Shown here: piece by piece, positions 1 through 64,000 of the stretch | Layout: each line of letters starts with the position of its first letter | How positions within the stretch are numbered: the first letter of the stretch is position 1 | IMG/VR virus record: IMGVR_UViG_3300046002_007411 | Coordinates: 47,708 to 111,707 of that record | Strand: one strand, 5' to 3' | Origin: a virus | Length of the DNA: 64,000 nt | Position numbers and translations under genes: made by a program | The notes under the pieces: model-generated | Databases searched by the model: none | Told to the model about the DNA's origin: nothing | The model's input: the letters and a program-made list of their open reading frames with translations, nothing else

Positions 1-433
1 GATCAAGCATGTCATTCATTTTGTCCCAGTCGTCTTGACTATACCATTCAAGAAGTTCTGGTGTATATAGCCCTAAAGCTACATTTTTCTTGACAATGTC
101 CACAAGATGCGGTGGTTCATACCCACCATACACGTCTTTTCTCAGCATGCTGACTCGATGCTTGCCAGCAACATACTGATAGTTCACATGTGCTAAATCA
201 GGATCTTGCTCTACGTCAATCAAGTTGACTATTGCACGTAATGTGACCTCGTCAATTTCCTTGGTGGTAATCCCATCGTAAAACTGTGGTTGAGCACGAA
301 TTTCAATCATGCTTTGGCTCACATCACTTATCCCACGACAGATTTTGCCAATCTGCGCTTGCCATTTTTCAATTAATAGTGGTTCTCTCTTGCCGCTTCT
401 TTTAATAACATTTATTTGTTTCATTGACGTCAT
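1..433 (-). CDS. nrdA: Ribonucleoside-diphosphate reductase alpha subunit, N-terminal part (cut by window edge)
   Basis: Class I ribonucleotide reductase large subunit, which reduces ribonucleoside diphosphates to supply dNTPs for phage replication. Only about 144 N-terminal residues are inside the window; the frame stays open to base 1. It begins with an ATP-cone-like segment (NVIKRSGKREPLL) and continues with the class I landmarks QFYDGI, a YVAGKHRVSMLRK stretch, GGYEPP and LLEWYSQDDW, collinear with E. coli NrdA. The ATG at 433 is preferred over the in-frame ATG at 424 because an AAAGG lies at 444-448, ten bases upstream, and a good -10 (457-462) places the 5' end near 450. The product name is secure; completeness cannot be judged. 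Confidence 0.93.
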   Translation of the reverse strand, partial: MTSMKQINVIKRSGKREPLLIEKWQAQIGKICRGISDVSQSMIEIRAQPQFYDGITTKEIDEVTLRAIVNLIDVEQDPDLAHVNYQYVAGKHRVSMLRKDVYGGYEPPHLVDIVKKNVALGLYTPELLEWYSQDDWDKMNDMLD

Positions 434-456
434 ATAAGTGATGCCTTTCACAGTAG

Positions 457-485
457 ATTATAGACAGTGGTGCCTTGCTTACGCA
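457..485 (-). promoter_or_regulatory. Sigma70-like early promoter for nrdA
   Basis: Reading the minus strand, a perfect TATAAT lies at 462-457 and a TTGCGT 18 bases upstream. Predicted initiation near 450 gives a leader of about 17 nt containing AAAGG. The -35 overlaps the hairpin at 471-490. Confidence 0.6.
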
Positions 486-490
486 AGGCA
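471..490. other. Perfect 8-bp hairpin between the 165-aa gene and nrdA
   Basis: TGCCTTGC and GCAAGGCA flank a four-base loop (TTAC). No T-run follows on either strand, so it is a weak terminator candidate. It overlaps the -35 region of the nrdA promoter, so it could act as an operator or RNA-processing site. Confidence 0.5.
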
Positions 491-505
491 TGTAAATTCC
501 GATGT

Positions 506-1003
506 TTAAACTGGCACAGGTAGGTATTTTTCTAAGTCACAGCGCCAACGATTCTGTAAAATAACATTGTTTCGTGGTAGTTGCCAAGATTTAATCTTGC
601 GGTATTCCCATCCTATCAACCATGTGTTTGCAATGCAAACTGCCAGTTGTTCTTGATGCTGCTGTGTGTCACGCAGCAATAAAAGTTCCAAATCATGAGG
701 TTGCCAACGTGAGTCTTGGGACAATGCACAGGTATAAAACATACCCAAACTCACGCTGTTCTCATCAAAATCACCTTGATCTAAAAGCTGCCAGGGATTG
801 GGCCAAGTGCCAAGTTGACTGTAATCTAAAACACGAGGTTTTAGTGGAGCCAAACTCCAAAAATCAACAATCTTTTCCAGCCAATCTTGATCTGAAAGAT
901 CTGGTGTCAACTCTCGACGTAATTTTTTCCAAGATGACAATCTGTGCTCACTTCCTTGCACAAAGTCTACTTGACTCCAGGAAGTGCCGTTAACAACTGA
1001 CAT
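506..1003 (-). CDS. Conserved phage-type protein of unknown function (165 aa)
   Basis: I do not recognise a family. The protein is rich in Trp and Leu, with no signal peptide or membrane helix visible; it carries a run of four leucines (ELLLLRD) in the middle and ends LEKYLPVPV. The start is placed at the ATG at 1003 (MSVVNGTSW), preceded by AAGAGAAATAAAC, rather than at the TTG 18 bases upstream. It lies 29 bases after the tail fibre gene on the same strand with no late promoter of its own, so it is probably read from the fibre promoter and may be a fibre-associated or assembly protein. That role is inferred from position only. Confidence 0.7.
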   Translation of the reverse strand: MSVVNGTSWSQVDFVQGSEHRLSSWKKLRRELTPDLSDQDWLEKIVDFWSLAPLKPRVLDYSQLGTWPNPWQLLDQGDFDENSVSLGMFYTCALSQDSRWQPHDLELLLLRDTQQHQEQLAVCIANTWLIGWEYRKIKSWQLPRNNVILQNRWRCDLEKYLPVPV

Positions 1004-1032
1004 GTTTATTTCTCTTGGCAACTGCGGTTGGA

Positions 1033-2406
1033 TTAAGTATTAGGGTGAGATGTAATATTAGTACCAACTATAGTATTAGCCCCTGTAGTAATCAATCCAT
1101 CGTTACATATGTTACCCACAAAGTTATTGTAGTCGGCAGTGCCGCTTTCGGTAATATTGGGTGTTATTGCACTTGCACAAGTGTTGCCAGTTATTGTGGT
1201 ATATTTGCCTTTTACATCAATGTCACTTGTTCCATTGGGACTGAATACACAACCAGTAACCGTATTCCAACGACCATCTATATTGGCAGCATAGGTGTTT
1301 AGCGCAACAAAGCAACCAGTAAGTTGTATTCTTTCGCAATCGCTGTCAGTGTGCAAGCCCGGTCCCCAGTATCCACCTGTTCCTGCAAAGGAAATGTCAG
1401 TGCCTTGGAATCTCCAGTTTGCACAGTTCACCAAATCAACCATGGGATCACTTGTGGGCGTAGGTGTTGTGCCCGAGGGGAATCCACTGGTAAAGCTGCC
1501 GCCAATTACATTTGCCCAGTGAATTTCGTTGGCATAAATGCCTTTTTGACCATTAGATTCACAGTTGATCAACCGTTGTCCTTCACTAGAAGGTCCCCGT
1601 GGAGACTCGCTTTGAATAAGAGTGTATCCATATCCTGTGCCGTTTTGTGCATGACAACTGTTGAAGTTCACGTCACCGCAGGTGTCTATGTAATAGGGAG
1701 TAGTGCAACTTTGCGCTTGAAGATTGTTCAACCAAATATTTGCAGAAAAACGCAAATGCACAGCTTTGTTTAATAAACCAAATTCGCAATCAGTTATTCT
1801 AATATAAACAACGCGGATGGCAGCATCTGTGCCTGAAATATATACTGCTGTGCCTGCTCCGGGATTCTGACTGATAAACGATAGTTGGCTGATGTTTATA
1901 TTTGTGTTTGTAACTGTAGTTTCTGTGTATGTGAATATATCTTGACCAGAGTCTCTAGCATAAACTTCACTTACACCAGTTCCATCACCCACTATAGTGA
2001 TATTGGGACCAATAGTGATGGCTCCTACCTTATACTGACCTGATGGAAAATACACTGTGGCTCGATCTGCCGCCAAAGCTGCGTTAACCGCTGCTTGCAC
2101 AGCACCAGTTGCATCTTGTGCAAAAACACCAGTTGCACCAAAATCTTTTACATTGAAAACGTCAGCAAATCTGTCGGCAAGAACTCTAGCAAATGTTGTA
2201 TTGGTAGCTAAAACATTGACATTGCTTAAAACATCTTGACTAAACTGCGTGATGATTTCAGTGTTGTCTCCAAATCCATCACTGTTGCCTATAAACAACT
2301 GGCGGGTGTCCAAGCACCAACCCAACTCGCCTTCGCTAAGTTGAACGGGTAAATCGCTACGCAAACCTCTACGGTGCTGAATTTGGCTGGTAACTACAAT
2401 AGTCAT
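1033..2406 (-). CDS. Tail fibre or spike protein with pectate-lyase-type beta-helix
   Basis: Probable receptor-binding or depolymerising tail protein of 457 aa. Residues about 1-50 form a phage attachment module (QIQHRRG, LSEGELGWCLDT, QLFIGN) common at fibre N-termini. From about residue 95 a Pectate_lyase_3-type right-handed beta-helix begins (FNVKDFGATG, AVNAALAA, VYFPSGQYKVG, ITIVGDGTG) followed by many short Asn- and Cys-rich coils to the end. This matches phage spikes that bind or cut surface polysaccharide; enzymatic activity is not proven because catalytic residues of such folds are not conserved. The ATG at 2406 follows GGAG and an AATAAATA late promoter. It was probably acquired or diversified independently, as fibres usually are. 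Confidence 0.8.
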   Translation of the reverse strand: MTIVVTSQIQHRRGLRSDLPVQLSEGELGWCLDTRQLFIGNSDGFGDNTEIITQFSQDVLSNVNVLATNTTFARVLADRFADVFNVKDFGATGVFAQDATGAVQAAVNAALAADRATVYFPSGQYKVGAITIGPNITIVGDGTGVSEVYARDSGQDIFTYTETTVTNTNINISQLSFISQNPGAGTAVYISGTDAAIRVVYIRITDCEFGLLNKAVHLRFSANIWLNNLQAQSCTTPYYIDTCGDVNFNSCHAQNGTGYGYTLIQSESPRGPSSEGQRLINCESNGQKGIYANEIHWANVIGGSFTSGFPSGTTPTPTSDPMVDLVNCANWRFQGTDISFAGTGGYWGPGLHTDSDCERIQLTGCFVALNTYAANIDGRWNTVTGCVFSPNGTSDIDVKGKYTTITGNTCASAITPNITESGTADYNNFVGNICNDGLITTGANTIVGTNITSHPNT

Positions 2407-2429
2407 GCTAGTGGGATCTCCATGTTGGA

Positions 2430-2437
2430 TATTTATT
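2430..2437 (-). promoter_or_regulatory. T4-type late promoter upstream of tail fibre
   Basis: Minus strand reads AATAAATA, one change from TATAAATA, 24 bases upstream of the ATG at 2406. Confidence 0.65.
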
Positions 2438-2531
2438 AAAGGTAGGGCTGTAATGCGCTTACATTTACCACACGTTTGTTAATATCATACACATGCTGCG
2501 TGGGTTATCCCAAACACATGCATTTTTTTGG

Positions 2532-2559
2532 TTGACATACCGGCTGACTGTGCTATCAT
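2532..2559 (+). promoter_or_regulatory. Sigma70-like promoter abutting the SWIM gene start
   Basis: TTGACA at 2532-2537, a 16-base spacer and TATCAT at 2554-2559. The expected start of transcription, about seven bases after the -10, falls on the A of the ATG at 2566, and there is no ribosome binding site between. The mRNA is therefore probably leaderless. Confidence 0.7.
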
Positions 2560-2565
2560 GGGCAC

Positions 2566-2979
2566 ATGAGCAAGAAACCCCAGGTCAGCGTTGGTGACGT
2601 TGTCACCGTTTTGGTCAAAAATCGCATGCAGGGCATGCTAGTTTGGAGGCCTGCTACTGACGAACTAGAGGGCAAGATCATGTCAAGCCCGGACTGGGTC
2701 CCTGAGCACAGCTTTTGTATGACTGGCTCGCGATGGGTTCCCATGCGTGTGATCCGTTGGAGCGATGTGGTCAGCATCACGCAGAACGGTCGTACTGAAA
2801 AGGTAGCCCTATCTGCTGAGGTTACCGCCAAGCCACAGGAATGGCAGATTGCAGGCAGCCGCGGTGCAACCTACACTGTCAGCAAGGTTCGTGGAAACTG
2901 GCGTTGCAATTGCGTGGCAGGACAGTTCAACCGGGCGTGCAAGCATGTAGCACAAGCCCAAAAGCTGGCTGCGGCTTGA
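2566..2979 (+). CDS. SWIM-type zinc-finger protein
   Basis: A 137-aa protein ending in a SWIM zinc-binding motif, CxCx8CxH, made by C114, C116, C125 and H127. SWIM fingers bind DNA or protein partners in recombination and chromatin proteins. The N-terminal hundred residues are beta-rich with no recognised domain. The gene is one of few on the plus strand here and meets the exonuclease gene tail to tail with one base between the stop codons. It has its own sigma70-like promoter with the ATG at the predicted transcript end. G+C is about 56% over 360 counted bases against about 40% for neighbours, which suggests recent acquisition. It could be an early regulator or a partner in DNA metabolism; I cannot say which. 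Confidence 0.75.
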   Translation: MSKKPQVSVGDVVTVLVKNRMQGMLVWRPATDELEGKIMSSPDWVPEHSFCMTGSRWVPMRVIRWSDVVSITQNGRTEKVALSAEVTAKPQEWQIAGSRGATYTVSKVRGNWRCNCVAGQFNRACKHVAQAQKLAAA

Positions 2980-2980
2980 G

Positions 2981-3664
2981 CTAGATCTTGTAAAATTCAG
3001 CCACACGCTGCCACCACAGCTGGCTGATATCGTCAAACTCTTGATCTTTTAGCACCCAACACTGGTGCTCTAGTTGTGGCGTGCACATGACAATCACACC
3101 TTGACGAATATCCGTGCCAAACATAGCATTGTGACAATGTGCATATGCTACCAGCTGTAGCTTGTAATCAAACACCCGCTCGTTGGTTTTGGGACGGTTG
3201 CTTTGTTTGAAGTCCACAATGCTGGGCTGGCCAGCCCAATTTCCGCAGCAGTCGGTTGTTCCTGCGTAAAGCTCGGGATAATATAAGTTGGCTTCCAACC
3301 CCCAAACTTCGTTTAGGTTGGGGCGAAGATAGTTTTCTATCAGGGTCTGTGCCATGTCCCAGCCCTGCTTGTGGTAGATGTTTGTGCCGGATTGTGGATT
3401 TAATCCCAGCAGTGTTTTTTCCAGATAGTTGTGCATGATAGTGCCGCGAGTAGCAGCCTCGGTGGTAATAGCTTGTGCTTTCTGAGCACCCATGCGTCGT
3501 TTCCAAGCAGCAAGTGCTTGTCTAGCTTCTAGAGGCTTGGTAGCCTCTAAAATAGTTGTCACACTGGCAAGTTTATTGCCGTCGGGAGTTAGATAACGAC
3601 GTTGACCTTGGTCATTTGTGCCACGTTCAAGTTTGCTGTAGGAATAGACAGGATTAAGTTGCAT
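2981..3664 (-). CDS. PD-(D/E)XK exonuclease, RecB/MGME1-like
   Basis: A 227-aa nuclease of the RecB/Cas4/MGME1 group, expected to trim single-stranded DNA ends during replication or recombination. The family signature SVTTIL is at residues 34-39, the conserved RGTxMH at 73-78, an upstream acidic residue around E124-E131, D138, and the core D151-F-K153 of the D-x-K motif (IVDFKQS). Length is close to that of stand-alone phage members. The ATG at 3664 starts MQLNPVYSYSKL. Convergent with the SWIM gene. Possible alternative: a Cas4-like nuclease, but the Cys cluster for an iron-sulfur site is not seen. Confidence 0.82.
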   Translation of the reverse strand: MQLNPVYSYSKLERGTNDQGQRRYLTPDGNKLASVTTILEATKPLEARQALAAWKRRMGAQKAQAITTEAATRGTIMHNYLEKTLLGLNPQSGTNIYHKQGWDMAQTLIENYLRPNLNEVWGLEANLYYPELYAGTTDCCGNWAGQPSIVDFKQSNRPKTNERVFDYKLQLVAYAHCHNAMFGTDIRQGVIVMCTPQLEHQCWVLKDQEFDDISQLWWQRVAEFYKI

Positions 3665-3701
3665 AAGCTAGCTTACTACATGCTTTATGAAAAGTCACAC
3701 G

Positions 3702-4031
3702 TTAAATCTTGCGTGATTTTTTAGCCATTTTAGCTACATGATCTCGCGCTTTTTCTGATTCATCAGCACTGGTAATAGATTCCGGGGTGCCAACATCCAG
3801 ATACACATGATCAGGTGTCACTCTCTTGACAAAATCAGCACCTGTTAGAGCGTTCATGACCCATTCCGGGCTAACGTCGTAATCTTGCCCGTGCAGTTCT
3901 TTCATGTGTTTGAGAACCAAGTCCATGCTTACCTTGCTGGTTTTATTAGCAAGGTAAGGTATGAACATCTGTTTCAAACTTTGTGCGACTTCAGTTTCAA
4001 TGTCCTCGCACAAAATTTCACTAATACGCAC
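3702..4031 (-). CDS. Small conserved protein of unknown function (109 aa), GTG start
   Basis: Starts at GTG 4031 (VRISEILCEDIETEVAQSL), one base after the stop of the 1023-aa gene. A longer frame is open upstream, but it would overlap that gene by more than 80 bases. The protein is helical and charged, ends in a basic tail (KMAKKSRKI) and contains DLVLKHMKEL and PEWVMNALTGADFVKRV, which look like a small alpha-helical domain. No family is recognised. The start sits just beyond a perfect 9-bp inverted repeat (4032-4051) that would hide the initiation region unless ribosomes arrive from the upstream gene, implying translational coupling. Confidence 0.65.
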   Translation of the reverse strand: MRISEILCEDIETEVAQSLKQMFIPYLANKTSKVSMDLVLKHMKELHGQDYDVSPEWVMNALTGADFVKRVTPDHVYLDVGTPESITSADESEKARDHVAKMAKKSRKI

Positions 4032-4051
4032 GTTACAGGGTGCCCTGTAAC
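4032..4051. other. Perfect 9-bp inverted repeat at a gene junction
   Basis: GTTACAGGG and CCCTGTAAC are separated by two bases. The repeat includes the stop codon of the 1023-aa gene and directly precedes the GTG of the next. No T-run follows, so a terminator is unlikely. Confidence 0.7.
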
Positions 4052-7000
4052 TTGGTGATCTTTTTATCAAAGTCTCTGGGACCAAACATTTGCAAAACTT
4101 TGATATCTTTTGCATTTAAATCACGCCAAAATTTGGCATTGGCACGGCTTTCAAAAAACTTCTGCTGTTGTTGACCTTGCTGGTCTTGATAAGCCAATCC
4201 CCATGGTGCTTGTTTTTTAGCTTGCACCAGTTTGCGGATTTGCAGCACAGTGGCAACTTGTTCTTGTAGCTTGTGAATGCCTTGATTGCGATAAGCTGCC
4301 AGCCAAGTTTCAACTTTACGTTGATGTTGTTGAGCTTGGGCAATTTTACCTGCAACAACTTCACCTTCTAAACCGTAACCTACATTCAGGGGATCAACTA
4401 CAATGCCTTCGCTAAGCTGTTGTTTCCATGTTTGGCGATGTTCTTGAAGAGTTTTTTGCAAGCTACCAATGTGCTTTTTGAGTGTTTCCAAACGAACTTG
4501 GTTGCGTGTATAGCTTTCTTCTTTTTTGCCAAACATTTTCCAAGCTGTTGCATACAAGACTTCTTCAGCACGATCACCGTATTGTTTGCGGAACTTTTCT
4601 TTGTTTTGGCGTATAAAACGTTCGGCTTTTTCACCAGGAGGCGCAACTTCTTGCAACTGAGCTTCTGGTAATCCTGATGTTTTACGACGTTGCAGTTCCT
4701 TATTTGCGTTTGCGTCGCCTTTAGCAGCTAGTTGTTGCAAACGCTGATCGCTTGCAATGTCGTAGGGATTGCTTACACCAGTTGCGCTGGGCTTCATATC
4801 CAGGCTAGGAGTAGGTTGCGGTCCACGACGTGCAAGTTCTTGACGTGCCTTGGAATCACTAGCAGCTTTTTGCTTTAAACGATCATAGTCCATTATTTCA
4901 TAAGGATTTGCTCCCATTAAACTATTTTCTTTTAGTTTACCGTATGCAAGTGTAGGTGCAGCAGCTTGTGCAGTCCCTGTCCGTGGAATGTGCCCACCTC
5001 TGGTCCTTTGTGATTTTTCCGCTCCGCGTGCACGTTTTGCAGAACCCTGCGTAACGTTCCCACCACGTGCCAAAAACTCACGTTCCATTCTTTCCTGTTC
5101 TTTACGTTCGTCGGGACTTAGGTCTTCTTTCATACCCATGCCGTCATCTTCAGGATCTTCGTCACTGCCCCAGTCATCGTCCCATGCTTCTGCCAAGTCA
5201 TTCTTTTTGCTGCGGCCTAGTGGTTCTTCAGCCCCCGGTGCTTCTGCAGGAGGTTCACCTAGTTCATCGCCATCAGGAGTTTCTTCGCCAGCTAATTCAA
5301 CATCAGGGGCTGGTGCTTCTGCTTGTTGACCGGGTATTCCACCTTGTTGTAGTGTTTCAATGCTAGTGTCAACTTGTTCTTTTGTTTCAGTTGTAGTGCT
5401 TAATAGTGATTCCAAACTGGCTTTTACAGTGTCATTGAAACCTTGTGCAGCTTCAGGGCCAAACTGTTCGCGCATGACGTCTACCAAGGGCATGAGATCT
5501 TCCACGCTCATCTTGGCAATCTTTTCAGCAGTTTGTTGAAGTTGATTGCTTAAATCTTTAGCTGCCAACAGTGTTTCTGCTTGAGCTAGGTCTTGCTGTT
5601 CCATGACCTTTGCACGGCGCAGGCGTTGCTCGGCAAGGTGGCGGCTTTTGCCAGCGCGGGCATCACTGAAGTGATCATCTAGGGCGTGCATTTCAAATTG
5701 CTTGTAGTCTAAATAATGCTTGGCGCTGCTAATGCATTCGCTTGCTGTGGTAAGCTTCATGGCCACCCAGCCTTCGAGATGATCTCCTGGCTTGATCATT
5801 TCAAACAACTTGGTGCTGTATTCCACAATCATCATGAGATTTTGGCGAGTAATACTTCCTGATGTTTCGCCAAGTTCCATGTCACCATCAAGGTCTTCAG
5901 GAAGTTGTTCAGGCTCAAAAGTCTTGTAATAGTCAAGGTAGTGATAAATTTTGTCAAGGTAGTTGGCTGACTTGGTCAATGCACCAGCTATCCAAGGCTC
6001 AATTTCTTCGTTAACTTGTATTTGATTCATCATGCTCATGGCATACTTGGCATTGCGATAAAGTTCGCTGCGGGTCATGCTAGCTTGATATTCATAATGC
6101 TTGACATCAGTATGTGGGTCACGTTCAACGTCTACGTCAAACTCCAAACTGTCATGCATTTCTCCCAGCACATTTTCATCAACTTTTGCAAGTTCATCAC
6201 GTGTGTCGCCAGTTACTTGGAAAGTCTTGCCAGCAACTGTGAAGTGTTTTTTACCTGATTTGATAGCGTCAAGGCGTGCTTTTACAAACTCATTGCCTTC
6301 CGGTGTAACTTCACGACGACTGTGAATCATATCGGTTTCTTTTACTGACTTTTTAGCCTTTTTGTCCATGGGCTGCTCTTTCTCTTTTTCAATTTCTTTT
6401 TCCACTTCCCAGTCGCCGCGACGTATTTCGGGATCACCGCGTAGCTCTTCACGCTGTGCTAGCAAAGCTGGGCCATAAAGCTCAACCCCTTTGTTGACTA
6501 TACGTGTTTTGACTTTGTCAGTTACGTCATCTAACATGCCTGCTTGCTCCGCATGCCGCATGAGCTTGACAATATCACGCTCAAGTGTTGTCAGTTGGGT
6601 TGCTTGCTCTTTGGCAAAAGCTGTGCCCACATGCTGTAGTTTATCTGCTATAGTTTGCAGCGCAACAATGAACAAATCGCGTTGTTCTTGCTGTTGCTTT
6701 TCTTCATTGCTGAGCTTGCCAGTTTTACTGGGAGGAACAACATACATGGCAAACTGCTCAAGTTTGCGGGCAAATGCCAAACGTTGCTGTTCCTTGCTGA
6801 CAGGAGCATCTAGGGATTCTTTTACAGTGGTTTTCTTCTTGCGTCCAGGACTTACTTCACGAAGAGTAATAGACAACGCTTCCAAAATCAGCATGTTTTT
6901 AATGTATTCGGGATTGCTGAGATAGCTGTTGAAGCTGCTGTTTTCAATCACAGTATCCCGGGCCTGCTGTGTTTCCGAGATCATAGCATGTATTTTGCTC

Positions 7001-7104
7001 TCACTGAGATTGTTTGGTAACTCAATACCATGAATACTTTTTAAAGTATGACGTAGTTGTTGTAGTCTATAAGTTGGAGTGGGGTCCAAGTAATCAATAA
7101 CCAT
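4033..7104 (-). CDS. Large virion-associated protein (1023 aa), function unknown
   Basis: Very long, highly charged and mostly helical. The first 560 residues are coiled-coil-like; residues about 600-700 are low-complexity Ala/Pro/Glu/Asp (linker). Two copies of an NPY(E/D)I...DxRLxQxAA...(E)LxRR unit follow at about residues 730-800. A conserved module (GEKAERFIRQNKEKFRKQYG, then EEVLYATAWKMFG) lies near residue 835-875 and, from memory, recurs in large proteins of marine T4-like phages. A perfect TATAAATA late promoter lies 39 bases upstream of the ATG at 7104, so it is made late and probably packaged or structural. No catalytic motif is seen. Confidence 0.75.
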   Translation of the reverse strand: MVIDYLDPTPTYRLQQLRHTLKSIHGIELPNNLSESKIHAMISETQQARDTVIENSSFNSYLSNPEYIKNMLILEALSITLREVSPGRKKKTTVKESLDAPVSKEQQRLAFARKLEQFAMYVVPPSKTGKLSNEEKQQQEQRDLFIVALQTIADKLQHVGTAFAKEQATQLTTLERDIVKLMRHAEQAGMLDDVTDKVKTRIVNKGVELYGPALLAQREELRGDPEIRRGDWEVEKEIEKEKEQPMDKKAKKSVKETDMIHSRREVTPEGNEFVKARLDAIKSGKKHFTVAGKTFQVTGDTRDELAKVDENVLGEMHDSLEFDVDVERDPHTDVKHYEYQASMTRSELYRNAKYAMSMMNQIQVNEEIEPWIAGALTKSANYLDKIYHYLDYYKTFEPEQLPEDLDGDMELGETSGSITRQNLMMIVEYSTKLFEMIKPGDHLEGWVAMKLTTASECISSAKHYLDYKQFEMHALDDHFSDARAGKSRHLAEQRLRRAKVMEQQDLAQAETLLAAKDLSNQLQQTAEKIAKMSVEDLMPLVDVMREQFGPEAAQGFNDTVKASLESLLSTTTETKEQVDTSIETLQQGGIPGQQAEAPAPDVELAGEETPDGDELGEPPAEAPGAEEPLGRSKKNDLAEAWDDDWGSDEDPEDDGMGMKEDLSPDERKEQERMEREFLARGGNVTQGSAKRARGAEKSQRTRGGHIPRTGTAQAAAPTLAYGKLKENSLMGANPYEIMDYDRLKQKAASDSKARQELARRGPQPTPSLDMKPSATGVSNPYDIASDQRLQQLAAKGDANANKELQRRKTSGLPEAQLQEVAPPGEKAERFIRQNKEKFRKQYGDRAEEVLYATAWKMFGKKEESYTRNQVRLETLKKHIGSLQKTLQEHRQTWKQQLSEGIVVDPLNVGYGLEGEVVAGKIAQAQQHQRKVETWLAAYRNQGIHKLQEQVATVLQIRKLVQAKKQAPWGLAYQDQQGQQQQKFFESRANAKFWRDLNAKDIKVLQMFGPRDFDKKITKLQGTL

Positions 7105-7142
7105 GAATATTTCCCTGCTGCCTGGGTATGCTAACTGATTTG

Positions 7143-7150
7143 TATTTATA
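7143..7150 (-). promoter_or_regulatory. T4-type late promoter, perfect consensus
   Basis: Minus strand reads TATAAATA, 39 bases upstream of the ATG at 7104. Confidence 0.85.
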
Positions 7151-7185
7151 CACCGGCAGCAGAGAAATATATTTTTAAAATTCTA

Positions 7186-7833
7186 CTAGATTGGCAAGTG
7201 TTTTTTTAGTTGATCACGTATCTGTTGTGCGCGATCGCTGCTGGCTTGCATGCGGGTTTCGTAGAGTTGACGTTGATGTTGATCACGTGTTTTGCGACTG
7301 CGGATGCGGAACCTGTGTGCATCAATTTTATGACTGGTATAGGTATCATCTTGCTCAAACAGCTCGCGAACTTTCCAACTGTTGACCATTTCGCCTTTGT
7401 TTAACAGTCGTGCAACGCCCAACGCAGTTTCATAAAGACTGATGTCATTTGCTATTACTTGTTGAGTTTGTGTGTGATGGATACTGTAGTATTGTTTTCC
7501 AGCTAGGCGAGCAGCATCTTCATGAACAGCAATCTGCCAACTTCCCACACTTATTCCACGTGTATTACGTTGCTCTTGTAAAGCTTGGCGGAATTCTTGG
7601 TTGGGCTCAGGATCTTGAACCAAATCATCAGTAATATGTTCCAGTCTAGAAAGCACATTATGCATGGCTTGCACGTCAGCTGACGTTATTTGGCCAGGAC
7701 CTGCCAGTTGCACACTTTCATTCAGTGGTTTACTGGGATTTTTAGGAGAGGATGCTGCACCTGCAGGGGATTTGCCATCCATAATATCCAGCAGATTTTG
7801 CATGTAGTTGCGTTCTTGTTCGCCAACGGTCAT
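7186..7833 (-). CDS. Unknown protein (215 aa) in late three-gene operon
   Basis: No family recognised. The N-terminus is hydrophilic with an Ala/Ser/Pro linker near residues 20-35; a central segment (SVGSWQIAVHEDAARLAGKQYYSIHH) looks like a folded core; the last 60 residues are strongly basic and Gln/Arg-rich, suggesting nucleic acid or partner binding. The ATG at 7833 overlaps the stop of the preceding gene as ATGA, so the two are translationally coupled. Late expression is inferred from the promoter at 8473-8480 that drives this three-gene set. Confidence 0.7.
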   Translation of the reverse strand: MTVGEQERNYMQNLLDIMDGKSPAGAASSPKNPSKPLNESVQLAGPGQITSADVQAMHNVLSRLEHITDDLVQDPEPNQEFRQALQEQRNTRGISVGSWQIAVHEDAARLAGKQYYSIHHTQTQQVIANDISLYETALGVARLLNKGEMVNSWKVRELFEQDDTYTSHKIDAHRFRIRSRKTRDQHQRQLYETRMQASSDRAQQIRDQLKKHLPI

Positions 7834-8051
7834 GATTTATGCTCCTGATAACCATAGTAAATATGGCCCTGACTTTGCAGTCTTGTCAAGAGGCCACGCT
7901 GACAAAGTTGTCGGGCTATTTCCTGTTCACGTTCATTTAATGCTCGACGCAAGCAAACACCATTTTCACTTCCACGAACCCGTTCAAGTACAACAGATTC
8001 TTCATTGCTAATGGGTTGCAGCACGCCTTGAGCTATTTCGATAAACTTCAT
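7830..8051 (-). CDS. Small unknown protein (73 aa)
   Basis: Second gene of a three-gene late operon, coupled at both ends by ATGA overlaps. The sequence (ERVRGSENGVCLRRALNEREQEIARQL, then LLTRLQSQGHIYYG) has the helix-helix-wing pattern of a small winged-helix protein, but this is only an impression. No other motif is visible. Confidence 0.65.
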   Translation of the reverse strand: MKFIEIAQGVLQPISNEESVVLERVRGSENGVCLRRALNEREQEIARQLCQRGLLTRLQSQGHIYYGYQEHKS

Positions 8052-8449
8052 CTTGGTGTTGCACCAACAGGTGCAGGCTGCGCAGCGGTGGGTTTAACGG
8101 CTGTTTGTGAACTTTTTATAAAGTCTGCACCTATTGCACCCAATGCCGTAAGAGCTTTGGTTTTTGCTTGTGCTTGCACAGTTTGAAATGGCTGTGCTTG
8201 AGCATTTTGATAAATGGCACTCAATAACGTTCCAATAACATATAATCTAGCTGCTTCGGCATTTCCTTTGTATTGCGGAAGGTTAATGGCACTTTTCACC
8301 AACTGCGAAATTGTATTACTAGCAGCATCTTCTTGTAAAGTTTCTGCAGGTGTATCAACTCCAGCCAGCTGCAACATTCTACCCAAGGGGTCTAATGTGG
8401 TTAAGTTGCCCATTACCCCTTCATTTACGATGTTTTCTGATTGTGTCAT
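8048..8449 (-). CDS. Unknown protein (133 aa), first gene of late operon
   Basis: Alpha-helical, Ala/Gln-rich protein with a Pro/Ala tail (TAAQPAPVGATPR). Contains a moderately hydrophobic helix (LYVIGTLLSAIY) that is too polar at its edges to be called a membrane segment. Its ACTAAATA late promoter lies 24 bases upstream. Probably a minor virion or assembly protein; function unknown. Confidence 0.68.
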   Translation of the reverse strand: MTQSENIVNEGVMGNLTTLDPLGRMLQLAGVDTPAETLQEDAASNTISQLVKSAINLPQYKGNAEAARLYVIGTLLSAIYQNAQAQPFQTVQAQAKTKALTALGAIGADFIKSSQTAVKPTAAQPAPVGATPR

Positions 8450-8472
8450 AATGTTTTTCCTTGAACGTCAAG

Positions 8473-8480
8473 TATTTAGT
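8473..8480 (-). promoter_or_regulatory. T4-type late promoter
   Basis: Minus strand reads ACTAAATA upstream of the ATG at 8449, just after the terminator of the 261-aa structural gene. Confidence 0.6.
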
Positions 8481-8500
8481 TAGTGAACTTGACATCAAGA

Positions 8501-8525
8501 AAAAAGGGCGCAAAAGCGCCCTTTT
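8501..8525. terminator. Rho-independent terminator after the 261-aa structural gene
   Basis: GGGCGC and GCGCCC enclose an AAAA loop, flanked by A5 and T4, so the structure can work on either strand. On the minus strand it closes the 8543-9328 gene. Confidence 0.85.
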
Positions 8526-8542
8526 CTCCTAGTGGAAAAGTA

Positions 8543-9328
8543 TTACACGCCCACTGTGTTAAGCACAAAGCCTTGTGCTGCCATGGTGTTTGTAAGAGTT
8601 GCACTGCTTGTATTCCATGTTGTTACATAGGGTTGAACAGTGTTCTTGAGGTAGTAGTAGTTGGTTGCATCGGAACCTTGAGCACTTCCGCTAAGCACTT
8701 GAGCGCTTTGAGTGTCATATGCAGTAAGGCCATCCAATCCTTGGTAACTGCTGTTGCTTGCCAAGATGTTGTAACCTTGTGCATTTGTGTTGTCAGCAGC
8801 AGTTGAAGTACTGAAGTTGCTGTTAGTGCCAGCTGTCCACAGCAATGTCTTTTCTGTAGCAACGTGAACACTGTAGAAAGTTTTACCAGTTGTGTATGCG
8901 CTACCAAATACTTGTGTGGGTGTAGCAATGTTGTTGTAAAGCCCGTAAAATGCCCACAAAGTTGTTGTATTTGCATTGATTGCTGTTGCTGTGCCGGGAA
9001 TGTTACCAGTTATGCTGTTAACACTAATGGCAACTGGATTAGCACGGCCAGAAAATGTGCGGATCAAGTTGTCAAGATTGGTTTGCTTGTAAAAAGCATC
9101 TAGATATGCATTCAATGTGGCATAGCTTGTTGCGGTACCGCTGCTGTCTGTAACAGACACTGTGGTCCACACGCCGGTGCTAGCATATGTTTGATAGCTG
9201 GGCAGATCAACTACTGGTGTTACTACATTGGTTTGTCCAACTGGCACAAGTGTCAACAGGGTGAAGAAATCCATGTTGCCAGTTAGGAACTCACCTGCAA
9301 ATGTAGATCCATTTACGCGATCAGTCAT
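8543..9328 (-). CDS. Probable virion surface or structural protein (261 aa)
   Basis: Ser/Thr/Asn/Gly-rich, low in charge, with the composition of beta-rich phage surface proteins such as head decoration or fibre subunits. It opens with MTDRVNGSTFAGEFLTG and ends AAQGFVLNTVGV. It stands alone between its own late promoter (9370-9377) and a strong terminator (8501-8525), which suggests independent, abundant late expression. No named family is recognised. Confidence 0.65.
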   Translation of the reverse strand: MTDRVNGSTFAGEFLTGNMDFFTLLTLVPVGQTNVVTPVVDLPSYQTYASTGVWTTVSVTDSSGTATSYATLNAYLDAFYKQTNLDNLIRTFSGRANPVAISVNSITGNIPGTATAINANTTTLWAFYGLYNNIATPTQVFGSAYTTGKTFYSVHVATEKTLLWTAGTNSNFSTSTAADNTNAQGYNILASNSSYQGLDGLTAYDTQSAQVLSGSAQGSDATNYYYLKNTVQPYVTTWNTSSATLTNTMAAQGFVLNTVGV

Positions 9329-9369
9329 TGTTTATTCTCCTTGTAAGTGCAAGTATATTTTTGCATGAG

Positions 9370-9377
9370 TATTTATT
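9370..9377 (-). promoter_or_regulatory. T4-type late promoter
   Basis: Minus strand reads AATAAATA, 42 bases upstream of the ATG at 9328; the leader carries AAGGAG. Confidence 0.7.
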
Positions 9378-9401
9378 AGGTTTGCCCAAATCACGCGGGT
9401 T

Positions 9402-11108
9402 TCACACGTCTTGTCGGCGTTTGTAAAGAACAAAGTTCTCATGATGGAACAGGGAGTTTTCGGGATTGAAAAAACTTTGTTCATCTGTGTGGATGAAATC
9501 CCCATCTATTTTGGTAATAGTGTGAGGTTTTTGATCTTTTCTGTCCCCCCATCTGGATATCACTTGATCCCCAACTTGAAATATATTCTTTCTTTTTGGT
9601 GCAGGCGCGTCTTCAGGAACATATCCAAACAAACTGGGCCTGCGATTTACTTGCCCCTGGGGATTTGCCATGCTGGCTATTGCACCAGCACTGGTTCCAC
9701 CCGCACTTGCTGATTCTGAAACTGGTTTTCCAAATGCATTTAAGTTCCCGTTTTTGGCAACTTGAGTTTTTTGCCTGGTTATATTGTCAAGTGTTTTAGC
9801 ATACTTGCCGGTATTTGCATCCGAGCGTGCTTGTATTTCTTTTTCTCTGGCGTCCAACTGTTTCCATTTTTCTATAGCCCGTGCTTGACTATTACCATTG
9901 TCGGAAGCTTTTTTTAAAGCCTTTTCAGCAGCGGCACCTATTTGATGTCTAACTTCTTTTAGGTGTGTGGCATCCAGCAGTTGCACTAACTGACCATCAA
10001 CATATAGATTGTGCTTGATATTTCTACCAGGATTAAGACCTATCAAACGTTTGTGATATTCTAGAGCTTGGTCTTGTGTATCAAATGTTTTCACAGCGTC
10101 ATGCATTTTGCTTTCATTACCATCTTTTTTAACAGAAACAAGCTTAACTGGTTGCGATGCTGATTTTTTTCCAGCTCTCCACTTTGCCAAGTCACTTTGT
10201 GCATGCTTCCAGCCTTTTATAGCTTCGGGTATATTAGTTTCTTCTCTAAAACCCCGCACATTTGATTGTCTAACCCAGTCGTCGGGTGTCATCTGATGCT
10301 GTGAGACAAACTCTTTATGCAGTTGATGCGGGCTGATCGACAACTTTTGGCAAATACCACGCATGATTTTGTCTATGTTTTCATAGCTGTGATCTTGTGT
10401 TTTAGTCAATGCATGTTCAAGATCTTTAACGCCTTGACTGGCTTCTAGGTTTTCTTTCACAACTGGTAGGCGAGTCAGCAACTGCATGCGGTTGGCAGCA
10501 CTGACAGGTGGTTTTTCTCCAGTAACAGGAGCAGGCCATTTTTGTTCTTGCACATAACGTCGCAAGCAGTTGCGTAGGTCACGCAAGCCTTGCGTGCGAT
10601 GAATGTTTTCCCAAAGTTTCTGGCACACTGACCAGCGTGTGTCAGCATCAAGTTTCTGCCAGTTGGCAACATCACGACGTAGTTTTTTATCAGCAGTGCT
10701 GGTGATTTTATAACTGCTCTCCAACTGCAATAATCTTTGATTTTGCATGGACTGCGGATAGGTTACCTCACTACATGCATGCAGAAATTCGTGAGTAACA
10801 CGGATCTGTTGGTCAATTTCGCTTTTTGTAAAATAACTTTTTTCGTCTCTAGCATGCTCACGTAATACTTCAGTATGCATGACATGCAAAAACTCATACA
10901 AACCTGTGCTGTTGGCTATTTGCAGCGTGTTTTCTGCGTATTCTCTTATTACATGATGACTTTCTGGCTCTTGACGTAAAACATGCAAGGCAAGCAAGCC
11001 TTGGAAAATAGTATTAGAACACTCTGCAACATTAACTGGATTATTACCAGCCAAGCTTACTGTGGCATTTTGTGTTACGTATCGATTCAAATCTTGAAAT
11101 AGTTTCAT
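9402..11108 (-). CDS. Large virion-associated protein (568 aa), function unknown
   Basis: Helical N-terminal two thirds with His- and Gln-rich segments, then a basic linker. A conserved-looking motif (GGTSAGAIASMANPQG, NRRPSLFGYVPE) near residues 470-505 recurs, from memory, as a tail peptide in minor virion proteins of marine myophages. The C-terminal 55 residues look like a small beta-barrel (NIFQVGDQVISRWG, TITKIDGDFIHTDE). The segment EIDQQIRVTHEFLHACSEVTY resembles a zinc-metallopeptidase-like HEFLH helix, but the rest of such a site is not evident. Coupled to the upstream gene by ATGA. Confidence 0.7.
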   Translation of the reverse strand: MKLFQDLNRYVTQNATVSLAGNNPVNVAECSNTIFQGLLALHVLRQEPESHHVIREYAENTLQIANSTGLYEFLHVMHTEVLREHARDEKSYFTKSEIDQQIRVTHEFLHACSEVTYPQSMQNQRLLQLESSYKITSTADKKLRRDVANWQKLDADTRWSVCQKLWENIHRTQGLRDLRNCLRRYVQEQKWPAPVTGEKPPVSAANRMQLLTRLPVVKENLEASQGVKDLEHALTKTQDHSYENIDKIMRGICQKLSISPHQLHKEFVSQHQMTPDDWVRQSNVRGFREETNIPEAIKGWKHAQSDLAKWRAGKKSASQPVKLVSVKKDGNESKMHDAVKTFDTQDQALEYHKRLIGLNPGRNIKHNLYVDGQLVQLLDATHLKEVRHQIGAAAEKALKKASDNGNSQARAIEKWKQLDAREKEIQARSDANTGKYAKTLDNITRQKTQVAKNGNLNAFGKPVSESASAGGTSAGAIASMANPQGQVNRRPSLFGYVPEDAPAPKRKNIFQVGDQVISRWGDRKDQKPHTITKIDGDFIHTDEQSFFNPENSLFHHENFVLYKRRQDV

Positions 11109-12208
11109 TTTGAACTCTTGGCTAAAGTTTCTTGGGCTGATCGAACAGCTTGAGCAGCACTGCGATAAATGCCTGCTTGTGTTATATGATGAACACGATC
11201 AGCAGGTTTTAACTTATTGATTTTGCTGAACTTTTCATGGTAATCTGCAAGCTTTTCATATTGTAGGGCTTTATCGCCTTGCTGCTCAGCTTGCTGTGCA
11301 GCTACTAAATCTTCAGTGTGGGCGCCAGCTGGTCCTTGGGGAGAAACCCCTTCTTTTACCTGTTTAGCAGCATAATAGTCATTAAACCAGTCAGCGTCTT
11401 TACTGCCAGCTGGGGGTTTGACCCAAACCTTATCAACTGGATTCCAATACACCCATCCTGAAGGTGCTTGTGGAGTAACAGGAACTTTCCAAACTTTTGT
11501 TGGTTGACCTTTAATATCCACTACTAAATCGGGCTTCTGAGGATCAAAAGGTTTTTGGTCTTGTTGTGCAGCAGGTGCTGCTGCTGGAACAGCTGGCGAT
11601 GTAGATGTTGCAGACGTAGTATTGGAAGATGCAGATGCAGGACTAGCTGCAGGGCTGCCAGCTGCGGCAGCAGGAGCATTAGCTGTGGTGCTTGCAGCAG
11701 GTTCTTTTTGTGAACCGTCGCCTAGCCCTTGCTTGGCTTGTGCTTGCACTATACCTTGTTTCAAAAGCCCTTTTACAATCGCTTGGCTTGTAAGTGCATC
11801 GTCATTTATATTGACGTTGTTTTTGATATTAGGTATGTTAAACTGCTTTTGAACTTTGGCAAAAACTTTATCAACATCTGCATCATCCAAGCCAATACGA
11901 TTACTTGGTGCTTTGAAAAAATGACGCATGTTACCAAAACTTAATTCAGTCCAGTCTATGTTTTGACGCCCCATTAGTAATCCCAACCATTTGAAGTTTT
12001 GATTAACATAATGTTCAAGTTCGCGTCGTCCAGCACGTTGTCCAGCCCGTTTTTCTCGGCCAGCCCAACCAGTTTTCTTTTTTGACCAATAAGTTTGGGC
12101 TTTTTTTACCAAATCACCCAGGGCTTCATTTGTGTCTTGATGTTGTATTTCATCAATAAAATTTATATTTTTGCGAATGTCTTCATAAACAGCAAGTGAT
12201 TGGGTCAT
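11105..12208 (-). CDS. Ala/Pro-rich virion-associated protein (367 aa)
   Basis: Three parts: a helical basic N-terminus (1-160), a low-complexity Ala/Ser/Pro/Thr linker (about 180-225), and a C-terminal domain beginning DLVVDIKGQPTKVWKVPV with a Trp-rich core (GWVYWNPVDKVWVKPP). I start it at the ATG at 12208 (MTQSLAVYEDIRKN), preceded by AGAGAAG, because the longer frame would overlap the next gene by 56 bases. Coupled to the 568-aa gene downstream. Function not recognised; probably a structural or ejected protein. Confidence 0.68.
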   Translation of the reverse strand: MTQSLAVYEDIRKNINFIDEIQHQDTNEALGDLVKKAQTYWSKKKTGWAGREKRAGQRAGRRELEHYVNQNFKWLGLLMGRQNIDWTELSFGNMRHFFKAPSNRIGLDDADVDKVFAKVQKQFNIPNIKNNVNINDDALTSQAIVKGLLKQGIVQAQAKQGLGDGSQKEPAASTTANAPAAAAGSPAASPASASSNTTSATSTSPAVPAAAPAAQQDQKPFDPQKPDLVVDIKGQPTKVWKVPVTPQAPSGWVYWNPVDKVWVKPPAGSKDADWFNDYYAAKQVKEGVSPQGPAGAHTEDLVAAQQAEQQGDKALQYEKLADYHEKFSKINKLKPADRVHHITQAGIYRSAAQAVRSAQETLAKSSK

Positions 12209-12212
12209 GGAT

Positions 12213-12461
12213 TTACTTCTCTTGATTCTTATATTCGCTAATTTTGCGGGTGAACTTTTTGTCATCATTTGTCAACAACGCACGCTGAAGACGGCGAATC
12301 AAGTCATCTGCTTGATCTTGACTGTAAGTTATACGGATTTGTTCACAAAGATTTGCCATGTTGGCAACTAGATGAATAACACGGTTTTCTATAACACTGT
12401 GTTTGTTGCGGCTGCCAATGTGCCGGTCAAGTTCTTCAAGAATGCTAGATTTAGACTTCAA
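12213..12461 (-). CDS. Small conserved T4-like protein (82 aa), TTG start
   Basis: Helical protein beginning KSKSSILEELDRHIGSRNKH. From memory, similar short proteins with the pattern (S/L)LEELD..., NLxExI...YxxDQADxLxRR, (D)xxKFxRKI occur near DNA metabolism genes of marine T4-like phages. No ATG is available, so a TTG at 12461 preceded by GGGAA is used. The late promoter at 12493-12500 lies in the hairpin just upstream, so it is the first gene of the unit that includes the 367- and 568-aa proteins. Confidence 0.65.
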   Translation of the reverse strand: MKSKSSILEELDRHIGSRNKHSVIENRVIHLVANMANLCEQIRITYSQDQADDLIRRLQRALLTNDDKKFTRKISEYKNQEK

Positions 12462-12464
12462 AAT

Positions 12465-12507
12465 AGTTTCCCATAAGCAAAAACATTTGCTTTATTTATG
12501 GGAAACT
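12465..12507. terminator. Hairpin after gene 41 with a late promoter in its bulge
   Basis: AGTTTCCCATA (12465-12475) pairs with TATGGGAAACT (12497-12507) and AGCAAA with TTTGCT; a five-base bulge (12492-12496) lies on one arm. The bulge creates the late promoter sequence. No strong T-run, so it may process or pause rather than terminate. Confidence 0.6.
12493..12500 (-). promoter_or_regulatory. T4-type late promoter inside a hairpin arm
   Basis: Minus strand reads CATAAATA, upstream of the TTG at 12461. Confidence 0.6.
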
Positions 12508-12518
12508 GATGTAAAAAA

Positions 12519-13916
12519 TTAACGTCGTATCAAGCTTGTTAGCTTGCTGAGATCCTGCATTTTGCTTGCAGCAACTGGTGGTTGAGTATCTGATTTGGGC
12601 GGAGGTTGTGTGCTTTTTCTACGAAGATCAGCCAGCACATCTGTAACCACTCCTGCCTGTGCCTGTTGCACTTGACCTTGATCTTCAAGATCAAATATTT
12701 TCAGTGTTGCTGGATCATAGCCCAAAAACAACTTGCTGCCCACGCCACTGCTGCTACGTGTTTTAATAAACTGGATTTGGTATTGTCCACGTTCTTTCAT
12801 AGCTTGTGTGGCATAGATTGTGATAACATTGTCTGCTGTGTGGATTTTGCTGATACCACCAGCAATCATGCTTTGATCATGTTCCTGCTCGTTGATTGAA
12901 CCGCGATTTAGCTGACTGGCTGTCATGCAAAGTATTTTACGCTCCACAGCCAAGCCGCGAAGCTCTTCGGCAACAAACTTGTCCTTGATAAACAAGTCAC
13001 TGGGATTGATCTTTTTGTTGTTGGGATACAACAAATCCAAATAGTCCACAATCAAGGCGTCTGCTCGCTGCCCGGTTTTAATCTCATATGCCTTGAGATA
13101 GGCTTTGATGTCGTTGGTTGTGCTGCCTTGTGGCATTTGCTTGATGTGAAAAGTTCCTGATGAACGACTGGTTTGCTTGACTTTGATTTCCACGTCATCA
13201 AGTTTACGGAAAATATCAGTAGTTGCTACGCCAGTCAACATGCTGTCCACTCGCATGCTGGTTAGTTCTTCACTGAGCTCGAGACTGATATAAATCACGT
13301 TGAGTTTTTGTTTAACAAAACTCAAACTGAGATTTTGCAAAAACAAACTTTTGCCCACACCGCTGGGTGCAGCCCAAATAGTGATTTCACCACGATTTAC
13401 ACCACCATATAGTTTCTGATCAACAGTTTTCCAGCCTGTGCTTACTTGTCCGTTGTTGCTTTTGATACGATTAAGACGTTCGCGTGGATCGGCAAAGTAA
13501 TCTGTGCCTACATCACTTACCAAACTAATGAGAATGGCATCGCGAACTCGTTTCTCTACTTCACCATAGTTGCCCTTTTCAATAAGATCCACTGCCGATA
13601 ACACAGCTTCAGCCAATGCACGATTTTTACAAAACTCTTCAATTTCCTGCAAAAAGGCTTCAATATGATGTGTGTTGATATCAGGAATCAACTCAAAGTT
13701 ACTTTGAGTCTCAACATTGAGTTGTTGTATTTTTGGTAATGCTTTATGATCATCAACATAGTCCAAAATATACTTGATGGCTTTGCGAAACTTTTGATTC
13801 CAATACTGTGGTTTGAGAATATTCTGACAGCGAATAAAAACTTCCTCACTGCTCATTAATATATCAATCAACAGCTTTTGCTTGGCCTCGCTGTATTCGT
13901 GTTTTTTAGAATCCAT
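12519..13916 (-). CDS. 41: Replicative DNA helicase gp41 (DnaB family)
   Basis: Hexameric 5'-3' helicase that unwinds at the phage fork together with the gp61 primase. The 465-aa length fits T4 gp41. After an N-terminal helical domain, the RecA-like core has the Walker A motif APSGVGKS at 183-190, the B motif hydrophobic stretch ADALIVDYLDLL, a conserved ASQLNRG, and the C-terminal FIKTRSSSGVG. The start overlaps the end of the primase gene by 11 bases, so the two are co-expressed. A hairpin (12465-12507) follows the stop. Confidence 0.95.
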   Translation of the reverse strand: MDSKKHEYSEAKQKLLIDILMSSEEVFIRCQNILKPQYWNQKFRKAIKYILDYVDDHKALPKIQQLNVETQSNFELIPDINTHHIEAFLQEIEEFCKNRALAEAVLSAVDLIEKGNYGEVEKRVRDAILISLVSDVGTDYFADPRERLNRIKSNNGQVSTGWKTVDQKLYGGVNRGEITIWAAPSGVGKSLFLQNLSLSFVKQKLNVIYISLELSEELTSMRVDSMLTGVATTDIFRKLDDVEIKVKQTSRSSGTFHIKQMPQGSTTNDIKAYLKAYEIKTGQRADALIVDYLDLLYPNNKKINPSDLFIKDKFVAEELRGLAVERKILCMTASQLNRGSINEQEHDQSMIAGGISKIHTADNVITIYATQAMKERGQYQIQFIKTRSSSGVGSKLFLGYDPATLKIFDLEDQGQVQQAQAGVVTDVLADLRRKSTQPPPKSDTQPPVAASKMQDLSKLTSLIRR

Positions 13917-14943
13917 TGTTTTTACCCATGGCCTGTCGTAATACGCCTATTTTCAAATCACTTGTAGTGCGAGACTGAATTATGCTTCTTATTGTAAACA
14001 ACTCACCATAACGCTGAGCTGCATCTGCTGCATCTTTGCATGATTTTTCCCATTGTGGGAAACTCACAGCCCAATCCAACTGTAATGCTTGATCAATTAA
14101 GTCTTGATTCTGTTGTTCTTGATCAGGCATTATGATTATTTGTTTGCCAGATTTTTGCAGCTGAGATATTTGCCCTTGACTTAACACATGGCTCATGACA
14201 GCTACACAATCAATACTTATGGCAGTCAAAAGTCCCTCAACTACAATCACAAAGTGTCTGCTATTATACAGCACATGACTGTTGAACAAATAGTCTGTGG
14301 GCAACTTGCTGTTGACATATCTAGGCTGCCCAGCAGGTGGGGTTCCTGCCCATCGCGCACTGTAACCCACTGTGGCTTGTTTGTGATCTTTCATGGGAAC
14401 GAGAACTCTGTGTTTCATTTTCCATCGTCCCCCGTGAGGTGACCAAAAGTATTCACTGTTTCTCATGATACTAGAGCCACGCTGATTGATATAGTGCCAA
14501 GCTTGTAGAAAATCAGGATCTTGATTGTTTTCCTCGACAAGTTTACTCATTAACTGGCTGTTCAAGGGCCAAGCATCAGGTTCAAACTTCACGTCTAACG
14601 TAATGGCCGGAAGAGAATCTGTGCTGGAGCTGCCTTCAAGGCTTTTTTGCAGCTCGTGCATTTTTAAACTGTCAATAATTTCTTGTGGAACAGACATCCA
14701 CGACAGCAGCATGCGAAAACTGTCAGTTAGGCCATCACCTGTATATCTACAACGATATCCACAGTTATAACAACTGTAGGAAACGTGTGATTGTCCATCA
14801 ATCAACCAGTTGCCACGACCACGAGTGTCAGGCCTGTGTCCGCGATGGCTGCAACATACTGCATTTGCACTTTTCCAGCCTTTACTAGCGGTTCTAGCTC
14901 GCGCAGGAATCCATTGACCAACTACATCTGCTACAGATACCAT
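13906..14943 (-). CDS. 61: DNA primase gp61
   Basis: Makes RNA primers for lagging-strand synthesis in complex with gp41. The N-terminal zinc-binding domain has C30/C31 and H33 followed by C58-x2-C61 (SCYNCGYRC). The TOPRIM-type core contains PRYVNSKL, FVIVVEGLLTAIS (the conserved EG) and the acidic IIIMPDQEQQNQD. At 345 aa it matches T4 gp61. Directly upstream of and overlapping gene 41. A TTGACA followed 17 bases later by TAAACC ends just before the ATG, but this overlaps the coding end of the structural gene upstream and may be chance. Confidence 0.92.
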   Translation of the reverse strand: MVSVADVVGQWIPARARTASKGWKSANAVCCSHRGHRPDTRGRGNWLIDGQSHVSYSCYNCGYRCRYTGDGLTDSFRMLLSWMSVPQEIIDSLKMHELQKSLEGSSSTDSLPAITLDVKFEPDAWPLNSQLMSKLVEENNQDPDFLQAWHYINQRGSSIMRNSEYFWSPHGGRWKMKHRVLVPMKDHKQATVGYSARWAGTPPAGQPRYVNSKLPTDYLFNSHVLYNSRHFVIVVEGLLTAISIDCVAVMSHVLSQGQISQLQKSGKQIIIMPDQEQQNQDLIDQALQLDWAVSFPQWEKSCKDAADAAQRYGELFTIRSIIQSRTTSDLKIGVLRQAMGKNNGF

Positions 14944-14951
14944 TACATGGT

Positions 14952-15764
14952 TTAGCTTTTGTAGAGTATTTTGTCAAACGTTCCTGTGTTGCCAAGAGCA
15001 CTTTGATAAACAAAACGCACCCAGTAGAGATTTTGTGTGGTGCTGCCCTGCCATATTGTGGGCTGATCGTCGCCAGTCCATTGTTTGTAGTTGGTGTCAG
15101 CTGTTAGAGGAATGAAAAACCATTCGTTATCTGTGGGCACATTTTCTGTCAAACTGCCTTGCATCCAAAGCTTGCCCAACCAGTTGGTTGTGTAAACCAC
15201 CCATGTATGAGTCCCCGAAGTCTCACCTGTTTGTGCATTGCCAGGTAAACTGGAACTCACGTATAAAATATCAGTCCACCAGTTGAGCGGTGTGGGTGTG
15301 AAGTTAGTGATTACTGTGGCTGGAACAAGTTCACGTTGAGTGCCAGCTAAAATTTCCACTGCCACATCAATGTCTTGATATTGATCACTGTAAAGAAAAC
15401 GTTGCACATTGCTGTCATCAGTGCTGGTAAGCTGAATATTGTAAAATCCCAAAGGCAAAAACTGAATATCAGTTTCTTGTATGTCAACTACAGCTTGGCC
15501 TTGAGCAGCATTGGTAGTTGTGACACTTTTAACCAAAACTGTCTGTTGTGTTTCCACATTAATCATTTGAGCAGTTAGAGTGAGACCGGTAATGTCCACA
15601 GGTCTCCGATCAACATTACGCACCAGCATTTGCAGGGTGTTAGTAACGCCTTTGTATATTTTTTGCTTATATTGAATCATGGGCCATGTCTGCAGGAAAG
15701 TTCCAGGTGCATCATACATCCAATATAGCTGTTGTTGATAAGAATAAAGGGTAATAGTGGACAT
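14952..15764 (-). CDS. Virion structural protein with BppU-like N-terminal domain (270 aa)
   Basis: Beta-rich. Residues about 38-130 look like the N-terminal domain of baseplate upper proteins (BppU type): VRNVDRRPVDITGLTLTAQM, then VVDIQETD, PLGFYNIQLTSTDD. The second half is Trp-rich and resembles adhesin-like beta domains (NWWTDILYVSS, TNLYWVRFVYQS-like ending). It has its own GCTAAATA late promoter (15797-15804), so it is expressed late although it sits beside the replication genes. A baseplate or fibre role is inferred, not certain. Confidence 0.65.
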   Translation of the reverse strand: MSTITLYSYQQQLYWMYDAPGTFLQTWPMIQYKQKIYKGVTNTLQMLVRNVDRRPVDITGLTLTAQMINVETQQTVLVKSVTTTNAAQGQAVVDIQETDIQFLPLGFYNIQLTSTDDSNVQRFLYSDQYQDIDVAVEILAGTQRELVPATVITNFTPTPLNWWTDILYVSSSLPGNAQTGETSGTHTWVVYTTNWLGKLWMQGSLTENVPTDNEWFFIPLTADTNYKQWTGDDQPTIWQGSTTQNLYWVRFVYQSALGNTGTFDKILYKS

Positions 15765-15796
15765 ATCATGAATAAAATAGTGATTAATCTAATAAG

Positions 15797-15804
15797 TATT
15801 TAGC
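15797..15804 (-). promoter_or_regulatory. T4-type late promoter
   Basis: Minus strand reads GCTAAATA, 33 bases upstream of the ATG at 15764. Confidence 0.6.
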
Positions 15805-15827
15805 TGAACTGTTACAAGGAAACTGCT

Positions 15828-16202
15828 ATGACACCACAGGAACTAACCGACTTGCAACAAAGATATCCCTTTCTCAGTGTAGTGCAATATCTCAACAACG
15901 AGTATCTAGGAATCATTCAACAAGCTGATCAACAGTTTATCAACATTTATGCTTGGGATGACAACTGGACTGATGTTCGCAAGAAAAGGTTTCTAGTTTG
16001 TGGTGAAACTTGGTGGTGGGAAAGCAACAGAAATATCCCCATAAATTTGTTTATGGGGCAAGACTTTCAAGAGTTTAGAACCGTATTAAAAACTTTTGCA
16101 AGCAAAGAAAGTCGTGTAGTTCAAGGTCCCACAGTAAATCTACGTGAAATGTTAAACAAACGAGTAAAACGACGCACCATTACTTTGGTGCGCGAAGTTT
16201 AA
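15828..16202 (+). CDS. Conserved marine T4-like protein of unknown function (124 aa)
   Basis: Compact, Trp-rich protein. The block RFLVCGETWWWESNRNIPINLF is, from memory, a hallmark of a conserved protein of marine T4-like phages that lies near replication genes; no function is established. The C-terminus is basic (NKRVKRRTITLVREV). The ATG at 15828 follows AAGGAA at eight bases. It is on the plus strand, divergent from the structural gene, and its TAA overlaps the stop of the opposing gene within the four bases TTAA (16199-16202). Confidence 0.7.
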   Translation: MTPQELTDLQQRYPFLSVVQYLNNEYLGIIQQADQQFINIYAWDDNWTDVRKKRFLVCGETWWWESNRNIPINLFMGQDFQEFRTVLKTFASKESRVVQGPTVNLREMLNKRVKRRTITLVREV

Positions 16203-16648
16203 TCGCCTAGAGTACTAACTTTCACTCTCACTTTTACAGTTTTACCATCAGCACTGACTTTTGGTTCAAACTTAACACGCTGTTCTCTTAGATATTGAGT
16301 TTCTTCTTGTCGACTCCACTTTTGCCAGTGCTGCATGGTTTTCCATGCAAGCGTGCGGGCCACCAGTTCATTGTTTACAGCCAAAATAGCATAAAAATCA
16401 TCACTGTTTTCCACGGCACGCAAGCGCACACTGAACTGGTCGCTTGCATGCTCGAGACTTACGAGAATATCTCGCAGTTCACGTGGCTGGCAACGTGGAT
16501 TGCGCCACATCCAAACATCACCATGCAAGCGTTGACGAAACTTACCTGCAAGTTCTGCGTCTTCAATATATCCCAAATCCCAAGTGTTGTCTTCATGCAC
16601 CACATGGGCATGACATCCAAACATTGAACTGGCTAGCTGTAGCTGCAT
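16199..16648 (-). CDS. Unknown protein (149 aa), last gene of early operon
   Basis: Not recognised. N-terminal segment LASSMFGCHAHVVHEDNTWDLGYIED, a Trp-rich middle (DVWMWRNPRC, WKTMQHWQKW) and a basic beta-rich tail (KTVKVRVKVSTLGD). GAGAGGT lies nine bases before the ATG. It follows the DnaE-like gene by 24 bases in the same direction and probably ends the operon that starts at 20176. Confidence 0.68.
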   Translation of the reverse strand: MQLQLASSMFGCHAHVVHEDNTWDLGYIEDAELAGKFRQRLHGDVWMWRNPRCQPRELRDILVSLEHASDQFSVRLRAVENSDDFYAILAVNNELVARTLAWKTMQHWQKWSRQEETQYLREQRVKFEPKVSADGKTVKVRVKVSTLGD

Positions 16649-16672
16649 GATTATACCTCTCTATGTGTTATA

Positions 16673-17263
16673 TTATAATGATTGTGAAACTTCGTCAACG
16701 ATTATTTCTGCATGAACCTTCACCAACATGGCATAACCAAAACTATGAGATTTCCTAAAATGGTAACCTTGGTCACTGCGCTGCCAAATGTCGGGATCAG
16801 CACTAGACAGCCCATGTTCCAAACAACGATTGATAAGCCATTGTTTACCGGGTCTAATCAACGCCAAAATGATAGCAATGTCTTCTAGACTTTTAGGGGC
16901 CAATCGTGCTGTTAAATCAGCATGATTGTGAAGATGGATCAGTTGTGCAACAAACTCAGGATAAGTCATTAACTGCCAGTTGAAATCACGATCACATAGT
17001 TCTTGCAAATGCGCAGGACTGCGGACCTTCTCGTAGACGTTTACATTGAGTATGTCAATTTTGAACAATCCCTGTTGCTGAGCTTGCTTGTAGGGCAAGC
17101 TGCAATAACCAGTAACAGGATCTTGAGGTACATTGTGGAAATACACCCCGGTGTTGTGTTTTTCCAAGCGATCATTTCTAAGCAAGCTAGCAGGAATATG
17201 TTTGATGTCTGCTAGGGCTTGCTCTCTGGCGGCCACGTCAATGTCGATATCAAAATCTATCAT
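16673..17263 (-). CDS. Miniature DnaE-like (DNA polymerase III alpha) protein
   Basis: A 196-aa protein collinear with the catalytic core of C-family DNA polymerases, yet about one sixth of the size of DnaE. Motifs in order: DFDIDID at 3-9 (DnaE PDFDVDF, two catalytic Asp), KHNTG at 35-39 (DnaE KHAGG), GLFKIDIL at 65-72 with D70 matching the third catalytic Asp (DnaE GLVKFDFL), LEDIAIILALIRPG at 126-139, and RKSHSFGYAML at 170-180 (DnaE NKSHSAAYALV). From memory, similar short proteins are encoded by other marine T4-like phages without assigned function. It overlaps the upstream gene by four bases in an early operon beside probable gp62. Whether it polymerises DNA or is a relic used as a regulator is unknown. 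Confidence 0.7.
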   Translation of the reverse strand: MIDFDIDIDVAAREQALADIKHIPASLLRNDRLEKHNTGVYFHNVPQDPVTGYCSLPYKQAQQQGLFKIDILNVNVYEKVRSPAHLQELCDRDFNWQLMTYPEFVAQLIHLHNHADLTARLAPKSLEDIAIILALIRPGKQWLINRCLEHGLSSADPDIWQRSDQGYHFRKSHSFGYAMLVKVHAEIIVDEVSQSL

Positions 17264-17607
17264 GTTCTCTGACGTAACCGGGTGTTTAACTGACTGAGTC
17301 GGGACATGATTTCTCTGTGTTCCTGTTGCATCTTGGTCATTTGGGTTTTTAAATCTTGATTTTCTCGCACCAACTGTTGAATCACCTGTTCACCGGGAAC
17401 ACGTTGCCGGTTACCTTGTTGGTCTGATACTACTACCCAGGCCCCCTCAATCTGCCAATCAGAAGTCTTTTTTGTCAAGGGCAGACTGTTGCTGTCATCG
17501 CTATCGTTGCTATATTGTCCGCCAAACTGTATTTGCTCAACTACCCGGGGTTCAGCTTTAATGGGAATATTCCAGATTTCTTGGGGCTCTACTAAAAACT
17601 TTTTCAT
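17260..17607 (-). CDS. Small coiled-coil protein (115 aa)
   Basis: N-terminal segment MKKFLVEPQEIWNIPIKA, an acidic Ser/Asp stretch (residues 33-40), then a Trp-containing strand (GAWVVVSDQQGNRQRVPGEQ) and a C-terminal coiled coil (LVRENQDLKTQMTKMQQEHR) of about 35 residues. Overlaps the DnaE-like gene by ATGA and the zinc-finger gene by one base, so the three are translated together. It may be a partner of either neighbour; this is inference. Confidence 0.68.
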   Translation of the reverse strand: MKKFLVEPQEIWNIPIKAEPRVVEQIQFGGQYSNDSDDSNSLPLTKKTSDWQIEGAWVVVSDQQGNRQRVPGEQVIQQLVRENQDLKTQMTKMQQEHREIMSRLSQLNTRLRQRT

Positions 17608-18284
17608 TACATTCCTGCTTGTGCTAACATCTCACGGGCAAAATCTGCATCTTGTGGATGGCTTTTGAACTTGAGTTTCCACACATGAGCAGGAGCCCAG
17701 TTTTGTATCATGGACACTTGTTCATGGCTACAGCGTTGCAAAAACTCTGCACTGCTGTCGGCATTGTATATCAACCAAGGACTGATTCTGCCATGACAAA
17801 TGATTTGTGTGCCCATATTGGTATTTACCATACGAAAAAATTCGCACCAAGCTGTGTCATTTTGTTGCGCCCATTTGGCAAGATATTCCACGCTGCGAGC
17901 AAGAGCTTGATCACAATTTTCCGTTGCAATCAAGTCATGTACATACAACACCAGCAAGCTTTCTTGACACCATTTATCCACAGGTATATTGCTGCGAATA
18001 ACAAAATCAATAAATGCCCGGGGAGCTACAACATCGTTTTCAATAACATAAGTGGAAAACTTGTTGAAAGCTCCATAAAATGCACTGGAAATAAAATCTT
18101 CCTGTGTGACTTTTTTCATGTTACGCATGCCACTAAGCTCATGAAATCTCTGCCAACTGTAAAACGCCAAGCGACCTTGAGCTGTGTCTCGGTTAAACCA
18201 ACGTCTTTTCTTTTCACAACTGTGATTATACCAAGTTTTTTCTTTTGCAAAAAATCTTTTGCAAAACTCGCATACAAAAGTCAT
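17607..18284 (-). CDS. CCHC-type zinc-finger protein, early operon (225 aa)
   Basis: The N-terminus holds a single zinc finger: C5-x2-C8, then H21 and C23 (CEFCKRFFAKEKTW, NHSCEKKRRW). The remaining 200 residues are helical with Trp and aromatic residues (RLAFYSWQRFHEL, AFYGAFNKFSTYV, WAPAHVWKLKF). From memory, a similar finger protein accompanies the DnaE-like gene in marine T4-like phages. Nucleic acid binding is likely; the role is not known. Overlaps the probable gp62 gene by ATGA. Confidence 0.68.
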   Translation of the reverse strand: MTFVCEFCKRFFAKEKTWYNHSCEKKRRWFNRDTAQGRLAFYSWQRFHELSGMRNMKKVTQEDFISSAFYGAFNKFSTYVIENDVVAPRAFIDFVIRSNIPVDKWCQESLLVLYVHDLIATENCDQALARSVEYLAKWAQQNDTAWCEFFRMVNTNMGTQIICHGRISPWLIYNADSSAEFLQRCSHEQVSMIQNWAPAHVWKLKFKSHPQDADFAREMLAQAGM

Positions 18285-18769
18285 TTTGCACTGTGGAGTT
18301 TGACTAGCTCTTGAACTTTATTTTCTGCATAACCACTAGCAACTGCTAAGTCAATCACCTGCTGCTGCGTGATAGTTGCCAGCATGATTGACAGTTCTTG
18401 ACTGTTGAGTTGAGGATAATAGTTTTGTATAAGTTCCACAATGGGATTGTCGCGTCGTTTTTTTGCTCGTGCAACTGGTATCCAGGGATGAAACTGTTTG
18501 CTGCCAGCACCTGCACAACATAGCAATAGATGCTGTAGTTCAGCATGATCCCTCAAGTCACTGAATCCAATATTGACCAGATCATTTACTGCCAAAATAG
18601 CATAAGATTGTAAAGCACTGTTGTTGGCCAAACTACTGAGATAACGCATGATCACAAAAGGACTATAAGCTCGGCGTTCTTGTTCAGTTAGTTGGCTGTA
18701 ATAGTCAAGCTTTTGTGTATCAATAGCACTTAATACCTGTTTGATATCCAATGCATATTCTTTAGCCAT
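18281..18769 (-). CDS. 62: Probable sliding clamp loader small subunit gp62
   Basis: A 162-aa helical protein. The pattern MAKEYALDIKQVLSAI, SPFVIMRYLSSLANN, ILAVNDLVNIGFSD, HAELQHLLLCCAG, FHPWIPVARAKKRRDNPIVELIQNYY and the ending helix fits the organisation of gp62 (compare PFMVNRGLS, MN, HLxYLMxxVxxGxRxxxW of known members). gp62 works with gp44 to load the gp45 clamp; neither partner is in this window. The ATG at 18769 lies inside the last codons of the methyltransferase gene (8-base overlap). The length (162 aa) is below the 187 aa of T4 gp62. Assignment is moderate because sequence identity is low. Confidence 0.55.
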   Translation of the reverse strand: MAKEYALDIKQVLSAIDTQKLDYYSQLTEQERRAYSPFVIMRYLSSLANNSALQSYAILAVNDLVNIGFSDLRDHAELQHLLLCCAGAGSKQFHPWIPVARAKKRRDNPIVELIQNYYPQLNSQELSIMLATITQQQVIDLAVASGYAENKVQELVKLHSAK

Positions 18770-19646
18770 GTGATGACTCCTGATAAAACAAACTACTGTT
18801 TGGCGCCGCGACAAGATTGCGAAAAATCAACACTTCCATGGCTTTCTTGGCTTCAAAGCCTGTTTGTGTTTTTTTACGACGCCCTGCTGTATATGTCACA
18901 GGTATTTTTACCACGTGCGCTTGCACTTTGTCAAAGAATCCGTCGCCGCTATCACGATTGCACAACCAAAAATTATCATTTTGTTCCACAGTTTTTACAA
19001 GCTTTTCCAGCTCAATATCTGGAAATGGTTGATTGTAATCAGCAAAACTATCGCGATAGGGAGGATCACAAAACACAAAGTCACAAATAGGAACTTGGCT
19101 CCAATCACCTGACGTAATATGAACTTGTCGTTGTGTTAATGCATCGTGCCATGCTTGCAAGTTATCGGGATCATATACTTGAGTTTCTGTAAGCAAGCCA
19201 CAAGGCGTGCCATAGCGATTGTTGGTGTTTTTGTTGATTTGCCAAATGCCGTTAAATCCTGTGCGCATGAGAAAATACAACACAGCAGCTTGCTGAGTTT
19301 TTGACCACTTTTCCCAATCCCATGCATGTTCTTCACGAACTTTATAATAATATGCACGGCGCTGGTCATAGTTGCCTTGCAGATATTCCTGACTATGCTG
19401 TTGTAAACAATCGCAAAAATCTTGGAAATCGCTAACAATACTCTGATAGATGTTGATTATGTCGCTGTTGATATCGTTAATCCAGACTTCCTGTGGATTG
19501 TATTTTTCAATCACATGAGCAAACATAGCCCCGCCACCAAAAAATGGCTCACTGTAAGTCTTGATAGGAGCAGCTGGCATATAAGGTTGGTAGTATTTGA
19601 GCATTTTGCTCTTGCCACCAGCCCATTTAAACAATGGTTTAATCAA
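18762..19646 (-). CDS. dam: DNA adenine N6-methyltransferase, D12 (Dam) class
   Basis: Transfers methyl groups from SAM to adenine N6 in DNA. The D12 class motifs are complete: FKWAGGKS at 6-13 (SAM site), EPFFGGGAMF at 33-42, and the catalytic DPPY at 194-197. Length 294 aa is usual for Dam/DpnIIA enzymes. The start is a TTG at 19646, since no ATG precedes FKWAGGKS; it overlaps the stop of the nuclease gene as TTGA. Target sequence cannot be read from the protein; GATC is typical for Dam, but many restriction-partner enzymes share this class. Its coupling to an EcoRI-like nuclease suggests it protects phage DNA. Confidence 0.92.
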   Translation of the reverse strand: MIKPLFKWAGGKSKMLKYYQPYMPAAPIKTYSEPFFGGGAMFAHVIEKYNPQEVWINDINSDIINIYQSIVSDFQDFCDCLQQHSQEYLQGNYDQRRAYYYKVREEHAWDWEKWSKTQQAAVLYFLMRTGFNGIWQINKNTNNRYGTPCGLLTETQVYDPDNLQAWHDALTQRQVHITSGDWSQVPICDFVFCDPPYRDSFADYNQPFPDIELEKLVKTVEQNDNFWLCNRDSGDGFFDKVQAHVVKIPVTYTAGRRKKTQTGFEAKKAMEVLIFRNLVAAPNSSLFYQESSHG

Positions 19647-20176
19647 AGGGTAATCGCCTGTTTCATGATGTTATACAGCTCTTGGTCTGTGAAACCCTGT
19701 TCTTGCCCGTGAAAACTTGTGCCTGTTGCATGAGTTACATTCCAAACAACTGGCTTGCCTTCACAAGCCAAGGCAAAGCTTAACCCTTTATACATGCTAT
19801 TATGCTCTTGAACACCTGGGCCACTGCAAAATGTAACATATCTTGCTTGTGGTGCCAACACATGAGCTATCCAGCGATTCATATACCATCGCTCGTGTGC
19901 GTTGCCCACTGCTCCTTGTTTTTTGCCTTCAAAAATAGCAACGATTTGGTTTTTGCTGTTATACCAAATACCACCATCCGGCTGGCAGCTGGCAAGGCCT
20001 CCGGGAATGTCCCGGGACAAAAACTTATTCACACGTCTGTAACCCTGTGGGGCTAGTTCCTGGGACAAAATCTTGCTAATATGCCGCATTCCGCGATCTA
20101 AAGCATGGCTCTGTGAGTCATATGCAGTAGTGCCTTTTTTGATACCTCCTTGAAATCCGTGGGTTCTCTGGCTCAT
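19643..20176 (-). CDS. EcoRI-like PD-(D/E)XK restriction endonuclease
   Basis: A 177-aa protein whose core matches EcoRI and related nucleases: PDGG with D67 (EcoRI D91), IFEGKKQG with E83 and K85 (EcoRI E111 and K113 in AEAKHQG), then GNAHER with E95 (EcoRI GNAIER, E144), followed by a beta-strand ARYVTFCSGPG (EcoRI FPYVLFLEGSN). It is 100 residues shorter than EcoRI, lacking insertions and much of the C-terminus. It is the first gene of the early operon and overlaps the methyltransferase start. A phage could use such a pair to cut unmodified host or competitor DNA. AAGGAT precedes the ATG at 20176. A non-restriction nuclease of the same fold is the main alternative. Confidence 0.78.
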   Translation of the reverse strand: MSQRTHGFQGGIKKGTTAYDSQSHALDRGMRHISKILSQELAPQGYRRVNKFLSRDIPGGLASCQPDGGIWYNSKNQIVAIFEGKKQGAVGNAHERWYMNRWIAHVLAPQARYVTFCSGPGVQEHNSMYKGLSFALACEGKPVVWNVTHATGTSFHGQEQGFTDQELYNIMKQAITL

Positions 20177-20207
20177 ATAAAATCCTTGGTTCGCATGCTG
20201 TTGTCTT

Positions 20208-20235
20208 ACAATATATACTGTCAGATCAATGTCAA
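20208..20235 (-). promoter_or_regulatory. Sigma70-like promoter for the restriction/gp62/DnaE-like operon
   Basis: On the minus strand TTGACA (20235-20230), a 16-base spacer and TATTGT (20213-20208); an alternative -10, TATATT, has a 14-base spacer. It drives the eight-gene operon ending at 16199. Confidence 0.6.
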
Positions 20236-20245
20236 CATATAAAGC

Positions 20246-20620
20246 ATGGGCCGGCCGTTAAATCCTCGTTATTTTGGTGTTCCACGGGGACAACCTGTGC
20301 TGCTGCCAGTTGTACGCCTACATGACAAAGTTCAAGCTGCATGGATAGTTAATCAAACCAACAAACACAGCTATATTTGTCGACAAACACTGTCAGGTAG
20401 TCAGGGGCTTTGCAAGCTGGCAAACAATCTAGATCACAATGGCAACATGCTCTTGCGATTTCAAGATCCTCATGATCAAATATTTTATTGCAGTAGAATA
20501 ACCAACTTGTTTGTTTGGGATTTCCATGGTCAAAAATATCCCTGGACTTTTCATGCCCATCTTGTAAATCCACAGCAATCTTATGTTTGTATTATTGATG
20601 CTGTAATGAACTATAAATAA
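20246..20620 (+). CDS. Small MGRP-type phage protein (124 aa)
   Basis: Starts MGRPLNPRYFG, a N-terminus shared with the following gene and with virion proteins of marine T4-like phages (from memory). The rest is beta-rich with VRLHDKVQAAWIVNQTNKHSYICR and FVWDFHGQKYPWTFHAHL. No Shine-Dalgarno sequence is visible; a TATAAA ends three bases before the ATG, too close for a standard late promoter. The TATAAATA late promoter of the next gene overlaps its last codons. Probably a short virion protein paralogue. Confidence 0.65.
   Translation: MGRPLNPRYFGVPRGQPVLLPVVRLHDKVQAAWIVNQTNKHSYICRQTLSGSQGLCKLANNLDHNGNMLLRFQDPHDQIFYCSRITNLFVWDFHGQKYPWTFHAHLVNPQQSYVCIIDAVMNYK
20612..20619 (+). promoter_or_regulatory. 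T4-type late promoter, perfect consensus, overlapping a stop codon
   Basis: TATAAATA on the plus strand contains the last sense codons and part of the TAA of the 124-aa gene, 59 bases upstream of the ATG at 20678. Confidence 0.85.
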
Positions 20621-20677
20621 CCCAAACAACTATTATGCGGTCCAACCGCGTAGCCTTGAAAGGCAAAGGAGAAAACA

Positions 20678-21775
20678 ATGGGACGCCCGATTAACAAGAA
20701 GTTTATAGGTAATACTGGTGTTACAGGCCAACAGATAGCTGCAACAGCTTGGATTCCTGGCCAAGGAGCGCCTTATACCGATGCATATATTACTCGACAA
20801 ACAGGCACAGGACGTTATGTCATGCGTGCCAATGCCGGTGTAGCAAGTGGTCAAGTCAGCTTGGTCAATGGTGCCCTTACAACAGCAGGACAAGCAAACA
20901 TCGTGGTTACCCCATGGGGCGCGGGCGGTAGCGGAGCCACAGTGGCAGCACGCCTAGGACTAGGGGCTGTAGCTGTAAACTTGGCTGGAAAAGGTCCTGT
21001 CGGCGATAGTTATTTGCCTAGCGAAAAACTCAGTGTTATTGGCGGGACAAGCACAGCAACTGGCAACGTTACAGTCAATAGTGTTAAAATTGGCAACGTC
21101 ACAACACAAAACGCAGGCACTGGTTACGGTACTAACAGCTACTTGATTTTCAGTGGCACTGATTGGACTACCTCAGGGAATGTTCAAGTAGCAACTATTG
21201 GCGGCGGGGGCGCCATTACGGGATTAACAATAATAAATGCCGGCGTATTTGTGGGCACATCTTTGCCGGGAACTGGCGGTCTTAGTGTTGCACCAACAAG
21301 TGTAATAGGAACACAAGGTAGCAATGCTACATTGAACTTCCGCTTTGATATCAACGGCATTAGTGTAACTGATACTGGTGTTTACAGTGTAATCCCCAGC
21401 AATCCCATAGCCCTTGCTGCCAGTGCAGAAGGTGGTGCAGGAGCAAATGTCAACGTAACTTGGTCCGTTACACAAGTTGCAGTAACTTATGCAGGTGATG
21501 GTCTTTACACCGCAGCAGATGTGGACTTTGAAACAGGCGCAGCAGCAGCTACAGCCACAGTGTCACAGGGTAACATCAGTGCTGTGACCGTTACTGCTGG
21601 TGGAACTTATAGTGCCGTTCCCAACGTTAGCATAAGTGGATCAACATCAAAAGAATATGCTGCTGTTATTTTTGATAACACTGTTAGAACATTTACAAAT
21701 AACAGAACATATGATTGGAAGTTTGAAGGAATACCTTTGACAGCACCTGGCCAAGCAACTATCCAAAGCGACTAA
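20678..21775 (+). CDS. Virion structural protein, MGRP N-terminus (365 aa)
   Basis: Begins MGRPINKKFIGNTG, then a conserved patch (AYITRQTGTGRYVMRA) and a long Gly/Thr/Val/Ala-rich beta-repetitive body with recurring VTVNSV / IGNVTTQNAGTGYG / ITGLTIINAGV units, ending in a compact domain (RTFTNNRTYDWKFEGIPL). This is the make-up of repetitive phage surface proteins. Strong AAGGAG before the ATG, a consensus late promoter and a strong terminator indicate abundant late expression. Homologues are annotated as structural proteins in marine myophages (memory). Exact location in the virion unknown. Confidence 0.72.
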   Translation: MGRPINKKFIGNTGVTGQQIAATAWIPGQGAPYTDAYITRQTGTGRYVMRANAGVASGQVSLVNGALTTAGQANIVVTPWGAGGSGATVAARLGLGAVAVNLAGKGPVGDSYLPSEKLSVIGGTSTATGNVTVNSVKIGNVTTQNAGTGYGTNSYLIFSGTDWTTSGNVQVATIGGGGAITGLTIINAGVFVGTSLPGTGGLSVAPTSVIGTQGSNATLNFRFDINGISVTDTGVYSVIPSNPIALAASAEGGAGANVNVTWSVTQVAVTYAGDGLYTAADVDFETGAAAATATVSQGNISAVTVTAGGTYSAVPNVSISGSTSKEYAAVIFDNTVRTFTNNRTYDWKFEGIPLTAPGQATIQSD

Positions 21776-21791
21776 AGCTTTACTTGTTTTT

Positions 21792-21809
21792 TACTTGTTA
21801 AAACAAGTA
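21792..21809. repeat. Short inverted repeat
   Basis: TACTTGTT and AACAAGTA with a two-base centre, just before the main terminator. Confidence 0.5.
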
Positions 21810-21816
21810 CAGACTC

Positions 21817-21855
21817 CACAATGCCCTGATAGCAATATCAGGGCATTGTGTTTTT
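21817..21855. terminator. Strong bidirectional terminator
   Basis: A perfect 15-bp stem (CACAATGCCCTGATA and its complement) with a GCAA tetraloop and T5 on the plus side, between convergent genes. Confidence 0.92.
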
Positions 21856-22399
21856 AAAACAAATGTTTAATATCTAATACTTCGGGAATTTTAGCTAGGT
21901 CTTTTACAAAAAAAGCACAAGCAGGATCACGTCCATCTTGCAAGGGCACTGCTAAAATATTAGCTGTTTTCAGCTTGGGACAAAACCATTTGACATCAGG
22001 CCAAACATTGATAACGTCCACGGTGTGAAACTTGGGTATATATCCTGTCAAAGGATTAAAACAAAAAGATTGGAAATCTTTGTCCATGAGATACAACAAA
22101 CTGACTATTTCCAAATCACCTATTTCAGGATCTCCAATAACCAAATGCCAATCTAGTGGCATTTGGCATTGATAGGGCCCTATTTGCAAATCCACGCTGG
22201 GTGAAACAAAGCTTTCCAAAAACACCAAGGGATGCCAATAATAGTCAATGTTTTTGTTGTCGCTGTAATCTAACACACAAAAGTTAAGATCCACGCCTTG
22301 GTCAGGTAAGTGGTTGACGTTCAAGCTCTGATTGTCGCTGGTAAGTATTTTCACGCAGTATTTACTGGTGATGTCAGTAGTTTTCCTTGGTAAGTGCAT
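21854..22399 (-). CDS. Conserved T4-like protein next to uvsW (181 aa)
   Basis: From memory this matches a conserved protein of marine T4-like phages: the blocks FLESFVSPSVDLQIGPYQ, QMPLDWHLVIGD, EIVSLLYLMDKDFQSFCFNPL and DVINVWPDVKWFCPKLK are characteristic. No function is known. The ATG at 22399 gives a 26-base overlap with uvsW and has no clear ribosome site; a GTG at 22354 (VKILTSDN) is a possible later start. Co-transcribed with uvsW and closed by the terminator at 21817-21855. Confidence 0.75.
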   Translation of the reverse strand: MHLPRKTTDITSKYCVKILTSDNQSLNVNHLPDQGVDLNFCVLDYSDNKNIDYYWHPLVFLESFVSPSVDLQIGPYQCQMPLDWHLVIGDPEIGDLEIVSLLYLMDKDFQSFCFNPLTGYIPKFHTVDVINVWPDVKWFCPKLKTANILAVPLQDGRDPACAFFVKDLAKIPEVLDIKHLF

Positions 22400-23828
22400 G
22401 AGGATACTGCACTTTTTTATAATGTTGCTGGCGTTTTAGCATGTGCCTATGGCTGAACTTCATTTTACTGCAAATGTCATATATATCGACATGATCTTTA
22501 TCGTCAGCTTTGCGTAACCCTCGACCAATACTTTGGATCACACGCACAAAGCTCTTGCCGGGCTCAATCAACACAAGATTGAAAATGCGATTGATGCTAA
22601 TACCCACAGCAGTTGTGCCATACGTTGCAATCATCACAGCGTTGTCGCTGAGATTGATTTCTTTATAGTGCTCACGCCGATCGGAACTTTTCATTTCTCC
22701 ACTGATAAATGTGCTGTCGGCTATGAGATTATGTAAAGCAGTGCCTGTTGCAATGCGATCTACTAGAACAAGAGTGTTGCCTGTTGCACTGATAGTTTTT
22801 ACAAAATCTGATACCCATTTCAATCTATCATTGTTGGTAAGGAGAAACTTCAGCTCGCTTTGATAGTCTTGGTAAACTTGTGTTTCTTGAGTTTGATGTA
22901 CATGAACTTGACATTGTGCCAAATGCCCGGCATCTTGCAAGTCTCTTGCTTGTAGTTGGCCAATTAAAGGCCCAATGGCTGTAAACAAGCTCATTTGATT
23001 ATACTCAGCTTCAGGCACAGTGCCTGTCAATCCCCAACGAATAGGAATATTGCTGAAAGTTGTGGTTAAGAGTCGATGTAACACTCCTAAATCTTTTACC
23101 CCGTGGCACTCATCCACAATCACAGCCACTTGCTGGTCCAGGAACACTGCCAGCTGATCGTCATCTAGGGCGTCTTTGTTTTTCTTGTCTAGAACATTGA
23201 GACTTTGCCATGTGCAAATAGTATGTTGCCGATCAAACTCCTTGCGATCACCAAATATTACACCAACATTCAAACCCACGTTTTGATAATCTTCCAGTGT
23301 TTGTTCCACAAGATTTTTGTTGGGAACAATCACAATAGTCCTACCAATGTGTTCCACACGTCGACTCAGTGTGGCAGTGACAATGGTTTTTCCCGAGCTA
23401 GTGGGCGCAATAATCAATCCCTGGGGATTGGCAAGACATTCGTTTACCAACTGAACTTGATAATCACGTAGCACAATGGGCTCACCTTGAGCTCGATGCC
23501 CGGGTGGCCACATGCGATCACTTAGATAGGTATCATCAATAGCCGTGAGATCAAGATTATGTTTGTGACGGTCATCCACAATCTCAACATCATACCCTGC
23601 ATCAACCAAAATAGGCAGCAGTTTATCCAAGGCATTGAGATAGGTTTTACCGCCCAGTGTGCAAAAACTTGCACAACCATCCCATCGTCCTAATTTGAAG
23701 GCAGGACTGTATCTAGCGTGTGGCAGAAAATATTTCACAGAGTTAACAAGCTTGCGCCGATCTGTCAGCTCAACTTCCTGAATATGGACGTTGACTTCGT
23801 CCATGATATTAATGACTACAGTGTTCAT
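22374..23828 (-). CDS. uvsW: UvsW-type SF2 DNA helicase
   Basis: RNA-DNA and branched-DNA helicase that, in T4, unwinds R-loops and recombination intermediates and shuts off origin-dependent replication. Motifs: Q-like RDYQ at 121-124, Walker A APTSSGKT at 141-148, IVDECHG with DECH at 239-242, LTGT, and the motif VI QSIGRGLRK. The N-terminal 110 residues contain the UvsW-specific domain (KLGRWDGCASF). Length 484 aa is close to T4 UvsW. I start at the ATG at 23828 (MNTVVINIMDEV), which overlaps the stop of the AAA+ gene as ATGA. Confidence 0.95.
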   Translation of the reverse strand: MNTVVINIMDEVNVHIQEVELTDRRKLVNSVKYFLPHARYSPAFKLGRWDGCASFCTLGGKTYLNALDKLLPILVDAGYDVEIVDDRHKHNLDLTAIDDTYLSDRMWPPGHRAQGEPIVLRDYQVQLVNECLANPQGLIIAPTSSGKTIVTATLSRRVEHIGRTIVIVPNKNLVEQTLEDYQNVGLNVGVIFGDRKEFDRQHTICTWQSLNVLDKKNKDALDDDQLAVFLDQQVAVIVDECHGVKDLGVLHRLLTTTFSNIPIRWGLTGTVPEAEYNQMSLFTAIGPLIGQLQARDLQDAGHLAQCQVHVHQTQETQVYQDYQSELKFLLTNNDRLKWVSDFVKTISATGNTLVLVDRIATGTALHNLIADSTFISGEMKSSDRREHYKEINLSDNAVMIATYGTTAVGISINRIFNLVLIEPGKSFVRVIQSIGRGLRKADDKDHVDIYDICSKMKFSHRHMLKRQQHYKKVQYPHALTKENY

Positions 23829-24847
23829 GTTTTTCTCATGCAGTTTTTCTCGGCAAACTTCTGCCATCGCCCGGGCATGGCAGCACGCAAGTCGGCAATT
23901 TTGGTTACTGTGCGCAGGCTAAGCTCATGCAACCTATGTACGTTGTCTTTTACAAAATCCAAAATTTCCTTTTGCTCATCGTGAGAAAAGTCATAACTGC
24001 CCAAGAGGTTGTGCTTGTTGACTACATTGGTGATATGCAAAAGTTTTTCACGTGTGGTGTTGATGCCCAAATCCATGTAATGGCACCGACTCATGATTGC
24101 AGCAAGATGATTTTGAATCCTGGGGCTGCGAACTTGATCAAACTTGATATTGGTAATAAAAACAATACCACCGCGATATTCAAAACTGTTGGGAATGTCT
24201 TGTTTGACAAGATTTCTGTTTTGGCTGCCCCAGTGAATCATGCGTGTTTTACGACTATCAAGAGCAGCTTTGAGAACGTTCAAGCTGTCATCATCGTATA
24301 GCACACTGTCACAGTCGTCAAACACCAGCACTTGGCCTTCACCGCGATATTCCCAAAGTTTTTCATAAAGGCAAATACCCGACATGTCGCCGTGAATGCA
24401 TTCAAACAAGCTGCGATTTTGCATGGCTTGTTTGATTGCCAGTGCCCGATGCAAGCGATTTTCCACAGTGTGACTTTTGCCAATACCACTGGGACCGCTG
24501 ACTACAAGGCCTTTAACAATGTTGCTGGCAACAGCATCCGTCATTTCACCAAGGATTTCAAAAGTTTCATCAATGTCTTGTTGAATCTCTTGATCTGTTA
24601 GTTGGAGAATATTGGGATCTGTGTCTGCTGCAACAACCACCGGAGCACTCACGGGCTGATAATCATCAGCATGGTCGATGTAAAGACGGTTTTTTCCACG
24701 ACGTAGACCGTCGCTGCCGTTGCCCCAGACAACTAGAAACTTGCCGTTGTGATCGCGTTTGATGCCACCTTGCGTTTCCACTGTGACGTTTTGCACACAA
24801 CTGCCGTTGCCCAGTCTACCTTGTTTAACAAGCACGTAGCTCTTCAT
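23825..24847 (-). CDS. AAA+ ATPase of the recombination cluster
   Basis: A 340-aa protein with an N-terminal beta-domain (1-90) and an ATPase core: Walker A GPSGIGKS at 118-125, Walker B VLVFDDCD with D177/D178, a sensor-1-like VFITNIKF, and the arginine-bearing SPRIQNHLAAIMSRC. From memory a similar ATPase sits in this position in other marine T4-like phages, with no assigned role. It is not gp44, whose sequence pattern differs. The ATG at 24847 is preceded by AAGG; a strong promoter (24876-24903) lies upstream. Coupled to uvsW, so a role in fork or recombination remodelling is likely. Confidence 0.8.
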   Translation of the reverse strand: MKSYVLVKQGRLGNGSCVQNVTVETQGGIKRDHNGKFLVVWGNGSDGLRRGKNRLYIDHADDYQPVSAPVVVAADTDPNILQLTDQEIQQDIDETFEILGEMTDAVASNIVKGLVVSGPSGIGKSHTVENRLHRALAIKQAMQNRSLFECIHGDMSGICLYEKLWEYRGEGQVLVFDDCDSVLYDDDSLNVLKAALDSRKTRMIHWGSQNRNLVKQDIPNSFEYRGGIVFITNIKFDQVRSPRIQNHLAAIMSRCHYMDLGINTTREKLLHITNVVNKHNLLGSYDFSHDEQKEILDFVKDNVHRLHELSLRTVTKIADLRAAMPGRWQKFAEKNCMRKT

Positions 24848-24875
24848 TGTCAACCTTGTTTGCAATTTGACCTTC

Positions 24876-24903
24876 ACTATAACATATGTTTAGGGGTTGT
24901 CAA
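24876..24903 (-). promoter_or_regulatory. Sigma70-like early promoter for the AAA+/uvsW operon
   Basis: On the minus strand TTGACA (24903-24898), a 16-base spacer and TATAGT (24881-24876); the leader of roughly 20-25 nt contains AAGG. Confidence 0.75.
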
Positions 24904-24909
24904 ACAAAA

Positions 24910-25362
24910 TTAAAGTTTGACGTCTTCGATTCCAATACTGCGCAGCTTGACAATATTGTTGATTTGCCAGCTTTTGGCTTCAAATCCCTTCATGAGGCCA
25001 AGATACTTGTTGCGAATTAAAGCAACTTCACAGATTAATGTATTCATATCCACAAGACTGGATTCGCCATCTAGATATTTTTCAATACTGCGATCACTTA
25101 AATCACGATTATAGCGTTCAAGATATTTCCTATACAAGTCACTGCGCATTTTATCATATCGTATATTGATATATTTCAAAATGCTTTCCAAGTCTTGTAG
25201 TTGGGTAAATCTATAAGTTACATGCCCACTTAAATCTTGGGCTGCTTTTTCCAAACTTCCCGAAATACGAGTTTCTTTTTGTGCTTGTTCAAATTCTTGG
25301 CTGTAATACTCCACAGCCAGAGCCACTGAGGCTAAATCTGCAACTACTTGGGTGTAGTACAC
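24910..25362 (-). CDS. uvsY: UvsY recombination mediator
   Basis: Loads UvsX onto gp32-coated single-stranded DNA. The 150-aa helical sequence carries the UvsY pattern: LQDLESILKYINIRYDKMRS, YRKYLERYNRDLSDRSIEKYLDG, EVALIRNKYLGLMKGFEAKSWQ and NNIVKLRSIGIEDVKL. T4 UvsY is 137 aa. The start is a GTG at 25362, six bases after the stop of the 74-aa gene; no ATG is suitably placed. It lies between uvsX and the AAA+/uvsW genes, as expected for the recombination cluster. Confidence 0.88.
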   Translation of the reverse strand: MYYTQVVADLASVALAVEYYSQEFEQAQKETRISGSLEKAAQDLSGHVTYRFTQLQDLESILKYINIRYDKMRSDLYRKYLERYNRDLSDRSIEKYLDGESSLVDMNTLICEVALIRNKYLGLMKGFEAKSWQINNIVKLRSIGIEDVKL

Positions 25363-25368
25363 AGACTT

Positions 25369-25593
25369 TTACTCTTCCCACTCTTCTTCTGACTCTTCTT
25401 GATCTAATTCAAGAACTCCGGCAATAGCCTCATCTAGAGCTTGATCTTCACCGAGAATATCTTCAAACCAAGCTTCATCTGCCCCGGCATCAACAAATGC
25501 AGTGACAAGATCTTCCACAGCTTGGGCTTTTTTATTGGCTGGAACAAACTCTTGAAGCAGGTCCCAAATTTCTAAAACTACACTAGCTTGCAT
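25369..25593 (-). CDS. Small acidic protein upstream of uvsY (74 aa)
   Basis: Starts at the ATG at 25593 (MQASVVLEIWDLL) because GAGGAG lies ten bases upstream; an extended TTG frame is rejected. The pattern LLQEFVPANKKAQAVEDLVTAF...WFEDILGEDQALDEAI and a Glu-rich tail recalls small conserved proteins that neighbour uvsY in marine T4-like phages. No function known. Confidence 0.72.
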   Translation of the reverse strand: MQASVVLEIWDLLQEFVPANKKAQAVEDLVTAFVDAGADEAWFEDILGEDQALDEAIAGVLELDQEESEEEWEE

Positions 25594-25618
25594 GTTTATT
25601 TTGCTCCTCTTAGCTTGC

Positions 25619-25648
25619 AATATATTGTGTTAGTTATTGCTATGTCAA
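25619..25648 (-). promoter_or_regulatory. Sigma70-like promoter for the 74-aa gene and uvsY
   Basis: On the minus strand TTGACA (25648-25643), an 18-base spacer and TATATT (25624-25619). The -35 is embedded in the perfect palindrome at 25640-25670. Confidence 0.55.
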
Positions 25649-25670
25649 CAGTGCCTGGCTGTTGACATAG
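25640..25670. promoter_or_regulatory. Perfect 12-bp palindrome over the uvsY promoter -35
   Basis: CTATGTCAACAG and CTGTTGACATAG around a 7-base centre. There is no T-run, so it reads better as an operator or processing hairpin than as a terminator; each arm contains a TTGACA hexamer. Confidence 0.6.
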
Positions 25671-25679
25671 CCAAACAGT

Positions 25680-26756
25680 TTATTCTTGCTCAACTTCCGG
25701 GAGTGCTAGAGATTTAGCTGGATCTATTTTGCGATAAAATTCATCCATAACTCGATCCAAACAATCGTCTTCGTTACGATTCCATGCTTTTTCAAACTTC
25801 TTGATTTGAGTTCCGTCAACGCATGTGTAGTTCCATTTGTTGCCTTCTTTCACAAGAAGTCCTTTTTGCACAAATAGGTCACATAGACCGCTGTAGGGAT
25901 CCATGCCACGATCATAAGGGATTTTTATTTCCACTTGCTCGAATGGCTTGTTGTATCGCGTTTTCATTATTTTGCATTGTGCGCGAATGCCTTTTACATC
26001 GGTAGTTTTGTTGCCGTCCTCATCTTCCTTGAGCTTGAGCTTGCGCATGGCTAGCACAATGCTGCTGGCATATATAGGCCCTTGACCACCCGAGATCACA
26101 TCGTCAGGGTTAAACATGTCTTGGCTGGCATAACTGTGGTTGGTGCAAACCATGCCAATGTCATACTCGCCAAACATGTTCACACAGTTGCGCACCAGTG
26201 CTGCCAGTGCCTTGGGCTTGCGACCCATGTCGCCCTTGAGATCACCAGCTTCAAACTGATTAACATCTGTTGGTGTAAGCATCATGCCCAAGCTGTCAAT
26301 CACAAACAACACGCGAGGCCGTTCTTCTTCAGTAACTGCGCCGTATTGTGTCTTGTAGTCTTTCATAAAATCACTTATCAACCTGGCAACGTCATCAATC
26401 ATGGCAACGTTTACCTTTAAAAGTGAATGTTCACTAGTGTCAACGTCCAATGCTTTAAGCCAGGATTCATCAAGTGCGTTTTCAGTATCAATCAACACCA
26501 CAAACACGTCTTTTTTCTGTGCGTTGGATGTGATGTTGCCTGATGCCAAAAAGCTTTTTCCTGAACCACTTTGGCCACCTAGCATGGTAACTTTACCCAG
26601 CGGAATTCCACCTTCACGGAATCTACCGCTAATTGCATAGTTTAATGCATAGTTTCCTGTGGAGATCCACACTTTGGGATCACGAAATCCCAAACTAATA
26701 CCATCAATATTTTTTGTAATATCTCGGCGAAGTTTAGATAGATCCATTGGTTTCAT
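25680..26756 (-). CDS. uvsX: UvsX RecA-like recombinase
   Basis: Forms filaments on single-stranded DNA and catalyses strand invasion for recombination-dependent replication. 358 aa. Walker A LGGQSGSGKS with K67, Walker B VLFVIDSLGMML, the conserved VCTNHSYASQ and GGQGPIYASSIVLAMRK, all as in T4 UvsX. AAGGATGATATGAC precedes the ATG at 26756; an alternative ATG lies three codons later. It follows gene 32 in the same direction across a 14-bp intercistronic hairpin, without a promoter of its own. Confidence 0.96.
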   Translation of the reverse strand: MKPMDLSKLRRDITKNIDGISLGFRDPKVWISTGNYALNYAISGRFREGGIPLGKVTMLGGQSGSGKSFLASGNITSNAQKKDVFVVLIDTENALDESWLKALDVDTSEHSLLKVNVAMIDDVARLISDFMKDYKTQYGAVTEEERPRVLFVIDSLGMMLTPTDVNQFEAGDLKGDMGRKPKALAALVRNCVNMFGEYDIGMVCTNHSYASQDMFNPDDVISGGQGPIYASSIVLAMRKLKLKEDEDGNKTTDVKGIRAQCKIMKTRYNKPFEQVEIKIPYDRGMDPYSGLCDLFVQKGLLVKEGNKWNYTCVDGTQIKKFEKAWNRNEDDCLDRVMDEFYRKIDPAKSLALPEVEQE

Positions 26757-26778
26757 GTCATATCATCCTTGATAGGTA

Positions 26779-26811
26779 GAGCAAGACTGATATTAACTAT
26801 CAGTCTTGCTC
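26779..26811. other. Intercistronic hairpin between gene 32 and uvsX
   Basis: GAGCAAGACTGATA and its perfect complement with a five-base loop (14 bp). It is not followed by a T-run on either strand, so an attenuator, processing site or mRNA stabiliser is more likely than a full terminator. Confidence 0.75.
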
Positions 26812-26826
26812 AGTTTCCGCTATTGC

Positions 26827-27840
26827 TTATTTGTTTTGTTGGCGAGCTCTAATAGCAGCCAAGATGTCCTCGGGGCTAGTAGACTTGCCAGCTGGGCGTG
26901 GTGTGCTTTCCACAGTTTCTTCCCAGGGTGGGGTTGCAGTTTCCTGCTGTGGTTTGCTTGCTGCTGGCGTTGGCTGAGGAACATTGCGAACTTGAACTGG
27001 TTTTGTAGTAGAAGCGCCGTCCTGATCATTGTCAGTAACACGCATGCCAGTTGGTTTGAAATAGTTACCCCAGCGCTCGGGATCATATGGTTGTTCTTCA
27101 ACACTGGCTTGGAACATTTCCATAATCACTCGCAGTCCGTCTTCATCAGGACGCTTGGGCAAGAAGCTGGAAAGATTATACAATCCATGCTGTTCAATAG
27201 CCAGGCGTTCTACATCACCAAGTGGACGTTCTTTCATAGCCCATGAGCTGCTTGCATAGTTTGCAAAACTACCTTTTGTGGTCTTTGTGAGATAAAAATC
27301 TCTACCATGCTCGTAGTCAGTTGGTGAGTATTCAAGATCTGGACGCAGCAAAATCCCCTTGATCATGTCAAAAATGCTGGGATTAATTACCAACCTACGA
27401 ATGGGATTTTCTGGTGTGGAATCTTCCTTGTTGGGGTTGTTGGGGACAAAACCTTGAAACAGATAGCTCTTTTTGCGATAATATTTGCGAGCCATGTCAA
27501 CAAGACTTTCGTCTTTCCACCAAGGACGGATTTCTGCGTTAATAGGGCAGCTACCGGGCTTCCACATATCCACGCTGGGAACTTGAACATCACAAGGCTT
27601 GCTATCAGCTTGCCCTTTAACTCCACGGAACGGCAGCTTGATAATCAGTCGCTCAACCCAAAAGTAGTCGTTGTTGACATCACCATCGGGAAGATAACGA
27701 ATTGTTGCTGTGGACCCCTCGGGGTTGTTCCAAAAGGGATAAATCGCATTGTCACCTTGAAATTGACCTGTGCGAACTCGATCCTTTTTTGATTGTTCTT
27801 CAAGTAGACGTGCTTGAATTTCTTTTAAACTAAGTGCCAT
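26827..27840 (-). CDS. 32: Single-stranded DNA-binding protein gp32
   Basis: Coats single-stranded DNA at forks and recombination sites and binds many phage replication proteins. 337 aa: basic N-terminal cooperativity segment (MALSLKEIQARLLEEQSKKD), OB-fold core (ATIRYLPDGD, WVERLIIKLPF, KSYLFQGFV), and an acidic or Pro-rich linker with a short C-terminal helix. The zinc site of T4 gp32 (H64, C77, C87, C90) is only half kept: C83 and C98 remain, but the last Cys position reads N101 and no His fits. The mRNA leader has a hairpin (27876-27902) that could serve autogenous control. Confidence 0.93.
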   Translation of the reverse strand: MALSLKEIQARLLEEQSKKDRVRTGQFQGDNAIYPFWNNPEGSTATIRYLPDGDVNNDYFWVERLIIKLPFRGVKGQADSKPCDVQVPSVDMWKPGSCPINAEIRPWWKDESLVDMARKYYRKKSYLFQGFVPNNPNKEDSTPENPIRRLVINPSIFDMIKGILLRPDLEYSPTDYEHGRDFYLTKTTKGSFANYASSSWAMKERPLGDVERLAIEQHGLYNLSSFLPKRPDEDGLRVIMEMFQASVEEQPYDPERWGNYFKPTGMRVTDNDQDGASTTKPVQVRNVPQPTPAASKPQQETATPPWEETVESTPRPAGKSTSPEDILAAIRARQQNK

Positions 27841-27875
27841 TTGTGTGCCTTTCTGTGCCTATAATGTGTTTAGAT

Positions 27876-27902
27876 CAAGACAAAATTTGTTTCTTTGTCT
27901 TG
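27876..27902. promoter_or_regulatory. Hairpin in the gene 32 leader
   Basis: CAAGACAAA and TTTGTCTTG form a 9-bp stem with an A/T loop, 36-62 bases upstream of the ATG. T4 gene 32 is autoregulated through a leader structure, so this is a candidate operator. A possible promoter lies upstream (TTGACT at 27936-27931, TAATGT at 27912-27907, 18-base spacer). Confidence 0.45.
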
Positions 27903-27958
27903 AACAACATTACTTATGCTGACACATGAAAGTCAATGCTTTTGACCTTATTAATTTT

Positions 27959-29191
27959 TCACAACCCAGCTAGCTTCTTGACACGGCTGACATCAGGATT
28001 GGTGTTCATCCCCACTAGTTTTTTCAAGTGATCTTGAGTTTCACTGGGGTTGATTTCCCATTGCTCACGCCACCAGTCGTTGCTGGACACCAAAAACTTC
28101 AAAGTAGCTGAAACAGCTTGCTCATTGGAGCCTAGGTCCAGTTGATAATCTTGCCAAGCCTCTTGTGCTTGACTTTCTGCTTGACCAATCTGATCTTCCT
28201 GAATAACCACTTCAGTATCACTTAACCAATCTTGAAACTCTTCAAGTTCAGGTTTGGGTATGGATTTTTCCATACCCAACCATTGCTCTAATACTTCTTG
28301 ATGATCGGGACAATGCTGCTCGACAACTGGCCGTAACCAAGGTGCAAGAGCTGTTTTACGGAACTCCCGCATATTGGAATGACTGCTATGATATCCACGG
28401 GGACCACTCCAAGATTGCAGTTCATTGTTAATGTCATGCATGTGTTGATGAATTTCAGCTAGAGTTGGCAAAAGTTCATTTTGTAGTTGGGCAGGTTGGC
28501 GTAGTTTTCTAGCCGCGCTTTTTAAAACACCATAATGCTCACTTAGTGTTTTAAGGTAGCTGCTGACTTCATCATGAGCTTGCCCGCCTTGGCTCAAATG
28601 TCTTGCCCAGGCTCTTGCACCTTTTACATGACGAGTAGGCCAACCAAGACGTTCGCCTTGATCAGTTTCCACAAATATCTTGTGTATTTTGCGCCAACGA
28701 CTTCCCGGGGTATCTTCATTTACAATATCACTGTGTCTAACTATCATGCGACAGTTGCCCACACGTTGAAAGGAACTGCGGGTTGTGCCCCAAGGACGGC
28801 TGATGTCACGACTTTCTTCAACTGGTGGCTTTTTGGCTTCAATGTCTTTATCAAACTGAAACCAGTTGACACTTACGCCTTCTTTGTCGTTTATGTTTTT
28901 ACGCAACCACATATGTAAACTGAACAAATCGTTGAAATCTTGGGTGTTTCTCATGCGAGGAGTTTGTAAATCCACATGACTGTGGCTGTCCTCGTCATGT
29001 AAACTAATCAAAATGTCATATGATTTGATATTGGGATCATGAGGATCTGCTACTGTGGCATAAAACTGTCGAGCATCTTCAATCTTGAATGTTTCTTTTA
29101 TGTCTTCATCAAACATTTTTTTGACTTGCATGCCACGAGCTTTTAATATGCCATGTATTTTTTGTGTGATGATGTCCCAGTTAGGTGTCAT
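27959..29191 (-). CDS. Virion-associated protein (410 aa), function unknown
   Basis: N-terminal mixed domain, then a basic conserved-looking block RHSDIVNEDTPGSRWRKIHK / FVETDQGERLGWPTRHVKGARAWARHLSQGG (about residues 155-205), which, from memory, recurs in structural proteins of marine T4-like phages. The C-terminal half is helical and acidic. AGGAG before the ATG and a GATAAATA late promoter (29209-29216) show late expression. No enzymatic motif found. Confidence 0.7.
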   Translation of the reverse strand: MTPNWDIITQKIHGILKARGMQVKKMFDEDIKETFKIEDARQFYATVADPHDPNIKSYDILISLHDEDSHSHVDLQTPRMRNTQDFNDLFSLHMWLRKNINDKEGVSVNWFQFDKDIEAKKPPVEESRDISRPWGTTRSSFQRVGNCRMIVRHSDIVNEDTPGSRWRKIHKIFVETDQGERLGWPTRHVKGARAWARHLSQGGQAHDEVSSYLKTLSEHYGVLKSAARKLRQPAQLQNELLPTLAEIHQHMHDINNELQSWSGPRGYHSSHSNMREFRKTALAPWLRPVVEQHCPDHQEVLEQWLGMEKSIPKPELEEFQDWLSDTEVVIQEDQIGQAESQAQEAWQDYQLDLGSNEQAVSATLKFLVSSNDWWREQWEINPSETQDHLKKLVGMNTNPDVSRVKKLAGL

Positions 29192-29208
29192 TATTAGTCT
29201 CCTGGCGA

Positions 29209-29216
29209 TATTTATC
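29209..29216 (-). promoter_or_regulatory. T4-type late promoter at the end of gene 17
   Basis: Minus strand reads GATAAATA, overlapping the stop region of the terminase gene, 18 bases upstream of the ATG at 29191. Confidence 0.65.
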
Positions 29217-30804
29217 TAAAGGCCATGGTCATGGGAAGAGGTTCCATGAGTTCTTGATCGTCAAAATCGTCCCGTAGCAAATCACCAATTTTTTCGTCCC
29301 AGTTTTGCAATATTTGCATCATACGAACTGACAACATCATGCTCATCACACAGTCGTCGTGTTCTCCTGATTTGGCGGAAAAACTATCACCCTTGCTGAT
29401 AAAGAACTTCAGTTGTCGTATCAACATCTTGCTATGCGGAATTAAACGGTTGCTTTCAATAAGTGTTTTAAGCTTGCTGCATGCCATGGCTTTTGTTCTC
29501 ATATTGGTATTGAGACCTTTCCTGCTACGGCCTGAGGTTACGTTTCTTCTTGGTTCATGCACAAACTGTCCGGCAAATCTTTCTTCACCTATTTCATTAA
29601 TACTAACAAGTGCAGCTTCGCCCCAGGTATTGTTTTCCAAAGTCCAAAATATATCAGGATCGCCTCTATGTCCTTTTTGCTTGCATTCGTTGTAAATGAA
29701 CTCCAGTATTTTCATGAGAGTCTGTACTTGCCCGGGAATAGGTGTTAGATTATGACACCATTCGGCTACTTGTTCCATGTCCGGCAAACTCCATACACTG
29801 ATTGCAGCGTAGTCTTTGCCAATACCAGCACTGGGATCTAAACCAACAAGGTAAGTTTTATTAGCCTCGATATTTTTATACCATCGGATTTGTTGTGTTT
29901 TGAAAATTGGCTCCTGTCCGGTAAGTCGTTGCAAAGTTATACCACTTATAAGTGTTTCACTTTCACCTGCAAACTGGCACTCAAACTCTCGGAGAAATCT
30001 TTCTTGTCCAATTTTGTTGCGTTCTCGCTGTGCCCAGGTTTCGTCGCGTCCAGGAACTTCACTGTAATGTGCTGTAAATGCACGAAACCCGTTTATTCCC
30101 ATGCCTTCAGCATTTTCATTGCCGTATTCATCAGTCAACTTGTTGGCACCAAACCACAACTCAGCAAACATGTCTTCGTCACTTTTGGGAGTGGTGGTAA
30201 TAATACACCGGCCACCAGTGCTTAATGTGGGACTTATACTGGCCCAAAACTCCGTGGCAATATTGGTTTTCACGAAGGCAAACTCATCGAGATACAACAA
30301 GCTGATACTCATGCCTCGTCCACTATCAGCAGTGGTGGTAGTTGCCACAATACGACTGCCGTTATCAAAAGCAATGTCTTGTTGATTGTATTTTGTTACA
30401 CCCGGACGCAAAAAGTCCGGCAACTCCTCGTAAGCATATTTCACACGCATCATGATTTCACTTGCTGCCTTGAACTTGTGTGCAGCAATCAAGATAGTCA
30501 CGTCGTTGTTAAAACATGCATACCACAGCAAATAAGCAGCACTGCTGGCTGTTTTGCCACTTTGGCGAGGAATCATACATATGCTATTGGTATATTTCCA
30601 ATATGTAGTAACTAGTTTTTTTTGGAACTCCCATAGTTTAAAGGGCTGTCGACCTTTTGTGGGATGTTGCACGTAAATGTAGTTTTCAATAAAATAAAGT
30701 GGATCACTTGCACACTTTAAAAGTTCTTGAAACTGCTCGCGAGTATATTGAGTTTTTTGATAAGGAGTTTTGACTTTTATAAAGCTCTGTGCTATTTGTG
30801 CCAT
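29212..30804 (-). CDS. 17: Terminase large subunit gp17
   Basis: ATP-driven DNA packaging motor and headful nuclease. 530 aa. ATPase domain with Walker A PRQSGKT at 79-85 and Walker B LLYLDEF with D173-E174, the coupling motif ITTTPKS, then an RNase-H-like nuclease domain beginning YLVGLDPSAGIGKDYAA and ending in HDDCVMSMML (metal-binding Asp). Short C-terminus compared with T4 gp17 (610 aa). Preceded closely by the 71-aa gene; the small subunit gp16 lies a few genes upstream rather than next to it. Confidence 0.97.
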   Translation of the reverse strand: MAQIAQSFIKVKTPYQKTQYTREQFQELLKCASDPLYFIENYIYVQHPTKGRQPFKLWEFQKKLVTTYWKYTNSICMIPRQSGKTASSAAYLLWYACFNNDVTILIAAHKFKAASEIMMRVKYAYEELPDFLRPGVTKYNQQDIAFDNGSRIVATTTTADSGRGMSISLLYLDEFAFVKTNIATEFWASISPTLSTGGRCIITTTPKSDEDMFAELWFGANKLTDEYGNENAEGMGINGFRAFTAHYSEVPGRDETWAQRERNKIGQERFLREFECQFAGESETLISGITLQRLTGQEPIFKTQQIRWYKNIEANKTYLVGLDPSAGIGKDYAAISVWSLPDMEQVAEWCHNLTPIPGQVQTLMKILEFIYNECKQKGHRGDPDIFWTLENNTWGEAALVSINEIGEERFAGQFVHEPRRNVTSGRSRKGLNTNMRTKAMACSKLKTLIESNRLIPHSKMLIRQLKFFISKGDSFSAKSGEHDDCVMSMMLSVRMMQILQNWDEKIGDLLRDDFDDQELMEPLPMTMAFR

Positions 30805-30807
30805 AGT

Positions 30808-31023
30808 TTAATTTAGCTTGTAGAGACCAATTACATTACTATAATCTCGCCATTCCCTGTCATCTACACTTATCACAACTTTATTAATAGTGGCTGAAAT
30901 ATTTTTCCGCCAATAGTTCAAAAAACCATGAGTTCGTCGCAACTCTGGCACTATGTCTGTATAGCTCCAAACAAACTCTTGTAACAGGCTGGGATAGTCG
31001 GGCATCCAATATGTCAACTGCAA
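30808..31023 (-). CDS. Small conserved protein next to terminase (71 aa), TTG start
   Basis: MQLTYWMPDYPSLLQEFVW resembles, from memory, short proteins next to the terminase gene in marine T4-like phages that begin MQ..Y..PD...LLQEF.W. The TTG at 31023 is kept for this reason; an ATG at 31005 is the alternative and neither has a clear ribosome site. Ends three bases before gene 17. Function unknown. Confidence 0.6.
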   Translation of the reverse strand: MQLTYWMPDYPSLLQEFVWSYTDIVPELRRTHGFLNYWRKNISATINKVVISVDDREWRDYSNVIGLYKLN

Positions 31024-31059
31024 AACTACATTACGCTTTGCGGTTAAAATCCATGATGC

Positions 31060-31641
31060 TTATCCTTTTGTTACTTTCTGTCGGCGAATAGTTGACATGG
31101 GACTCATGCTGCCATCGTCTTGAGGTTTATCCCCAGCAAATGGATCCTTGTCAAACTCAGCCTTTGTGGGATCAGTTAACGGGCTAGCTTGTCCATCTTC
31201 ATTGTTGAACTCTTCCGCTAGGAACTTTTGCCAGTTGGCTTGTAGTTGATTGTGCAGTTGCTCAGCGAGAGGGTTGTTACCAACATGCGCAATACGTTGA
31301 GGCTCTTTGGGGCCGTTCCAAGTATATGTTTCCACATCAAGAGGTTCACCTTGATCATCAACTTCCTGGTGGCTGTGATCATAATCAGCAGTCTCTGCCA
31401 TGTCTTCATGATCGCATTGGCAATCTTGATGTCCACAAGTATCACAAACTTCTTGATGATCGTCATGCATGTGACTGGCAATGGGTTGGCTGTCAGGAGC
31501 ACTTACATAACCCACGGGCTTTTCCACACCTGCCAACGCCAGCAAACGTTGCAGCATGGCAGGATCATCTGTGCTGATGTTGCTGCTGCTGGTTGTTGAT
31601 CCATCTTGACTGTTGACAGTCAATGTATATGTGGTTGTCAT
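31060..31641 (-). CDS. Virion-type protein with Cys/His cluster (193 aa)
   Basis: Starts at the ATG at 31641, one base after the stop of the upstream gene. Acidic overall, with a short beta N-terminus (TTYTLTVNSQDG), a motif PAMLQRLLALAGV typical of minor virion proteins of these phages, then a striking Cys/His-rich segment (HMHDDHQEVCDTCGHQDCQC) and a helical C-terminus (QLHNQLQANWQKFLAEEF). The cluster could bind a metal. No family recognised. Confidence 0.68.
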   Translation of the reverse strand: MTTTYTLTVNSQDGSTTSSSNISTDDPAMLQRLLALAGVEKPVGYVSAPDSQPIASHMHDDHQEVCDTCGHQDCQCDHEDMAETADYDHSHQEVDDQGEPLDVETYTWNGPKEPQRIAHVGNNPLAEQLHNQLQANWQKFLAEEFNNEDGQASPLTDPTKAEFDKDPFAGDKPQDDGSMSPMSTIRRQKVTKG

Positions 31642-31642
31642 G

Positions 31643-32422
31643 TTAGTTTGCACCTTTTCGAGGTTGTAATTTTATTTTAGGTGCTGACTTCTTGTCTTGC
31701 CATGCACTTATGGTGGGTTGAGTTGCTGTGGTAAATGCATCATTTTGACTCAGCCAAGGAGCCAAGGGCATTTTGTCACTGGGTTTTTGCTGTGGCTTGG
31801 GAGTATCAAAGTGACTGTTGAAATCATCAGCTTGCACAGTATCACCTTGAGCTTTTTTCATATCCAACCATCCAAATAGCTGGCTGCCAGTGTCTACATG
31901 GCCAGGATCACGATTTTGACTGACATTGTTCAAATAAGCTAACAAACTTTTGTTGTAGTCGTCACCAAATGCTGCAGGATTAAGTGGTTGCTCTTGTTGC
32001 ATGTACTCTCTATCAGTGCTCAAGTAAGCCTGGTGGTGTAGACCATCTGCTTGAGCTTGTTGAGTTACATCGCTTAACCATTCTTGATGTTCGGCGTAAA
32101 GCTGCTGCGGTTCCTGAGCGCCACGCACACGTAGATGTTTTTCATTCATGTTCAATGCGCTGCGCAAGTCTTGCAGTAATACATATGGACTCAATCGCAC
32201 AGCCGTGGCCAAACGCACTTCGTAAATCTCACGATAGGGAATATCAAAAAAGTCCAAATCACTGTTTTGAATACGTTGCGGCGTGGTAATATCGCGCAAA
32301 TCAAACTTTTTCAAAACTTCTTCCATGGTATCCATGTCCACATCGCTGGGTTTTTGTGCAAACCTCACAACATATTCATGAAGTTGATGACTTTCTTGCA
32401 AATAATCTTTCAGTGACTTCAT
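31643..32422 (-). CDS. Virion-associated protein (259 aa)
   Basis: Begins MKSLKDYLQES, a leader common among minor virion proteins of marine T4-like phages. The first 100 residues (YVVRFAQKPSDVDMDTMEEVL, KFDLRDITTPQRIQ, PYREIYEVRLATAVRL, VLLQDLRSALNM) look like a ferredoxin-like fold seen, from memory, in a conserved cyanophage structural protein. The rest is Gln/Asp-rich and probably extended. AGGAG and a perfect TATAAATA late promoter precede the ATG. Confidence 0.7.
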   Translation of the reverse strand: MKSLKDYLQESHQLHEYVVRFAQKPSDVDMDTMEEVLKKFDLRDITTPQRIQNSDLDFFDIPYREIYEVRLATAVRLSPYVLLQDLRSALNMNEKHLRVRGAQEPQQLYAEHQEWLSDVTQQAQADGLHHQAYLSTDREYMQQEQPLNPAAFGDDYNKSLLAYLNNVSQNRDPGHVDTGSQLFGWLDMKKAQGDTVQADDFNSHFDTPKPQQKPSDKMPLAPWLSQNDAFTTATQPTISAWQDKKSAPKIKLQPRKGAN

Positions 32423-32442
32423 AACTAGCTCCTATAGCCTGT

Positions 32443-32450
32443 TATTTATA
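32443..32450 (-). promoter_or_regulatory. T4-type late promoter, perfect consensus
   Basis: Minus strand reads TATAAATA, 21 bases upstream of the ATG at 32422. Confidence 0.85.
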
Positions 32451-32455
32451 AACGA

Positions 32456-32902
32456 TTACGATTTATCTTGTGCTTTTTTAATACTGGCAATGATTTCATT
32501 GCGATCCATAACTAAATCACCACCTTTTATGGGATCTTGAGCAGGATCTTTCCTATTGGCATCTAGGCGCATTTTGTCAAGTTGCAGTTTTATTAGCTTG
32601 AGCTTCTTTTCCACTTTGCTGTTTTTGGCATCAACTGCAATTTTCAACATTGCTGCACTGCTGGAAAATATTTCTCCAGCCAGTCGAGTTTCCACGTTCA
32701 TACCAAGATCCAAGAGTTGTTGATGTGCTGATATAGCCATGTCGCCTAGACTATCCATTTCTTGGTCATGCTCATCGAACCCATTGATTTTACTAAAGGT
32801 TTTTTCCAGATCCTGTGCTTTTTCCAAGGCACCCTCGATGTCCTCCTGAGTGGGTTGTTGGTAATCAGGCAAACCAAATGTTTCAGCAAGTTGCTTGGTC
32901 AT
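32456..32902 (-). CDS. 16: Terminase small subunit gp16
   Basis: DNA-recognition and regulatory subunit of the packaging motor. 148 aa, mostly coiled-coil helices as in T4 gp16 (164 aa): DEHDQEMDSLGDMAISAHQQLLDLGMNVE and AAMLKIAVDAKNSKVEKKLKLIKLQLDKMRLD, then a tail with the conserved VMDRNEIIASI. Lies directly after gene 4 (one base gap). Assignment rests on pattern and packaging-gene context. Confidence 0.75.
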   Translation of the reverse strand: MTKQLAETFGLPDYQQPTQEDIEGALEKAQDLEKTFSKINGFDEHDQEMDSLGDMAISAHQQLLDLGMNVETRLAGEIFSSSAAMLKIAVDAKNSKVEKKLKLIKLQLDKMRLDANRKDPAQDPIKGGDLVMDRNEIIASIKKAQDKS

Positions 32903-32903
32903 G

Positions 32904-33341
32904 TTATTTGCGCTTTTTGCCTTTGGAGATATAAATTTGATCTTCAGTTAAAATTCTAAATGTCATACCATTTTGTTTGCAAAATGCCATGGCAGCAGCC
33001 CATTTGGCCATGTTGACAATTTGTGCTGCTTTGTCTTGTCGACTGCGAGCATGCTCAGCAAATACTTGGCTACGTGGTTTAACTTCCACAACTTCATGGC
33101 GTTTTTTACCATGGCCATCCTGATAAATGATCAAAAAATCTGGTATATATTGGCTGCGTTTGCCAGTAAGTGGATTTATATAGTTAATAGCTATGCTTTC
33201 ACTGGCCCATTGTATCACACTGGGATGGTTGTCTAGGAAGTTCATAACTGTGTGTTCCCAGCTGCTGCGGAAGTGAACATTTTGTTTGCCAATAAGCTTT
33301 TCAGGATGTGTAGGAACAAAAGTTCCTTGGCTCCATTTCAT
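32904..33341 (-). CDS. 4: Head completion protein gp4
   Basis: Needed to finish filled heads before tail joining; the family has a nuclease-like fold. 145 aa. Diagnostic blocks: GTFVPTHPEKLIG, VHFRSSWEHTVMNFLDNHPSV, WASESIAINYINPLTGK, RSQYIPDFLI, then VVEVKPRSQ, which together give the E, D and E-x-K of a PD-(D/E)XK-like core. The length fits T4 gp4 (150 aa). Overlaps the preceding gene by ATGA. Confidence 0.92.
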   Translation of the reverse strand: MKWSQGTFVPTHPEKLIGKQNVHFRSSWEHTVMNFLDNHPSVIQWASESIAINYINPLTGKRSQYIPDFLIIYQDGHGKKRHEVVEVKPRSQVFAEHARSRQDKAAQIVNMAKWAAAMAFCKQNGMTFRILTEDQIYISKGKKRK

Positions 33342-33841
33342 GATGTGTAGCCCTGAATATTACCACGTAATAAAGGATTGTTTTGCCAGTTGGGTTGTGT
33401 GTTTGCTCGCACAACTCCTATTTGGCTGCTGCTGTCACGCAAACTGTTATACACTGCTGTAAATCTAGGATCTAACTGCCCAGTTTCTTCATTGTAAAGT
33501 TTATTGGGATCAACTGTGGTATTTTGTGCAACGTAATAGCTAGCACTGGAAATTAACGGCTCACTTACGCCATCAGGAACTCCTATTTTTTGGAATACCC
33601 CTTTGACTCTATTGTATATTTGACTGGTGATTTGAGCTGTGGTAACAAACGGAACATTTGTAGTCAGCCAGTTGCCTGCATTGCCGCTGTCTTTAACACG
33701 TTCACGTGTTTTACTATCCACCCAAGCATATGCACCACCCGGCCCAGCTGTTTGTATGTTATTGCTGGCAATATTAATAGGAGGAGTGTTTAGAGCAATT
33801 TGCTTGCGTATGTTTTTTGCTATGGTATCATTATATGCCAT
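33338..33841 (-). CDS. Unknown virion protein (167 aa) between gp54-like and gp4
   Basis: Starts at the ATG at 33841 (MAYNDTIAKNIRK), one base past the upstream stop. Ser/Asn/Gln-rich with GPGGAYAWVDSKTRERVK and a C-terminal NNPLLRGNIQGYTS. In T4 gene 4 neighbours gene 53, but this protein does not resemble gp53. Tail or neck assembly protein by position only. Confidence 0.65.
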   Translation of the reverse strand: MAYNDTIAKNIRKQIALNTPPINIASNNIQTAGPGGAYAWVDSKTRERVKDSGNAGNWLTTNVPFVTTAQITSQIYNRVKGVFQKIGVPDGVSEPLISSASYYVAQNTTVDPNKLYNEETGQLDPRFTAVYNSLRDSSSQIGVVRANTQPNWQNNPLLRGNIQGYTS

Positions 33842-33842
33842 T

Positions 33843-34877
33843 TTATAATCCAAAAACCAAAATACCAAAAGGACTTATAACAGGACTGATATTAACTGCA
33901 CCGCCAACAGCTCCTAACAAGGGAACATAGACACTTTGAGCAATGGGACTAGGACTGTATATCAAATCACTTTTTGGTTGGTTTGCACGAGGATTTGGTG
34001 GACCTTGGGCTAGACCAACACGCATGTCAAAATCAACTGGTTGTGGTGCCCCATTGACAGTGGCAGTCTCTGGACTAGCTGACGGTTCCACTGTTTTAAA
34101 GTCAAAACCTGCTTCGCGATAAACTTCTCGTGCTTCTGCGCCTGTGGGATTTTCATAAACAAGTGATTCATACTTGAAACTCATTGTTACTTCTGCCAAA
34201 CCACTGTCACTGCTGTCAAAACTTCCCCAATCTATGCTGCTAATACGCGGACGCATGAGCTTGGTTACAACTGTGCCTTGCGCCCCTTTGCCATCACTTC
34301 CGCCAAACAGGCTCCAGATTTCAATACTATCAAAAAAGTTTCTTGCGCCTACTTGCGCACTTAAACCATACCCATACTGAATATTTTCAAAACTTTGTGG
34401 TAGTTGACTGCTAGCAGGAGCCAATCCATCTTGGTTATCTCGGCTTCGCGGATAAAGACTTTGGCTATCACCAAAGTAAAATCTAAAATAGTTGATCCAG
34501 AGATTCAAAGCGCGATTGTCACTTGTATCGTGTAACGTCATGGAAATATCGCGATATGTAACTTTGGTATAATTTTGTCGGCGTAGATTATATTGATTGT
34601 TTTCTTGAGTTGCTAACTCAACTTTGGGTCTATCAACTTTTTTAACCAAAAAACTCACAGCACGTTGATCTTCAAACCCATTGAGTTTTAAAGGGCTTGC
34701 AAACATGTTATCTACTTGCTGTAGAGTTTGGCTGCCAACATTGGGATTGAGATTGAACCGTACATAATACATGAACTTGTAGCGCGGCAACGCATACATT
34801 TTGTCGTTGGTTGCACGAGCAAAAAAGTTATTTGCATATGGTATAAAAGCTAACTGAGTGTCTTGATTTATTGGCAT
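33843..34877 (-). CDS. Tail-tube-like baseplate protein, gp48/gp54 family
   Basis: A 344-aa protein in which residues about 30-230 follow the tail tube pattern (RYKFMYYVRFNL, VDRPKVELATQENNQYNLRR, VTYRDISMTLHDTSDN, MSFKYESLVYE), matching the gp19 next to it in layout but longer. T4 gp48 and gp54 are tube-fold proteins that start tube polymerisation on the baseplate; 344 aa is close to either. The ATG at 34877 (MPINQDTQ) is chosen; a TTG-initiated extension would run through the late promoter at 34886-34893. Which of the two genes it is cannot be decided. Confidence 0.6.
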   Translation of the reverse strand: MPINQDTQLAFIPYANNFFARATNDKMYALPRYKFMYYVRFNLNPNVGSQTLQQVDNMFASPLKLNGFEDQRAVSFLVKKVDRPKVELATQENNQYNLRRQNYTKVTYRDISMTLHDTSDNRALNLWINYFRFYFGDSQSLYPRSRDNQDGLAPASSQLPQSFENIQYGYGLSAQVGARNFFDSIEIWSLFGGSDGKGAQGTVVTKLMRPRISSIDWGSFDSSDSGLAEVTMSFKYESLVYENPTGAEAREVYREAGFDFKTVEPSASPETATVNGAPQPVDFDMRVGLAQGPPNPRANQPKSDLIYSPSPIAQSVYVPLLGAVGGAVNISPVISPFGILVFGL

Positions 34878-34885
34878 GGCTGTAA

Positions 34886-34893
34886 TATTTAGT
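34886..34893 (-). promoter_or_regulatory. T4-type late promoter very close to the gp54-like start
   Basis: Minus strand reads ACTAAATA, ending only nine bases before the ATG at 34877, so the leader would be a few bases at most and no ribosome site fits. Confidence 0.55.
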
Positions 34894-34896
34894 GAC

Positions 34897-34926
34897 AAAA
34901 AAAGGGCTTGAAACCAAGCCCTTTTT
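34897..34926. terminator. Bidirectional terminator after gene 19
   Basis: GGGCTTG and CAAGCCC with a four-base loop, flanked by A7 and T5, downstream of the tail tube gene. Confidence 0.85.
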
Positions 34927-34946
34927 GTTAAAACTTCCTGATTTAA

Positions 34947-35531
34947 TTATGCACCAGCAAGGGCTTCAGTTACTGCGGAGGTTAGAACAGTGTCTTGTGT
35001 GGCATTGTCATAACGCAGGCTCAGTGTTATTTGCATGGGTTCACTGCTGCTGTAATCAAAAGTATCATAAGTGACGTTTTGCAAGTAACAACCTTCAAGA
35101 TACCAAGCTTCCAACACACCAACGTTACCACCATCAAGTGTTTCAATCTTGGTTCTAAACTTGAACTGACTGGCAGTTGTAGCACTCGTTTGTGCAAAAA
35201 AGTTATGTTGTCTTTGTAGTTGGGCGCTGACCAAACGGCTAACAGCACTGGTAATATCATCTTGTATGGTTATTTCCACGTTTTGCCAAGTGGGTTTTTG
35301 AGGCACATACATAATGTTGTTGTAGCTGTGAATAGCTGTTTCACCAAACTGCACTTGTGGTCGCCCTGCGCTTTTAACTTGACGAGTTAGGTCTAAAGTT
35401 GGTCCCAAACCAGCAAAACGATCCATTGTAACACGGAAACGATACTTTAGCTTGGGCATGAGCATGCCAATACCATTAGTGCCAGGCACTAGGGGTACAC
35501 CAAATCTGCTCAATGTGGGGGTGAATACCAT
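34947..35531 (-). CDS. 19: Tail tube protein gp19
   Basis: Forms the inner tube through which DNA leaves. 194 aa (T4: 163). Pattern: GIGMLMPKLKYRFRVTMDRF, TRQVKSAGRPQVQFGETAIHSYNN, WQNVEITIQDDITSAVSRLV, EAWYLEGCYLQNVTYDTFDYSSSEPMQITLSLRYDNA, which is the T4-type tube signature. GGAGGAATCACA precedes the ATG; late promoter GCTAAATA upstream and strong terminator downstream fit high expression. Confidence 0.92.
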   Translation of the reverse strand: MVFTPTLSRFGVPLVPGTNGIGMLMPKLKYRFRVTMDRFAGLGPTLDLTRQVKSAGRPQVQFGETAIHSYNNIMYVPQKPTWQNVEITIQDDITSAVSRLVSAQLQRQHNFFAQTSATTASQFKFRTKIETLDGGNVGVLEAWYLEGCYLQNVTYDTFDYSSSEPMQITLSLRYDNATQDTVLTSAVTEALAGA

Positions 35532-35556
35532 TGTGATTCCTCCGATAATGTAAGAT

Positions 35557-35564
35557 TATTTAGC
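35557..35564 (-). promoter_or_regulatory. T4-type late promoter for gene 19
   Basis: Minus strand reads GCTAAATA, 26 bases upstream of the ATG at 35531. Confidence 0.7.
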
Positions 35565-35602
35565 GAAAATATTTTTTTGACAGATTGGGTTGAATGTTGC
35601 AG

Positions 35603-35610
35603 TATAAATA
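35603..35610 (+). promoter_or_regulatory. T4-type late promoter for the first homing endonuclease
   Basis: Perfect TATAAATA on the plus strand, 32 bases upstream of the ATG at 35642. Confidence 0.8.
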
Positions 35611-35641
35611 TTTAAAATAAACTGTTGTATGCGAGAGTGCT

Positions 35642-37318
35642 ATGGATCTAAAAACTTTTTTGAACTTGAGTTCCAGTAAAAAATGGCTTGCTACAGTCAA
35701 AAAAAATCCCACGTGGAAACAGCAGCTATCAGCAATATATCCCAGCATAGTCAACTTGAAAGAACAGATTTACTTATATTTTAATGATTTAGATAAACCA
35801 CCAATCTGTTCTAATCCTTCTTGCAGCAAAACAGTTTCATGGCACGCAAATCACTACAGCAATACATGCAGTCATCAATGCGCTAATCAACTGTTAAAGC
35901 ATCTTGGAAAAGACCAAGAAATCAAAACAAAAATACGTAAGACAAATCAAGAAAAATATGGATGTGATAATCCACTGCAAAATGCTGCTGTTAAAAAACA
36001 ACGACTGGAAACAATGCATTCAAAATACCAAGGTGGCGCTAGCCCTTGCGCTAGGCAAGCTGCTAGCAAACGAATGCAAACATTAAATCAAATTTTACCA
36101 GAAATTTTGCAGGAAAAATATGGAGTAGCAAATGTGCAACAAATACCTGAGGTGCGTCGGCGTAGTCGAGAAACTCTGTTAGCCAATCACAACGTTATAA
36201 ATCCCAGTCAGATCCCTTATATCCAACAGCAACGCCAAGAAGACCTTTTAATAAACTGGCAATCTTTATGCAAAACCGTTGTTATAAATCAAATATTAGA
36301 TGATGTTACAACTGATTTGCCTTTTGCTAATAAAAGAATATCGTTTATATGCTGCTCTTGTCATTTAAATCAAACTTTACCTAGCGAAACATTTAAATGG
36401 AGGATTAGAGAAGCAAATACTCCTTGCATATCATGCAGCGGAATCAAGTCAGGAAGCTTGGAAGAACGTGATGTTGCTGAGTTTATCGAACAGCAGGGGT
36501 TTCAAATAGAGAGGAATACTCGACACATTATTGCTCCCAAAGAACTAGATATTTGGATTCCACAAACAAATATAGCCATAGAGTATTGTGGTTTATATTG
36601 GCATAGTGAGTCACAAATAGCTGACAAAAATTATCATAAAAACAAATGGCAACTTTGCCAAGATAAAAATATAAGGTTGATACAGGTGTTTCAGGATGAA
36701 TGGCTGCATAATGGTGATTTAGTTAAATCACGGTTATTGCACATACTGCAAAAGCAGCGGATAAAAATTCATGCCCGTAAAACAAAAGTAATAGAAATAT
36801 CTACCAAACAAGCACGAGCCTTTGCCTTGCAACATCATATACAAGGTCCAGGAACCGGGAACATTTGTTTGGGATTGCAGCACAATGATGATCTAGTTGC
36901 CGTAATGGATTTTGGCAAGTTAAGCATCAGCAAAGGACAAAAGCATGTCTTTAACACATATGAACTCACTAGGTTTTCCTCTAGCTATCCTGTTCCTGGA
37001 GGCGCTAGCAAGCTTTTTTCCTATTTCATAAACAAGTATCAACCTCAAGCTGTCTATAGTTACAGTGATTTGAGATGGAACACTGGACAACTATATGAGA
37101 CTTTGGGATTTCAGTTTGTCACTAACACTAATCCCAACTATTGGTATGTGCGAGGTGATAAAAGGTATCACAGATATAGTTTTAGAAAAGATCAGTTAGT
37201 TAAACTGGGGTATGATGCAACAAAAACTGAACGACAAATCATGGAAGAGTTGGGGTATGGAGTGATTTGGGATTGCGGTCATAGCAAATGGTTGTGGACA
37301 AAAAAGCCGGGCATTTAG
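35642..37318 (+). CDS. Vsr-like (EDxHD) homing endonuclease 1
   Basis: A 558-aa free-standing mobile endonuclease gene between tail genes 18 and 19. N-terminal Cys-rich segments (CSNPSCSKTV, CSHQCANQL and later CCSCHLNQ, CISCSG) form zinc-binding DNA-contact modules with NUMOD-like repeats (EKYGCDNPLQN, EKYGVANVQQ). The nuclease core is of the very-short-patch-repair type: ELDIW with D303, IEYCGLYWHSE with E314 and H321, NYHKNKWQLCQ, IRLIQVFQDEW. A C-terminal domain ends VIWDCGHSKWLW, shared with the gene at 51121. G+C is lower than neighbours (about 33-42% in samples). It should spread by cutting phages lacking it. Confidence 0.85.
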   Translation: MDLKTFLNLSSSKKWLATVKKNPTWKQQLSAIYPSIVNLKEQIYLYFNDLDKPPICSNPSCSKTVSWHANHYSNTCSHQCANQLLKHLGKDQEIKTKIRKTNQEKYGCDNPLQNAAVKKQRLETMHSKYQGGASPCARQAASKRMQTLNQILPEILQEKYGVANVQQIPEVRRRSRETLLANHNVINPSQIPYIQQQRQEDLLINWQSLCKTVVINQILDDVTTDLPFANKRISFICCSCHLNQTLPSETFKWRIREANTPCISCSGIKSGSLEERDVAEFIEQQGFQIERNTRHIIAPKELDIWIPQTNIAIEYCGLYWHSESQIADKNYHKNKWQLCQDKNIRLIQVFQDEWLHNGDLVKSRLLHILQKQRIKIHARKTKVIEISTKQARAFALQHHIQGPGTGNICLGLQHNDDLVAVMDFGKLSISKGQKHVFNTYELTRFSSSYPVPGGASKLFSYFINKYQPQAVYSYSDLRWNTGQLYETLGFQFVTNTNPNYWYVRGDKRYHRYSFRKDQLVKLGYDATKTERQIMEELGYGVIWDCGHSKWLWTKKPGI

Positions 37319-37330
37319 CCCGGCTTTTTT
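37301..37330. terminator. Bidirectional terminator containing a stop codon in its loop
   Basis: GCCGGGC and GCCCGGC around ATTTA, flanked by A5 and T6. The TAG of the endonuclease gene lies at 37316-37318. It serves both that gene and the sheath gene. Confidence 0.92.
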
Positions 37331-37332
37331 AT

Positions 37333-40300
37333 TTAAGCTCTTGCTCCATTAGGTAATGGATCGCCAGTATTCAAAATACGTATTGGTATGTATATGAACT
37401 CAATAGCTTTAGTGGGTTTTATTGCTATGTCAATCCAAAGTTGATTTCCATCAATTCTTGCAGCAGTGTTATTGCTCTCGTCGCACACTACTGCATAGTC
37501 ATAAACTGCACGCAATCCAACCAAGTTACCAAAGAAGTTATTGAAAGTAACCAACACAGCATCGCGTGTTTGCTTGTCATTGGGTTCAAACAAATACACT
37601 TTGGCAATGTTATCAAGTTGATAACGCAGGTAACAAATCAAACGTGCAACATTGATTCTATCAAGAGCGCTTTGAACTGGACTTAGTGTTTTTTGTCCAT
37701 ATATCACCAAGCCTCTGTTGGGAATGAATGCAATGGGATTAATGCGGTTTTGATACAAAACATCACGTTGGCCTTGGTTCAACTTCACGGGTTGATATTC
37801 GCCCTCGCTTGTCAAATAACCCACGCTGCTTACACCAGTTACCAATCCACGGTTAAATCCAGCAGGAGCAAACCAGGGATAAGCTACTTGATCGTTAAAT
37901 GCTATAGTGCGTAGTGCCATCATGCTGGGTGGCACAAACACTGAGCTGCCATCAAGATTGGTACTAAGAGCCCAGGGATACCAAACAGCAGCATAAGCAC
38001 TGTTGCTTGTTAGACCATCTGGTCCAGTTTCTGCAACATTGTTTGCATTTGTAGCCCAGTTAACTATAGCAGTTGCAGGGCTAGCTTGTAAACTACTGGG
38101 TGTATCACCAACTACAAAAGCAATTTCCTTTTTATCAACGTTCAAAGCAACCATTTCTTCAATGCACTCGGGATACCCAGGAGCAGCAAGCAAGTTAAAG
38201 TATGTTTCTTCAGAGCGTGCATCTTCATTGCTTACCAATGCAGCTTGCAAAGCTCTAACTACCATCTGGCGTTGTGCTTGTGTACCCCAATAGGGACTTC
38301 CGTCATTTTGGTTGCCACTTGCTGTAACCCATGTGCCAACGCCTGCGCTAAACCAGTCAGGTTCCCATTCTTTAACATTGTTGGTGCTGTAACGTGTGTT
38401 AAACAACAACATGCCAGTGGGATATAGTATGGGATCAGGTGCATCACTATCAACATAATCGCTAACCAACATATTGCTTTCACGTGTGCTGGGAGGAGTG
38501 GCTCCGTTGTTGCTACGAGCATCAAGGAACACAATACCAGCTGGTGATGTTTGGTCAGTGTTGTCTATTTGAACCCATTGACCGCCGCTAGCAACGTATC
38601 TTTTCAACACAGGGCCATCAGCTTGGCTGGTATCCAACCAAATGTCATAGTCTACTAATGCACTGCCTGTGCTTTGTTCCACAGGTGCAAGGCTGCTTAT
38701 CAATACACCATTGGGATCAGTTCCAGGATACACATTACGGTAACCTTTCCACTGATTTCCAGCATTTACCATGATATCAACTTGGAGATCAGTATTAAAC
38801 CAAAGTGTGCCTTGTGCAGGTTCTCCTTGAGGTGCAGTTGCGCTGGGTGTATAACTCAAAGGCACCCAAGCTGTGCCGTCCCAACGCAACAACTGCATGT
38901 TGATTTGAGTAGGTGTGCTGTTGTCGCTATTGTAATAAGCAAAAATAGTTCCCGTTGCTTTACCTGCACCAAACGCTGCGTCTGCAACTGCTGTGCTGTT
39001 ATACCAAGGTATAGTTCCAGTGTTGGGGTTGGTGTTTTGCTTGACCCAAGTTCCATTTATATAACGTCGAACTGTTATATTTACACCGCGGTTTTGACTT
39101 GTTGTATTGATCCACACACTGTTTGCTGCTAGCACTGGATTTGTACTGGGCACAGCTAGTGCAGGATAGTAGTCATTGTAAAATGCCTGGGCACCATAAG
39201 TATAACCCACATCAATACCAGCGTCGGAGGAAAGTGGATTACCAAAAACTTCTTGTAGTGTGATATATGTTCCTGCTCGGCTAATAGTTAGAACATTGCC
39301 TGTGCCGGAAGCCACAGTAGCACCAACAGCAGTGTTGATTTCTGCAACTACGTTTGCCAAAGTATTGTTAGGACTTGCAGGTACAACAACAGTTTTGGCC
39401 CCTCCTCCGATATCAACAGTAAACTGATCATTACCAGCGAAAGCGGGATTGGTTATTCCACCGGTAACACTACCAAAAAATGTTTGCTTGGTGCTGATAC
39501 CCACGTTGCTCCAAAGTGGTTGGGTATTTGAAGTATCATGCACGTAAATGTCCGTGCCATCATAGTTTGTAATACGTAGATAAGAACTCAAACCACTTGT
39601 ATATATGTCAGCATTGGCATTCAAGCCCGCAGTTGCAAACTGCCCGTTTATGTTTGCTGCAAAAGTAGTCAATGTTCCCGGGGTTCCTGAACTGCCCAGT
39701 GTCCCCACACTTAATGTATTACTATTACCAATTGCAATCTCAGCAGAGACATTGCTTGTAAATGTAGGACTGCTAATGCTACCTATTACTTTAGTAGGAC
39801 GTGCTTGCTGCCAACCCCAACCTACCATTACGTTTCCGCCGTTTACCACACTACTGTCGCTTGTGCCCACAGGGAACCAGTAGGATTTAGTAGTTGTATC
39901 TAACCCAAAACCCCATGTTACGTTGATTTTTTCAAACGTACGGTTACGGTAGCCACCATCGTCGTCCATAGCCAAAGTAGTTACTGCAAAACTACCAGCT
40001 GATCCCACTGTGTTTTTTGGAATAATAAGGTTAGTGGGTTCTGTAGTAAAGCCCAAGGCAGTTAAAATACCACCGTTGCTACCAGCAAGTGTAATTTCGT
40101 TCGTTATATCGGCACATTGCACACGCAAGCTAAAAACAGTTTGGACAGTTGTGTTGCTGGTTACTTCATTACGAGCAACAACTTCTGCACTGATTTGCAA
40201 CAAGTTAAGGCTGGTATCACCGTTAATAACATTGACAACATCAGTAATGCTTTGATTGGTATTAAGTGCAAGGCTAATTCCATTAATAATCATTGTTGCA

Positions 40301-40884
40301 TTGCTGCCAAAAACCGGTGTATCAGCTTGTGTGATTGGTGTTGCAGCAGAACCTTGTACTATTTTCTCTAAATCTGTTGCAGAATTTAGTACTAAAGGAG
40401 TTTTTGCTTTCCAGGCAAATGCGGGATTCACATTGCCATCGCTTTGGAACAAGCCCCAAGTGCTGTCAGTTTGCAGCCAATAGCTGTTGTTTGTTGGTGT
40501 CCCAGTGGGTTCAGTTGCGCTGGGTTCCAGTTGGTTCAAATCAACATCTGCTCGTATTACATAAGCGCGATTGGCTATTCCCAAATATTCGTAAGCAGTG
40601 AAAAGTCCAACTTCATTAAGTTCACTGTCATATTGTGGAGTGCCACCTACTGTGCTGAAGCTTGGTGAGCCATAATATTGCAACAAATCACGCTGACTTG
40701 TCATAAGCTCAAGCTTGCCAGCATTGGCTTTTGTTGTACCTTCTGCTACGTTTGTAGTCCCTGTCACTATTTTGTCTTGCGCGGTGGCAATGACAACCAA
40801 TGGAACAGTGCCAACAGGAGCCGTAGCATAAAAGCTCTCGTCGGTTACCGTTACTGAAACGCCAGGGGAAACTAAGTCGGCCAT
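37333..40884 (-). CDS. 18: Tail sheath protein gp18, enlarged
   Basis: Contractile sheath subunit. Conserved sheath N-terminus (SPGVSVTVTDESFYAT, VGTVPLVVIATAQ, GLFTAYEYLGIANRAYVIRADVDL) and C-terminus (AFIPNRGLVIYGQKTL, LDRINVARLICYLRYQL, LFEPNDKQTRDAVLVTF, VVCDESNNTAARID, AIKPTKAIEFIYIPIRI). At 1183 aa it is nearly twice T4 gp18 (659 aa): residues about 160-800 are Gly/Thr/Asn-rich beta repeats (such as VVNGGNVMVGWGWQQARP, NADIYTSGLSSYLRI) that would protrude from the sheath. GAGAGGT precedes the ATG; perfect late promoter upstream. Confidence 0.93.
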   Translation of the reverse strand: MADLVSPGVSVTVTDESFYATAPVGTVPLVVIATAQDKIVTGTTNVAEGTTKANAGKLELMTSQRDLLQYYGSPSFSTVGGTPQYDSELNEVGLFTAYEYLGIANRAYVIRADVDLNQLEPSATEPTGTPTNNSYWLQTDSTWGLFQSDGNVNPAFAWKAKTPLVLNSATDLEKIVQGSAATPITQADTPVFGSNATMIINGISLALNTNQSITDVVNVINGDTSLNLLQISAEVVARNEVTSNTTVQTVFSLRVQCADITNEITLAGSNGGILTALGFTTEPTNLIIPKNTVGSAGSFAVTTLAMDDDGGYRNRTFEKINVTWGFGLDTTTKSYWFPVGTSDSSVVNGGNVMVGWGWQQARPTKVIGSISSPTFTSNVSAEIAIGNSNTLSVGTLGSSGTPGTLTTFAANINGQFATAGLNANADIYTSGLSSYLRITNYDGTDIYVHDTSNTQPLWSNVGISTKQTFFGSVTGGITNPAFAGNDQFTVDIGGGAKTVVVPASPNNTLANVVAEINTAVGATVASGTGNVLTISRAGTYITLQEVFGNPLSSDAGIDVGYTYGAQAFYNDYYPALAVPSTNPVLAANSVWINTTSQNRGVNITVRRYINGTWVKQNTNPNTGTIPWYNSTAVADAAFGAGKATGTIFAYYNSDNSTPTQINMQLLRWDGTAWVPLSYTPSATAPQGEPAQGTLWFNTDLQVDIMVNAGNQWKGYRNVYPGTDPNGVLISSLAPVEQSTGSALVDYDIWLDTSQADGPVLKRYVASGGQWVQIDNTDQTSPAGIVFLDARSNNGATPPSTRESNMLVSDYVDSDAPDPILYPTGMLLFNTRYSTNNVKEWEPDWFSAGVGTWVTASGNQNDGSPYWGTQAQRQMVVRALQAALVSNEDARSEETYFNLLAAPGYPECIEEMVALNVDKKEIAFVVGDTPSSLQASPATAIVNWATNANNVAETGPDGLTSNSAYAAVWYPWALSTNLDGSSVFVPPSMMALRTIAFNDQVAYPWFAPAGFNRGLVTGVSSVGYLTSEGEYQPVKLNQGQRDVLYQNRINPIAFIPNRGLVIYGQKTLSPVQSALDRINVARLICYLRYQLDNIAKVYLFEPNDKQTRDAVLVTFNNFFGNLVGLRAVYDYAVVCDESNNTAARIDGNQLWIDIAIKPTKAIEFIYIPIRILNTGDPLPNGARA

Positions 40885-40914
40885 TGATTACCTCTCTAGA
40901 AAATGAATGCTTGT

Positions 40915-40922
40915 TATTTATA
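40915..40922 (-). promoter_or_regulatory. T4-type late promoter for the sheath gene, perfect consensus
   Basis: Minus strand reads TATAAATA, 31 bases upstream of the ATG at 40884. Confidence 0.85.
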
Positions 40923-40970
40923 GGGAGGATGCCAAAATACCAGGGTTCGTGCATGGTATTTCAAATGCCG

Positions 40971-40998
40971 TTGACTTTAGTTCACTAAAACTTATATT
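40971..40998 (+). promoter_or_regulatory. Sigma70-like promoter abutting the gene 1 start
   Basis: TTGACT at 40971-40976, a 16-base spacer and TATATT at 40993-40998. The start codon at 41004 falls at the predicted transcript start; no separate ribosome site exists. Confidence 0.65.
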
Positions 40999-41003
40999 TA
41001 GGT

Positions 41004-41615
41004 ATGAGAAAAATTGTAGGTGTAGTGGGATTCATTGGCCATGGCAAGGGCACAGTGGGTGATTTTTTAGTTAGTGAATACAAGTTCACCTCATGTAGTT
41101 TTGCACACACACTAAAAACTGCTGTTAGTGCTATTTTTCACTGGCCACGTGAGCTCCTTGAAGGTTCAACTTTGGAAAGTCGAGTTTGGCGTGAACAGCC
41201 TGATAAATGGTGGAGTGCCAAGCTTGGTAGAACAGTTACCCCTAGATGGGTTTTACAACATTTTGGAACAAATGTATTGCGACAGTATTTTCATACTGAT
41301 ATCTGGCTATTAAGTTTGGAAAAGACAATAGCAGATATCCCGGGAAATGTTGTTGTAACTGATGTTAGATTTCCCAATGAAATACAAGCCTTACAAGCAT
41401 GGCAGGGCGATCTTTGGTGGGTGAAACGTGATACCCTTCCCCTGTGGTTTGAGCACAGTGGAAATAAGGATTACATGCAAATGAATTTTCCTGAAGTGCA
41501 TGAAAGCGAGTATGCTTGGTTGGATTATAAAAAAGATTTCGTTGTGTTAAACAATACTGGCGATTTGCAAAACCTTTATCTACAAATACGTCAGCAGCTT
41601 TTAACTAACCAATAA
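41004..41615 (+). CDS. 1: Deoxynucleoside monophosphate kinase gp1
   Basis: Phosphorylates dNMPs (in T4 including hydroxymethyl-dCMP) for DNA synthesis. 203 aa with an atypical P-loop GFIGHGKGTVGDFL at residues 9-22, FAHTLKTAVSAIF, TPRWVLQHFGTNVLR, and VVVTDVRFPNEIQALQ, as in T4 gp1 (241 aa). Plus strand, early-type promoter directly at the ATG, and an 11-base tail-to-tail overlap with gene 13. It is an early gene placed inside the late region. Confidence 0.85.
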   Translation: MRKIVGVVGFIGHGKGTVGDFLVSEYKFTSCSFAHTLKTAVSAIFHWPRELLEGSTLESRVWREQPDKWWSAKLGRTVTPRWVLQHFGTNVLRQYFHTDIWLLSLEKTIADIPGNVVVTDVRFPNEIQALQAWQGDLWWVKRDTLPLWFEHSGNKDYMQMNFPEVHESEYAWLDYKKDFVVLNNTGDLQNLYLQIRQQLLTNQ

Positions 41616-42360
41616 TAACACCAAGAGGCATTGAATTATCGGTGTACTGCTGTAGCTCAATTTCCAAACGGTCCATCATTTCTTTGGCATCGTTTTTCAA
41701 CGCTGCGCCGTTTAGTGTGGTTCCACCCTGCGGACCAATTATAGTAGCATACTTTTCATATGCCTCGCCCAGCATTTGTTTTGACCAAGCCAAGGTATAG
41801 TTGCGTATCCAGGGTCTAGCAAAAGGATCGCTTAACAGCTCATCTTCTGTTCTTGTCTTGTAAACCCAAAGCAACACTGCTTCACCACCTGTGGGTTTTC
41901 TCACAAGTTGCAGTTTTTTAGTTACTGTGTTAAAGGAATAGTTCAAATAAGCGCCGAACATACGCCCAGCTTGTTTGAGAAACTGGTTGAATGCTTCATA
42001 TGTCAGTAGTCCCGCAGTGTAACCGCCACCAGCACCTGCTTGTAAAAGATACAAGTTAGTATATGCCAAGCTAAAGGGATCTAAACTTGTCCCACCATTA
42101 GTTTCACCCAAACCTCTACGAAATATCTGTCGCACACTTATGATTTCTTGAGGTAGATAGTAAACGCCTTCTTCGTTCACTAACTCCAAAAACATATAAG
42201 CTTCTTCTTGAGCATTTCCGCTACGCAAGTTATAACGCTCAAAAGCCAAAGTAGCGGCTAGTTCGTAATCTTCAGATTCCAACTCACGATCAATCATGCT
42301 TCCACCTAGCATTCTTTTAACTTCATTAATCAAGTTGACTCGCAAGGTACTAGTGGTCAT
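41605..42360 (-). CDS. 13: Neck protein gp13
   Basis: Head-tail connector protein that binds gp14 and stabilises the portal vertex. 251 aa (T4: 309). Pattern: INEVKRMLGGSMIDRELESEDYELAATLAFERY, FLELVNEEGVYYLPQEIISVRQIFRRG, LQLVRKPTGGEAVLLWVYKTRTEDELL, WIRNYTLAWSKQMLGEAYEKY and the ending DNSMPLGVIIG, matching the closing PPFGILVG of T4 gp13. AGGAG before the ATG, late promoter at 42376-42383. Confidence 0.85.
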   Translation of the reverse strand: MTTSTLRVNLINEVKRMLGGSMIDRELESEDYELAATLAFERYNLRSGNAQEEAYMFLELVNEEGVYYLPQEIISVRQIFRRGLGETNGGTSLDPFSLAYTNLYLLQAGAGGGYTAGLLTYEAFNQFLKQAGRMFGAYLNYSFNTVTKKLQLVRKPTGGEAVLLWVYKTRTEDELLSDPFARPWIRNYTLAWSKQMLGEAYEKYATIIGPQGGTTLNGAALKNDAKEMMDRLEIELQQYTDNSMPLGVIIG

Positions 42361-42375
42361 TTTGGTCTCCTGAGA

Positions 42376-42383
42376 TATTTAGC
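42376..42383 (-). promoter_or_regulatory. T4-type late promoter for gene 13
   Basis: Minus strand reads GCTAAATA, 16 bases upstream of the ATG at 42360. Confidence 0.65.
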
Positions 42384-42385
42384 AG

Positions 42386-44023
42386 TTATATACTGAGATA
42401 CCACTGGCCTGGTCTATATAGTCCGTTTACAAGGTTACTCCAATTTTCATTTTTCCATTGGAGATATCTACCTGTCAATAGACTGTAAACCCAGTAGGTG
42501 TCATCTACATGCGCAGTGGGATCAAAATCCACAAACCAACTGCTGCCATCATATTCCACAATACTGTTTGTCACAGCGGCCAAATTTCCCATCCAGGCAA
42601 TATTGGTCTCGGGCATGTCATCTGTTAACAAGTATCTTTGTCCTGTCTGTGCAGGAGGCAATCCAGCATTGGGACCAGAAAGCTGAGGGTTAACTACTGC
42701 ATTAATAGTTGTGATTTCTGTTCCTGGTAATGTGGAATCATCCAAGCGCCAGATAATTTTGTTTTGATCCTGTGGATCAAAATCCATGTAGCCTTCTATA
42801 GCAGGCTCAGTTTTATCGGGATTTTCCGTCAAGCGTATCTTGAGCTTGCTGCCTTGAGTTGCCCATTGATCATAACTGCGAAAATCACCAAAAGGTTTGA
42901 AAAATCTCCACCAAGCCAAGTCACCACCATTGTAAGTAGCAGGCAAGCCCAAGCTATTCAAAACTCCCGGGGTTATTTCGGCAAAAGTTTGATCTAAAAC
43001 ATTGGTGCTAATAAACTGTATTTGATTTTGATTGAATAGCAGACAGTTGTAAGTATCATTAGGAAGTTGACTGCGTATTTCACTAACCATGCTAGAAACA
43101 TTTGTGCTGCTGGTTAAGGTATATGTATTTGAGTTCCATGTAAACTGACTGCCAGGATCTACCACAGGATTGGACCAACTCCAAACAACTGTGGGATTTT
43201 GATCAGTATCTGTAGTAACCCCGGCACTGTTGGCAAGTTTGATTTTAGTTAGACCGTTTTCCTGAACAACCACTATGCCGCTGTTGCCAGGTGTAGTCCA
43301 CATTCTAGCTAGGAACTCTTCAGTTGTCCACTCCATGTCCGAAATAGGAGTTGAAGGATCAATAATATTGGTAATGATTTCTTGAATCAGGCTTTGTCGT
43401 TTAACTTTAGCTGGGGGATTGATCCAAATAGGAATACGGAAGTTCAAGGTCATAACATCAATTGGATTATCTGTGCCTTGCGGAATACTTCTACTAGACC
43501 AAGTTATGCTTTCTTGCATTTCAAGAACAGTTAACCAACTCCAATCCAGAGGATTAACACTGGTTTGAATATCAATGCTGGGATTGTAAAGCACTAAAAT
43601 CTGTTCAGCAAGCTGCTCTTTGCTGTCCAAGTTATTGGTCCAAATATCCACTTGCACTGTCAAATCATAAGGCACTGGCATGTAACGTTGAACAGTATAT
43701 CTGTTGCCTACATCATTACCGTATCGTTGTGTTTCAGTGTTGTAGTTTCGTTCGTTAACTTGCACAGTGTCTACCAAAGTGGGATCTTGGCGGCGAGTGT
43801 TATTCATGGCAATGTCACGAATGAACACTGTTATAAAAGGGCAACTGAGTAGCTTGTTTTCACTGCCGCCGCGCACAACATTTTCAGCTATGCGGCTGGG
43901 ATCGCCATATCTACAGGGGACACGACGCAACGTGCCGTCTCCATATTTCACAGAGAAGTTGCTAAATGCACGAATAATCTGCATTCGATAGTTGCGTAGT
44001 TGTCCGCTGTAAAAATGATCCAT
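42386..44023 (-). CDS. 15: Tail sheath stabiliser gp15, with long C-terminal extension
   Basis: Terminates the tail and joins it to the neck. The N-terminal 270 residues match gp15: MDHFYSGQLRNYRMQIIRAF, RRVPCRYGDPSRIAENV, FITVFIRDI, MPVPYDLTVQVDIWTNN, EQLAEQILVLYNPS, LNFRIPIWINPPA (compare FYNSSFRRY, VPITYAS, EQILPYFQP in T4 gp15). The extra 270 residues are beta-rich with TYWVYSLLTGRYLQW-like repeats and resemble adhesin or decoration domains. T4 gp15 is only 272 aa. The gene starts five bases after the endolysin stop. Confidence 0.82.
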   Translation of the reverse strand: MDHFYSGQLRNYRMQIIRAFSNFSVKYGDGTLRRVPCRYGDPSRIAENVVRGGSENKLLSCPFITVFIRDIAMNNTRRQDPTLVDTVQVNERNYNTETQRYGNDVGNRYTVQRYMPVPYDLTVQVDIWTNNLDSKEQLAEQILVLYNPSIDIQTSVNPLDWSWLTVLEMQESITWSSRSIPQGTDNPIDVMTLNFRIPIWINPPAKVKRQSLIQEIITNIIDPSTPISDMEWTTEEFLARMWTTPGNSGIVVVQENGLTKIKLANSAGVTTDTDQNPTVVWSWSNPVVDPGSQFTWNSNTYTLTSSTNVSSMVSEIRSQLPNDTYNCLLFNQNQIQFISTNVLDQTFAEITPGVLNSLGLPATYNGGDLAWWRFFKPFGDFRSYDQWATQGSKLKIRLTENPDKTEPAIEGYMDFDPQDQNKIIWRLDDSTLPGTEITTINAVVNPQLSGPNAGLPPAQTGQRYLLTDDMPETNIAWMGNLAAVTNSIVEYDGSSWFVDFDPTAHVDDTYWVYSLLTGRYLQWKNENWSNLVNGLYRPGQWYLSI

Positions 44024-44027
44024 GCTT

Positions 44028-44639
44028 TTATGAAATTATTGACAAATAACGATTATAACGAGCTATTCTATCATCCAAACCATGTGTGCCACCATTGATG
44101 ATTTTGGTCAGTTTAACATGATCCTGTTGATCAGCTACTGGATTGCAGTTGTTTGCTGTCCAGAACCAACAAGCACTGGCTAGAGCACCATCGGGAGTAA
44201 CAAGGAAGTCGGGATCATCAAGCAGGCTTTCATCACTAAACACTGTTTGACTGCAACGAGTATAGTTGCTTTTGCCTGTTAGCTGAATTAATCCACGTCC
44301 GCGAAATCTAAAACCTTCGCCTGATTCTTCTGGACCATTGCCCATGCGTCCGCCATAAACTCTGTTCGCTATTTTTTGTGGTTGACGATGATACGGTTGT
44401 GCTTGTGCATCACTGCTAAAATATTTTGGAAATACCACACGCAGACGTTCACTGCTGTAGTTGAGGTTTTCTTCTAGTATTTTCCAATCGGCACTTTCAT
44501 GACCAGTTTGTGCTAGAAATGCTGCAATGCGATGTGGAGTGTTTATTTCCCAACGAGTTGCTGCTTGCACAAAAGGTTCATACCAAGTTTCCATTGAGGT
44601 TTTTGGGAAGCATTGTTGTAGTTGTTCTTGTGTAATCAT
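44028..44639 (-). CDS. Endolysin, glycoside hydrolase family 19 type
   Basis: Muramidase/chitinase-fold enzyme that cuts peptidoglycan for release. 203 aa: RIAAFLAQTGHESADWK with catalytic E48, NLNYSSERLRVVFPKYF, IANRVYGGRMGNGPEESGEG, then FRGRGLIQLTGKSNY, and SACWFWTANNCNP, all typical of phage GH19 lysozymes. No signal peptide or membrane anchor, so a holin would be needed, or the enzyme could act from the tail. It sits between neck genes 14 and 15 rather than in a lysis cassette. AAGGA before the ATG. Confidence 0.88.
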   Translation of the reverse strand: MITQEQLQQCFPKTSMETWYEPFVQAATRWEINTPHRIAAFLAQTGHESADWKILEENLNYSSERLRVVFPKYFSSDAQAQPYHRQPQKIANRVYGGRMGNGPEESGEGFRFRGRGLIQLTGKSNYTRCSQTVFSDESLLDDPDFLVTPDGALASACWFWTANNCNPVADQQDHVKLTKIINGGTHGLDDRIARYNRYLSIIS

Positions 44640-44653
44640 TCCAGGGTCCTTTT

Positions 44654-45760
44654 TTAAATAATGTCTGGATCAAGTTTAGGAGGTATAACTTCGTTAAGCG
44701 GCTGCTTTTGTGTAATAGTTGTACCATCCTGTAAATTAGTTATATTGTCGTTGTTGATGAATGTTGCGAGCAAGCGGTTTGCTGGCAACCAAGGTGCGCG
44801 CCAGTTGGCTTCTGTTCTCCGCCAGCGATTTGCTTGCCATGTAAACAAAATAGCTGGACTCCAGTCGGTTCTAAGGAAGTAATCACCGTCGTGAGGAGTT
44901 GCAGGCCAACTATTTCCACTGGCAACAGGCTTGCTTTGGTTGGGAGGAATACCATCGCCAGCCCAAATAGTTACTGGTTTGTCTAAGTCACCTTGTAAAA
45001 CATAAAACTGTGCTCCTTGAACGTTACGGAACGGCACTTTTTGTTCCGCAAGTTCCAATATAGCATCATTTATTTCCAGCTCAGCTGTACGTGTGCTTAC
45101 CACATCTCCCACAGTGAGAGTGTTTCCACTGTTATCCAACACAGGGTTGCCCAAGCTATCCAAAAGCGGTTTATCTAATATATCCTTGAACTCTTGTGTG
45201 TCTTTCATAGGGTTGCACTTGATACGCCAAAGATGTGGCCACCAGCTAGGTGCATAACCTTCTGCTGGCCGAGTGCCTTCCTCTACCACATAATATTTGC
45301 TTATGGCTGCAACACTGCCTTCAACTAAATCATCACGTTGATTCAAGATCTCTAGAACATCGCCAGCTGTAATACGTCGCCCCACTAAATCAACCATGGT
45401 GTTCATGTGAAACGTGATAAAAAGGGTTTCGTTACTTAAAAACAAGCCAAACTGTCGCAAATCAAATTCTTGATCACTAACAGCATAATGTCCGCGAATA
45501 CTGTAAACGTCGGGATCGTAACTACGATCTCTTATTTCCATGTTTAGCACGTCTTGAATGGTAAGATCACGGGAATCTGCACCAGTGAAATCTAGGTTCA
45601 CAGTGGTGTCCGTAACCGCAACATTGGGGTTGGGACCCAGATACTTATGTAAATAAAACTCCACTCCACCAACTTGGTACTGTTGAGCTATTATTTTGTC
45701 AGTAAACTTGTAGTCAAGAGTTTTGGTGCCTAATCCGCGCCATAAACTCAGTTTTGCCAT
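44654..45760 (-). CDS. 14: Neck protein gp14, enlarged
   Basis: Head-tail connector partner of gp13. N-terminal region shows the gp14 pattern: IIAQQYQVGGVEFYLHKYLG, VLNMEIRDRSYDPDVYSIRG, QEFDLRQFGLFLSNETLFITF, ITAGDVLEI, YYVVEEGTRPAEGYAPSWWPHLWRIKCNPM. At 368 aa it is longer than T4 gp14 (256 aa), with extra C-terminal sequence carrying DGDYFLRTDWSPAILFTWQANRW. AGGAGTAGGCA before the ATG; late promoter CATAAATA upstream. Confidence 0.75.
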   Translation of the reverse strand: MAKLSLWRGLGTKTLDYKFTDKIIAQQYQVGGVEFYLHKYLGPNPNVAVTDTTVNLDFTGADSRDLTIQDVLNMEIRDRSYDPDVYSIRGHYAVSDQEFDLRQFGLFLSNETLFITFHMNTMVDLVGRRITAGDVLEILNQRDDLVEGSVAAISKYYVVEEGTRPAEGYAPSWWPHLWRIKCNPMKDTQEFKDILDKPLLDSLGNPVLDNSGNTLTVGDVVSTRTAELEINDAILELAEQKVPFRNVQGAQFYVLQGDLDKPVTIWAGDGIPPNQSKPVASGNSWPATPHDGDYFLRTDWSPAILFTWQANRWRRTEANWRAPWLPANRLLATFINNDNITNLQDGTTITQKQPLNEVIPPKLDPDII

Positions 45761-45780
45761 TGCCTACTCCTAGTTTCAAA

Positions 45781-45788
45781 TATTTATG
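45781..45788 (-). promoter_or_regulatory. T4-type late promoter overlapping a stop codon
   Basis: Minus strand reads CATAAATA; the TAA of the 454-aa gene is part of it. It lies 21 bases upstream of the ATG at 45760. Confidence 0.7.
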
Positions 45789-47148
45789 AAGATTTGAATG
45801 GCTTGTATTTGAAACTGATTTTACCTGATATTCTGCTGCTGAAATAGCTTTTGCCTGCATCAAGATATACTGTGCCATTATATTCTGGTGGATATATGGC
45901 AGAAAATCCAGTTACAGCAACATTGTTACCTTGAACACGAGCTTGTGTATAAACTTGCAAAATACTAGCTTGGTTTAAAAATGCCAAGCAACCTTCACCA
46001 AACGATGGAATCAGATTGATATGTTTACTTACATTTTTGGCTACATTGGCAATCAAAACATAACCTACTTTGAATCCTGGTACGTCTTGTTTACTGCCAT
46101 ATTCATTAAACAAAGCTTGTGCTGCTTTAGATAGCTTGCTGGACTCAGTTAGGTCTTTTTGCACCACTGAGCGAATTTCATTTGCTAGTTTGGTTGTTAT
46201 CAGCTCAAAACGCAAAGCCAACGCCAGGGGTCCTTCTTCTGCAGAGTTGTCATTAATAACTTGCATGATATCAATCATGTCAGCATGTTCTTCTAGCAAA
46301 TCATTGCGATTGTTTTGCTGTGCTTTCACAATAGCTGACCAAATATTTGCACTGCTTGCATTGGCCCCGCTGGCACCTTTGCTGCTGATTCCCAGCACAG
46401 CACCTTTTTTGCTCACAAAGTTGCTGTCTACCAAGTTGTTGTTTTTTCCTTGAGGCCATTGAACTTGACATGACTTCCAAGGTGCCCGTAGCACTTCACG
46501 TCTGGCCAAGTCAGCATCGCCTCCGATCATTCCCTGCCAAAGTGCAATAGGCTGCATGATTTCACCAAGGTAGTCTCTAATAGCTTCAAGATTTTCTGCT
46601 TGATTCTCAAATACCGGCATTTGACCTTGAGCTAGCTGACGTAGTCCTGCCATGATTTCTTCATTAGCACCGCGACTTTCAATCCAATCTAGTAGTTGTG
46701 CAGTGTTTGCAAATGCCTGTTCACTACCTATCAAATCTTGAGGTGTTAGTCCAGTTTTCATTTTCTTGGCACTGCGAGTTTGCAAATGCCAAGTGCCGGG
46801 AGTTTCATTATTACCCCAACTGCCTATTAGGTTTTTGGGAACGCTTTGATAGTGACGACCCCAAAGCATGGGTTCACCATTATCTAAAACCAGTTCGGCA
46901 ATAGCAAATGCTAGATAATTTTTGTTACGAGCATTAACCCATAGGATTTTTTGCCCAGTTTGTTGTTCTATTTGCAGCTTGGCTTGATCACATTGGTCAA
47001 TATCTGGAAAACTATCCTTATCAGGATACATGGTTATTTTGGTAAAGCGAGCTGATTGATTGTTATCATCAGTAAAAACATCGCCAGGCTTGCGACCAAA
47101 TAAACCTTTTGCTTCCCAAAGTGGTTGAATAAATTCCTGGTGTCGCAT
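45784..47148 (-). CDS. Unknown large virion-type protein (454 aa)
   Basis: Not recognised. N-terminus MRHQEFIQPLWEAKGLFG, then mixed alpha/beta with LWVNARNKNYLAFAIAEL; Ser/Ala/Gly-rich middle (ISSKGASGANASSANIWSAI); C-terminus beta-rich (GTVYLDAGKSYFSSRISGKISFKYKPF). Its ATG directly follows the TAA of the 926-aa gene (TAAATG), so the two are made together and may interact. Late, from the promoter at 49953-49960. Confidence 0.68.
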   Translation of the reverse strand: MRHQEFIQPLWEAKGLFGRKPGDVFTDDNNQSARFTKITMYPDKDSFPDIDQCDQAKLQIEQQTGQKILWVNARNKNYLAFAIAELVLDNGEPMLWGRHYQSVPKNLIGSWGNNETPGTWHLQTRSAKKMKTGLTPQDLIGSEQAFANTAQLLDWIESRGANEEIMAGLRQLAQGQMPVFENQAENLEAIRDYLGEIMQPIALWQGMIGGDADLARREVLRAPWKSCQVQWPQGKNNNLVDSNFVSKKGAVLGISSKGASGANASSANIWSAIVKAQQNNRNDLLEEHADMIDIMQVINDNSAEEGPLALALRFELITTKLANEIRSVVQKDLTESSKLSKAAQALFNEYGSKQDVPGFKVGYVLIANVAKNVSKHINLIPSFGEGCLAFLNQASILQVYTQARVQGNNVAVTGFSAIYPPEYNGTVYLDAGKSYFSSRISGKISFKYKPFKSS

Positions 47149-49929
47149 TTACTGACCTGCTTTCATTGTGACTTCTTGGAAGATAGAACGACTTTCATCA
47201 CGTTGTGGTTTGTGGCTAACACCCATGCCCTTGCGAGTTATGTCCATGAGATACTTGATCCAATCTTGCCCCAGAGCGGTTTCATCAAAACCTTGACTCC
47301 ACACATTATATTGTTGTTTGTCACTTGCTTGAGGATCTTTAAGGATGTTTCTCAGTTTGGTAAAACTCATGCCAGTTGTTCGCGGCGTGGGATTAAGAGA
47401 GACTTTGACATGTTCATAGCCAGGAAACTTATTCACAGATTTCATTATAGCTTGTGCCAATGGCATGTCTTTCTGATCTTCACCAACCATTATAACAACG
47501 TTATCATAGCGAGGAGCTTGTCCCCGACGTGGATTGACCAACTCATGCTTGATCTTTTGCATAAGTGATCCTCCTTGTTGAACAGCACTGATATTCGAGG
47601 CATATTCAGGATCTAGCTTGTGCCAAGTTTGTGTTTTAACAGAGGGTGGTATGGGATCATCAACTCCCACAGCATTGCCTATGAACAAATAAGGATCGGC
47701 TTGGAGTTTTTGTGCTTGTTCTTTTGTAAGCCTCCACAGCTCTTGATGACCTTTGTGTCCCACAAAACTTCCAATAGCTACTACAGCAGTTTTTGCCTTG
47801 CCTTTCACAGCAGGTGGGGCCTTGGCAGCCATGGCTTGTTTCATTTGAGGTGATGTTACTTTAAACACTTGTCCACTGGGCATGTTGACAATAATGCCTT
47901 CCATGGTATTGCCAAGAACATTTTTACCTCTTAGTTTGGGACTGGTCAAAATTGTTTGACTGAGCTTTTCTCTAGCAGCATCAAGTTTGTCTTTGTTTGC
48001 AACACGATTTTTGGGATCAAGGTCCGCAACCGGCTCAACTATTTTCTCGACATCCAATCCAGAATGTTCCAGTTGGTTGTTGATTATTTTTACATCACTT
48101 GTGCTGGCGTCCGTCAACTGCTTTTTGATTTCTGCGGATTGCTGTTCAGGTAGTTCAGTGCCTGTGCTGAACTTTTTAAAAGCAAATGGCACCAAGGTCA
48201 TAACCTTACCAAGTTCCTTGGGATCGTAACTGATATTAACAAACTTTAAACCATCCTCAGTTTGCTGGGCCATGGGCCTATATAACATTTCCGCTTGAAC
48301 CAATGTGTTAACTGGAACTTTCTTGATAAAGTCACTGCCAGTAATGATTTTCAAAACTTGATCGTAGTTGCGTGCTCGAGCTTGTTGTTCTTGATTTTGA
48401 CCTTGTTCTTTTGCATATTTAGAGAAAAATCCTTGGTCCTCGGCATATATTGGTCGATCCACCCTGCTAGTCATAAAAAATGGTTGGCCTTTTTGATCTC
48501 TACCAAAACGTATGCCAGCCCCGTCAACTTTCAAGTTAATAGGCACATCATCCAAGTTGCCACCAAGTTGAGCTATTTCCTGACAAAGTTTAATAAAATC
48601 TGCGTCCTTCATCTCCATGCTGCTGGCACGGCCGTCAGGCAGTCTACTGTAAATGTGTTGAACACCTTTTCTAGCAAAACTAGGTGTATCTTGAGCTTCT
48701 TGTATTATGCCTTTTTCTTTTTGTCTGCTACGAAACTTGCTTTCGTAATCTATTGCCATGTTTACAGCTTGCTGACGCAGTTGAGTTGAATTTGGCACTT
48801 TAAGTGGTTTGTGGTCTTTGGTTCCCAAAAGCATGATGTCAATAGCAGCGAACTTGGTATCGCGGTCACGTTGCGGATCGTCTTTTGTGATCATTTGTGC
48901 CCCAGCACCAAACAAAATATCATAAAACGCTTCGACTACAGCACGGTTTTGTTCGGGTTTTAGATACTTGTTCATAAGTTGAATTGTGCCAACAAAACTA
49001 CCTTGCAGTTTTCTATCAGCTTCCGTGCGTTTACGTCCAAACATCAGTTCAAACTGCTGATCAAGGTTTTGCACATAATGTCTATCTGCTGTTTCAATAT
49101 ATTGCATTATGGGAATATTCTTTTTGGTGGCAGGCTCACCTGTTTGAGGATCAAGGTAAGGACGGTATTTCAAACTAAGGCCACCACCTTGAGCACTGGT
49201 CACAGCAAAACTATAGTTGCTGTCTTGAACAGGCTCATCACTTATTTTAACGCCACGTTTTTGAACTTTTGCAACATACTTTTTGGTTTGATGTGCTTGC
49301 ACTAGGGCGCGATTTATATACTTGTGGAATACACCTTTAATGCCTACTTCCATGTCGTCATAATGGCTGCTGTGACTGTAAGCAAACCATTCAGTGGGCT
49401 TTTTAGTTTTGGTATCATAAGGACCCAGCTCGTAGTCCACTTGCACACGCACAACAGGATCATCTAGCAACCAAATACTGCTTAAGGAACTGTTGAATCC
49501 CAAAAGCACACCGTTTCCAACTTTTTGCCCTATGATACTTTCCAACCAAGTGGCTAATTCCTCACCAAGATTTTGATCAACTTGGGTATCAATATCACCA
49601 ACTTTGGTTTTTTTCAGTTTGTTTAGGAAATCTTCAGTGTTAATTTTTTTGATATTGAAAAAATGCACACTGCTTCCACTAAACATGTCTCCACTTGTCA
49701 GCAAACTGGGTGCCCAAATATACTTGCCTGTGGCTTCGCGAAAGCTTTTATTTTGAGCAGCAAACAACTTTCTCAGTTGTTTGACCATGAAATCTCTATT
49801 ATGCAGTTTGAGATCAATTTCTTGCGCGGCTTGATCTTGCGCACCTTTCCAACCAGGACTTTTGCTGCTTACATTGCCGCCTTCCATCAAATAAGGCAGT
49901 GGACTATATAAAATTTCAGATATGAGCAT
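47149..49929 (-). CDS. Large virion-type protein with ligase-like KxDG and cytidylyltransferase-like domains (926 aa)
   Basis: Three regions. Residues 1-430 are unassigned (SSKSPGWKGAQDQAAQEID; YFAYSHSSHYDD-like segments). Around K467-V-D469-G470 (NLKVDGAGIRFG) is the motif I of ATP-dependent ligases and capping enzymes, followed by KGQPFFMTSRVDR and VNTLVQAEMLYRPM and later a second hydrophobic strand, as in nucleotidyltransferases. From about 710 a HIGH-superfamily nucleotidyltransferase domain: VAIGSFVGHKGHQELW with GHKGH at 724-728, YDNVVIMVGED and the late MSFTKLRN (compare ISSTKIR). From memory, similar bi-domain proteins occur in marine T4-like phages. Activity unknown; co-translated with the 454-aa gene. 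Confidence 0.65.
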   Translation of the reverse strand: MLISEILYSPLPYLMEGGNVSSKSPGWKGAQDQAAQEIDLKLHNRDFMVKQLRKLFAAQNKSFREATGKYIWAPSLLTSGDMFSGSSVHFFNIKKINTEDFLNKLKKTKVGDIDTQVDQNLGEELATWLESIIGQKVGNGVLLGFNSSLSSIWLLDDPVVRVQVDYELGPYDTKTKKPTEWFAYSHSSHYDDMEVGIKGVFHKYINRALVQAHQTKKYVAKVQKRGVKISDEPVQDSNYSFAVTSAQGGGLSLKYRPYLDPQTGEPATKKNIPIMQYIETADRHYVQNLDQQFELMFGRKRTEADRKLQGSFVGTIQLMNKYLKPEQNRAVVEAFYDILFGAGAQMITKDDPQRDRDTKFAAIDIMLLGTKDHKPLKVPNSTQLRQQAVNMAIDYESKFRSRQKEKGIIQEAQDTPSFARKGVQHIYSRLPDGRASSMEMKDADFIKLCQEIAQLGGNLDDVPINLKVDGAGIRFGRDQKGQPFFMTSRVDRPIYAEDQGFFSKYAKEQGQNQEQQARARNYDQVLKIITGSDFIKKVPVNTLVQAEMLYRPMAQQTEDGLKFVNISYDPKELGKVMTLVPFAFKKFSTGTELPEQQSAEIKKQLTDASTSDVKIINNQLEHSGLDVEKIVEPVADLDPKNRVANKDKLDAAREKLSQTILTSPKLRGKNVLGNTMEGIIVNMPSGQVFKVTSPQMKQAMAAKAPPAVKGKAKTAVVAIGSFVGHKGHQELWRLTKEQAQKLQADPYLFIGNAVGVDDPIPPSVKTQTWHKLDPEYASNISAVQQGGSLMQKIKHELVNPRRGQAPRYDNVVIMVGEDQKDMPLAQAIMKSVNKFPGYEHVKVSLNPTPRTTGMSFTKLRNILKDPQASDKQQYNVWSQGFDETALGQDWIKYLMDITRKGMGVSHKPQRDESRSIFQEVTMKAGQ

Positions 49930-49933
49930 AAGG

Positions 49934-49972
49934 GCCTCGTAAAAATACCCAGTATTTAGTATTTTACGAGGC
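49934..49972. terminator. Hairpin after the FkbM gene with a late promoter in its loop
   Basis: GCCTCGTAAAA (49934-49944) pairs with TTTTACGAGGC (49962-49972), extendable to 14 bp with one bulge. The apex contains the late promoter of the 926-aa gene. Confidence 0.7.
49953..49960 (-). promoter_or_regulatory. T4-type late promoter in a hairpin apex
   Basis: Minus strand reads ACTAAATA, 24 bases upstream of the ATG at 49929. Confidence 0.6.
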
Positions 49973-49981
49973 TATTTGTGG

Positions 49982-51019
49982 CTAAAAGAATAAACTTGAT
50001 GTGACAGTTTGAGGACGCGGAAACTCTAGGAAAAACTTTTCTGTAACCAGCACTTGATTGTCCAGTAGTTGATAAACTCTATTACTTTTGGACGGTTGAT
50101 ACCGTTGACCATCTTGAACATAGGGCAATAAGTCAGGTACTTTGGCCGCTGGTGCTGGAGCCCATGGAACATTATCCTGCCATGTTATTGTTCCCGACAT
50201 ACGGTCTAACTGTTGTTGCCATATTTGATTCAAGTTTATGTTTCGGAAGTTGTGGTTGTGTGCACGCCAGGTGGGCACAGCCAGCAGGTCGTTTACTCGT
50301 GACAAAATTACATCACTAGCCAAGTTACTGATTTGCACATGTTGCTTGTGTGATATCACATGTTGGCTGGCACTGATACATGTGTAACCATGTTCTGTCA
50401 ACCACTGTATAGCTTCATGACTGCGTGCAAGTTCATCAGGCGTTTTGTGATTGCACTCAAAAAATATCCAAGGTTGATCACGCTCAAGAAGCTGCGTGGC
50501 CCCTTGCAATACTGCCAGTTCATGACCTTCCACGTCAATTTTCATAAGTTTAACAGGATCCAGTGTTAAACTGTCAAGGTTCACAATAGGCACTTGGCGA
50601 TTACCTTGTCCCTGTTGGACAACATGGCTGGTGCCTGTTTGTGTTTTATTCCATGCAAACTCTACAACACCTGAAGTTTCACCTACAGCAGTGTTATGCA
50701 ACTTCCATGCAACCTCAGTTGCATGATATGTCCTAGTAATAGATTCACAGTTTTCTTGTATGGGTTCAAACATTTCTGTGGAAGTAACAAACCCTTGAGA
50801 TAAAAACTCCCAACTGGCTACACCATAGTTTGCACCTACATCTAGCAAATGACCTGGACCGTGGAGGCCCAGTTCTTGCCATACTGGCCACCATTTGCGA
50901 AACAACCAGTTGTCATTTTGCAAACGTAGCTTGCTGCTCCAAAAGTCTTGTTTGGTCATATGAAGCTCAAGTCCATTAAATGGCAAAACTTCAGTTTTCA
51001 AATCAGCTAGGCGTTGCAT
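49982..51019 (-). CDS. FkbM-family SAM-dependent methyltransferase
   Basis: 345 aa. SAM-binding motif I HLLDVGANYG with D60, GFVTSTEMFEPIQENC as motif II, and the FkbM hallmark LMKIDVEGHELAVLQGA followed by PWIFFECNH. Such enzymes usually O-methylate sugars on glycans. The C-terminal 130 residues (after about residue 215) are not part of the fold and contain Trp/His repeats (NHNFRNINLNQIWQQQL). AAAGAGGT precedes the ATG at 51019. It could alter host surface glycans or a phage structural glycan. No late promoter seen; a weak TTGACA lies at 51070-51065. Confidence 0.85.
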   Translation of the reverse strand: MQRLADLKTEVLPFNGLELHMTKQDFWSSKLRLQNDNWLFRKWWPVWQELGLHGPGHLLDVGANYGVASWEFLSQGFVTSTEMFEPIQENCESITRTYHATEVAWKLHNTAVGETSGVVEFAWNKTQTGTSHVVQQGQGNRQVPIVNLDSLTLDPVKLMKIDVEGHELAVLQGATQLLERDQPWIFFECNHKTPDELARSHEAIQWLTEHGYTCISASQHVISHKQHVQISNLASDVILSRVNDLLAVPTWRAHNHNFRNINLNQIWQQQLDRMSGTITWQDNVPWAPAPAAKVPDLLPYVQDGQRYQPSKSNRVYQLLDNQVLVTEKFFLEFPRPQTVTSSLFF

Positions 51020-51120
51020 GGGACCTCTTTAATACTATGTTATTCTTGCACATGATTTCACAGTTGTCAAAACATTTTCTCAACTCTAGCTTTTTATGAT
51101 TTAGAACAGTAAATATAGTT

Positions 51121-52689
51121 ATGGCATCAAATACACATGACCCTTTTGTTTCACAAATTCAACACTTGTTAAGCTCGCATGCGCCTGACGGCATAGCTAC
51201 ACGAGTAAAAAGCAACAAGGACCTAGCACTCGCTGTAACAGCATGGACCGCAAGCGCATCATGTTCCAACTGGAGTGAAAAAATCTATTGTTATGTGAAT
51301 GGTTTGGAACACCCACCTCTGTGTGCATGTGGTCAAGCTTTAACATTTGTCAGCATAAAAACAGGCTATCGCGAGTTCTGTTCACGATCATGTGATCATG
51401 CTAAATCAGCAGCAACTCAACGCAGAATCGCCAAAATGAAAAGTCAAGGCGGGGTAGGACTAGCCAATCCCAATACCAAAGCCAAAGCTAGAAAAACATT
51501 ACAACAAATATATGGTGATGATATCATCAATCCCAGCCAAATATTAGAAAATCGAGCAAAGTTAAAAATCAACAATCCAATGCACTGCCAAGTTACCAAA
51601 GATAAAATTAAGCAAACTACATTACTGAAATATGGCGTTGATAACGTTGCCAAGCTACATTATTCACCTAAAACTATTGAAATCTTAAATGATAAAGAAT
51701 TGTTAAAAGAACTATTTCTAAGTATGCCTACTTCTGATATTTCATCTAAACTAGGTGTAAGTGATGGTGTTATATTTAAACAACTATATAGATTTGAACT
51801 TAGAAAGCCTCATCAGTCATCTCCAGAGTTACAACTAAGAGAATACCTAACATCATTGGGCTGTGATGATTTTAAAAAAGATAGGAAAATACTAAAAGGC
51901 AAGGAACTGGATTTCTATAGTGCTTCATTAAATGTTGCAATAGAATATTGCGGATTATATTATCATTCAGAATCTGTCTACCTAAATAGGAAATACCATA
52001 GGGAAAAGTATTTACAATGTAAAGAAGCTGGTATAAAATTAGTTACTATATTTGAAAATGAATGGATACACCGACCAAATATAGTTCTGTCGCGCATTAA
52101 ACATCTCGTTAAAAGATCTGAAACTGGTATCGGTGCTAGGAAGTTAGCAATAAAAGAAATTGATACAAACATCGCTAAGCAGTTTCTAGAGGTGTTTCAC
52201 ATTGACGGATATGCAAATACATCAACAAAATTTGGTGCTTTTTATCGTGATGAACTAGTCGCTGTTATGACATTTGGTAAAAATAATCGAGTTAATTCTG
52301 CAAAGCTTTTACAAGAGTGGGAAATGGTTAGATTCGCAACTAACGGTAAAAACTATCCAGGTGTTGCTGGTAAACTATTTTCAACATTTATCAAAAGTTA
52401 TAATCCCACTAGTATTCTAAGTTACAGTAATCTACGATACGGAGAAGGCGATTATTTAAAATATCTAGGTTTTATTCGAAATAAAGATACCAGCGTGGGA
52501 TATTGGTACTTTAAAAATAATGAATATAAATTATATCATCGTTCGAACTTTACCAAGGACAATATCTTAAGGAAGTTTCCTATGATTGATTTTACTGCTG
52601 TTACAGACGAATATTCCATGGCCAAGCTTGCAGGATTAGATCGGATATGGGATTGTGGCAATGCAGTATGGGCATGGAACAAAAAATAA
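51121..52689 (+). CDS. Vsr-like (EDxHD) homing endonuclease 2
   Basis: 522-aa relative of the endonuclease at 35642. N-terminal zinc segment (LCACGQALTFV, CSRSCDHAK), NUMOD-like repeats (QIYGDDIINPSQI, LKYGVDNVAKL), nuclease core ELDFY with D264, IEYCGLYYHSE with E275 and H282, KYHREKYLQCKEAGIKLVTIFENEW, and the shared ending RIWDCGNAVWAWNKK. The first 350 bases have about 42-52% G+C in samples, while the nuclease part drops to 20-33%, so the gene looks chimeric. Only a weak late-promoter match (AGTAAATA, 51109-51116) precedes it. It sits just beside the major capsid gene, a common target region for homing. Confidence 0.85.
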   Translation: MASNTHDPFVSQIQHLLSSHAPDGIATRVKSNKDLALAVTAWTASASCSNWSEKIYCYVNGLEHPPLCACGQALTFVSIKTGYREFCSRSCDHAKSAATQRRIAKMKSQGGVGLANPNTKAKARKTLQQIYGDDIINPSQILENRAKLKINNPMHCQVTKDKIKQTTLLKYGVDNVAKLHYSPKTIEILNDKELLKELFLSMPTSDISSKLGVSDGVIFKQLYRFELRKPHQSSPELQLREYLTSLGCDDFKKDRKILKGKELDFYSASLNVAIEYCGLYYHSESVYLNRKYHREKYLQCKEAGIKLVTIFENEWIHRPNIVLSRIKHLVKRSETGIGARKLAIKEIDTNIAKQFLEVFHIDGYANTSTKFGAFYRDELVAVMTFGKNNRVNSAKLLQEWEMVRFATNGKNYPGVAGKLFSTFIKSYNPTSILSYSNLRYGEGDYLKYLGFIRNKDTSVGYWYFKNNEYKLYHRSNFTKDNILRKFPMIDFTAVTDEYSMAKLAGLDRIWDCGNAVWAWNKK

Positions 52690-52712
52690 CACTTGCATAA
52701 AGATTTATGTAC

Positions 52713-52743
52713 AAAAAAATCCGGGATTTCTCCCGGATTTTTT
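52713..52743. terminator. Bidirectional terminator between endonuclease 2 and the capsid gene
   Basis: TCCGGGA and TCCCGGA with a four-base loop, flanked by A6-7 and T6. Confidence 0.92.
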
Positions 52744-52778
52744 ATTGTTCACAACAAGCAGGATACTTGCTGAGTAAC

Positions 52779-53978
52779 TTAAATAAACTTCAAGTTAGCT
52801 GTGTTAATGGAAATACCAGCCAAGTAGTCAGCAGCATTGCCAAGGCTTGATGCTGTGTTGCTGAGTTCCAAATAGCCGTAACGTGACATAAAGCTCACAA
52901 CTGGTTCAAAAGTTGTGGGGTCAATGATCACACCACTGCTTGTTAGAGGAACGTATGGGCAATAATATGCCGCCGCGTCGATTTCGCCAGGGCCTTTGTA
53001 ACCAACCAATACGTTTGTGTCGTCAGCAGCATATTGGTCAACATACACGCGCATGGTGTTGTTCAAAGTGCCAACGAACTTGGTGTTGGTTGGTGCTTCA
53101 AATGTACCTTCGGTTGTGCGAGCAAAAGCTGAAGTTGTTGCGCTTTGCAGGATTGTCAAAGCTGTGGGGCTTACCACAACCCAGTTACCTGCACCACGAC
53201 GTGTGCGGGCAGCAATCAAGTTTGCACCACGGTTGATCAACACTGCTAGAGCAGCATGTTCGTCACCAACGTATGTTGCAGTACCGCTTACAGCACCTTG
53301 GTCATAAGTTAGTGTTGTGCCAGCCAATGTACGCAAGCTGGTCAAGATTTCTTGGTCAATTTCAGCTGTGATTTCTTGAGCCAAAGCAGCCATGATTTCT
53401 GCTTCGATGTCAATGCCTTGTTGGGCTTGTGCATCTTGAGCAGCTTCAAAGGTCCAGCGAGCTGACAACTTGCGTGTCTTGGCTTCCACTGTTTCCTTCA
53501 AGATTTGGATGTTCAGTCTCTTGCCAGCTGTACCTTCTAGCACGCTGGTTGGTGCAGCGCGAGGAGTTGTGCTGTTGCCATTACCGCTATAGAAGCGTGC
53601 AATGTCGAATGGGCTGAGAGCTTCAGTTCCAGCTGCTACTGCATTTGGTGTACCAAATGTATCAGCATAACGCACACGCAGGGTGTGGATTTGGCCCACA
53701 GGACCAGTCATGGGCTGTACGCCAATGATTTCGTTAGCAATAACAGTTGGCATTACACGACGGATAACAGGCAAAATAACCTTGTTCAGGGTTGCGATGT
53801 TACCGGCGCTTGTGCTACCGGGACTGGCAGTCTCAAACAAGATGCCACTCATTTTGTTTAGTTCACGCTTGGTGTTGTCAAGGACTACGTCCATGACTTT
53901 TTTACGGTTACCACTGAGACCTTCGCATAGGGCCTGTTTTGTAGCTGCCCAGTGTGTCTCAAAGAGATTTTTACTCAT
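52779..53978 (-). CDS. 23: Major capsid protein gp23
   Basis: HK97-fold shell subunit. 399 aa (T4: 521), so the T4 insertion domain is largely absent. N-terminal delta region (MSKNLFETHWAATKQALCEG), then LPVIRRVMPTVIANEIIGVQPMTGPVGQIHTLRVRY, a signature of T4-like capsids, TRKLSARWTFEAAQDAQAQQGIDIEAEI, RRGAGNWVVVSPTALTIL, YKGPGEIDAAAYYCPYVPL and FEPVVSFMSRYGYLE. AAGGAGAAC gives a strong ribosome site. Follows scaffold gene 22 by 14 bases, as in T4. Confidence 0.96.
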   Translation of the reverse strand: MSKNLFETHWAATKQALCEGLSGNRKKVMDVVLDNTKRELNKMSGILFETASPGSTSAGNIATLNKVILPVIRRVMPTVIANEIIGVQPMTGPVGQIHTLRVRYADTFGTPNAVAAGTEALSPFDIARFYSGNGNSTTPRAAPTSVLEGTAGKRLNIQILKETVEAKTRKLSARWTFEAAQDAQAQQGIDIEAEIMAALAQEITAEIDQEILTSLRTLAGTTLTYDQGAVSGTATYVGDEHAALAVLINRGANLIAARTRRGAGNWVVVSPTALTILQSATTSAFARTTEGTFEAPTNTKFVGTLNNTMRVYVDQYAADDTNVLVGYKGPGEIDAAAYYCPYVPLTSSGVIIDPTTFEPVVSFMSRYGYLELSNTASSLGNAADYLAGISINTANLKFI

Positions 53979-53992
53979 TTTATTAGTTCTCC

Positions 53993-55201
53993 TTATTCTC
54001 TATGAATACCTGCCAGATACAGAATTTGGCCCAGGTCAGCCTGAGTTTCTTCTGATACTGATTCTGCAAGTTTATTGGTTCTGTTGCCTGTTACCACTGC
54101 TCGCTTTTCTTGTGTTTGTGATTCAGCAAGGGCTTGTTTGCCACGACCAGCAGGAGCAACATTACCCTGCATGACAGTGGGTAGATATCTGTTGAATGCT
54201 TCGCGCAGGTTTTGTGTGCGGATGCCTTTCAACAAATCTTCCATCACTGCTCGTTTTTCACGGCCCAATGGGGCTGTGATTTCCTGCAGGATTACCATGC
54301 GCTGGGCACGGTCTTCAGCAGTTTTTATGCGAGCTTGTGCATCTTCCACCAAACGAGTCTGAGCTTGTTTTTGACGGTCTACATGACGTAGAGCCGTGTC
54401 TAAACGACCGTTGGTTTCAGTAAGTTGACGAGTCAGCTTGCGAACTTCGCTATGTTCAGCTAGATAGCTGTTCATATACTCTGCTGCATATGCTTCAAAT
54501 ATCTTGCGTCCAAAGTTGTTTTCTCTTGCAACTTTGATGTCATCACGCCATTGACTGAGTTCTTCACGAATTACAGTGTTTAGAGTGCCTTCAACAAGAT
54601 TTTTGGCTCGATTAATGAATTGCGCGCGAGTTTCTTCAATACGTTGACGTCCTTGCTGTGCAAGCTTGACACGTTGTTCTACAAGTGCCTTCTTGTCAGC
54701 ATGGAATTCAGCTATTTCCTCGCTTAGTTGTTTGAGAATGAATTCTTCCAGTTTGCGAACACGTTGACTGTATTCCAAGCTGGTGTTTTCACGAATATTC
54801 TCAAGTTCTTTTGCCATTTGGTGACGTTGAACTTTTAGTTGACGACGATCTTTTACAAATTCCGTCAGCTCTTCATTGAGTTGACGTGCAACAAATGCAT
54901 TAATCGCCTTCATGTGCTCACGCAAACGAGCATTGTAACGTTGGCTAGATGTCTTTGTTGCAGTACGCAATTTTGCACGATCTTCAGCAAACTCACCGAG
55001 TTCGCTACGAATAGTGTCATTCAACATCCGGTCCATGGCTTCCACTAACACTGCTTTGTCATTTTGATAACGAGCAGCGTAGTCCTCATGAAGACGGGTC
55101 TCCATGCTGCGAATTTTATTTTCAAAAGCCTCCTGGAGTGTGGCTTTGAGTTCATCACCCAATGCTGTGTTCTCCAGGAGATCTTTCAATGTAGTTTCCA
55201 T
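53993..55201 (-). CDS. 22: Prohead scaffold protein gp22
   Basis: Internal scaffolding core protein, degraded by gp21 during maturation. 402 aa, almost wholly coiled coil (for example EFAEDRAKLRTATKTS, ELTEFVKDRRQLKVQRHQM, EEIAEFHADKKALVEQR), with three repeats of a (E)LxEFxxDRxxL unit. T4 gp22 is 269 aa. Position between protease and capsid genes is diagnostic. AAGGAGCG precedes the ATG at 55201. Confidence 0.9.
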   Translation of the reverse strand: METTLKDLLENTALGDELKATLQEAFENKIRSMETRLHEDYAARYQNDKAVLVEAMDRMLNDTIRSELGEFAEDRAKLRTATKTSSQRYNARLREHMKAINAFVARQLNEELTEFVKDRRQLKVQRHQMAKELENIRENTSLEYSQRVRKLEEFILKQLSEEIAEFHADKKALVEQRVKLAQQGRQRIEETRAQFINRAKNLVEGTLNTVIREELSQWRDDIKVARENNFGRKIFEAYAAEYMNSYLAEHSEVRKLTRQLTETNGRLDTALRHVDRQKQAQTRLVEDAQARIKTAEDRAQRMVILQEITAPLGREKRAVMEDLLKGIRTQNLREAFNRYLPTVMQGNVAPAGRGKQALAESQTQEKRAVVTGNRTNKLAESVSEETQADLGQILYLAGIHRE

Positions 55202-55217
55202 TGGACGGTCGCTCCTT

Positions 55218-55856
55218 TTAAAGTTTCAGATCATCAATCCAGCTTAGCAAGGCGGACTTCAAGTGCTTTTGAGCCTTGGGGTCGTGCCTAACGCTTTGTG
55301 CTAGATCCAGAGTCCGATATCCATGTCTGCGATTCATTAGTTGTTCATACACTGGAGTGGGATATGCATTAGGTGCACTGGGGTTGGCAACAATGTCCAC
55401 TGTAAGCATATCAAAGTCGCTTACTCGACCTTCGTCATCAACGTTACCACTACCACGGCTGCTAACGCCAAGTTTGCAACCGCATTCCAGCAAAGTTTTT
55501 ATAATATTACCCACTGGTGTAGGTAGTATTTGCAACTTGCCAATCCCATTATCTCCGTCCATCCACATGTCTGTGATTTTGTGGCTGACACGATCTAAAT
55601 GAATCTGTAGTTCTTGAGGATGATCGCATTCGCCTAAAACACTGTTGTTTTTGCGAATTTGTTCTTTTATTTGCTCTACTGCTCGACGTATTTCTGGGGC
55701 AGGATAAACTCTGCCATTTTGGTTTCTGCGGGAACCTTCAATGAAGATCCCTTTCATATACATGTGTTTAGTTTGACCATTGCCATCTGTTTCAGTTAAA
55801 ACTTCAGCAGCGGCTCGTTCATATGTAAGATGTTCAATAAGCAGAGCGCTTGTCAT
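55218..55856 (-). CDS. 21: Prohead protease gp21
   Basis: Serine protease of the herpesvirus-assemblin type that matures the prohead. 212 aa. KGIFIEGSRRNQNGRVYP, the catalytic His in GECDHP (H79), LDRVSHKITDMW, and the Ser in GVSSRGSG (S132/S133), then DFDMLTVDIVANPSAPNAYP, all standard. I use the ATG at 55856: GAGG lies six bases before it but touches the earlier ATG at 55862. Late promoter ACTAAATA upstream. Confidence 0.94.
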   Translation of the reverse strand: MTSALLIEHLTYERAAAEVLTETDGNGQTKHMYMKGIFIEGSRRNQNGRVYPAPEIRRAVEQIKEQIRKNNSVLGECDHPQELQIHLDRVSHKITDMWMDGDNGIGKLQILPTPVGNIIKTLLECGCKLGVSSRGSGNVDDEGRVSDFDMLTVDIVANPSAPNAYPTPVYEQLMNRRHGYRTLDLAQSVRHDPKAQKHLKSALLSWIDDLKL

Positions 55857-55885
55857 TTTCATCCTCGGACATTCTTTGTCAGAGA

Positions 55886-55893
55886 TATTTAGT
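55886..55893 (-). promoter_or_regulatory. T4-type late promoter for genes 21-22-23
   Basis: Minus strand reads ACTAAATA, 30 bases upstream of the ATG at 55856. Confidence 0.7.
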
Positions 55894-55965
55894 AGCCAGG
55901 GTCTAAACCATTAAAAAATAGTGTGGTTTTCTGTTGTTTCTTGGGATTTGGTTTATTCAAAAAGG

Positions 55966-55993
55966 AAAAACGGCTGTGTTACCAGCCGTTTTT
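55966..55993. terminator. Terminator after the acidic core gene
   Basis: AAAAACGGCTG and CAGCCGTTTTT (11 bp) with a six-base loop. Confidence 0.9.
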
Positions 55994-56015
55994 CACAAAA
56001 ACTACAGTAAGTAGT

Positions 56016-56981
56016 TTATTTTGCAGGAGCGCGAGTTAGTGGGCTCTTTTTGTTGCCTTCAGTGCTTTTGTTAAGGATAGCACCGCTTGCGCCTTCTTTG
56101 CTTACATGTCCCATGTGATCAGTAGCCTTTTTGCGACGGTTGTCACCTTGGGTATGCTTTAGTGTTGCACTGCTGGGAGCAGATTCACGATTGTAACCGC
56201 TGTGATGACCACCTTTTGTGGGATCAACAGGCTTTGCACCCATGCGTTCTTTTTGACTGGCTGGAACTGGGCTTTTGGCACGAGCACCTACGTCGCTAGC
56301 AAACTTACCGCTACCAACTTCACCAGGGGTTTTTTGGCTTTGCATGGGATTTTGATCCACTACGTCAAGGCTCACGGCCTCACTTAGTGAATCCCAATCT
56401 TCCTCAACTTCCTCAACCTCTTCTTCTTCACCTTCTTCTTCACCTTCAGGTTGATCCATAATGTCAACTTCTGTTTCGTCAGCTTCTAGATCTTCATCAC
56501 CTTCATGGTCTTCTTCGCCGCCTTGGTCTTTAATACGTTCAAACTCAGCTTCTAGTTCTTCTAGAGCTTTGGTCAAAGCATCAATACCCTTTTCCATGCC
56601 GCTTAGTTCACCGCCATGGTCAGCTGCGCCTTCCATGTCTGTCATGTCCTCCATGTCATCCATGTCATCTTCAGTTTCGTCTGAAACTTCAGTTTCCATG
56701 TCCATCATGTCTTCATCTTCTTCGCTCATGACTTCTTCAAACTCAATTTCAGCATCGTCATCAGAAATGTCGTCAGACATTTCTTTAACGTCATGCATGA
56801 AGTCTTCGCCTTGGTCGCCACTGCCACCAATTTCCATCATGTCGTCTTCTTCATGTGTCATCAGTTCTTCATGAATAGCACGAGCTTTTTCAATAAAGAT
56901 TTGATGCAATAGTGCTTTAGCTTGACCCTCTTCATTATTTAGAAGGTGTTCTAAAACCTTCTCTAACTTTGTTTTACTCAT
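56016..56981 (-). CDS. Highly acidic prohead-core-type protein (321 aa)
   Basis: Helical N-terminus (LEKVLEHLLNNEEGQAKALLHQIF) followed by about 150 residues that are mostly Asp, Glu and Met, then a basic Lys/Ser/Pro-rich tail ending KKSPLTRAPAK. The place, just upstream of the protease-scaffold-capsid genes and below the portal, is that of gp67/gp68 core proteins, which are acidic and cleaved by gp21. The tail motif is seen in other marine T4-like phages (memory). Homology to gp67 itself is not shown. AAGGAGC before the ATG. Confidence 0.68.
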   Translation of the reverse strand: MSKTKLEKVLEHLLNNEEGQAKALLHQIFIEKARAIHEELMTHEEDDMMEIGGSGDQGEDFMHDVKEMSDDISDDDAEIEFEEVMSEEDEDMMDMETEVSDETEDDMDDMEDMTDMEGAADHGGELSGMEKGIDALTKALEELEAEFERIKDQGGEEDHEGDEDLEADETEVDIMDQPEGEEEGEEEEVEEVEEDWDSLSEAVSLDVVDQNPMQSQKTPGEVGSGKFASDVGARAKSPVPASQKERMGAKPVDPTKGGHHSGYNRESAPSSATLKHTQGDNRRKKATDHMGHVSKEGASGAILNKSTEGNKKSPLTRAPAK

Positions 56982-57018
56982 TTCATGCTCCTTGTTAAAA
57001 AGCTTACAGACTCAACGA

Positions 57019-57026
57019 TATTTACA
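57019..57026 (-). promoter_or_regulatory. T4-type late promoter, weaker match
   Basis: Minus strand reads TGTAAATA, 38 bases upstream of the ATG at 56981. Confidence 0.5.
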
Positions 57027-57045
57027 CTGTATCACGGAAAATAAT

Positions 57046-57064
57046 AAAAAACGCCCGGTTTTTT
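57046..57064 (-). terminator. Weak A/T terminator after the tail collar gene
   Basis: AAAAAAC and GTTTTTT around a GC-rich five-base loop. The stem is almost only A-T, so strength is doubtful; it overlaps the stop codon of the 361-aa gene. Confidence 0.4.
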
Positions 57065-58148
57065 AACTGATTCTTTGAATATATGTAGTAGGGCCTTGTG
57101 TATATGTTCTTAAATCAGGTGTAGTGATGGAAACCCCTCCTGCACCAGTTACAGTTTGGCCATTGCATGCAGCAAAGTTGCTGGGGATAGGATATGTTTG
57201 CGGCCAAAGTATAATGCCATATAAAGGCAGGTCCAAGCTAACAACACCTTGAGTCACCAAGCCTTTGCTATTAACTGTCACACTGTTGTAAGTTCCTGCA
57301 CTAACACCTGAGTCAGCTAAAGCTACTGTAATATTTGCAATGGCACCATATAATGTTGATGTACCTAAAGCAGCACCATCTAAGTTCACTTGTTGTAGGG
57401 GTGTATATCCCAAACTGCTAATAACATCAACATTACTTAATGATATATTCCCTGCTATAACTCTGCCGCCATTGTCCACAGTAACTTTGCTATAAGTTCC
57501 TGCAACGTTTATGTTACTAAACGACACAGCAATGTTGATATTTTGACTACCATCAAACAAAGCTGTTCCTGAAGCATCTCCACTTAAAGAAATAGCACGG
57601 GGGGTTTCTAAAACTTCTGCAGAACTAGCTCGCCCCGTTATAGCAAACAAGTTACCACTCTCTTGGGCCATGGTCAAGCCCTGCACTAGTCCCGTGGGAA
57701 ATCTCACAGACAAATCGTAACTCAAGCTGCCTATTACTATTACGCTTGGTAACTCAGCTGGTACAAACGCACGTTCGCTAAACGCAGCTACTATTTGTGC
57801 ATCGCTTAAAATCACAGTTATGTAATAGTCAGTTAATCCCACTTTCACAACAACACTGTGGCTGCCAGCATTGCTGTCAGCACTGGGTGTGATAATAGAC
57901 CAAACACTTCCTGTGTAAATTTTCAACTCTTGAGTTGACGTCTCATACCAAAGCTGACCTTGTTGTGGATTTGCTGGTGAATTAATGCTGGCAAAATTTT
58001 GCAGCAAGTTAACCAAGTTTTGATTTAAACTTAAACCATAGTTACTGGTATTTCTGCCTGGCAAAGCCAAGCTTGTCAATGTAGTGTTTAAGACACTGTC
58101 TTTTAAACTAACATTACCCAAGCCTGCGATATAGATGTTGTAAACCAT
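57063..58148 (-). CDS. Tail fibre protein with collar-type C-terminal domain (361 aa)
   Basis: Begins at the ATG at 58148 (MVYNIYIAGLGN). The N-terminal part includes NPQQGQLWYETSTQELKIYTG, typical of fibre attachment segments; then fibre repeats AGTYSKVTVDNGGRVIAG and AGTYNSVTVNSKGLVTQG; and a C-terminal tail-collar domain (PLYGIILWPQTYPIPSNFAACNGQ, ITTPDLR) as in gp12 and other short fibres. A second fibre besides that at 1033. Coupled to the small gene upstream (one-base gap after its stop). Confidence 0.8.
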   Translation of the reverse strand: MVYNIYIAGLGNVSLKDSVLNTTLTSLALPGRNTSNYGLSLNQNLVNLLQNFASINSPANPQQGQLWYETSTQELKIYTGSVWSIITPSADSNAGSHSVVVKVGLTDYYITVILSDAQIVAAFSERAFVPAELPSVIVIGSLSYDLSVRFPTGLVQGLTMAQESGNLFAITGRASSAEVLETPRAISLSGDASGTALFDGSQNINIAVSFSNINVAGTYSKVTVDNGGRVIAGNISLSNVDVISSLGYTPLQQVNLDGAALGTSTLYGAIANITVALADSGVSAGTYNSVTVNSKGLVTQGVVSLDLPLYGIILWPQTYPIPSNFAACNGQTVTGAGGVSITTPDLRTYTQGPTTYIQRIS

Positions 58149-58149
58149 A

Positions 58150-58365
58150 TTAGATACCCATGCCTCCACCTTCTTCTTGAGGAGATCCATACATCAGTTG
58201 CAGTAAATCTTGTTTCATTAGTGTTTCCAAATCTCTAGCTGCTCGCATTTTTTTTAAACGATTCAAATGTGCCAAAGTAATTTTTGGTTTTCTGCTGTCT
58301 TTTATTTCTCTTTGACTGTATTCGTCTTGACTTATATCTGTGTAGCCAATCTCTTGTGCTTGCAT
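58150..58365 (-). CDS. Small conserved protein after the portal gene (71 aa)
   Basis: Basic helix-rich core KPKITLAHLNRLKKMRAARDLETLMKQDLLQLMYG with a Gly-rich end (EEGGGMGI). From memory, the pattern RKPxxTLxHxNxLxxxR...L..MYG marks a short protein next to the portal gene in marine T4-like phages. Possibly a prohead core peptide by position. Starts two bases after the portal stop. Confidence 0.68.
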   Translation of the reverse strand: MQAQEIGYTDISQDEYSQREIKDSRKPKITLAHLNRLKKMRAARDLETLMKQDLLQLMYGSPQEEGGGMGI

Positions 58366-58367
58366 GA

Positions 58368-60116
58368 TTATACTCCCGGGGCTTCTGGTGCAGCGGCTGG
58401 TGCAGCTTCTGGAGCAGCAGGTGCAGCAACTTCAGGAGGAGCTTCTCCACCTGGTTCGCCAGGCAAACCAGGCTCTTCAAATCCTGACACATCACGAATA
58501 CCCACACTAGCTAAATCCACATTATTTTCATCACTTGGTGCTTTACCAGTCTTTGCTTTTACTTTATCAGCGTTTTCTTCCTGGAATCTGCGTTCATTTT
58601 CAATAACATCTTCCTCTGTCCAACCAAGATAACGCATTAGTGCATATCGCTTGCTGATGTAACGATTTGCATCACTGCCCATGATGCTGGTAAACAAGTT
58701 GATTTGTTCGCTTTCTTTTTGTATGCGACGATAATCACTAAAGCTTTGAGGTTCCCAAAACTGCAAATCAAACAAGCTGCTGGAGATTTCTATGCCACGA
58801 TGCTTGAGAAATAGTTTAAACTCTCTATCTAAAACTGGAGCAACTAGATTTTGCAAACGCTGACAGTATTTGGTAAAACGATATTCTTGAACAAAGGCTG
58901 ATCCTATTTTGCCATCACTGAATACAGTGGTGCCATCCTCGGGCCCTGTGGGCAAATAACTGCTGGGAATACCCAAGCCGCGAATCATTTTGTTGTTGAA
59001 GTATTTCAAGTCATCAATCTGTCCGAGATTTTCACCACCAGGCAAAGTTTCAATACGGGATCCTTTGCCTTCAGAGTTTTGTGCAAGGAAAAAGTCCTCA
59101 TTTATGGCAATAGGGCTATAAGCCGCATCCAAAATACTTTGTCCTCCACCTGTTCTGTTGGGGATTCGGCGTTGATAGATTTCGTTTTTAATACGCTCGA
59201 CATATTGCATGGCACGTGGACCACTGAGATTGCCCACATCAATATAAAAAATTCTACGTTCTGGTGCCCGCACTATGCGATAAATGATAATGCTATCTTC
59301 CAGCAGGTCTTTTTGCTTGTAAACCTTGTAAATGCTTTCCAATATGCTGGTGCCAAAGGGCCATTGACTGTCCATGCCCTCACTTAAACTCAAATGCACA
59401 ACATGGGTGCCATCAATAGCATAGTTGTTGTCGGGTAAGTTGAAACGTGAGTTTCTACTTCCCGGACTACTAGCAACACCGTAGTTCACAGTGCCTGCAC
59501 CAGCAGCAGGATTACTGCTACGTGGATACCCTCCAGGAAAGCTATACTGGTCATGAACCAGCATGCTGGTGGCAACCATGCTTTGCAGATTTAAATCAAT
59601 ATCACGAATAACATATTGCTCAATGTCTTTGCCACGATTTTCATTTACTATGATCTTTTCAACTTTTGTGGGATCAACCCAAATAAGCTCAAAAGTTTCA
59701 GGATCACGTATGTAAATCTGATCGCCATATTTGATGACATTTCTAAATGCCCGCCAAAGGCGCTGCTGCCATTTGTTCAAGCTGCACCACTGCCGTAAAG
59801 TGTCCTTCAACAACGTGATTTCTGTATCTGTTAGCTCGTCATGATACACTATGTCAAAAGGATCAGTGTCATTTTCAAAATTCTGTGTGCTGAAATCGCT
59901 TATAACATCAAGAGCTTTGCTGATTTCACTATCTAAATCCATTTGTTCATATTGAATATAACGCTCAACTCTATTAGGAGCCCCGCTATAAACCTCGGGC
60001 AAAAAACTACTGTATTTGCCGCTGGTTCCTCCTTGCCCACTGGTAGAGTTACCCACTTCACGAGTTGTTCTTGCAGGGCTAGGCACGGCGCTAAAGTATT
60101 TTTTCCAAGAAGACAT
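58368..60116 (-). CDS. 20: Portal vertex protein gp20
   Basis: Dodecameric portal through which DNA is packaged. 582 aa (T4: 524). Conserved blocks: RVERYIQYEQMDLDSEISKALDVISDF, FRNVIKYGDQIYIRDP, VVHLSLSEGMDSQWPFGTSILESIY, LEDSIIIYRIVRAPERRIFYIDVGNLSG, MQYVERIKNEI, GSRIETLPGGENLGQIDDLKYF, FRYTKYC-like helix and ENERRFQEENAD. Ends in a Pro/Ala/Gly-rich tail (about 50 residues) not found in T4. Confidence 0.96.
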   Translation of the reverse strand: MSSWKKYFSAVPSPARTTREVGNSTSGQGGTSGKYSSFLPEVYSGAPNRVERYIQYEQMDLDSEISKALDVISDFSTQNFENDTDPFDIVYHDELTDTEITLLKDTLRQWCSLNKWQQRLWRAFRNVIKYGDQIYIRDPETFELIWVDPTKVEKIIVNENRGKDIEQYVIRDIDLNLQSMVATSMLVHDQYSFPGGYPRSSNPAAGAGTVNYGVASSPGSRNSRFNLPDNNYAIDGTHVVHLSLSEGMDSQWPFGTSILESIYKVYKQKDLLEDSIIIYRIVRAPERRIFYIDVGNLSGPRAMQYVERIKNEIYQRRIPNRTGGGQSILDAAYSPIAINEDFFLAQNSEGKGSRIETLPGGENLGQIDDLKYFNNKMIRGLGIPSSYLPTGPEDGTTVFSDGKIGSAFVQEYRFTKYCQRLQNLVAPVLDREFKLFLKHRGIEISSSLFDLQFWEPQSFSDYRRIQKESEQINLFTSIMGSDANRYISKRYALMRYLGWTEEDVIENERRFQEENADKVKAKTGKAPSDENNVDLASVGIRDVSGFEEPGLPGEPGGEAPPEVAAPAAPEAAPAAAPEAPGV

Positions 60117-60139
60117 TCTAGTTCCTGATTTTTACACAA

Positions 60140-60147
60140 TATTTATG
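60140..60147 (-). promoter_or_regulatory. T4-type late promoter for the portal gene
   Basis: Minus strand reads CATAAATA, 24 bases upstream of the ATG at 60116. Confidence 0.7.
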
Positions 60148-60171
60148 GTAGGAAACACATGCATAGATATT

Positions 60172-62661
60172 TTAAGATGCAGATAATCCTGCTCCTTGCA
60201 CTGGTCGATCAGTTACTAAAGTTGCCAAGCTTGTATTCATGGAACTCAATAGGTCTTTCATGTTTTCATTAAGTTCACGTATGTTTTTCCAAATATTCAA
60301 AGTATCAGCTTGCCAATCAGTATTCATACCTTGATACTCAGGTGCAGATGCAGGAGTTTCTGCTCGACCACTCACTGCACCTAATACTCTAGAAAGATTA
60401 TCAAAGCCTCCAGCACCAGGAGTCAAGCTAATAGCACTTATAACTTCACGGTAACCTGCGCTGAAATCTTTTAGGGCTTGACCAGTTTCACTGTATTGCA
60501 AGTTTAAACCTTGACGATCTTCTAACATTTTGTCAATCTGTTCAAGTAACGACATTTGCCCTGCAGCTTGCTCGGGACTGCGTTGTGCGTCTGCACCACC
60601 GCCGCCAAATAAAGTTCCGCTGTGTTGATATAGGCCCATGCCTGCGCCAGCTAGACCGCCTAATGCTCCGCCTACTAATGCCCCACCTGGACCTAAAAAT
60701 GCACCCAACATGGCGCCAGTGCCAGCTAATCCTGCAGCTTGTCCAAGAATATCAAGTCCCGCACCAGTTTTACCATAGCCTGCTCCAGTAGCAGCAGTAC
60801 CTAAACCTCCCAAGGCTGCTCCTGCTACTAATCCGCCAATACTTCCTCGACCTAACATACTTCCCAACCTGCCAAATCTACCGCCACCTGCTTGGCCTGG
60901 TCGGCCAGGTGCGCCGCCCCCTAAACCACCGCCACCTAAACCACCTGCGCTTACTTCGCGGGTATATATGGGATTTTGAGGTGTAGAACCTGGAATACCA
61001 GGGCCTATACCGCTAGCGCCTATACCTGGCGCACCTTTTGGTCCACCAAACATTGATACAATGCTTCTAAAACCTTTCACTGCTAAAACTGAAGCACCTA
61101 TAGCTGCTCCAAAAGCAATAACAGACCCTAATATTCCACCTTGTCCGCCTAGTCCAACAGCACTTGTTATAGCTTTATCAATGTCATTAAATTTTTCTGA
61201 TAACCATGTAATCCCGTCTGCTAGATAACCCAAAGGTGTAATTAAATAGTTTGCAGCACTTGCAAAGCTTCTAAATATTTCATTATTAAGTTTGTTGAAT
61301 GCCTCCGTAAGCTTGTTTAATACTTCTTTACGTTTTTTATCCTCTTCAGCTTCTTTTGCACGCTCAGCTTTAAGTTCATTAAGAGTCATACCACGACGTT
61401 TAGCTTCGGCTTCCATCTGCTCTAGCTTGTCTTTTTCTGCTTGTTCAACATTTTTAGCATTTTTGATTAAATCACCAAGAGTTCCTGCTAGTTCAGGCAT
61501 GGCAGCTAGCAGCTGGCGGCGCAGTGACTCAGGTGCAGCGATTAGTGTTTTTGCAAATTGTTTTTGTGCATCTTCATACTCTTCCCCACCTTTAACACTT
61601 GCTTCTGCTAGATTGGCAAAACTACCTCCAAGCCCTGGCACTGTGCTAATCAAGTGCTGCATGCTTTCATCAAGCAGGCCAAAGGTGTTTGAACCGGCAA
61701 AATATTTTTGTATGTTATCTGCTAGTAGCTTACCACCTTGTTGACCAAACTTAGCCAACTGAGCAGTAGCAGCAATTAAGTTTTCTCCTGCTTTTGCACT
61801 CATTGTGCTCAATAACAAATAGCTGCTACCAGTTTTTGTTATACTACTAACAAAGTCTATTAACGCTTTTCTACTCAGTCCTGTGGCTTCACTTACTTTA
61901 CCAAACTGGTTAATAAGCCCTTGGCTGCTGGCTACAAGTTGTTGGTTGTTTAGGCGGCCGGCTACACCAGCTTGCTGATAGATGTCCACAGTTTGCAAGA
62001 ACATTTCTGCGCCATCCTGCAAGCTTAGGAGATATTCACCACCATATCGGCTGGTATCTTGAAATGTTTTAATTAACTTGGGAACATCACGCCCCCCTAA
62101 CTGTGCAAATACAGTGCTGTTTTTTGTAGCTAATGCACCAAACTCCTGTACGCTTAACCTAGCTGTGTTACTGCTTGTGATCAGTCCATTGATACCGCCT
62201 TGAAGTCTAACACCAGTTTCATATAAATCACTAAAGATTTTATCAGCTTCTATGAGCTTTTCCAAGCTTTTACTTACTAAGAGTGCAACTGTTGCAAATC
62301 TCTGCAAACCACTTATTGCCAGCTTGTTTGCTTTACCTTGTTCCTCAAAGTCTTGGGCTAGTAATTTTGTACTCTGACTTATATTAGTAAAGAGCCCTTG
62401 TCCCCCTTGTATGCCTTCCGTTAAAGCTGATTTCCAAACTTGTCCAGCTTGTTGAAGATAATACCGGGTTTTTTCTGAGTTATCTTTTAACTGTTGACTG
62501 TTCTCTTCTAAAGCTTGTCTGGCGACCTCCCCTTCCTTGCTTGGGGTTTTAGGATCTAATGCTGTTAGGAGTTTTTTAAGAGTGGTTTCTGTTGCCCAGC
62601 CAACATTTCCTTGACTAGCCATCGCAACAAATAATGGATTGTTAGCATTTGTTCCAGACAT
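60172..62661 (-). CDS. Tape measure protein (gp29-like)
   Basis: 829 aa. Helical N-terminal 480 residues (SLEKLIEADKIFSDLYETGVRL; AKNVEQAEKDKLEQMEAEAKRRGM coiled coil), then hydrophobic segments (GGILGSVIAFGAAIGASVLAV) and a Gly-rich stretch (GGLGGGGLGGGAPGRPGQ; LGPGGALVGGALGGLAGAG), as in tape measure proteins that span the tail lumen and insert in membranes. Next to gp26 and a chaperone-sized gene, which is the hub and tape measure neighbourhood. Longer than T4 gp29 (590 aa); tail length should scale with it if the whole protein acts as the ruler. Confidence 0.8.
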   Translation of the reverse strand: MSGTNANNPLFVAMASQGNVGWATETTLKKLLTALDPKTPSKEGEVARQALEENSQQLKDNSEKTRYYLQQAGQVWKSALTEGIQGGQGLFTNISQSTKLLAQDFEEQGKANKLAISGLQRFATVALLVSKSLEKLIEADKIFSDLYETGVRLQGGINGLITSSNTARLSVQEFGALATKNSTVFAQLGGRDVPKLIKTFQDTSRYGGEYLLSLQDGAEMFLQTVDIYQQAGVAGRLNNQQLVASSQGLINQFGKVSEATGLSRKALIDFVSSITKTGSSYLLLSTMSAKAGENLIAATAQLAKFGQQGGKLLADNIQKYFAGSNTFGLLDESMQHLISTVPGLGGSFANLAEASVKGGEEYEDAQKQFAKTLIAAPESLRRQLLAAMPELAGTLGDLIKNAKNVEQAEKDKLEQMEAEAKRRGMTLNELKAERAKEAEEDKKRKEVLNKLTEAFNKLNNEIFRSFASAANYLITPLGYLADGITWLSEKFNDIDKAITSAVGLGGQGGILGSVIAFGAAIGASVLAVKGFRSIVSMFGGPKGAPGIGASGIGPGIPGSTPQNPIYTREVSAGGLGGGGLGGGAPGRPGQAGGGRFGRLGSMLGRGSIGGLVAGAALGGLGTAATGAGYGKTGAGLDILGQAAGLAGTGAMLGAFLGPGGALVGGALGGLAGAGMGLYQHSGTLFGGGGADAQRSPEQAAGQMSLLEQIDKMLEDRQGLNLQYSETGQALKDFSAGYREVISAISLTPGAGGFDNLSRVLGAVSGRAETPASAPEYQGMNTDWQADTLNIWKNIRELNENMKDLLSSMNTSLATLVTDRPVQGAGLSAS

Positions 62662-62687
62662 TTTTTATCACTTCACGGAATTAACAC

Positions 62688-62695
62688 AATAAATA
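62688..62695 (+). promoter_or_regulatory. T4-type late promoter for gene 26
   Basis: AATAAATA on the plus strand, divergent from the tape measure promoter. Confidence 0.6.
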
Positions 62696-62702
62696 TTTCT
62701 AA

Positions 62703-62710
62703 TATTTATG
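62703..62710 (-). promoter_or_regulatory. T4-type late promoter for the tape measure gene
   Basis: Minus strand reads CATAAATA, 42 bases upstream of the ATG at 62661. Confidence 0.65.
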
Positions 62711-62726
62711 GATGTATTTCTCCACA

Positions 62727-63575
62727 ATGAACCCACTTGAACCTTACTTTCGCAAACCGCAAGTTTATATTTCCTTACCCAGCCAAGGTCGTTGGTATAA
62801 ACCACAAGATATTACTTTAACAGGAGACAATGAACTTGCCATTTATGGCATGACAGCAAGAGATGATGTGCTTTTAAACACACCTGATGCTATGTTAAAT
62901 GGCGAAGCTCTTAAAAAGGTTATTGCCAACTGTGTGCCAGATGTTCACAACATCAATGCGCTGGTAACACCAGATCTTGAAGCTATATTTGTGGCCATGA
63001 AACTAGCCAGCGGTGATGGAACTATAGAAATCAATCGCGATTGTCCCAAATGTGGACACGATTGCAGTTGGGATCTACAATGCCAACCTATTCTTGACAG
63101 ACAAACTCTTATTGAACATCAAGACGGTGTTGTAGTAGTTGATCAATCATTGGAAATCCATGTTAAACCCTATGATTACAAACAGCGCAGCATATTCATC
63201 CAACAAGAATATCAAGAAGAGCGTGCTATAAGACAATGGGATACCTTGAATCCTGACAGTAGTGACTTATTAAAAGCTGAAGTCATGGCACAGGCTATTG
63301 ATAACATCAGCCAAATTACTATAAAATTGGTCAGTGCAAGTATCACACATGTGAAAATACTACACTCAGGCGAAGTAGTCTCCGACCCAGATTTTATTAT
63401 TGAATGGCTGCGATCAGCACCGCGAGCGCAAGCTGAAGCTATAATCTCCGCAGTGGACCAATTAAACAAATGCGGTCCAAATAAAAACATTGATGTTGAA
63501 TGCCCCAGCTGTGCTAATACCTGGCAAGTAACTATAAGTTATGACCCTATAAGTTTTTTCGTCAAACGCTCCTAA
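62727..63575 (+). CDS. 26: Baseplate hub protein gp26
   Basis: Hub component of the gp26 family. 282 aa, starting MNPLEPYFRKPQVYISLPSQG, a typical N-terminus, then LNTPDAMLNGEALKKVIANCVP and AIFVAMKLASGDGTIE. Two zinc-binding pairs: C106-x2-C109 with C113 (CPKCGHDC) and a C-terminal CPSC near residue 259, expected to form one site. An in-frame ATG at 62712 is the alternative start; neither has a ribosome site. Plus strand, opposite to the tape measure. Confidence 0.82.
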   Translation: MNPLEPYFRKPQVYISLPSQGRWYKPQDITLTGDNELAIYGMTARDDVLLNTPDAMLNGEALKKVIANCVPDVHNINALVTPDLEAIFVAMKLASGDGTIEINRDCPKCGHDCSWDLQCQPILDRQTLIEHQDGVVVVDQSLEIHVKPYDYKQRSIFIQQEYQEERAIRQWDTLNPDSSDLLKAEVMAQAIDNISQITIKLVSASITHVKILHSGEVVSDPDFIIEWLRSAPRAQAEAIISAVDQLNKCGPNKNIDVECPSCANTWQVTISYDPISFFVKRS

Positions 63576-63577
63576 GC

Positions 63578-63793
63578 TTGGATCAAGAAACGATCCAAAC
63601 CATGCTTGGGAGCATGAATAAAAACGTCATTGCTGTGGAAAAAGACATTGCTAGCTTGGTATATTACATGAACGGTGGATTGAGCTATAACGATGCTTGG
63701 TTGTTAACTTCCAATCAAAGAAAAATAATGGTGAAAGTCATTGAGGATCATTACAAAGCCATGAATCCCTCTAAAGGCCAACAAGCTTTTTAA
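63578..63793 (+). CDS. Small hub-assembly-type protein (71 aa, gp51-like or tail chaperone)
   Basis: Helical: VEKDIASLVYYMNGGLSYNDAWLLTSNQRKIM followed by EDHYKAMN. From memory, it resembles short gp51-labelled proteins of marine phages (GGLSY.DA..L...ER). Its place after gp26 and near the tape measure fits a hub or tail assembly chaperone. The TTG at 63578 gives the longest form; ATGs at 63602 and 63614 are possible starts. Confidence 0.6.
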   Translation: MDQETIQTMLGSMNKNVIAVEKDIASLVYYMNGGLSYNDAWLLTSNQRKIMVKVIEDHYKAMNPSKGQQAF

Positions 63794-64000
63794 GTTGTCG
63801 GTGATTCATTTAGTATTTCTTGATGATTTAGTTATTCAGGATTTAAGTGGTTGTGATAAACACAACCACTGAATAACAACTAGCTGAAGCAAGTTGTTAT
63901 TCTTTTTATAAGTTATGATATAACATATGCTTTTTTAGCACTCATGTAGATTGTGATGCCATGATTTTCCCGACCCGGAAAAATCATGGGTCGCGGAGCA
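63794..64000. other. Non-coding end of window with hairpins
   Basis: No gene seen. A perfect 10-bp stem (AGTGGTTGTG / CACAACCACT, 63846-63870) is nested inside GTTATTC/GAATAAC arms. Then AACAACT/AGTTGTT (63875-63898) followed by a T-rich run, a plausible terminator for the gp26 unit. The last 42 bases hold a near-perfect 12-bp hairpin with possible pseudoknot pairing (63959-63993). Confidence 0.6.
63875..63908 (+). terminator. Probable terminator after the gp26 unit
   Basis: AACAACT and AGTTGTT around a loop, followed by ATTCTTTTT. Confidence 0.5.

What the first reader, a model, noticed from the sequence alone, without database searches (positions are those of the whole stretch)
18762..20176. 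Phage-encoded restriction-modification-like pair: EcoRI-type nuclease coupled to a D12 adenine methyltransferase
The 177-aa protein carries the EcoRI catalytic set in order (PDGG D67; FEGKK E83/K85; GNAHER E95) and overlaps a complete Dam-class methyltransferase (FKWAGGKS, DPPY) by a TTGA junction. A nuclease plus adenine methylase at the head of a T4-like replication operon would let the phage mark its own DNA and cut unmarked host or rival DNA, a job T4 does with endoII/endoIV and base modification. EcoRI's usual partner is not of the D12 class, so this would be an unusual combination. The nuclease is about 100 residues shorter than EcoRI.
Basis: partly seen in the sequence, partly recalled or inferred. 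Interest (0 to 1): 0.85.

Follow-up and report, generated by a model that had tools for sequence, protein, structure and literature searches.

The report
Phage EcoRI-like nuclease aimed at AATT
This bacterial virus, like many ocean viruses of cyanobacteria, carries a miniature relative of the restriction enzyme EcoRI paired with a DNA-marking enzyme, and the viruses that carry it have purged the four-letter sequence AATT from their own genomes, which suggests that the enzyme cuts AATT in DNA that is not theirs.

Summary
Two overlapping genes encode a 177-aa nuclease (20176..19643, -) and a D12 adenine methyltransferase (19646..18762, -). The nuclease belongs to phrog_2400 (no function given), is homologous to EcoRI (profile-profile E 1e-9), and has a confident PD-(D/E)XK-type model. 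It lacks EcoRI's roughly 21-residue segment just before GNAIER. Of 64 distinct phage homologues, 51 have the methyltransferase fused (1), overlapping or adjacent (38), or one gene downstream (12).

The main new result is the predicted site. Phages with the nuclease avoid AATT, the core of EcoRI's GAATTC: median observed/expected 0.42 in 24 records versus 0.87 in 16 without it (p 7e-7), and no other 4-bp palindrome separates them comparably. Host strain does not explain it: among WH7803-hosted phages, two with the nuclease score 0.26-0.28 and six without score 0.71-1.02. The window scores 0.43; 50 relatives by UvsX have median 1.01. Two related records with the nuclease but no detectable methyltransferase have no AATT in about 102 kb and 70 kb (300 and 222 expected).

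Best reading: a phage-borne, EcoRI-family restriction-modification pair specific for AATT, used against host or rival DNA. Cleavage and methylation remain to be shown.

The parts
19643..20176 (-). EcoRI-family (minimal) PD-(D/E)XK nuclease, 177 aa; D67, E83, K85 catalytic set; G91-N-A-H-E-R96 recognition-helix start
   Evidence: phrog_2400 5e-28; invariant columns; AF2 pLDDT 87.6, pTM 0.83; profile-profile with EcoRI family E 9.9e-10
18762..19646 (-). D12-class N6-adenine DNA methyltransferase, 294 aa, TTG start
   Evidence: PF02086 8.9e-32; DpnM 2dpm 6e-24; TIGR00571 over cut-off; 51-52% identical to the partner enzymes in S-RIM2 and G008
19643..19646 (-). 4-nt stop/start overlap (TTGA), the same arrangement as in most homologous loci (gap -4); suggests translational coupling
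20177..20245 (.). Intergenic gap to a divergent + strand ORF; the pair's promoter should lie here (inference; not tested)
   Evidence: sequence; ORFs
1..64000 (.). Genome-wide depletion of AATT (148 observed, 343 expected), the predicted recognition site of the pair

Best explanation
The two genes are a phage-borne type II restriction-modification pair of the EcoRI family with recognition site AATT. The nuclease reads AATT through the conserved GNA(I/H)ER segment at the N-terminus of its recognition helix and cuts with D67/E83/K85. It lacks EcoRI's segment that includes M137-A138-A139, which (from my own knowledge of the EcoRI structure) helps read the outer G:C pair. The D12 methyltransferase methylates the adenine in AATT. 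During infection, unmethylated DNA (host chromosome, plasmids, competing phages) is cut, while the phage's own DNA is spared by methylation and by evolved scarcity of AATT; some relatives seem to do without the methyltransferase and have removed AATT entirely. Shown by computation: homology to EcoRI, fold class, gene linkage and correlated divergence, AATT avoidance tied to gene presence. Inferred: cleavage, methylation at AATT, and use against host or rival DNA.
For: Homology: A2 profile vs EcoRI family, prob 96.5, E 9.9e-10, PDGG/ExK/GNAIER/YVxF in register; A2 HMM scores EcoRI 20.0 bits and the P. marcusii EcoRI-family enzyme 27.8, best of 4000 shuffles 7.7; PF02963 is the Pfam family hit by most members, though weakly. 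Fold: alpha-beta-beta-beta-alpha-beta order with D67 before one strand, E83/K85 on the next, GNAHER at a helix start; top Foldseek matches include McrC and Hef nucleases. Linkage: 1 fused, 38 overlapping or adjacent and 12 one gene apart, of 64; fusion in L070; Mantel r 0.68, 0/2000 permutations. Site: AATT o/e 0.42 vs 0.87, p 7e-7; next-best palindrome p 0.01, GATC p 0.70; 11 nuclease clusters vs 16 negatives p 2e-5; UvsX relatives of the window phage median 1.01; WH7803-hosted phages 0.26-0.28 vs 0.71-1.02; synonymous-codon null for the window 128 vs 424, z -22; most flanking contexts depleted; zero AATT in G002 and G003, which have nuclease but no detected D12 or N6/N4 methyltransferase.
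Against: No biochemical data. Sequence-only searches do not reach EcoRI from the window protein alone, and EcoRI is not among the top 50 Foldseek hits. Some nuclease-bearing records are only mildly depleted (L096 0.87, G018 0.87, L048/L054 0.76-0.80). Avoidance is correlational: cyanophages also lack CCGG, probably through host enzymes, so an AATT-specific host enzyme in some hosts cannot be fully excluded. A full methyltransferase partner should make avoidance unnecessary; partial avoidance needs incomplete protection. The orphan methyltransferases of S-H34 and ACG-2014f share the Q motif, so that motif does not identify the partner's site.
Confidence: 0.72

Rival explanations
1. The AATT avoidance is imposed by AATT-specific restriction enzymes of the hosts; the phage nuclease is an unrelated accessory nuclease that happens to occur in the same lineages.
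For: Cyanophages also avoid CCGG, AGCT and GGCC and the window phage avoids GTAC, as does L330, in which no nuclease was found; these look host-imposed. Virulent phages are known to lose type II sites (PMC12707154).
Against: Phages hosted by the same strain WH7803 differ by nuclease presence (0.26-0.28 vs 0.71-1.02). The link holds in two phage lineages and over 11 nuclease clusters, for AATT only, and AATT is the core of the site of the homologous enzyme EcoRI.
Confidence: 0.12
2. The pair works mainly in phage-phage competition (superinfection exclusion) or as a selfish module that keeps itself in the phage population, and host DNA breakdown is secondary.
For: The pair moves between lineages (T4-like cyanophages and the jumbo-type window phage), has a natural fusion (L070), and rival phages without it keep normal AATT numbers, so they would be cut.
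Against: A host chromosome would hold many unprotected AATT sites too, so host cleavage is expected unless the timing prevents it. Nothing here separates the two targets.
Confidence: 0.3
3. The nuclease keeps the fold but recognises another site (for example GATC, with the Dam-like methyltransferase making GATC marks), and AATT depletion is coincidental.
For: The methyltransferase passes the Dam-subfamily cut-off (TIGR00571).
Against: GATC is not depleted in relation to nuclease presence (p 0.70). Partner methyltransferases carry Q where aligned GATC enzymes EcoDam and DpnM carry R, and most lack the N-terminal K of EcoDam. AATT is depleted in most flanking contexts.
Confidence: 0.08

Closest known systems
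EcoRI / RsrI / MunI family of type II restriction enzymes (PF02963, PF11407)
   Same: PDGG...ExK active site, GNAIER recognition-helix start, YVxF strand, same order and register
   Different: 177 aa versus 277; lacks the ~21-residue segment before GNAIER; predicted site AATT rather than GAATTC or CAATTG; found here only in phage records (a genome-contig scan with A1 found none)
AATT-cutting restriction enzymes (MluCI, Tsp509I, Sse9I)
   Same: Same predicted site; PMC4081073 names MluCI beside EcoRI and MunI as a possible mosaic
   Different: Cellular enzymes; their sequences were not compared here
EcoRI-family nuclease plus D12 methyltransferase of Paracoccus marcusii plasmid pCP157_17
   Same: The same two protein classes, adjacent (PF02963 2.5e-16, PF02086 2e-18)
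   Different: Bacterial plasmid; 238-aa nuclease; reverse gene order; a different D12 subtype
Chlorella-virus restriction-modification systems (e.g. CviAII)
   Same: Virus-encoded restriction enzyme plus methyltransferase (cited in PMC4081073)
   Different: Viruses of eukaryotic algae; relation of those proteins to this one not tested
T4 endonuclease II/IV with base modification
   Same: Functional analogue: degrade host DNA, spare modified phage DNA (own knowledge)
   Different: Unrelated mechanism: modified cytosine rather than methylated AATT
S-CREM2 gp11 (OR473000), annotated 'restriction endonuclease EcoRI'
   Same: Member of this family already labelled in GenBank
   Different: The S-CREM2 paper does not mention EcoRI; site, partner and avoidance not described there; its methyltransferase is of the orphan S-H34/ACG-2014f type

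Membership tests
EcoRI-family PD-(D/E)XK restriction endonuclease | Catalytic D...ExK in PD-x(n)-ExK spacing | tested here: met
   P66-D67, E83-x-K85 invariant in 44 homologues; aligned with D91, E111, K113
EcoRI-family PD-(D/E)XK restriction endonuclease | GNAIER recognition-helix segment reading AATT | tested here: met
   GNAxER invariant; at a helix N-terminus in the model; EcoRI N141/A142/R145 roles from PMC4081073
EcoRI-family PD-(D/E)XK restriction endonuclease | Match to Pfam PF02963 above the curated cut-off | tested here: not met
   Window protein no hit at E<=1; 6 of 44 members hit weakly, best E 0.027. Homology instead rests on profile-profile comparison
EcoRI-family PD-(D/E)XK restriction endonuclease | PD-(D/E)XK fold | tested here: met
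   AF2 pLDDT 87.6 with core strand/helix order; weak Foldseek matches to McrC and Hef, E 0.03-0.08; no direct superposition on EcoRI possible
Type II restriction-modification system | Nuclease and methyltransferase genetically linked | tested here: met
   51 of 64 distinct loci, incl. one fusion; Mantel r 0.68
Type II restriction-modification system | Both enzymes act on the same site | tested here: inconclusive
   AATT avoidance points to the nuclease's site; the methyltransferase's site is only inferred
Type II restriction-modification system | Site-specific cleavage blocked by methylation | not testable with these tools
   Needs biochemistry
D12 N6-adenine methyltransferase | PF02086 match with FxGxG and DPPY motifs | tested here: met
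   E 8.9e-32 over cut-off; FKWAGGK and DPPY present

The most novel reading that the evidence does not exclude
A phage family has turned a stripped-down EcoRI into a weapon with a 4-bp target and evolved its own genome around it. In some phages the methyltransferase is dispensable because every AATT has been removed, so self/non-self discrimination is written into genome composition rather than into a methyl mark.
Probability: 0.5. Interest if true: 0.85.

Novelty: new variant of a known kind. Interest (0 to 1): 0.76.

Why it matters
Restriction enzymes are read as bacterial defences and are said to occur rarely on bacteriophages (PMC4081073). Here an EcoRI relative with a predicted site is linked to a methyltransferase in many marine phages, including cultured ones (S-RIM2, S-BM1) on a laboratory host, under an unnamed PHROG. 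It offers a concrete, testable way for cyanophages to break down host or rival DNA, a minimal member of a textbook enzyme family, and an example of reading an enzyme's specificity from the composition of the genomes that carry it.

Tried and rejected
Single-sequence Pfam, PDB and NCBIfam searches of the nuclease found no relative, and the A1 profile did not hit EcoRI in the PDB search either. A genome-contig scan with the A1 nuclease profile found no bacterial relative. Foldseek vs PDB gave only generic PD-(D/E)XK nucleases, with small GTPases also scoring, so it does not identify EcoRI. The idea that the Dam-like methyltransferase means a GATC site was rejected: GATC shows no link to the nuclease. 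I first read the invariant Q in the partner methyltransferases (R in EcoDam/DpnM) as a marker of AATT specificity, but orphan methyltransferases of S-H34 and ACG-2014f share it, so it is only weak support. GTAC avoidance in the window is not linked to the nuclease, because L330, with no nuclease found, shares it. Loci lacking an adjacent methyltransferase were first taken as orphans; G008 turned out to hold a partner-type enzyme about 18 kb away. Literature searches for phage-encoded restriction enzymes, AATT avoidance and S-RIM2 gave nothing on this family.

Full report
OBSERVATION. The 177-aa ORF (ATG, 20176..19643, minus) ends 4 nt inside the 294-aa methyltransferase ORF (TTG, 19646..18762, minus). 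The methyltransferase is an ordinary, complete D12 enzyme (PF02086 8.9e-32; DpnM 6e-24). The nuclease matches no Pfam family on its own but is phrog_2400, a phage family without assigned function.

RELATIVES. tblastn finds the nuclease in 65 Synechococcus phage records, nearly all S-RIM2 isolates plus S-BM1 and S-CREM2; in S-CREM2 the gene is annotated 'restriction endonuclease EcoRI'. IMG/VR scans gave many more loci. Among 64 distinct nucleases, the D12 methyltransferase is fused in 1 (L070, one 472-aa frame; a single contig, so an assembly error is possible), overlapping or adjacent in 38, one gene downstream in 12, not seen within reach in 11, and cut by the contig end in 2. Nuclease and methyltransferase distances correlate (Mantel r 0.68, 0 of 2000 permutations). 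One of the 11, G008, has a partner-type methyltransferase about 18 kb away. The window's pair is 36% (nuclease) and 51-52% (methyltransferase) identical to that of S-RIM2 although the phages differ: the window UvsX is 60-68% identical to jumbo phages and about 30% to cyanophages. The pair therefore seems to have moved between lineages as a unit (inference).

FAMILY. Forty-four homologues keep P66-D67, E83-x-K85-K86-Q87, G91-N-A-x-E95-R96-W97, N100 and T115. A profile of these aligned with an EcoRI-family profile gives probability 96.5, E 9.9e-10, with PDGG on PDGG (D91), ExK on E111-x-K113, GNAIER on residues 140-145 and YVTF on YVLF. The EcoRI sequence used was recalled from memory and then verified as identical to PDB 1ckq. 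The same profile scores EcoRI 20.0 bits and a 238-aa EcoRI-family enzyme of Paracoccus marcusii 27.8 bits; the best of 4000 shuffled sequences scores 7.7. AlphaFold2 with 44 sequences gives pLDDT 87.6 and pTM 0.83 with the PD-(D/E)XK element order. Foldseek is weak but includes McrC and Hef nucleases; EcoRI is not in the top 50. The membership claim therefore rests on motif register and profile comparison, not on Pfam, whose cut-off is not met.

SITE. If the nuclease cuts a short site, its phages should be short of that site. In the window, AATT is the most depleted of the sixteen 4-bp palindromes by z-score (148 seen, 343 expected, z -10.5; GATC 248 vs 241). I verified nuclease presence or absence by profile search in 40 phage records and took up to 40 kb from each (104 kb for the window's record). 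AATT observed/expected is 0.42 (median of 24 with nuclease) versus 0.87 (16 without), p 7e-7; no other palindrome comes close. Collapsed to 11 nuclease clusters the difference stays (0.37 vs 0.87, p 2e-5). Controls: (a) same host strain, Synechococcus WH7803: S-RIM2 0.26 and S-BM1 0.28 versus S-RIM8 0.71, S-CAM8 0.89, ACG-2014h 0.92, S-PM2 1.02, S-CAM1 1.01 and S-MbCM100 1.01 (hosts as written in the records); (b) relatives of the window phage: 50 loci with UvsX 65-87% identical, no nuclease found, median 1.01, the two closest 1.14 and 1.26; (c) a null that shuffles synonymous codons within genes: window 128 vs 424, G002 0 vs 126, nuclease-free phages 0.70-0.88; (d) depletion spans most NAATTN contexts, so the site is most likely the plain tetranucleotide. 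Two related records with the nuclease but no detectable D12 or N6/N4 methyltransferase (G002, about 102 kb read; G003, 70 kb read) contain no AATT at all against 300 and 222 expected; both are fragments, so a methyltransferase elsewhere in those genomes cannot be excluded. Records with the methyltransferase range from near zero to mild depletion.

WHY AATT IS PLAUSIBLE. EcoRI reads its inner AATT through N141, A142 and R145 (PMC4081073), which are N92, A93 and R96 here. The ~21 EcoRI residues missing in the phage family include M137-A138-A139, which as far as I know contact the outer G:C pair; losing them would leave AATT (inference).

MECHANISM. Most likely the nuclease cuts unmethylated AATT in host or competing DNA while phage DNA is protected by methylated AATT plus scarcity of the site. 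Homology, linkage, fold class and avoidance are shown computationally; cleavage, methylation at AATT and the biological target are inferred. Host breakdown and rival exclusion cannot be separated here.

KNOWN VERSUS NEW. Type II restriction enzymes rarely occur on bacteriophages (PMC4081073). An EcoRI-family plus D12 pair exists in a bacterium (P. marcusii), and one phage record already carries the EcoRI label, although the S-CREM2 paper does not discuss it. I found no paper describing the family, its partner or its site; the search covered open-licence PMC text only. I rate it a new variant of a known kind.

Noticed in passing
window 1-64000; L330: The window phage strongly avoids GTAC (o/e about 0.3); its UvsX relative L330, with no nuclease found, shares this (0.25), so it probably reflects a host restriction enzyme.
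   Followed up: partly
window 35642-37318 (+): 558-aa ORF of an HNH/homing-endonuclease family (phrog_3339) whose C-terminal part also matches a Mom-like DNA-modification family (phrog_1384, 9e-12).
   Followed up: no
L001:6638-7693 and similar loci: A ~350-aa gene with a DGQH motif (weak DUF6551 match) sits between nuclease and methyltransferase in several S-RIM2-type loci.
   Followed up: partly
L013:2305-4914 (S-CREM2 gp12): Annotated as a virion-associated CRISPR Cas9/Csn1 endonuclease directly upstream of the EcoRI-like gene; annotation not checked.
   Followed up: no
W01-W23 stretches, G002, G003: CCGG is absent or nearly absent from most cyanophage stretches examined, with or without the nuclease; probably host-imposed.
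   Followed up: partly
L143 and L140 records (S-RIM8, S-RIM50): GATC is nearly purged (o/e 0.11-0.13) in these two Neptunevirus phages, unlike other cyanophages.
   Followed up: no
L390, L391 (S-H34, ACG-2014f): Orphan cyanophage methyltransferases share FNGIWQ with the partner enzymes; ACG-2014f is mildly AATT-depleted (0.58) without a nuclease. They might be counter-defence against this nuclease.
   Followed up: no
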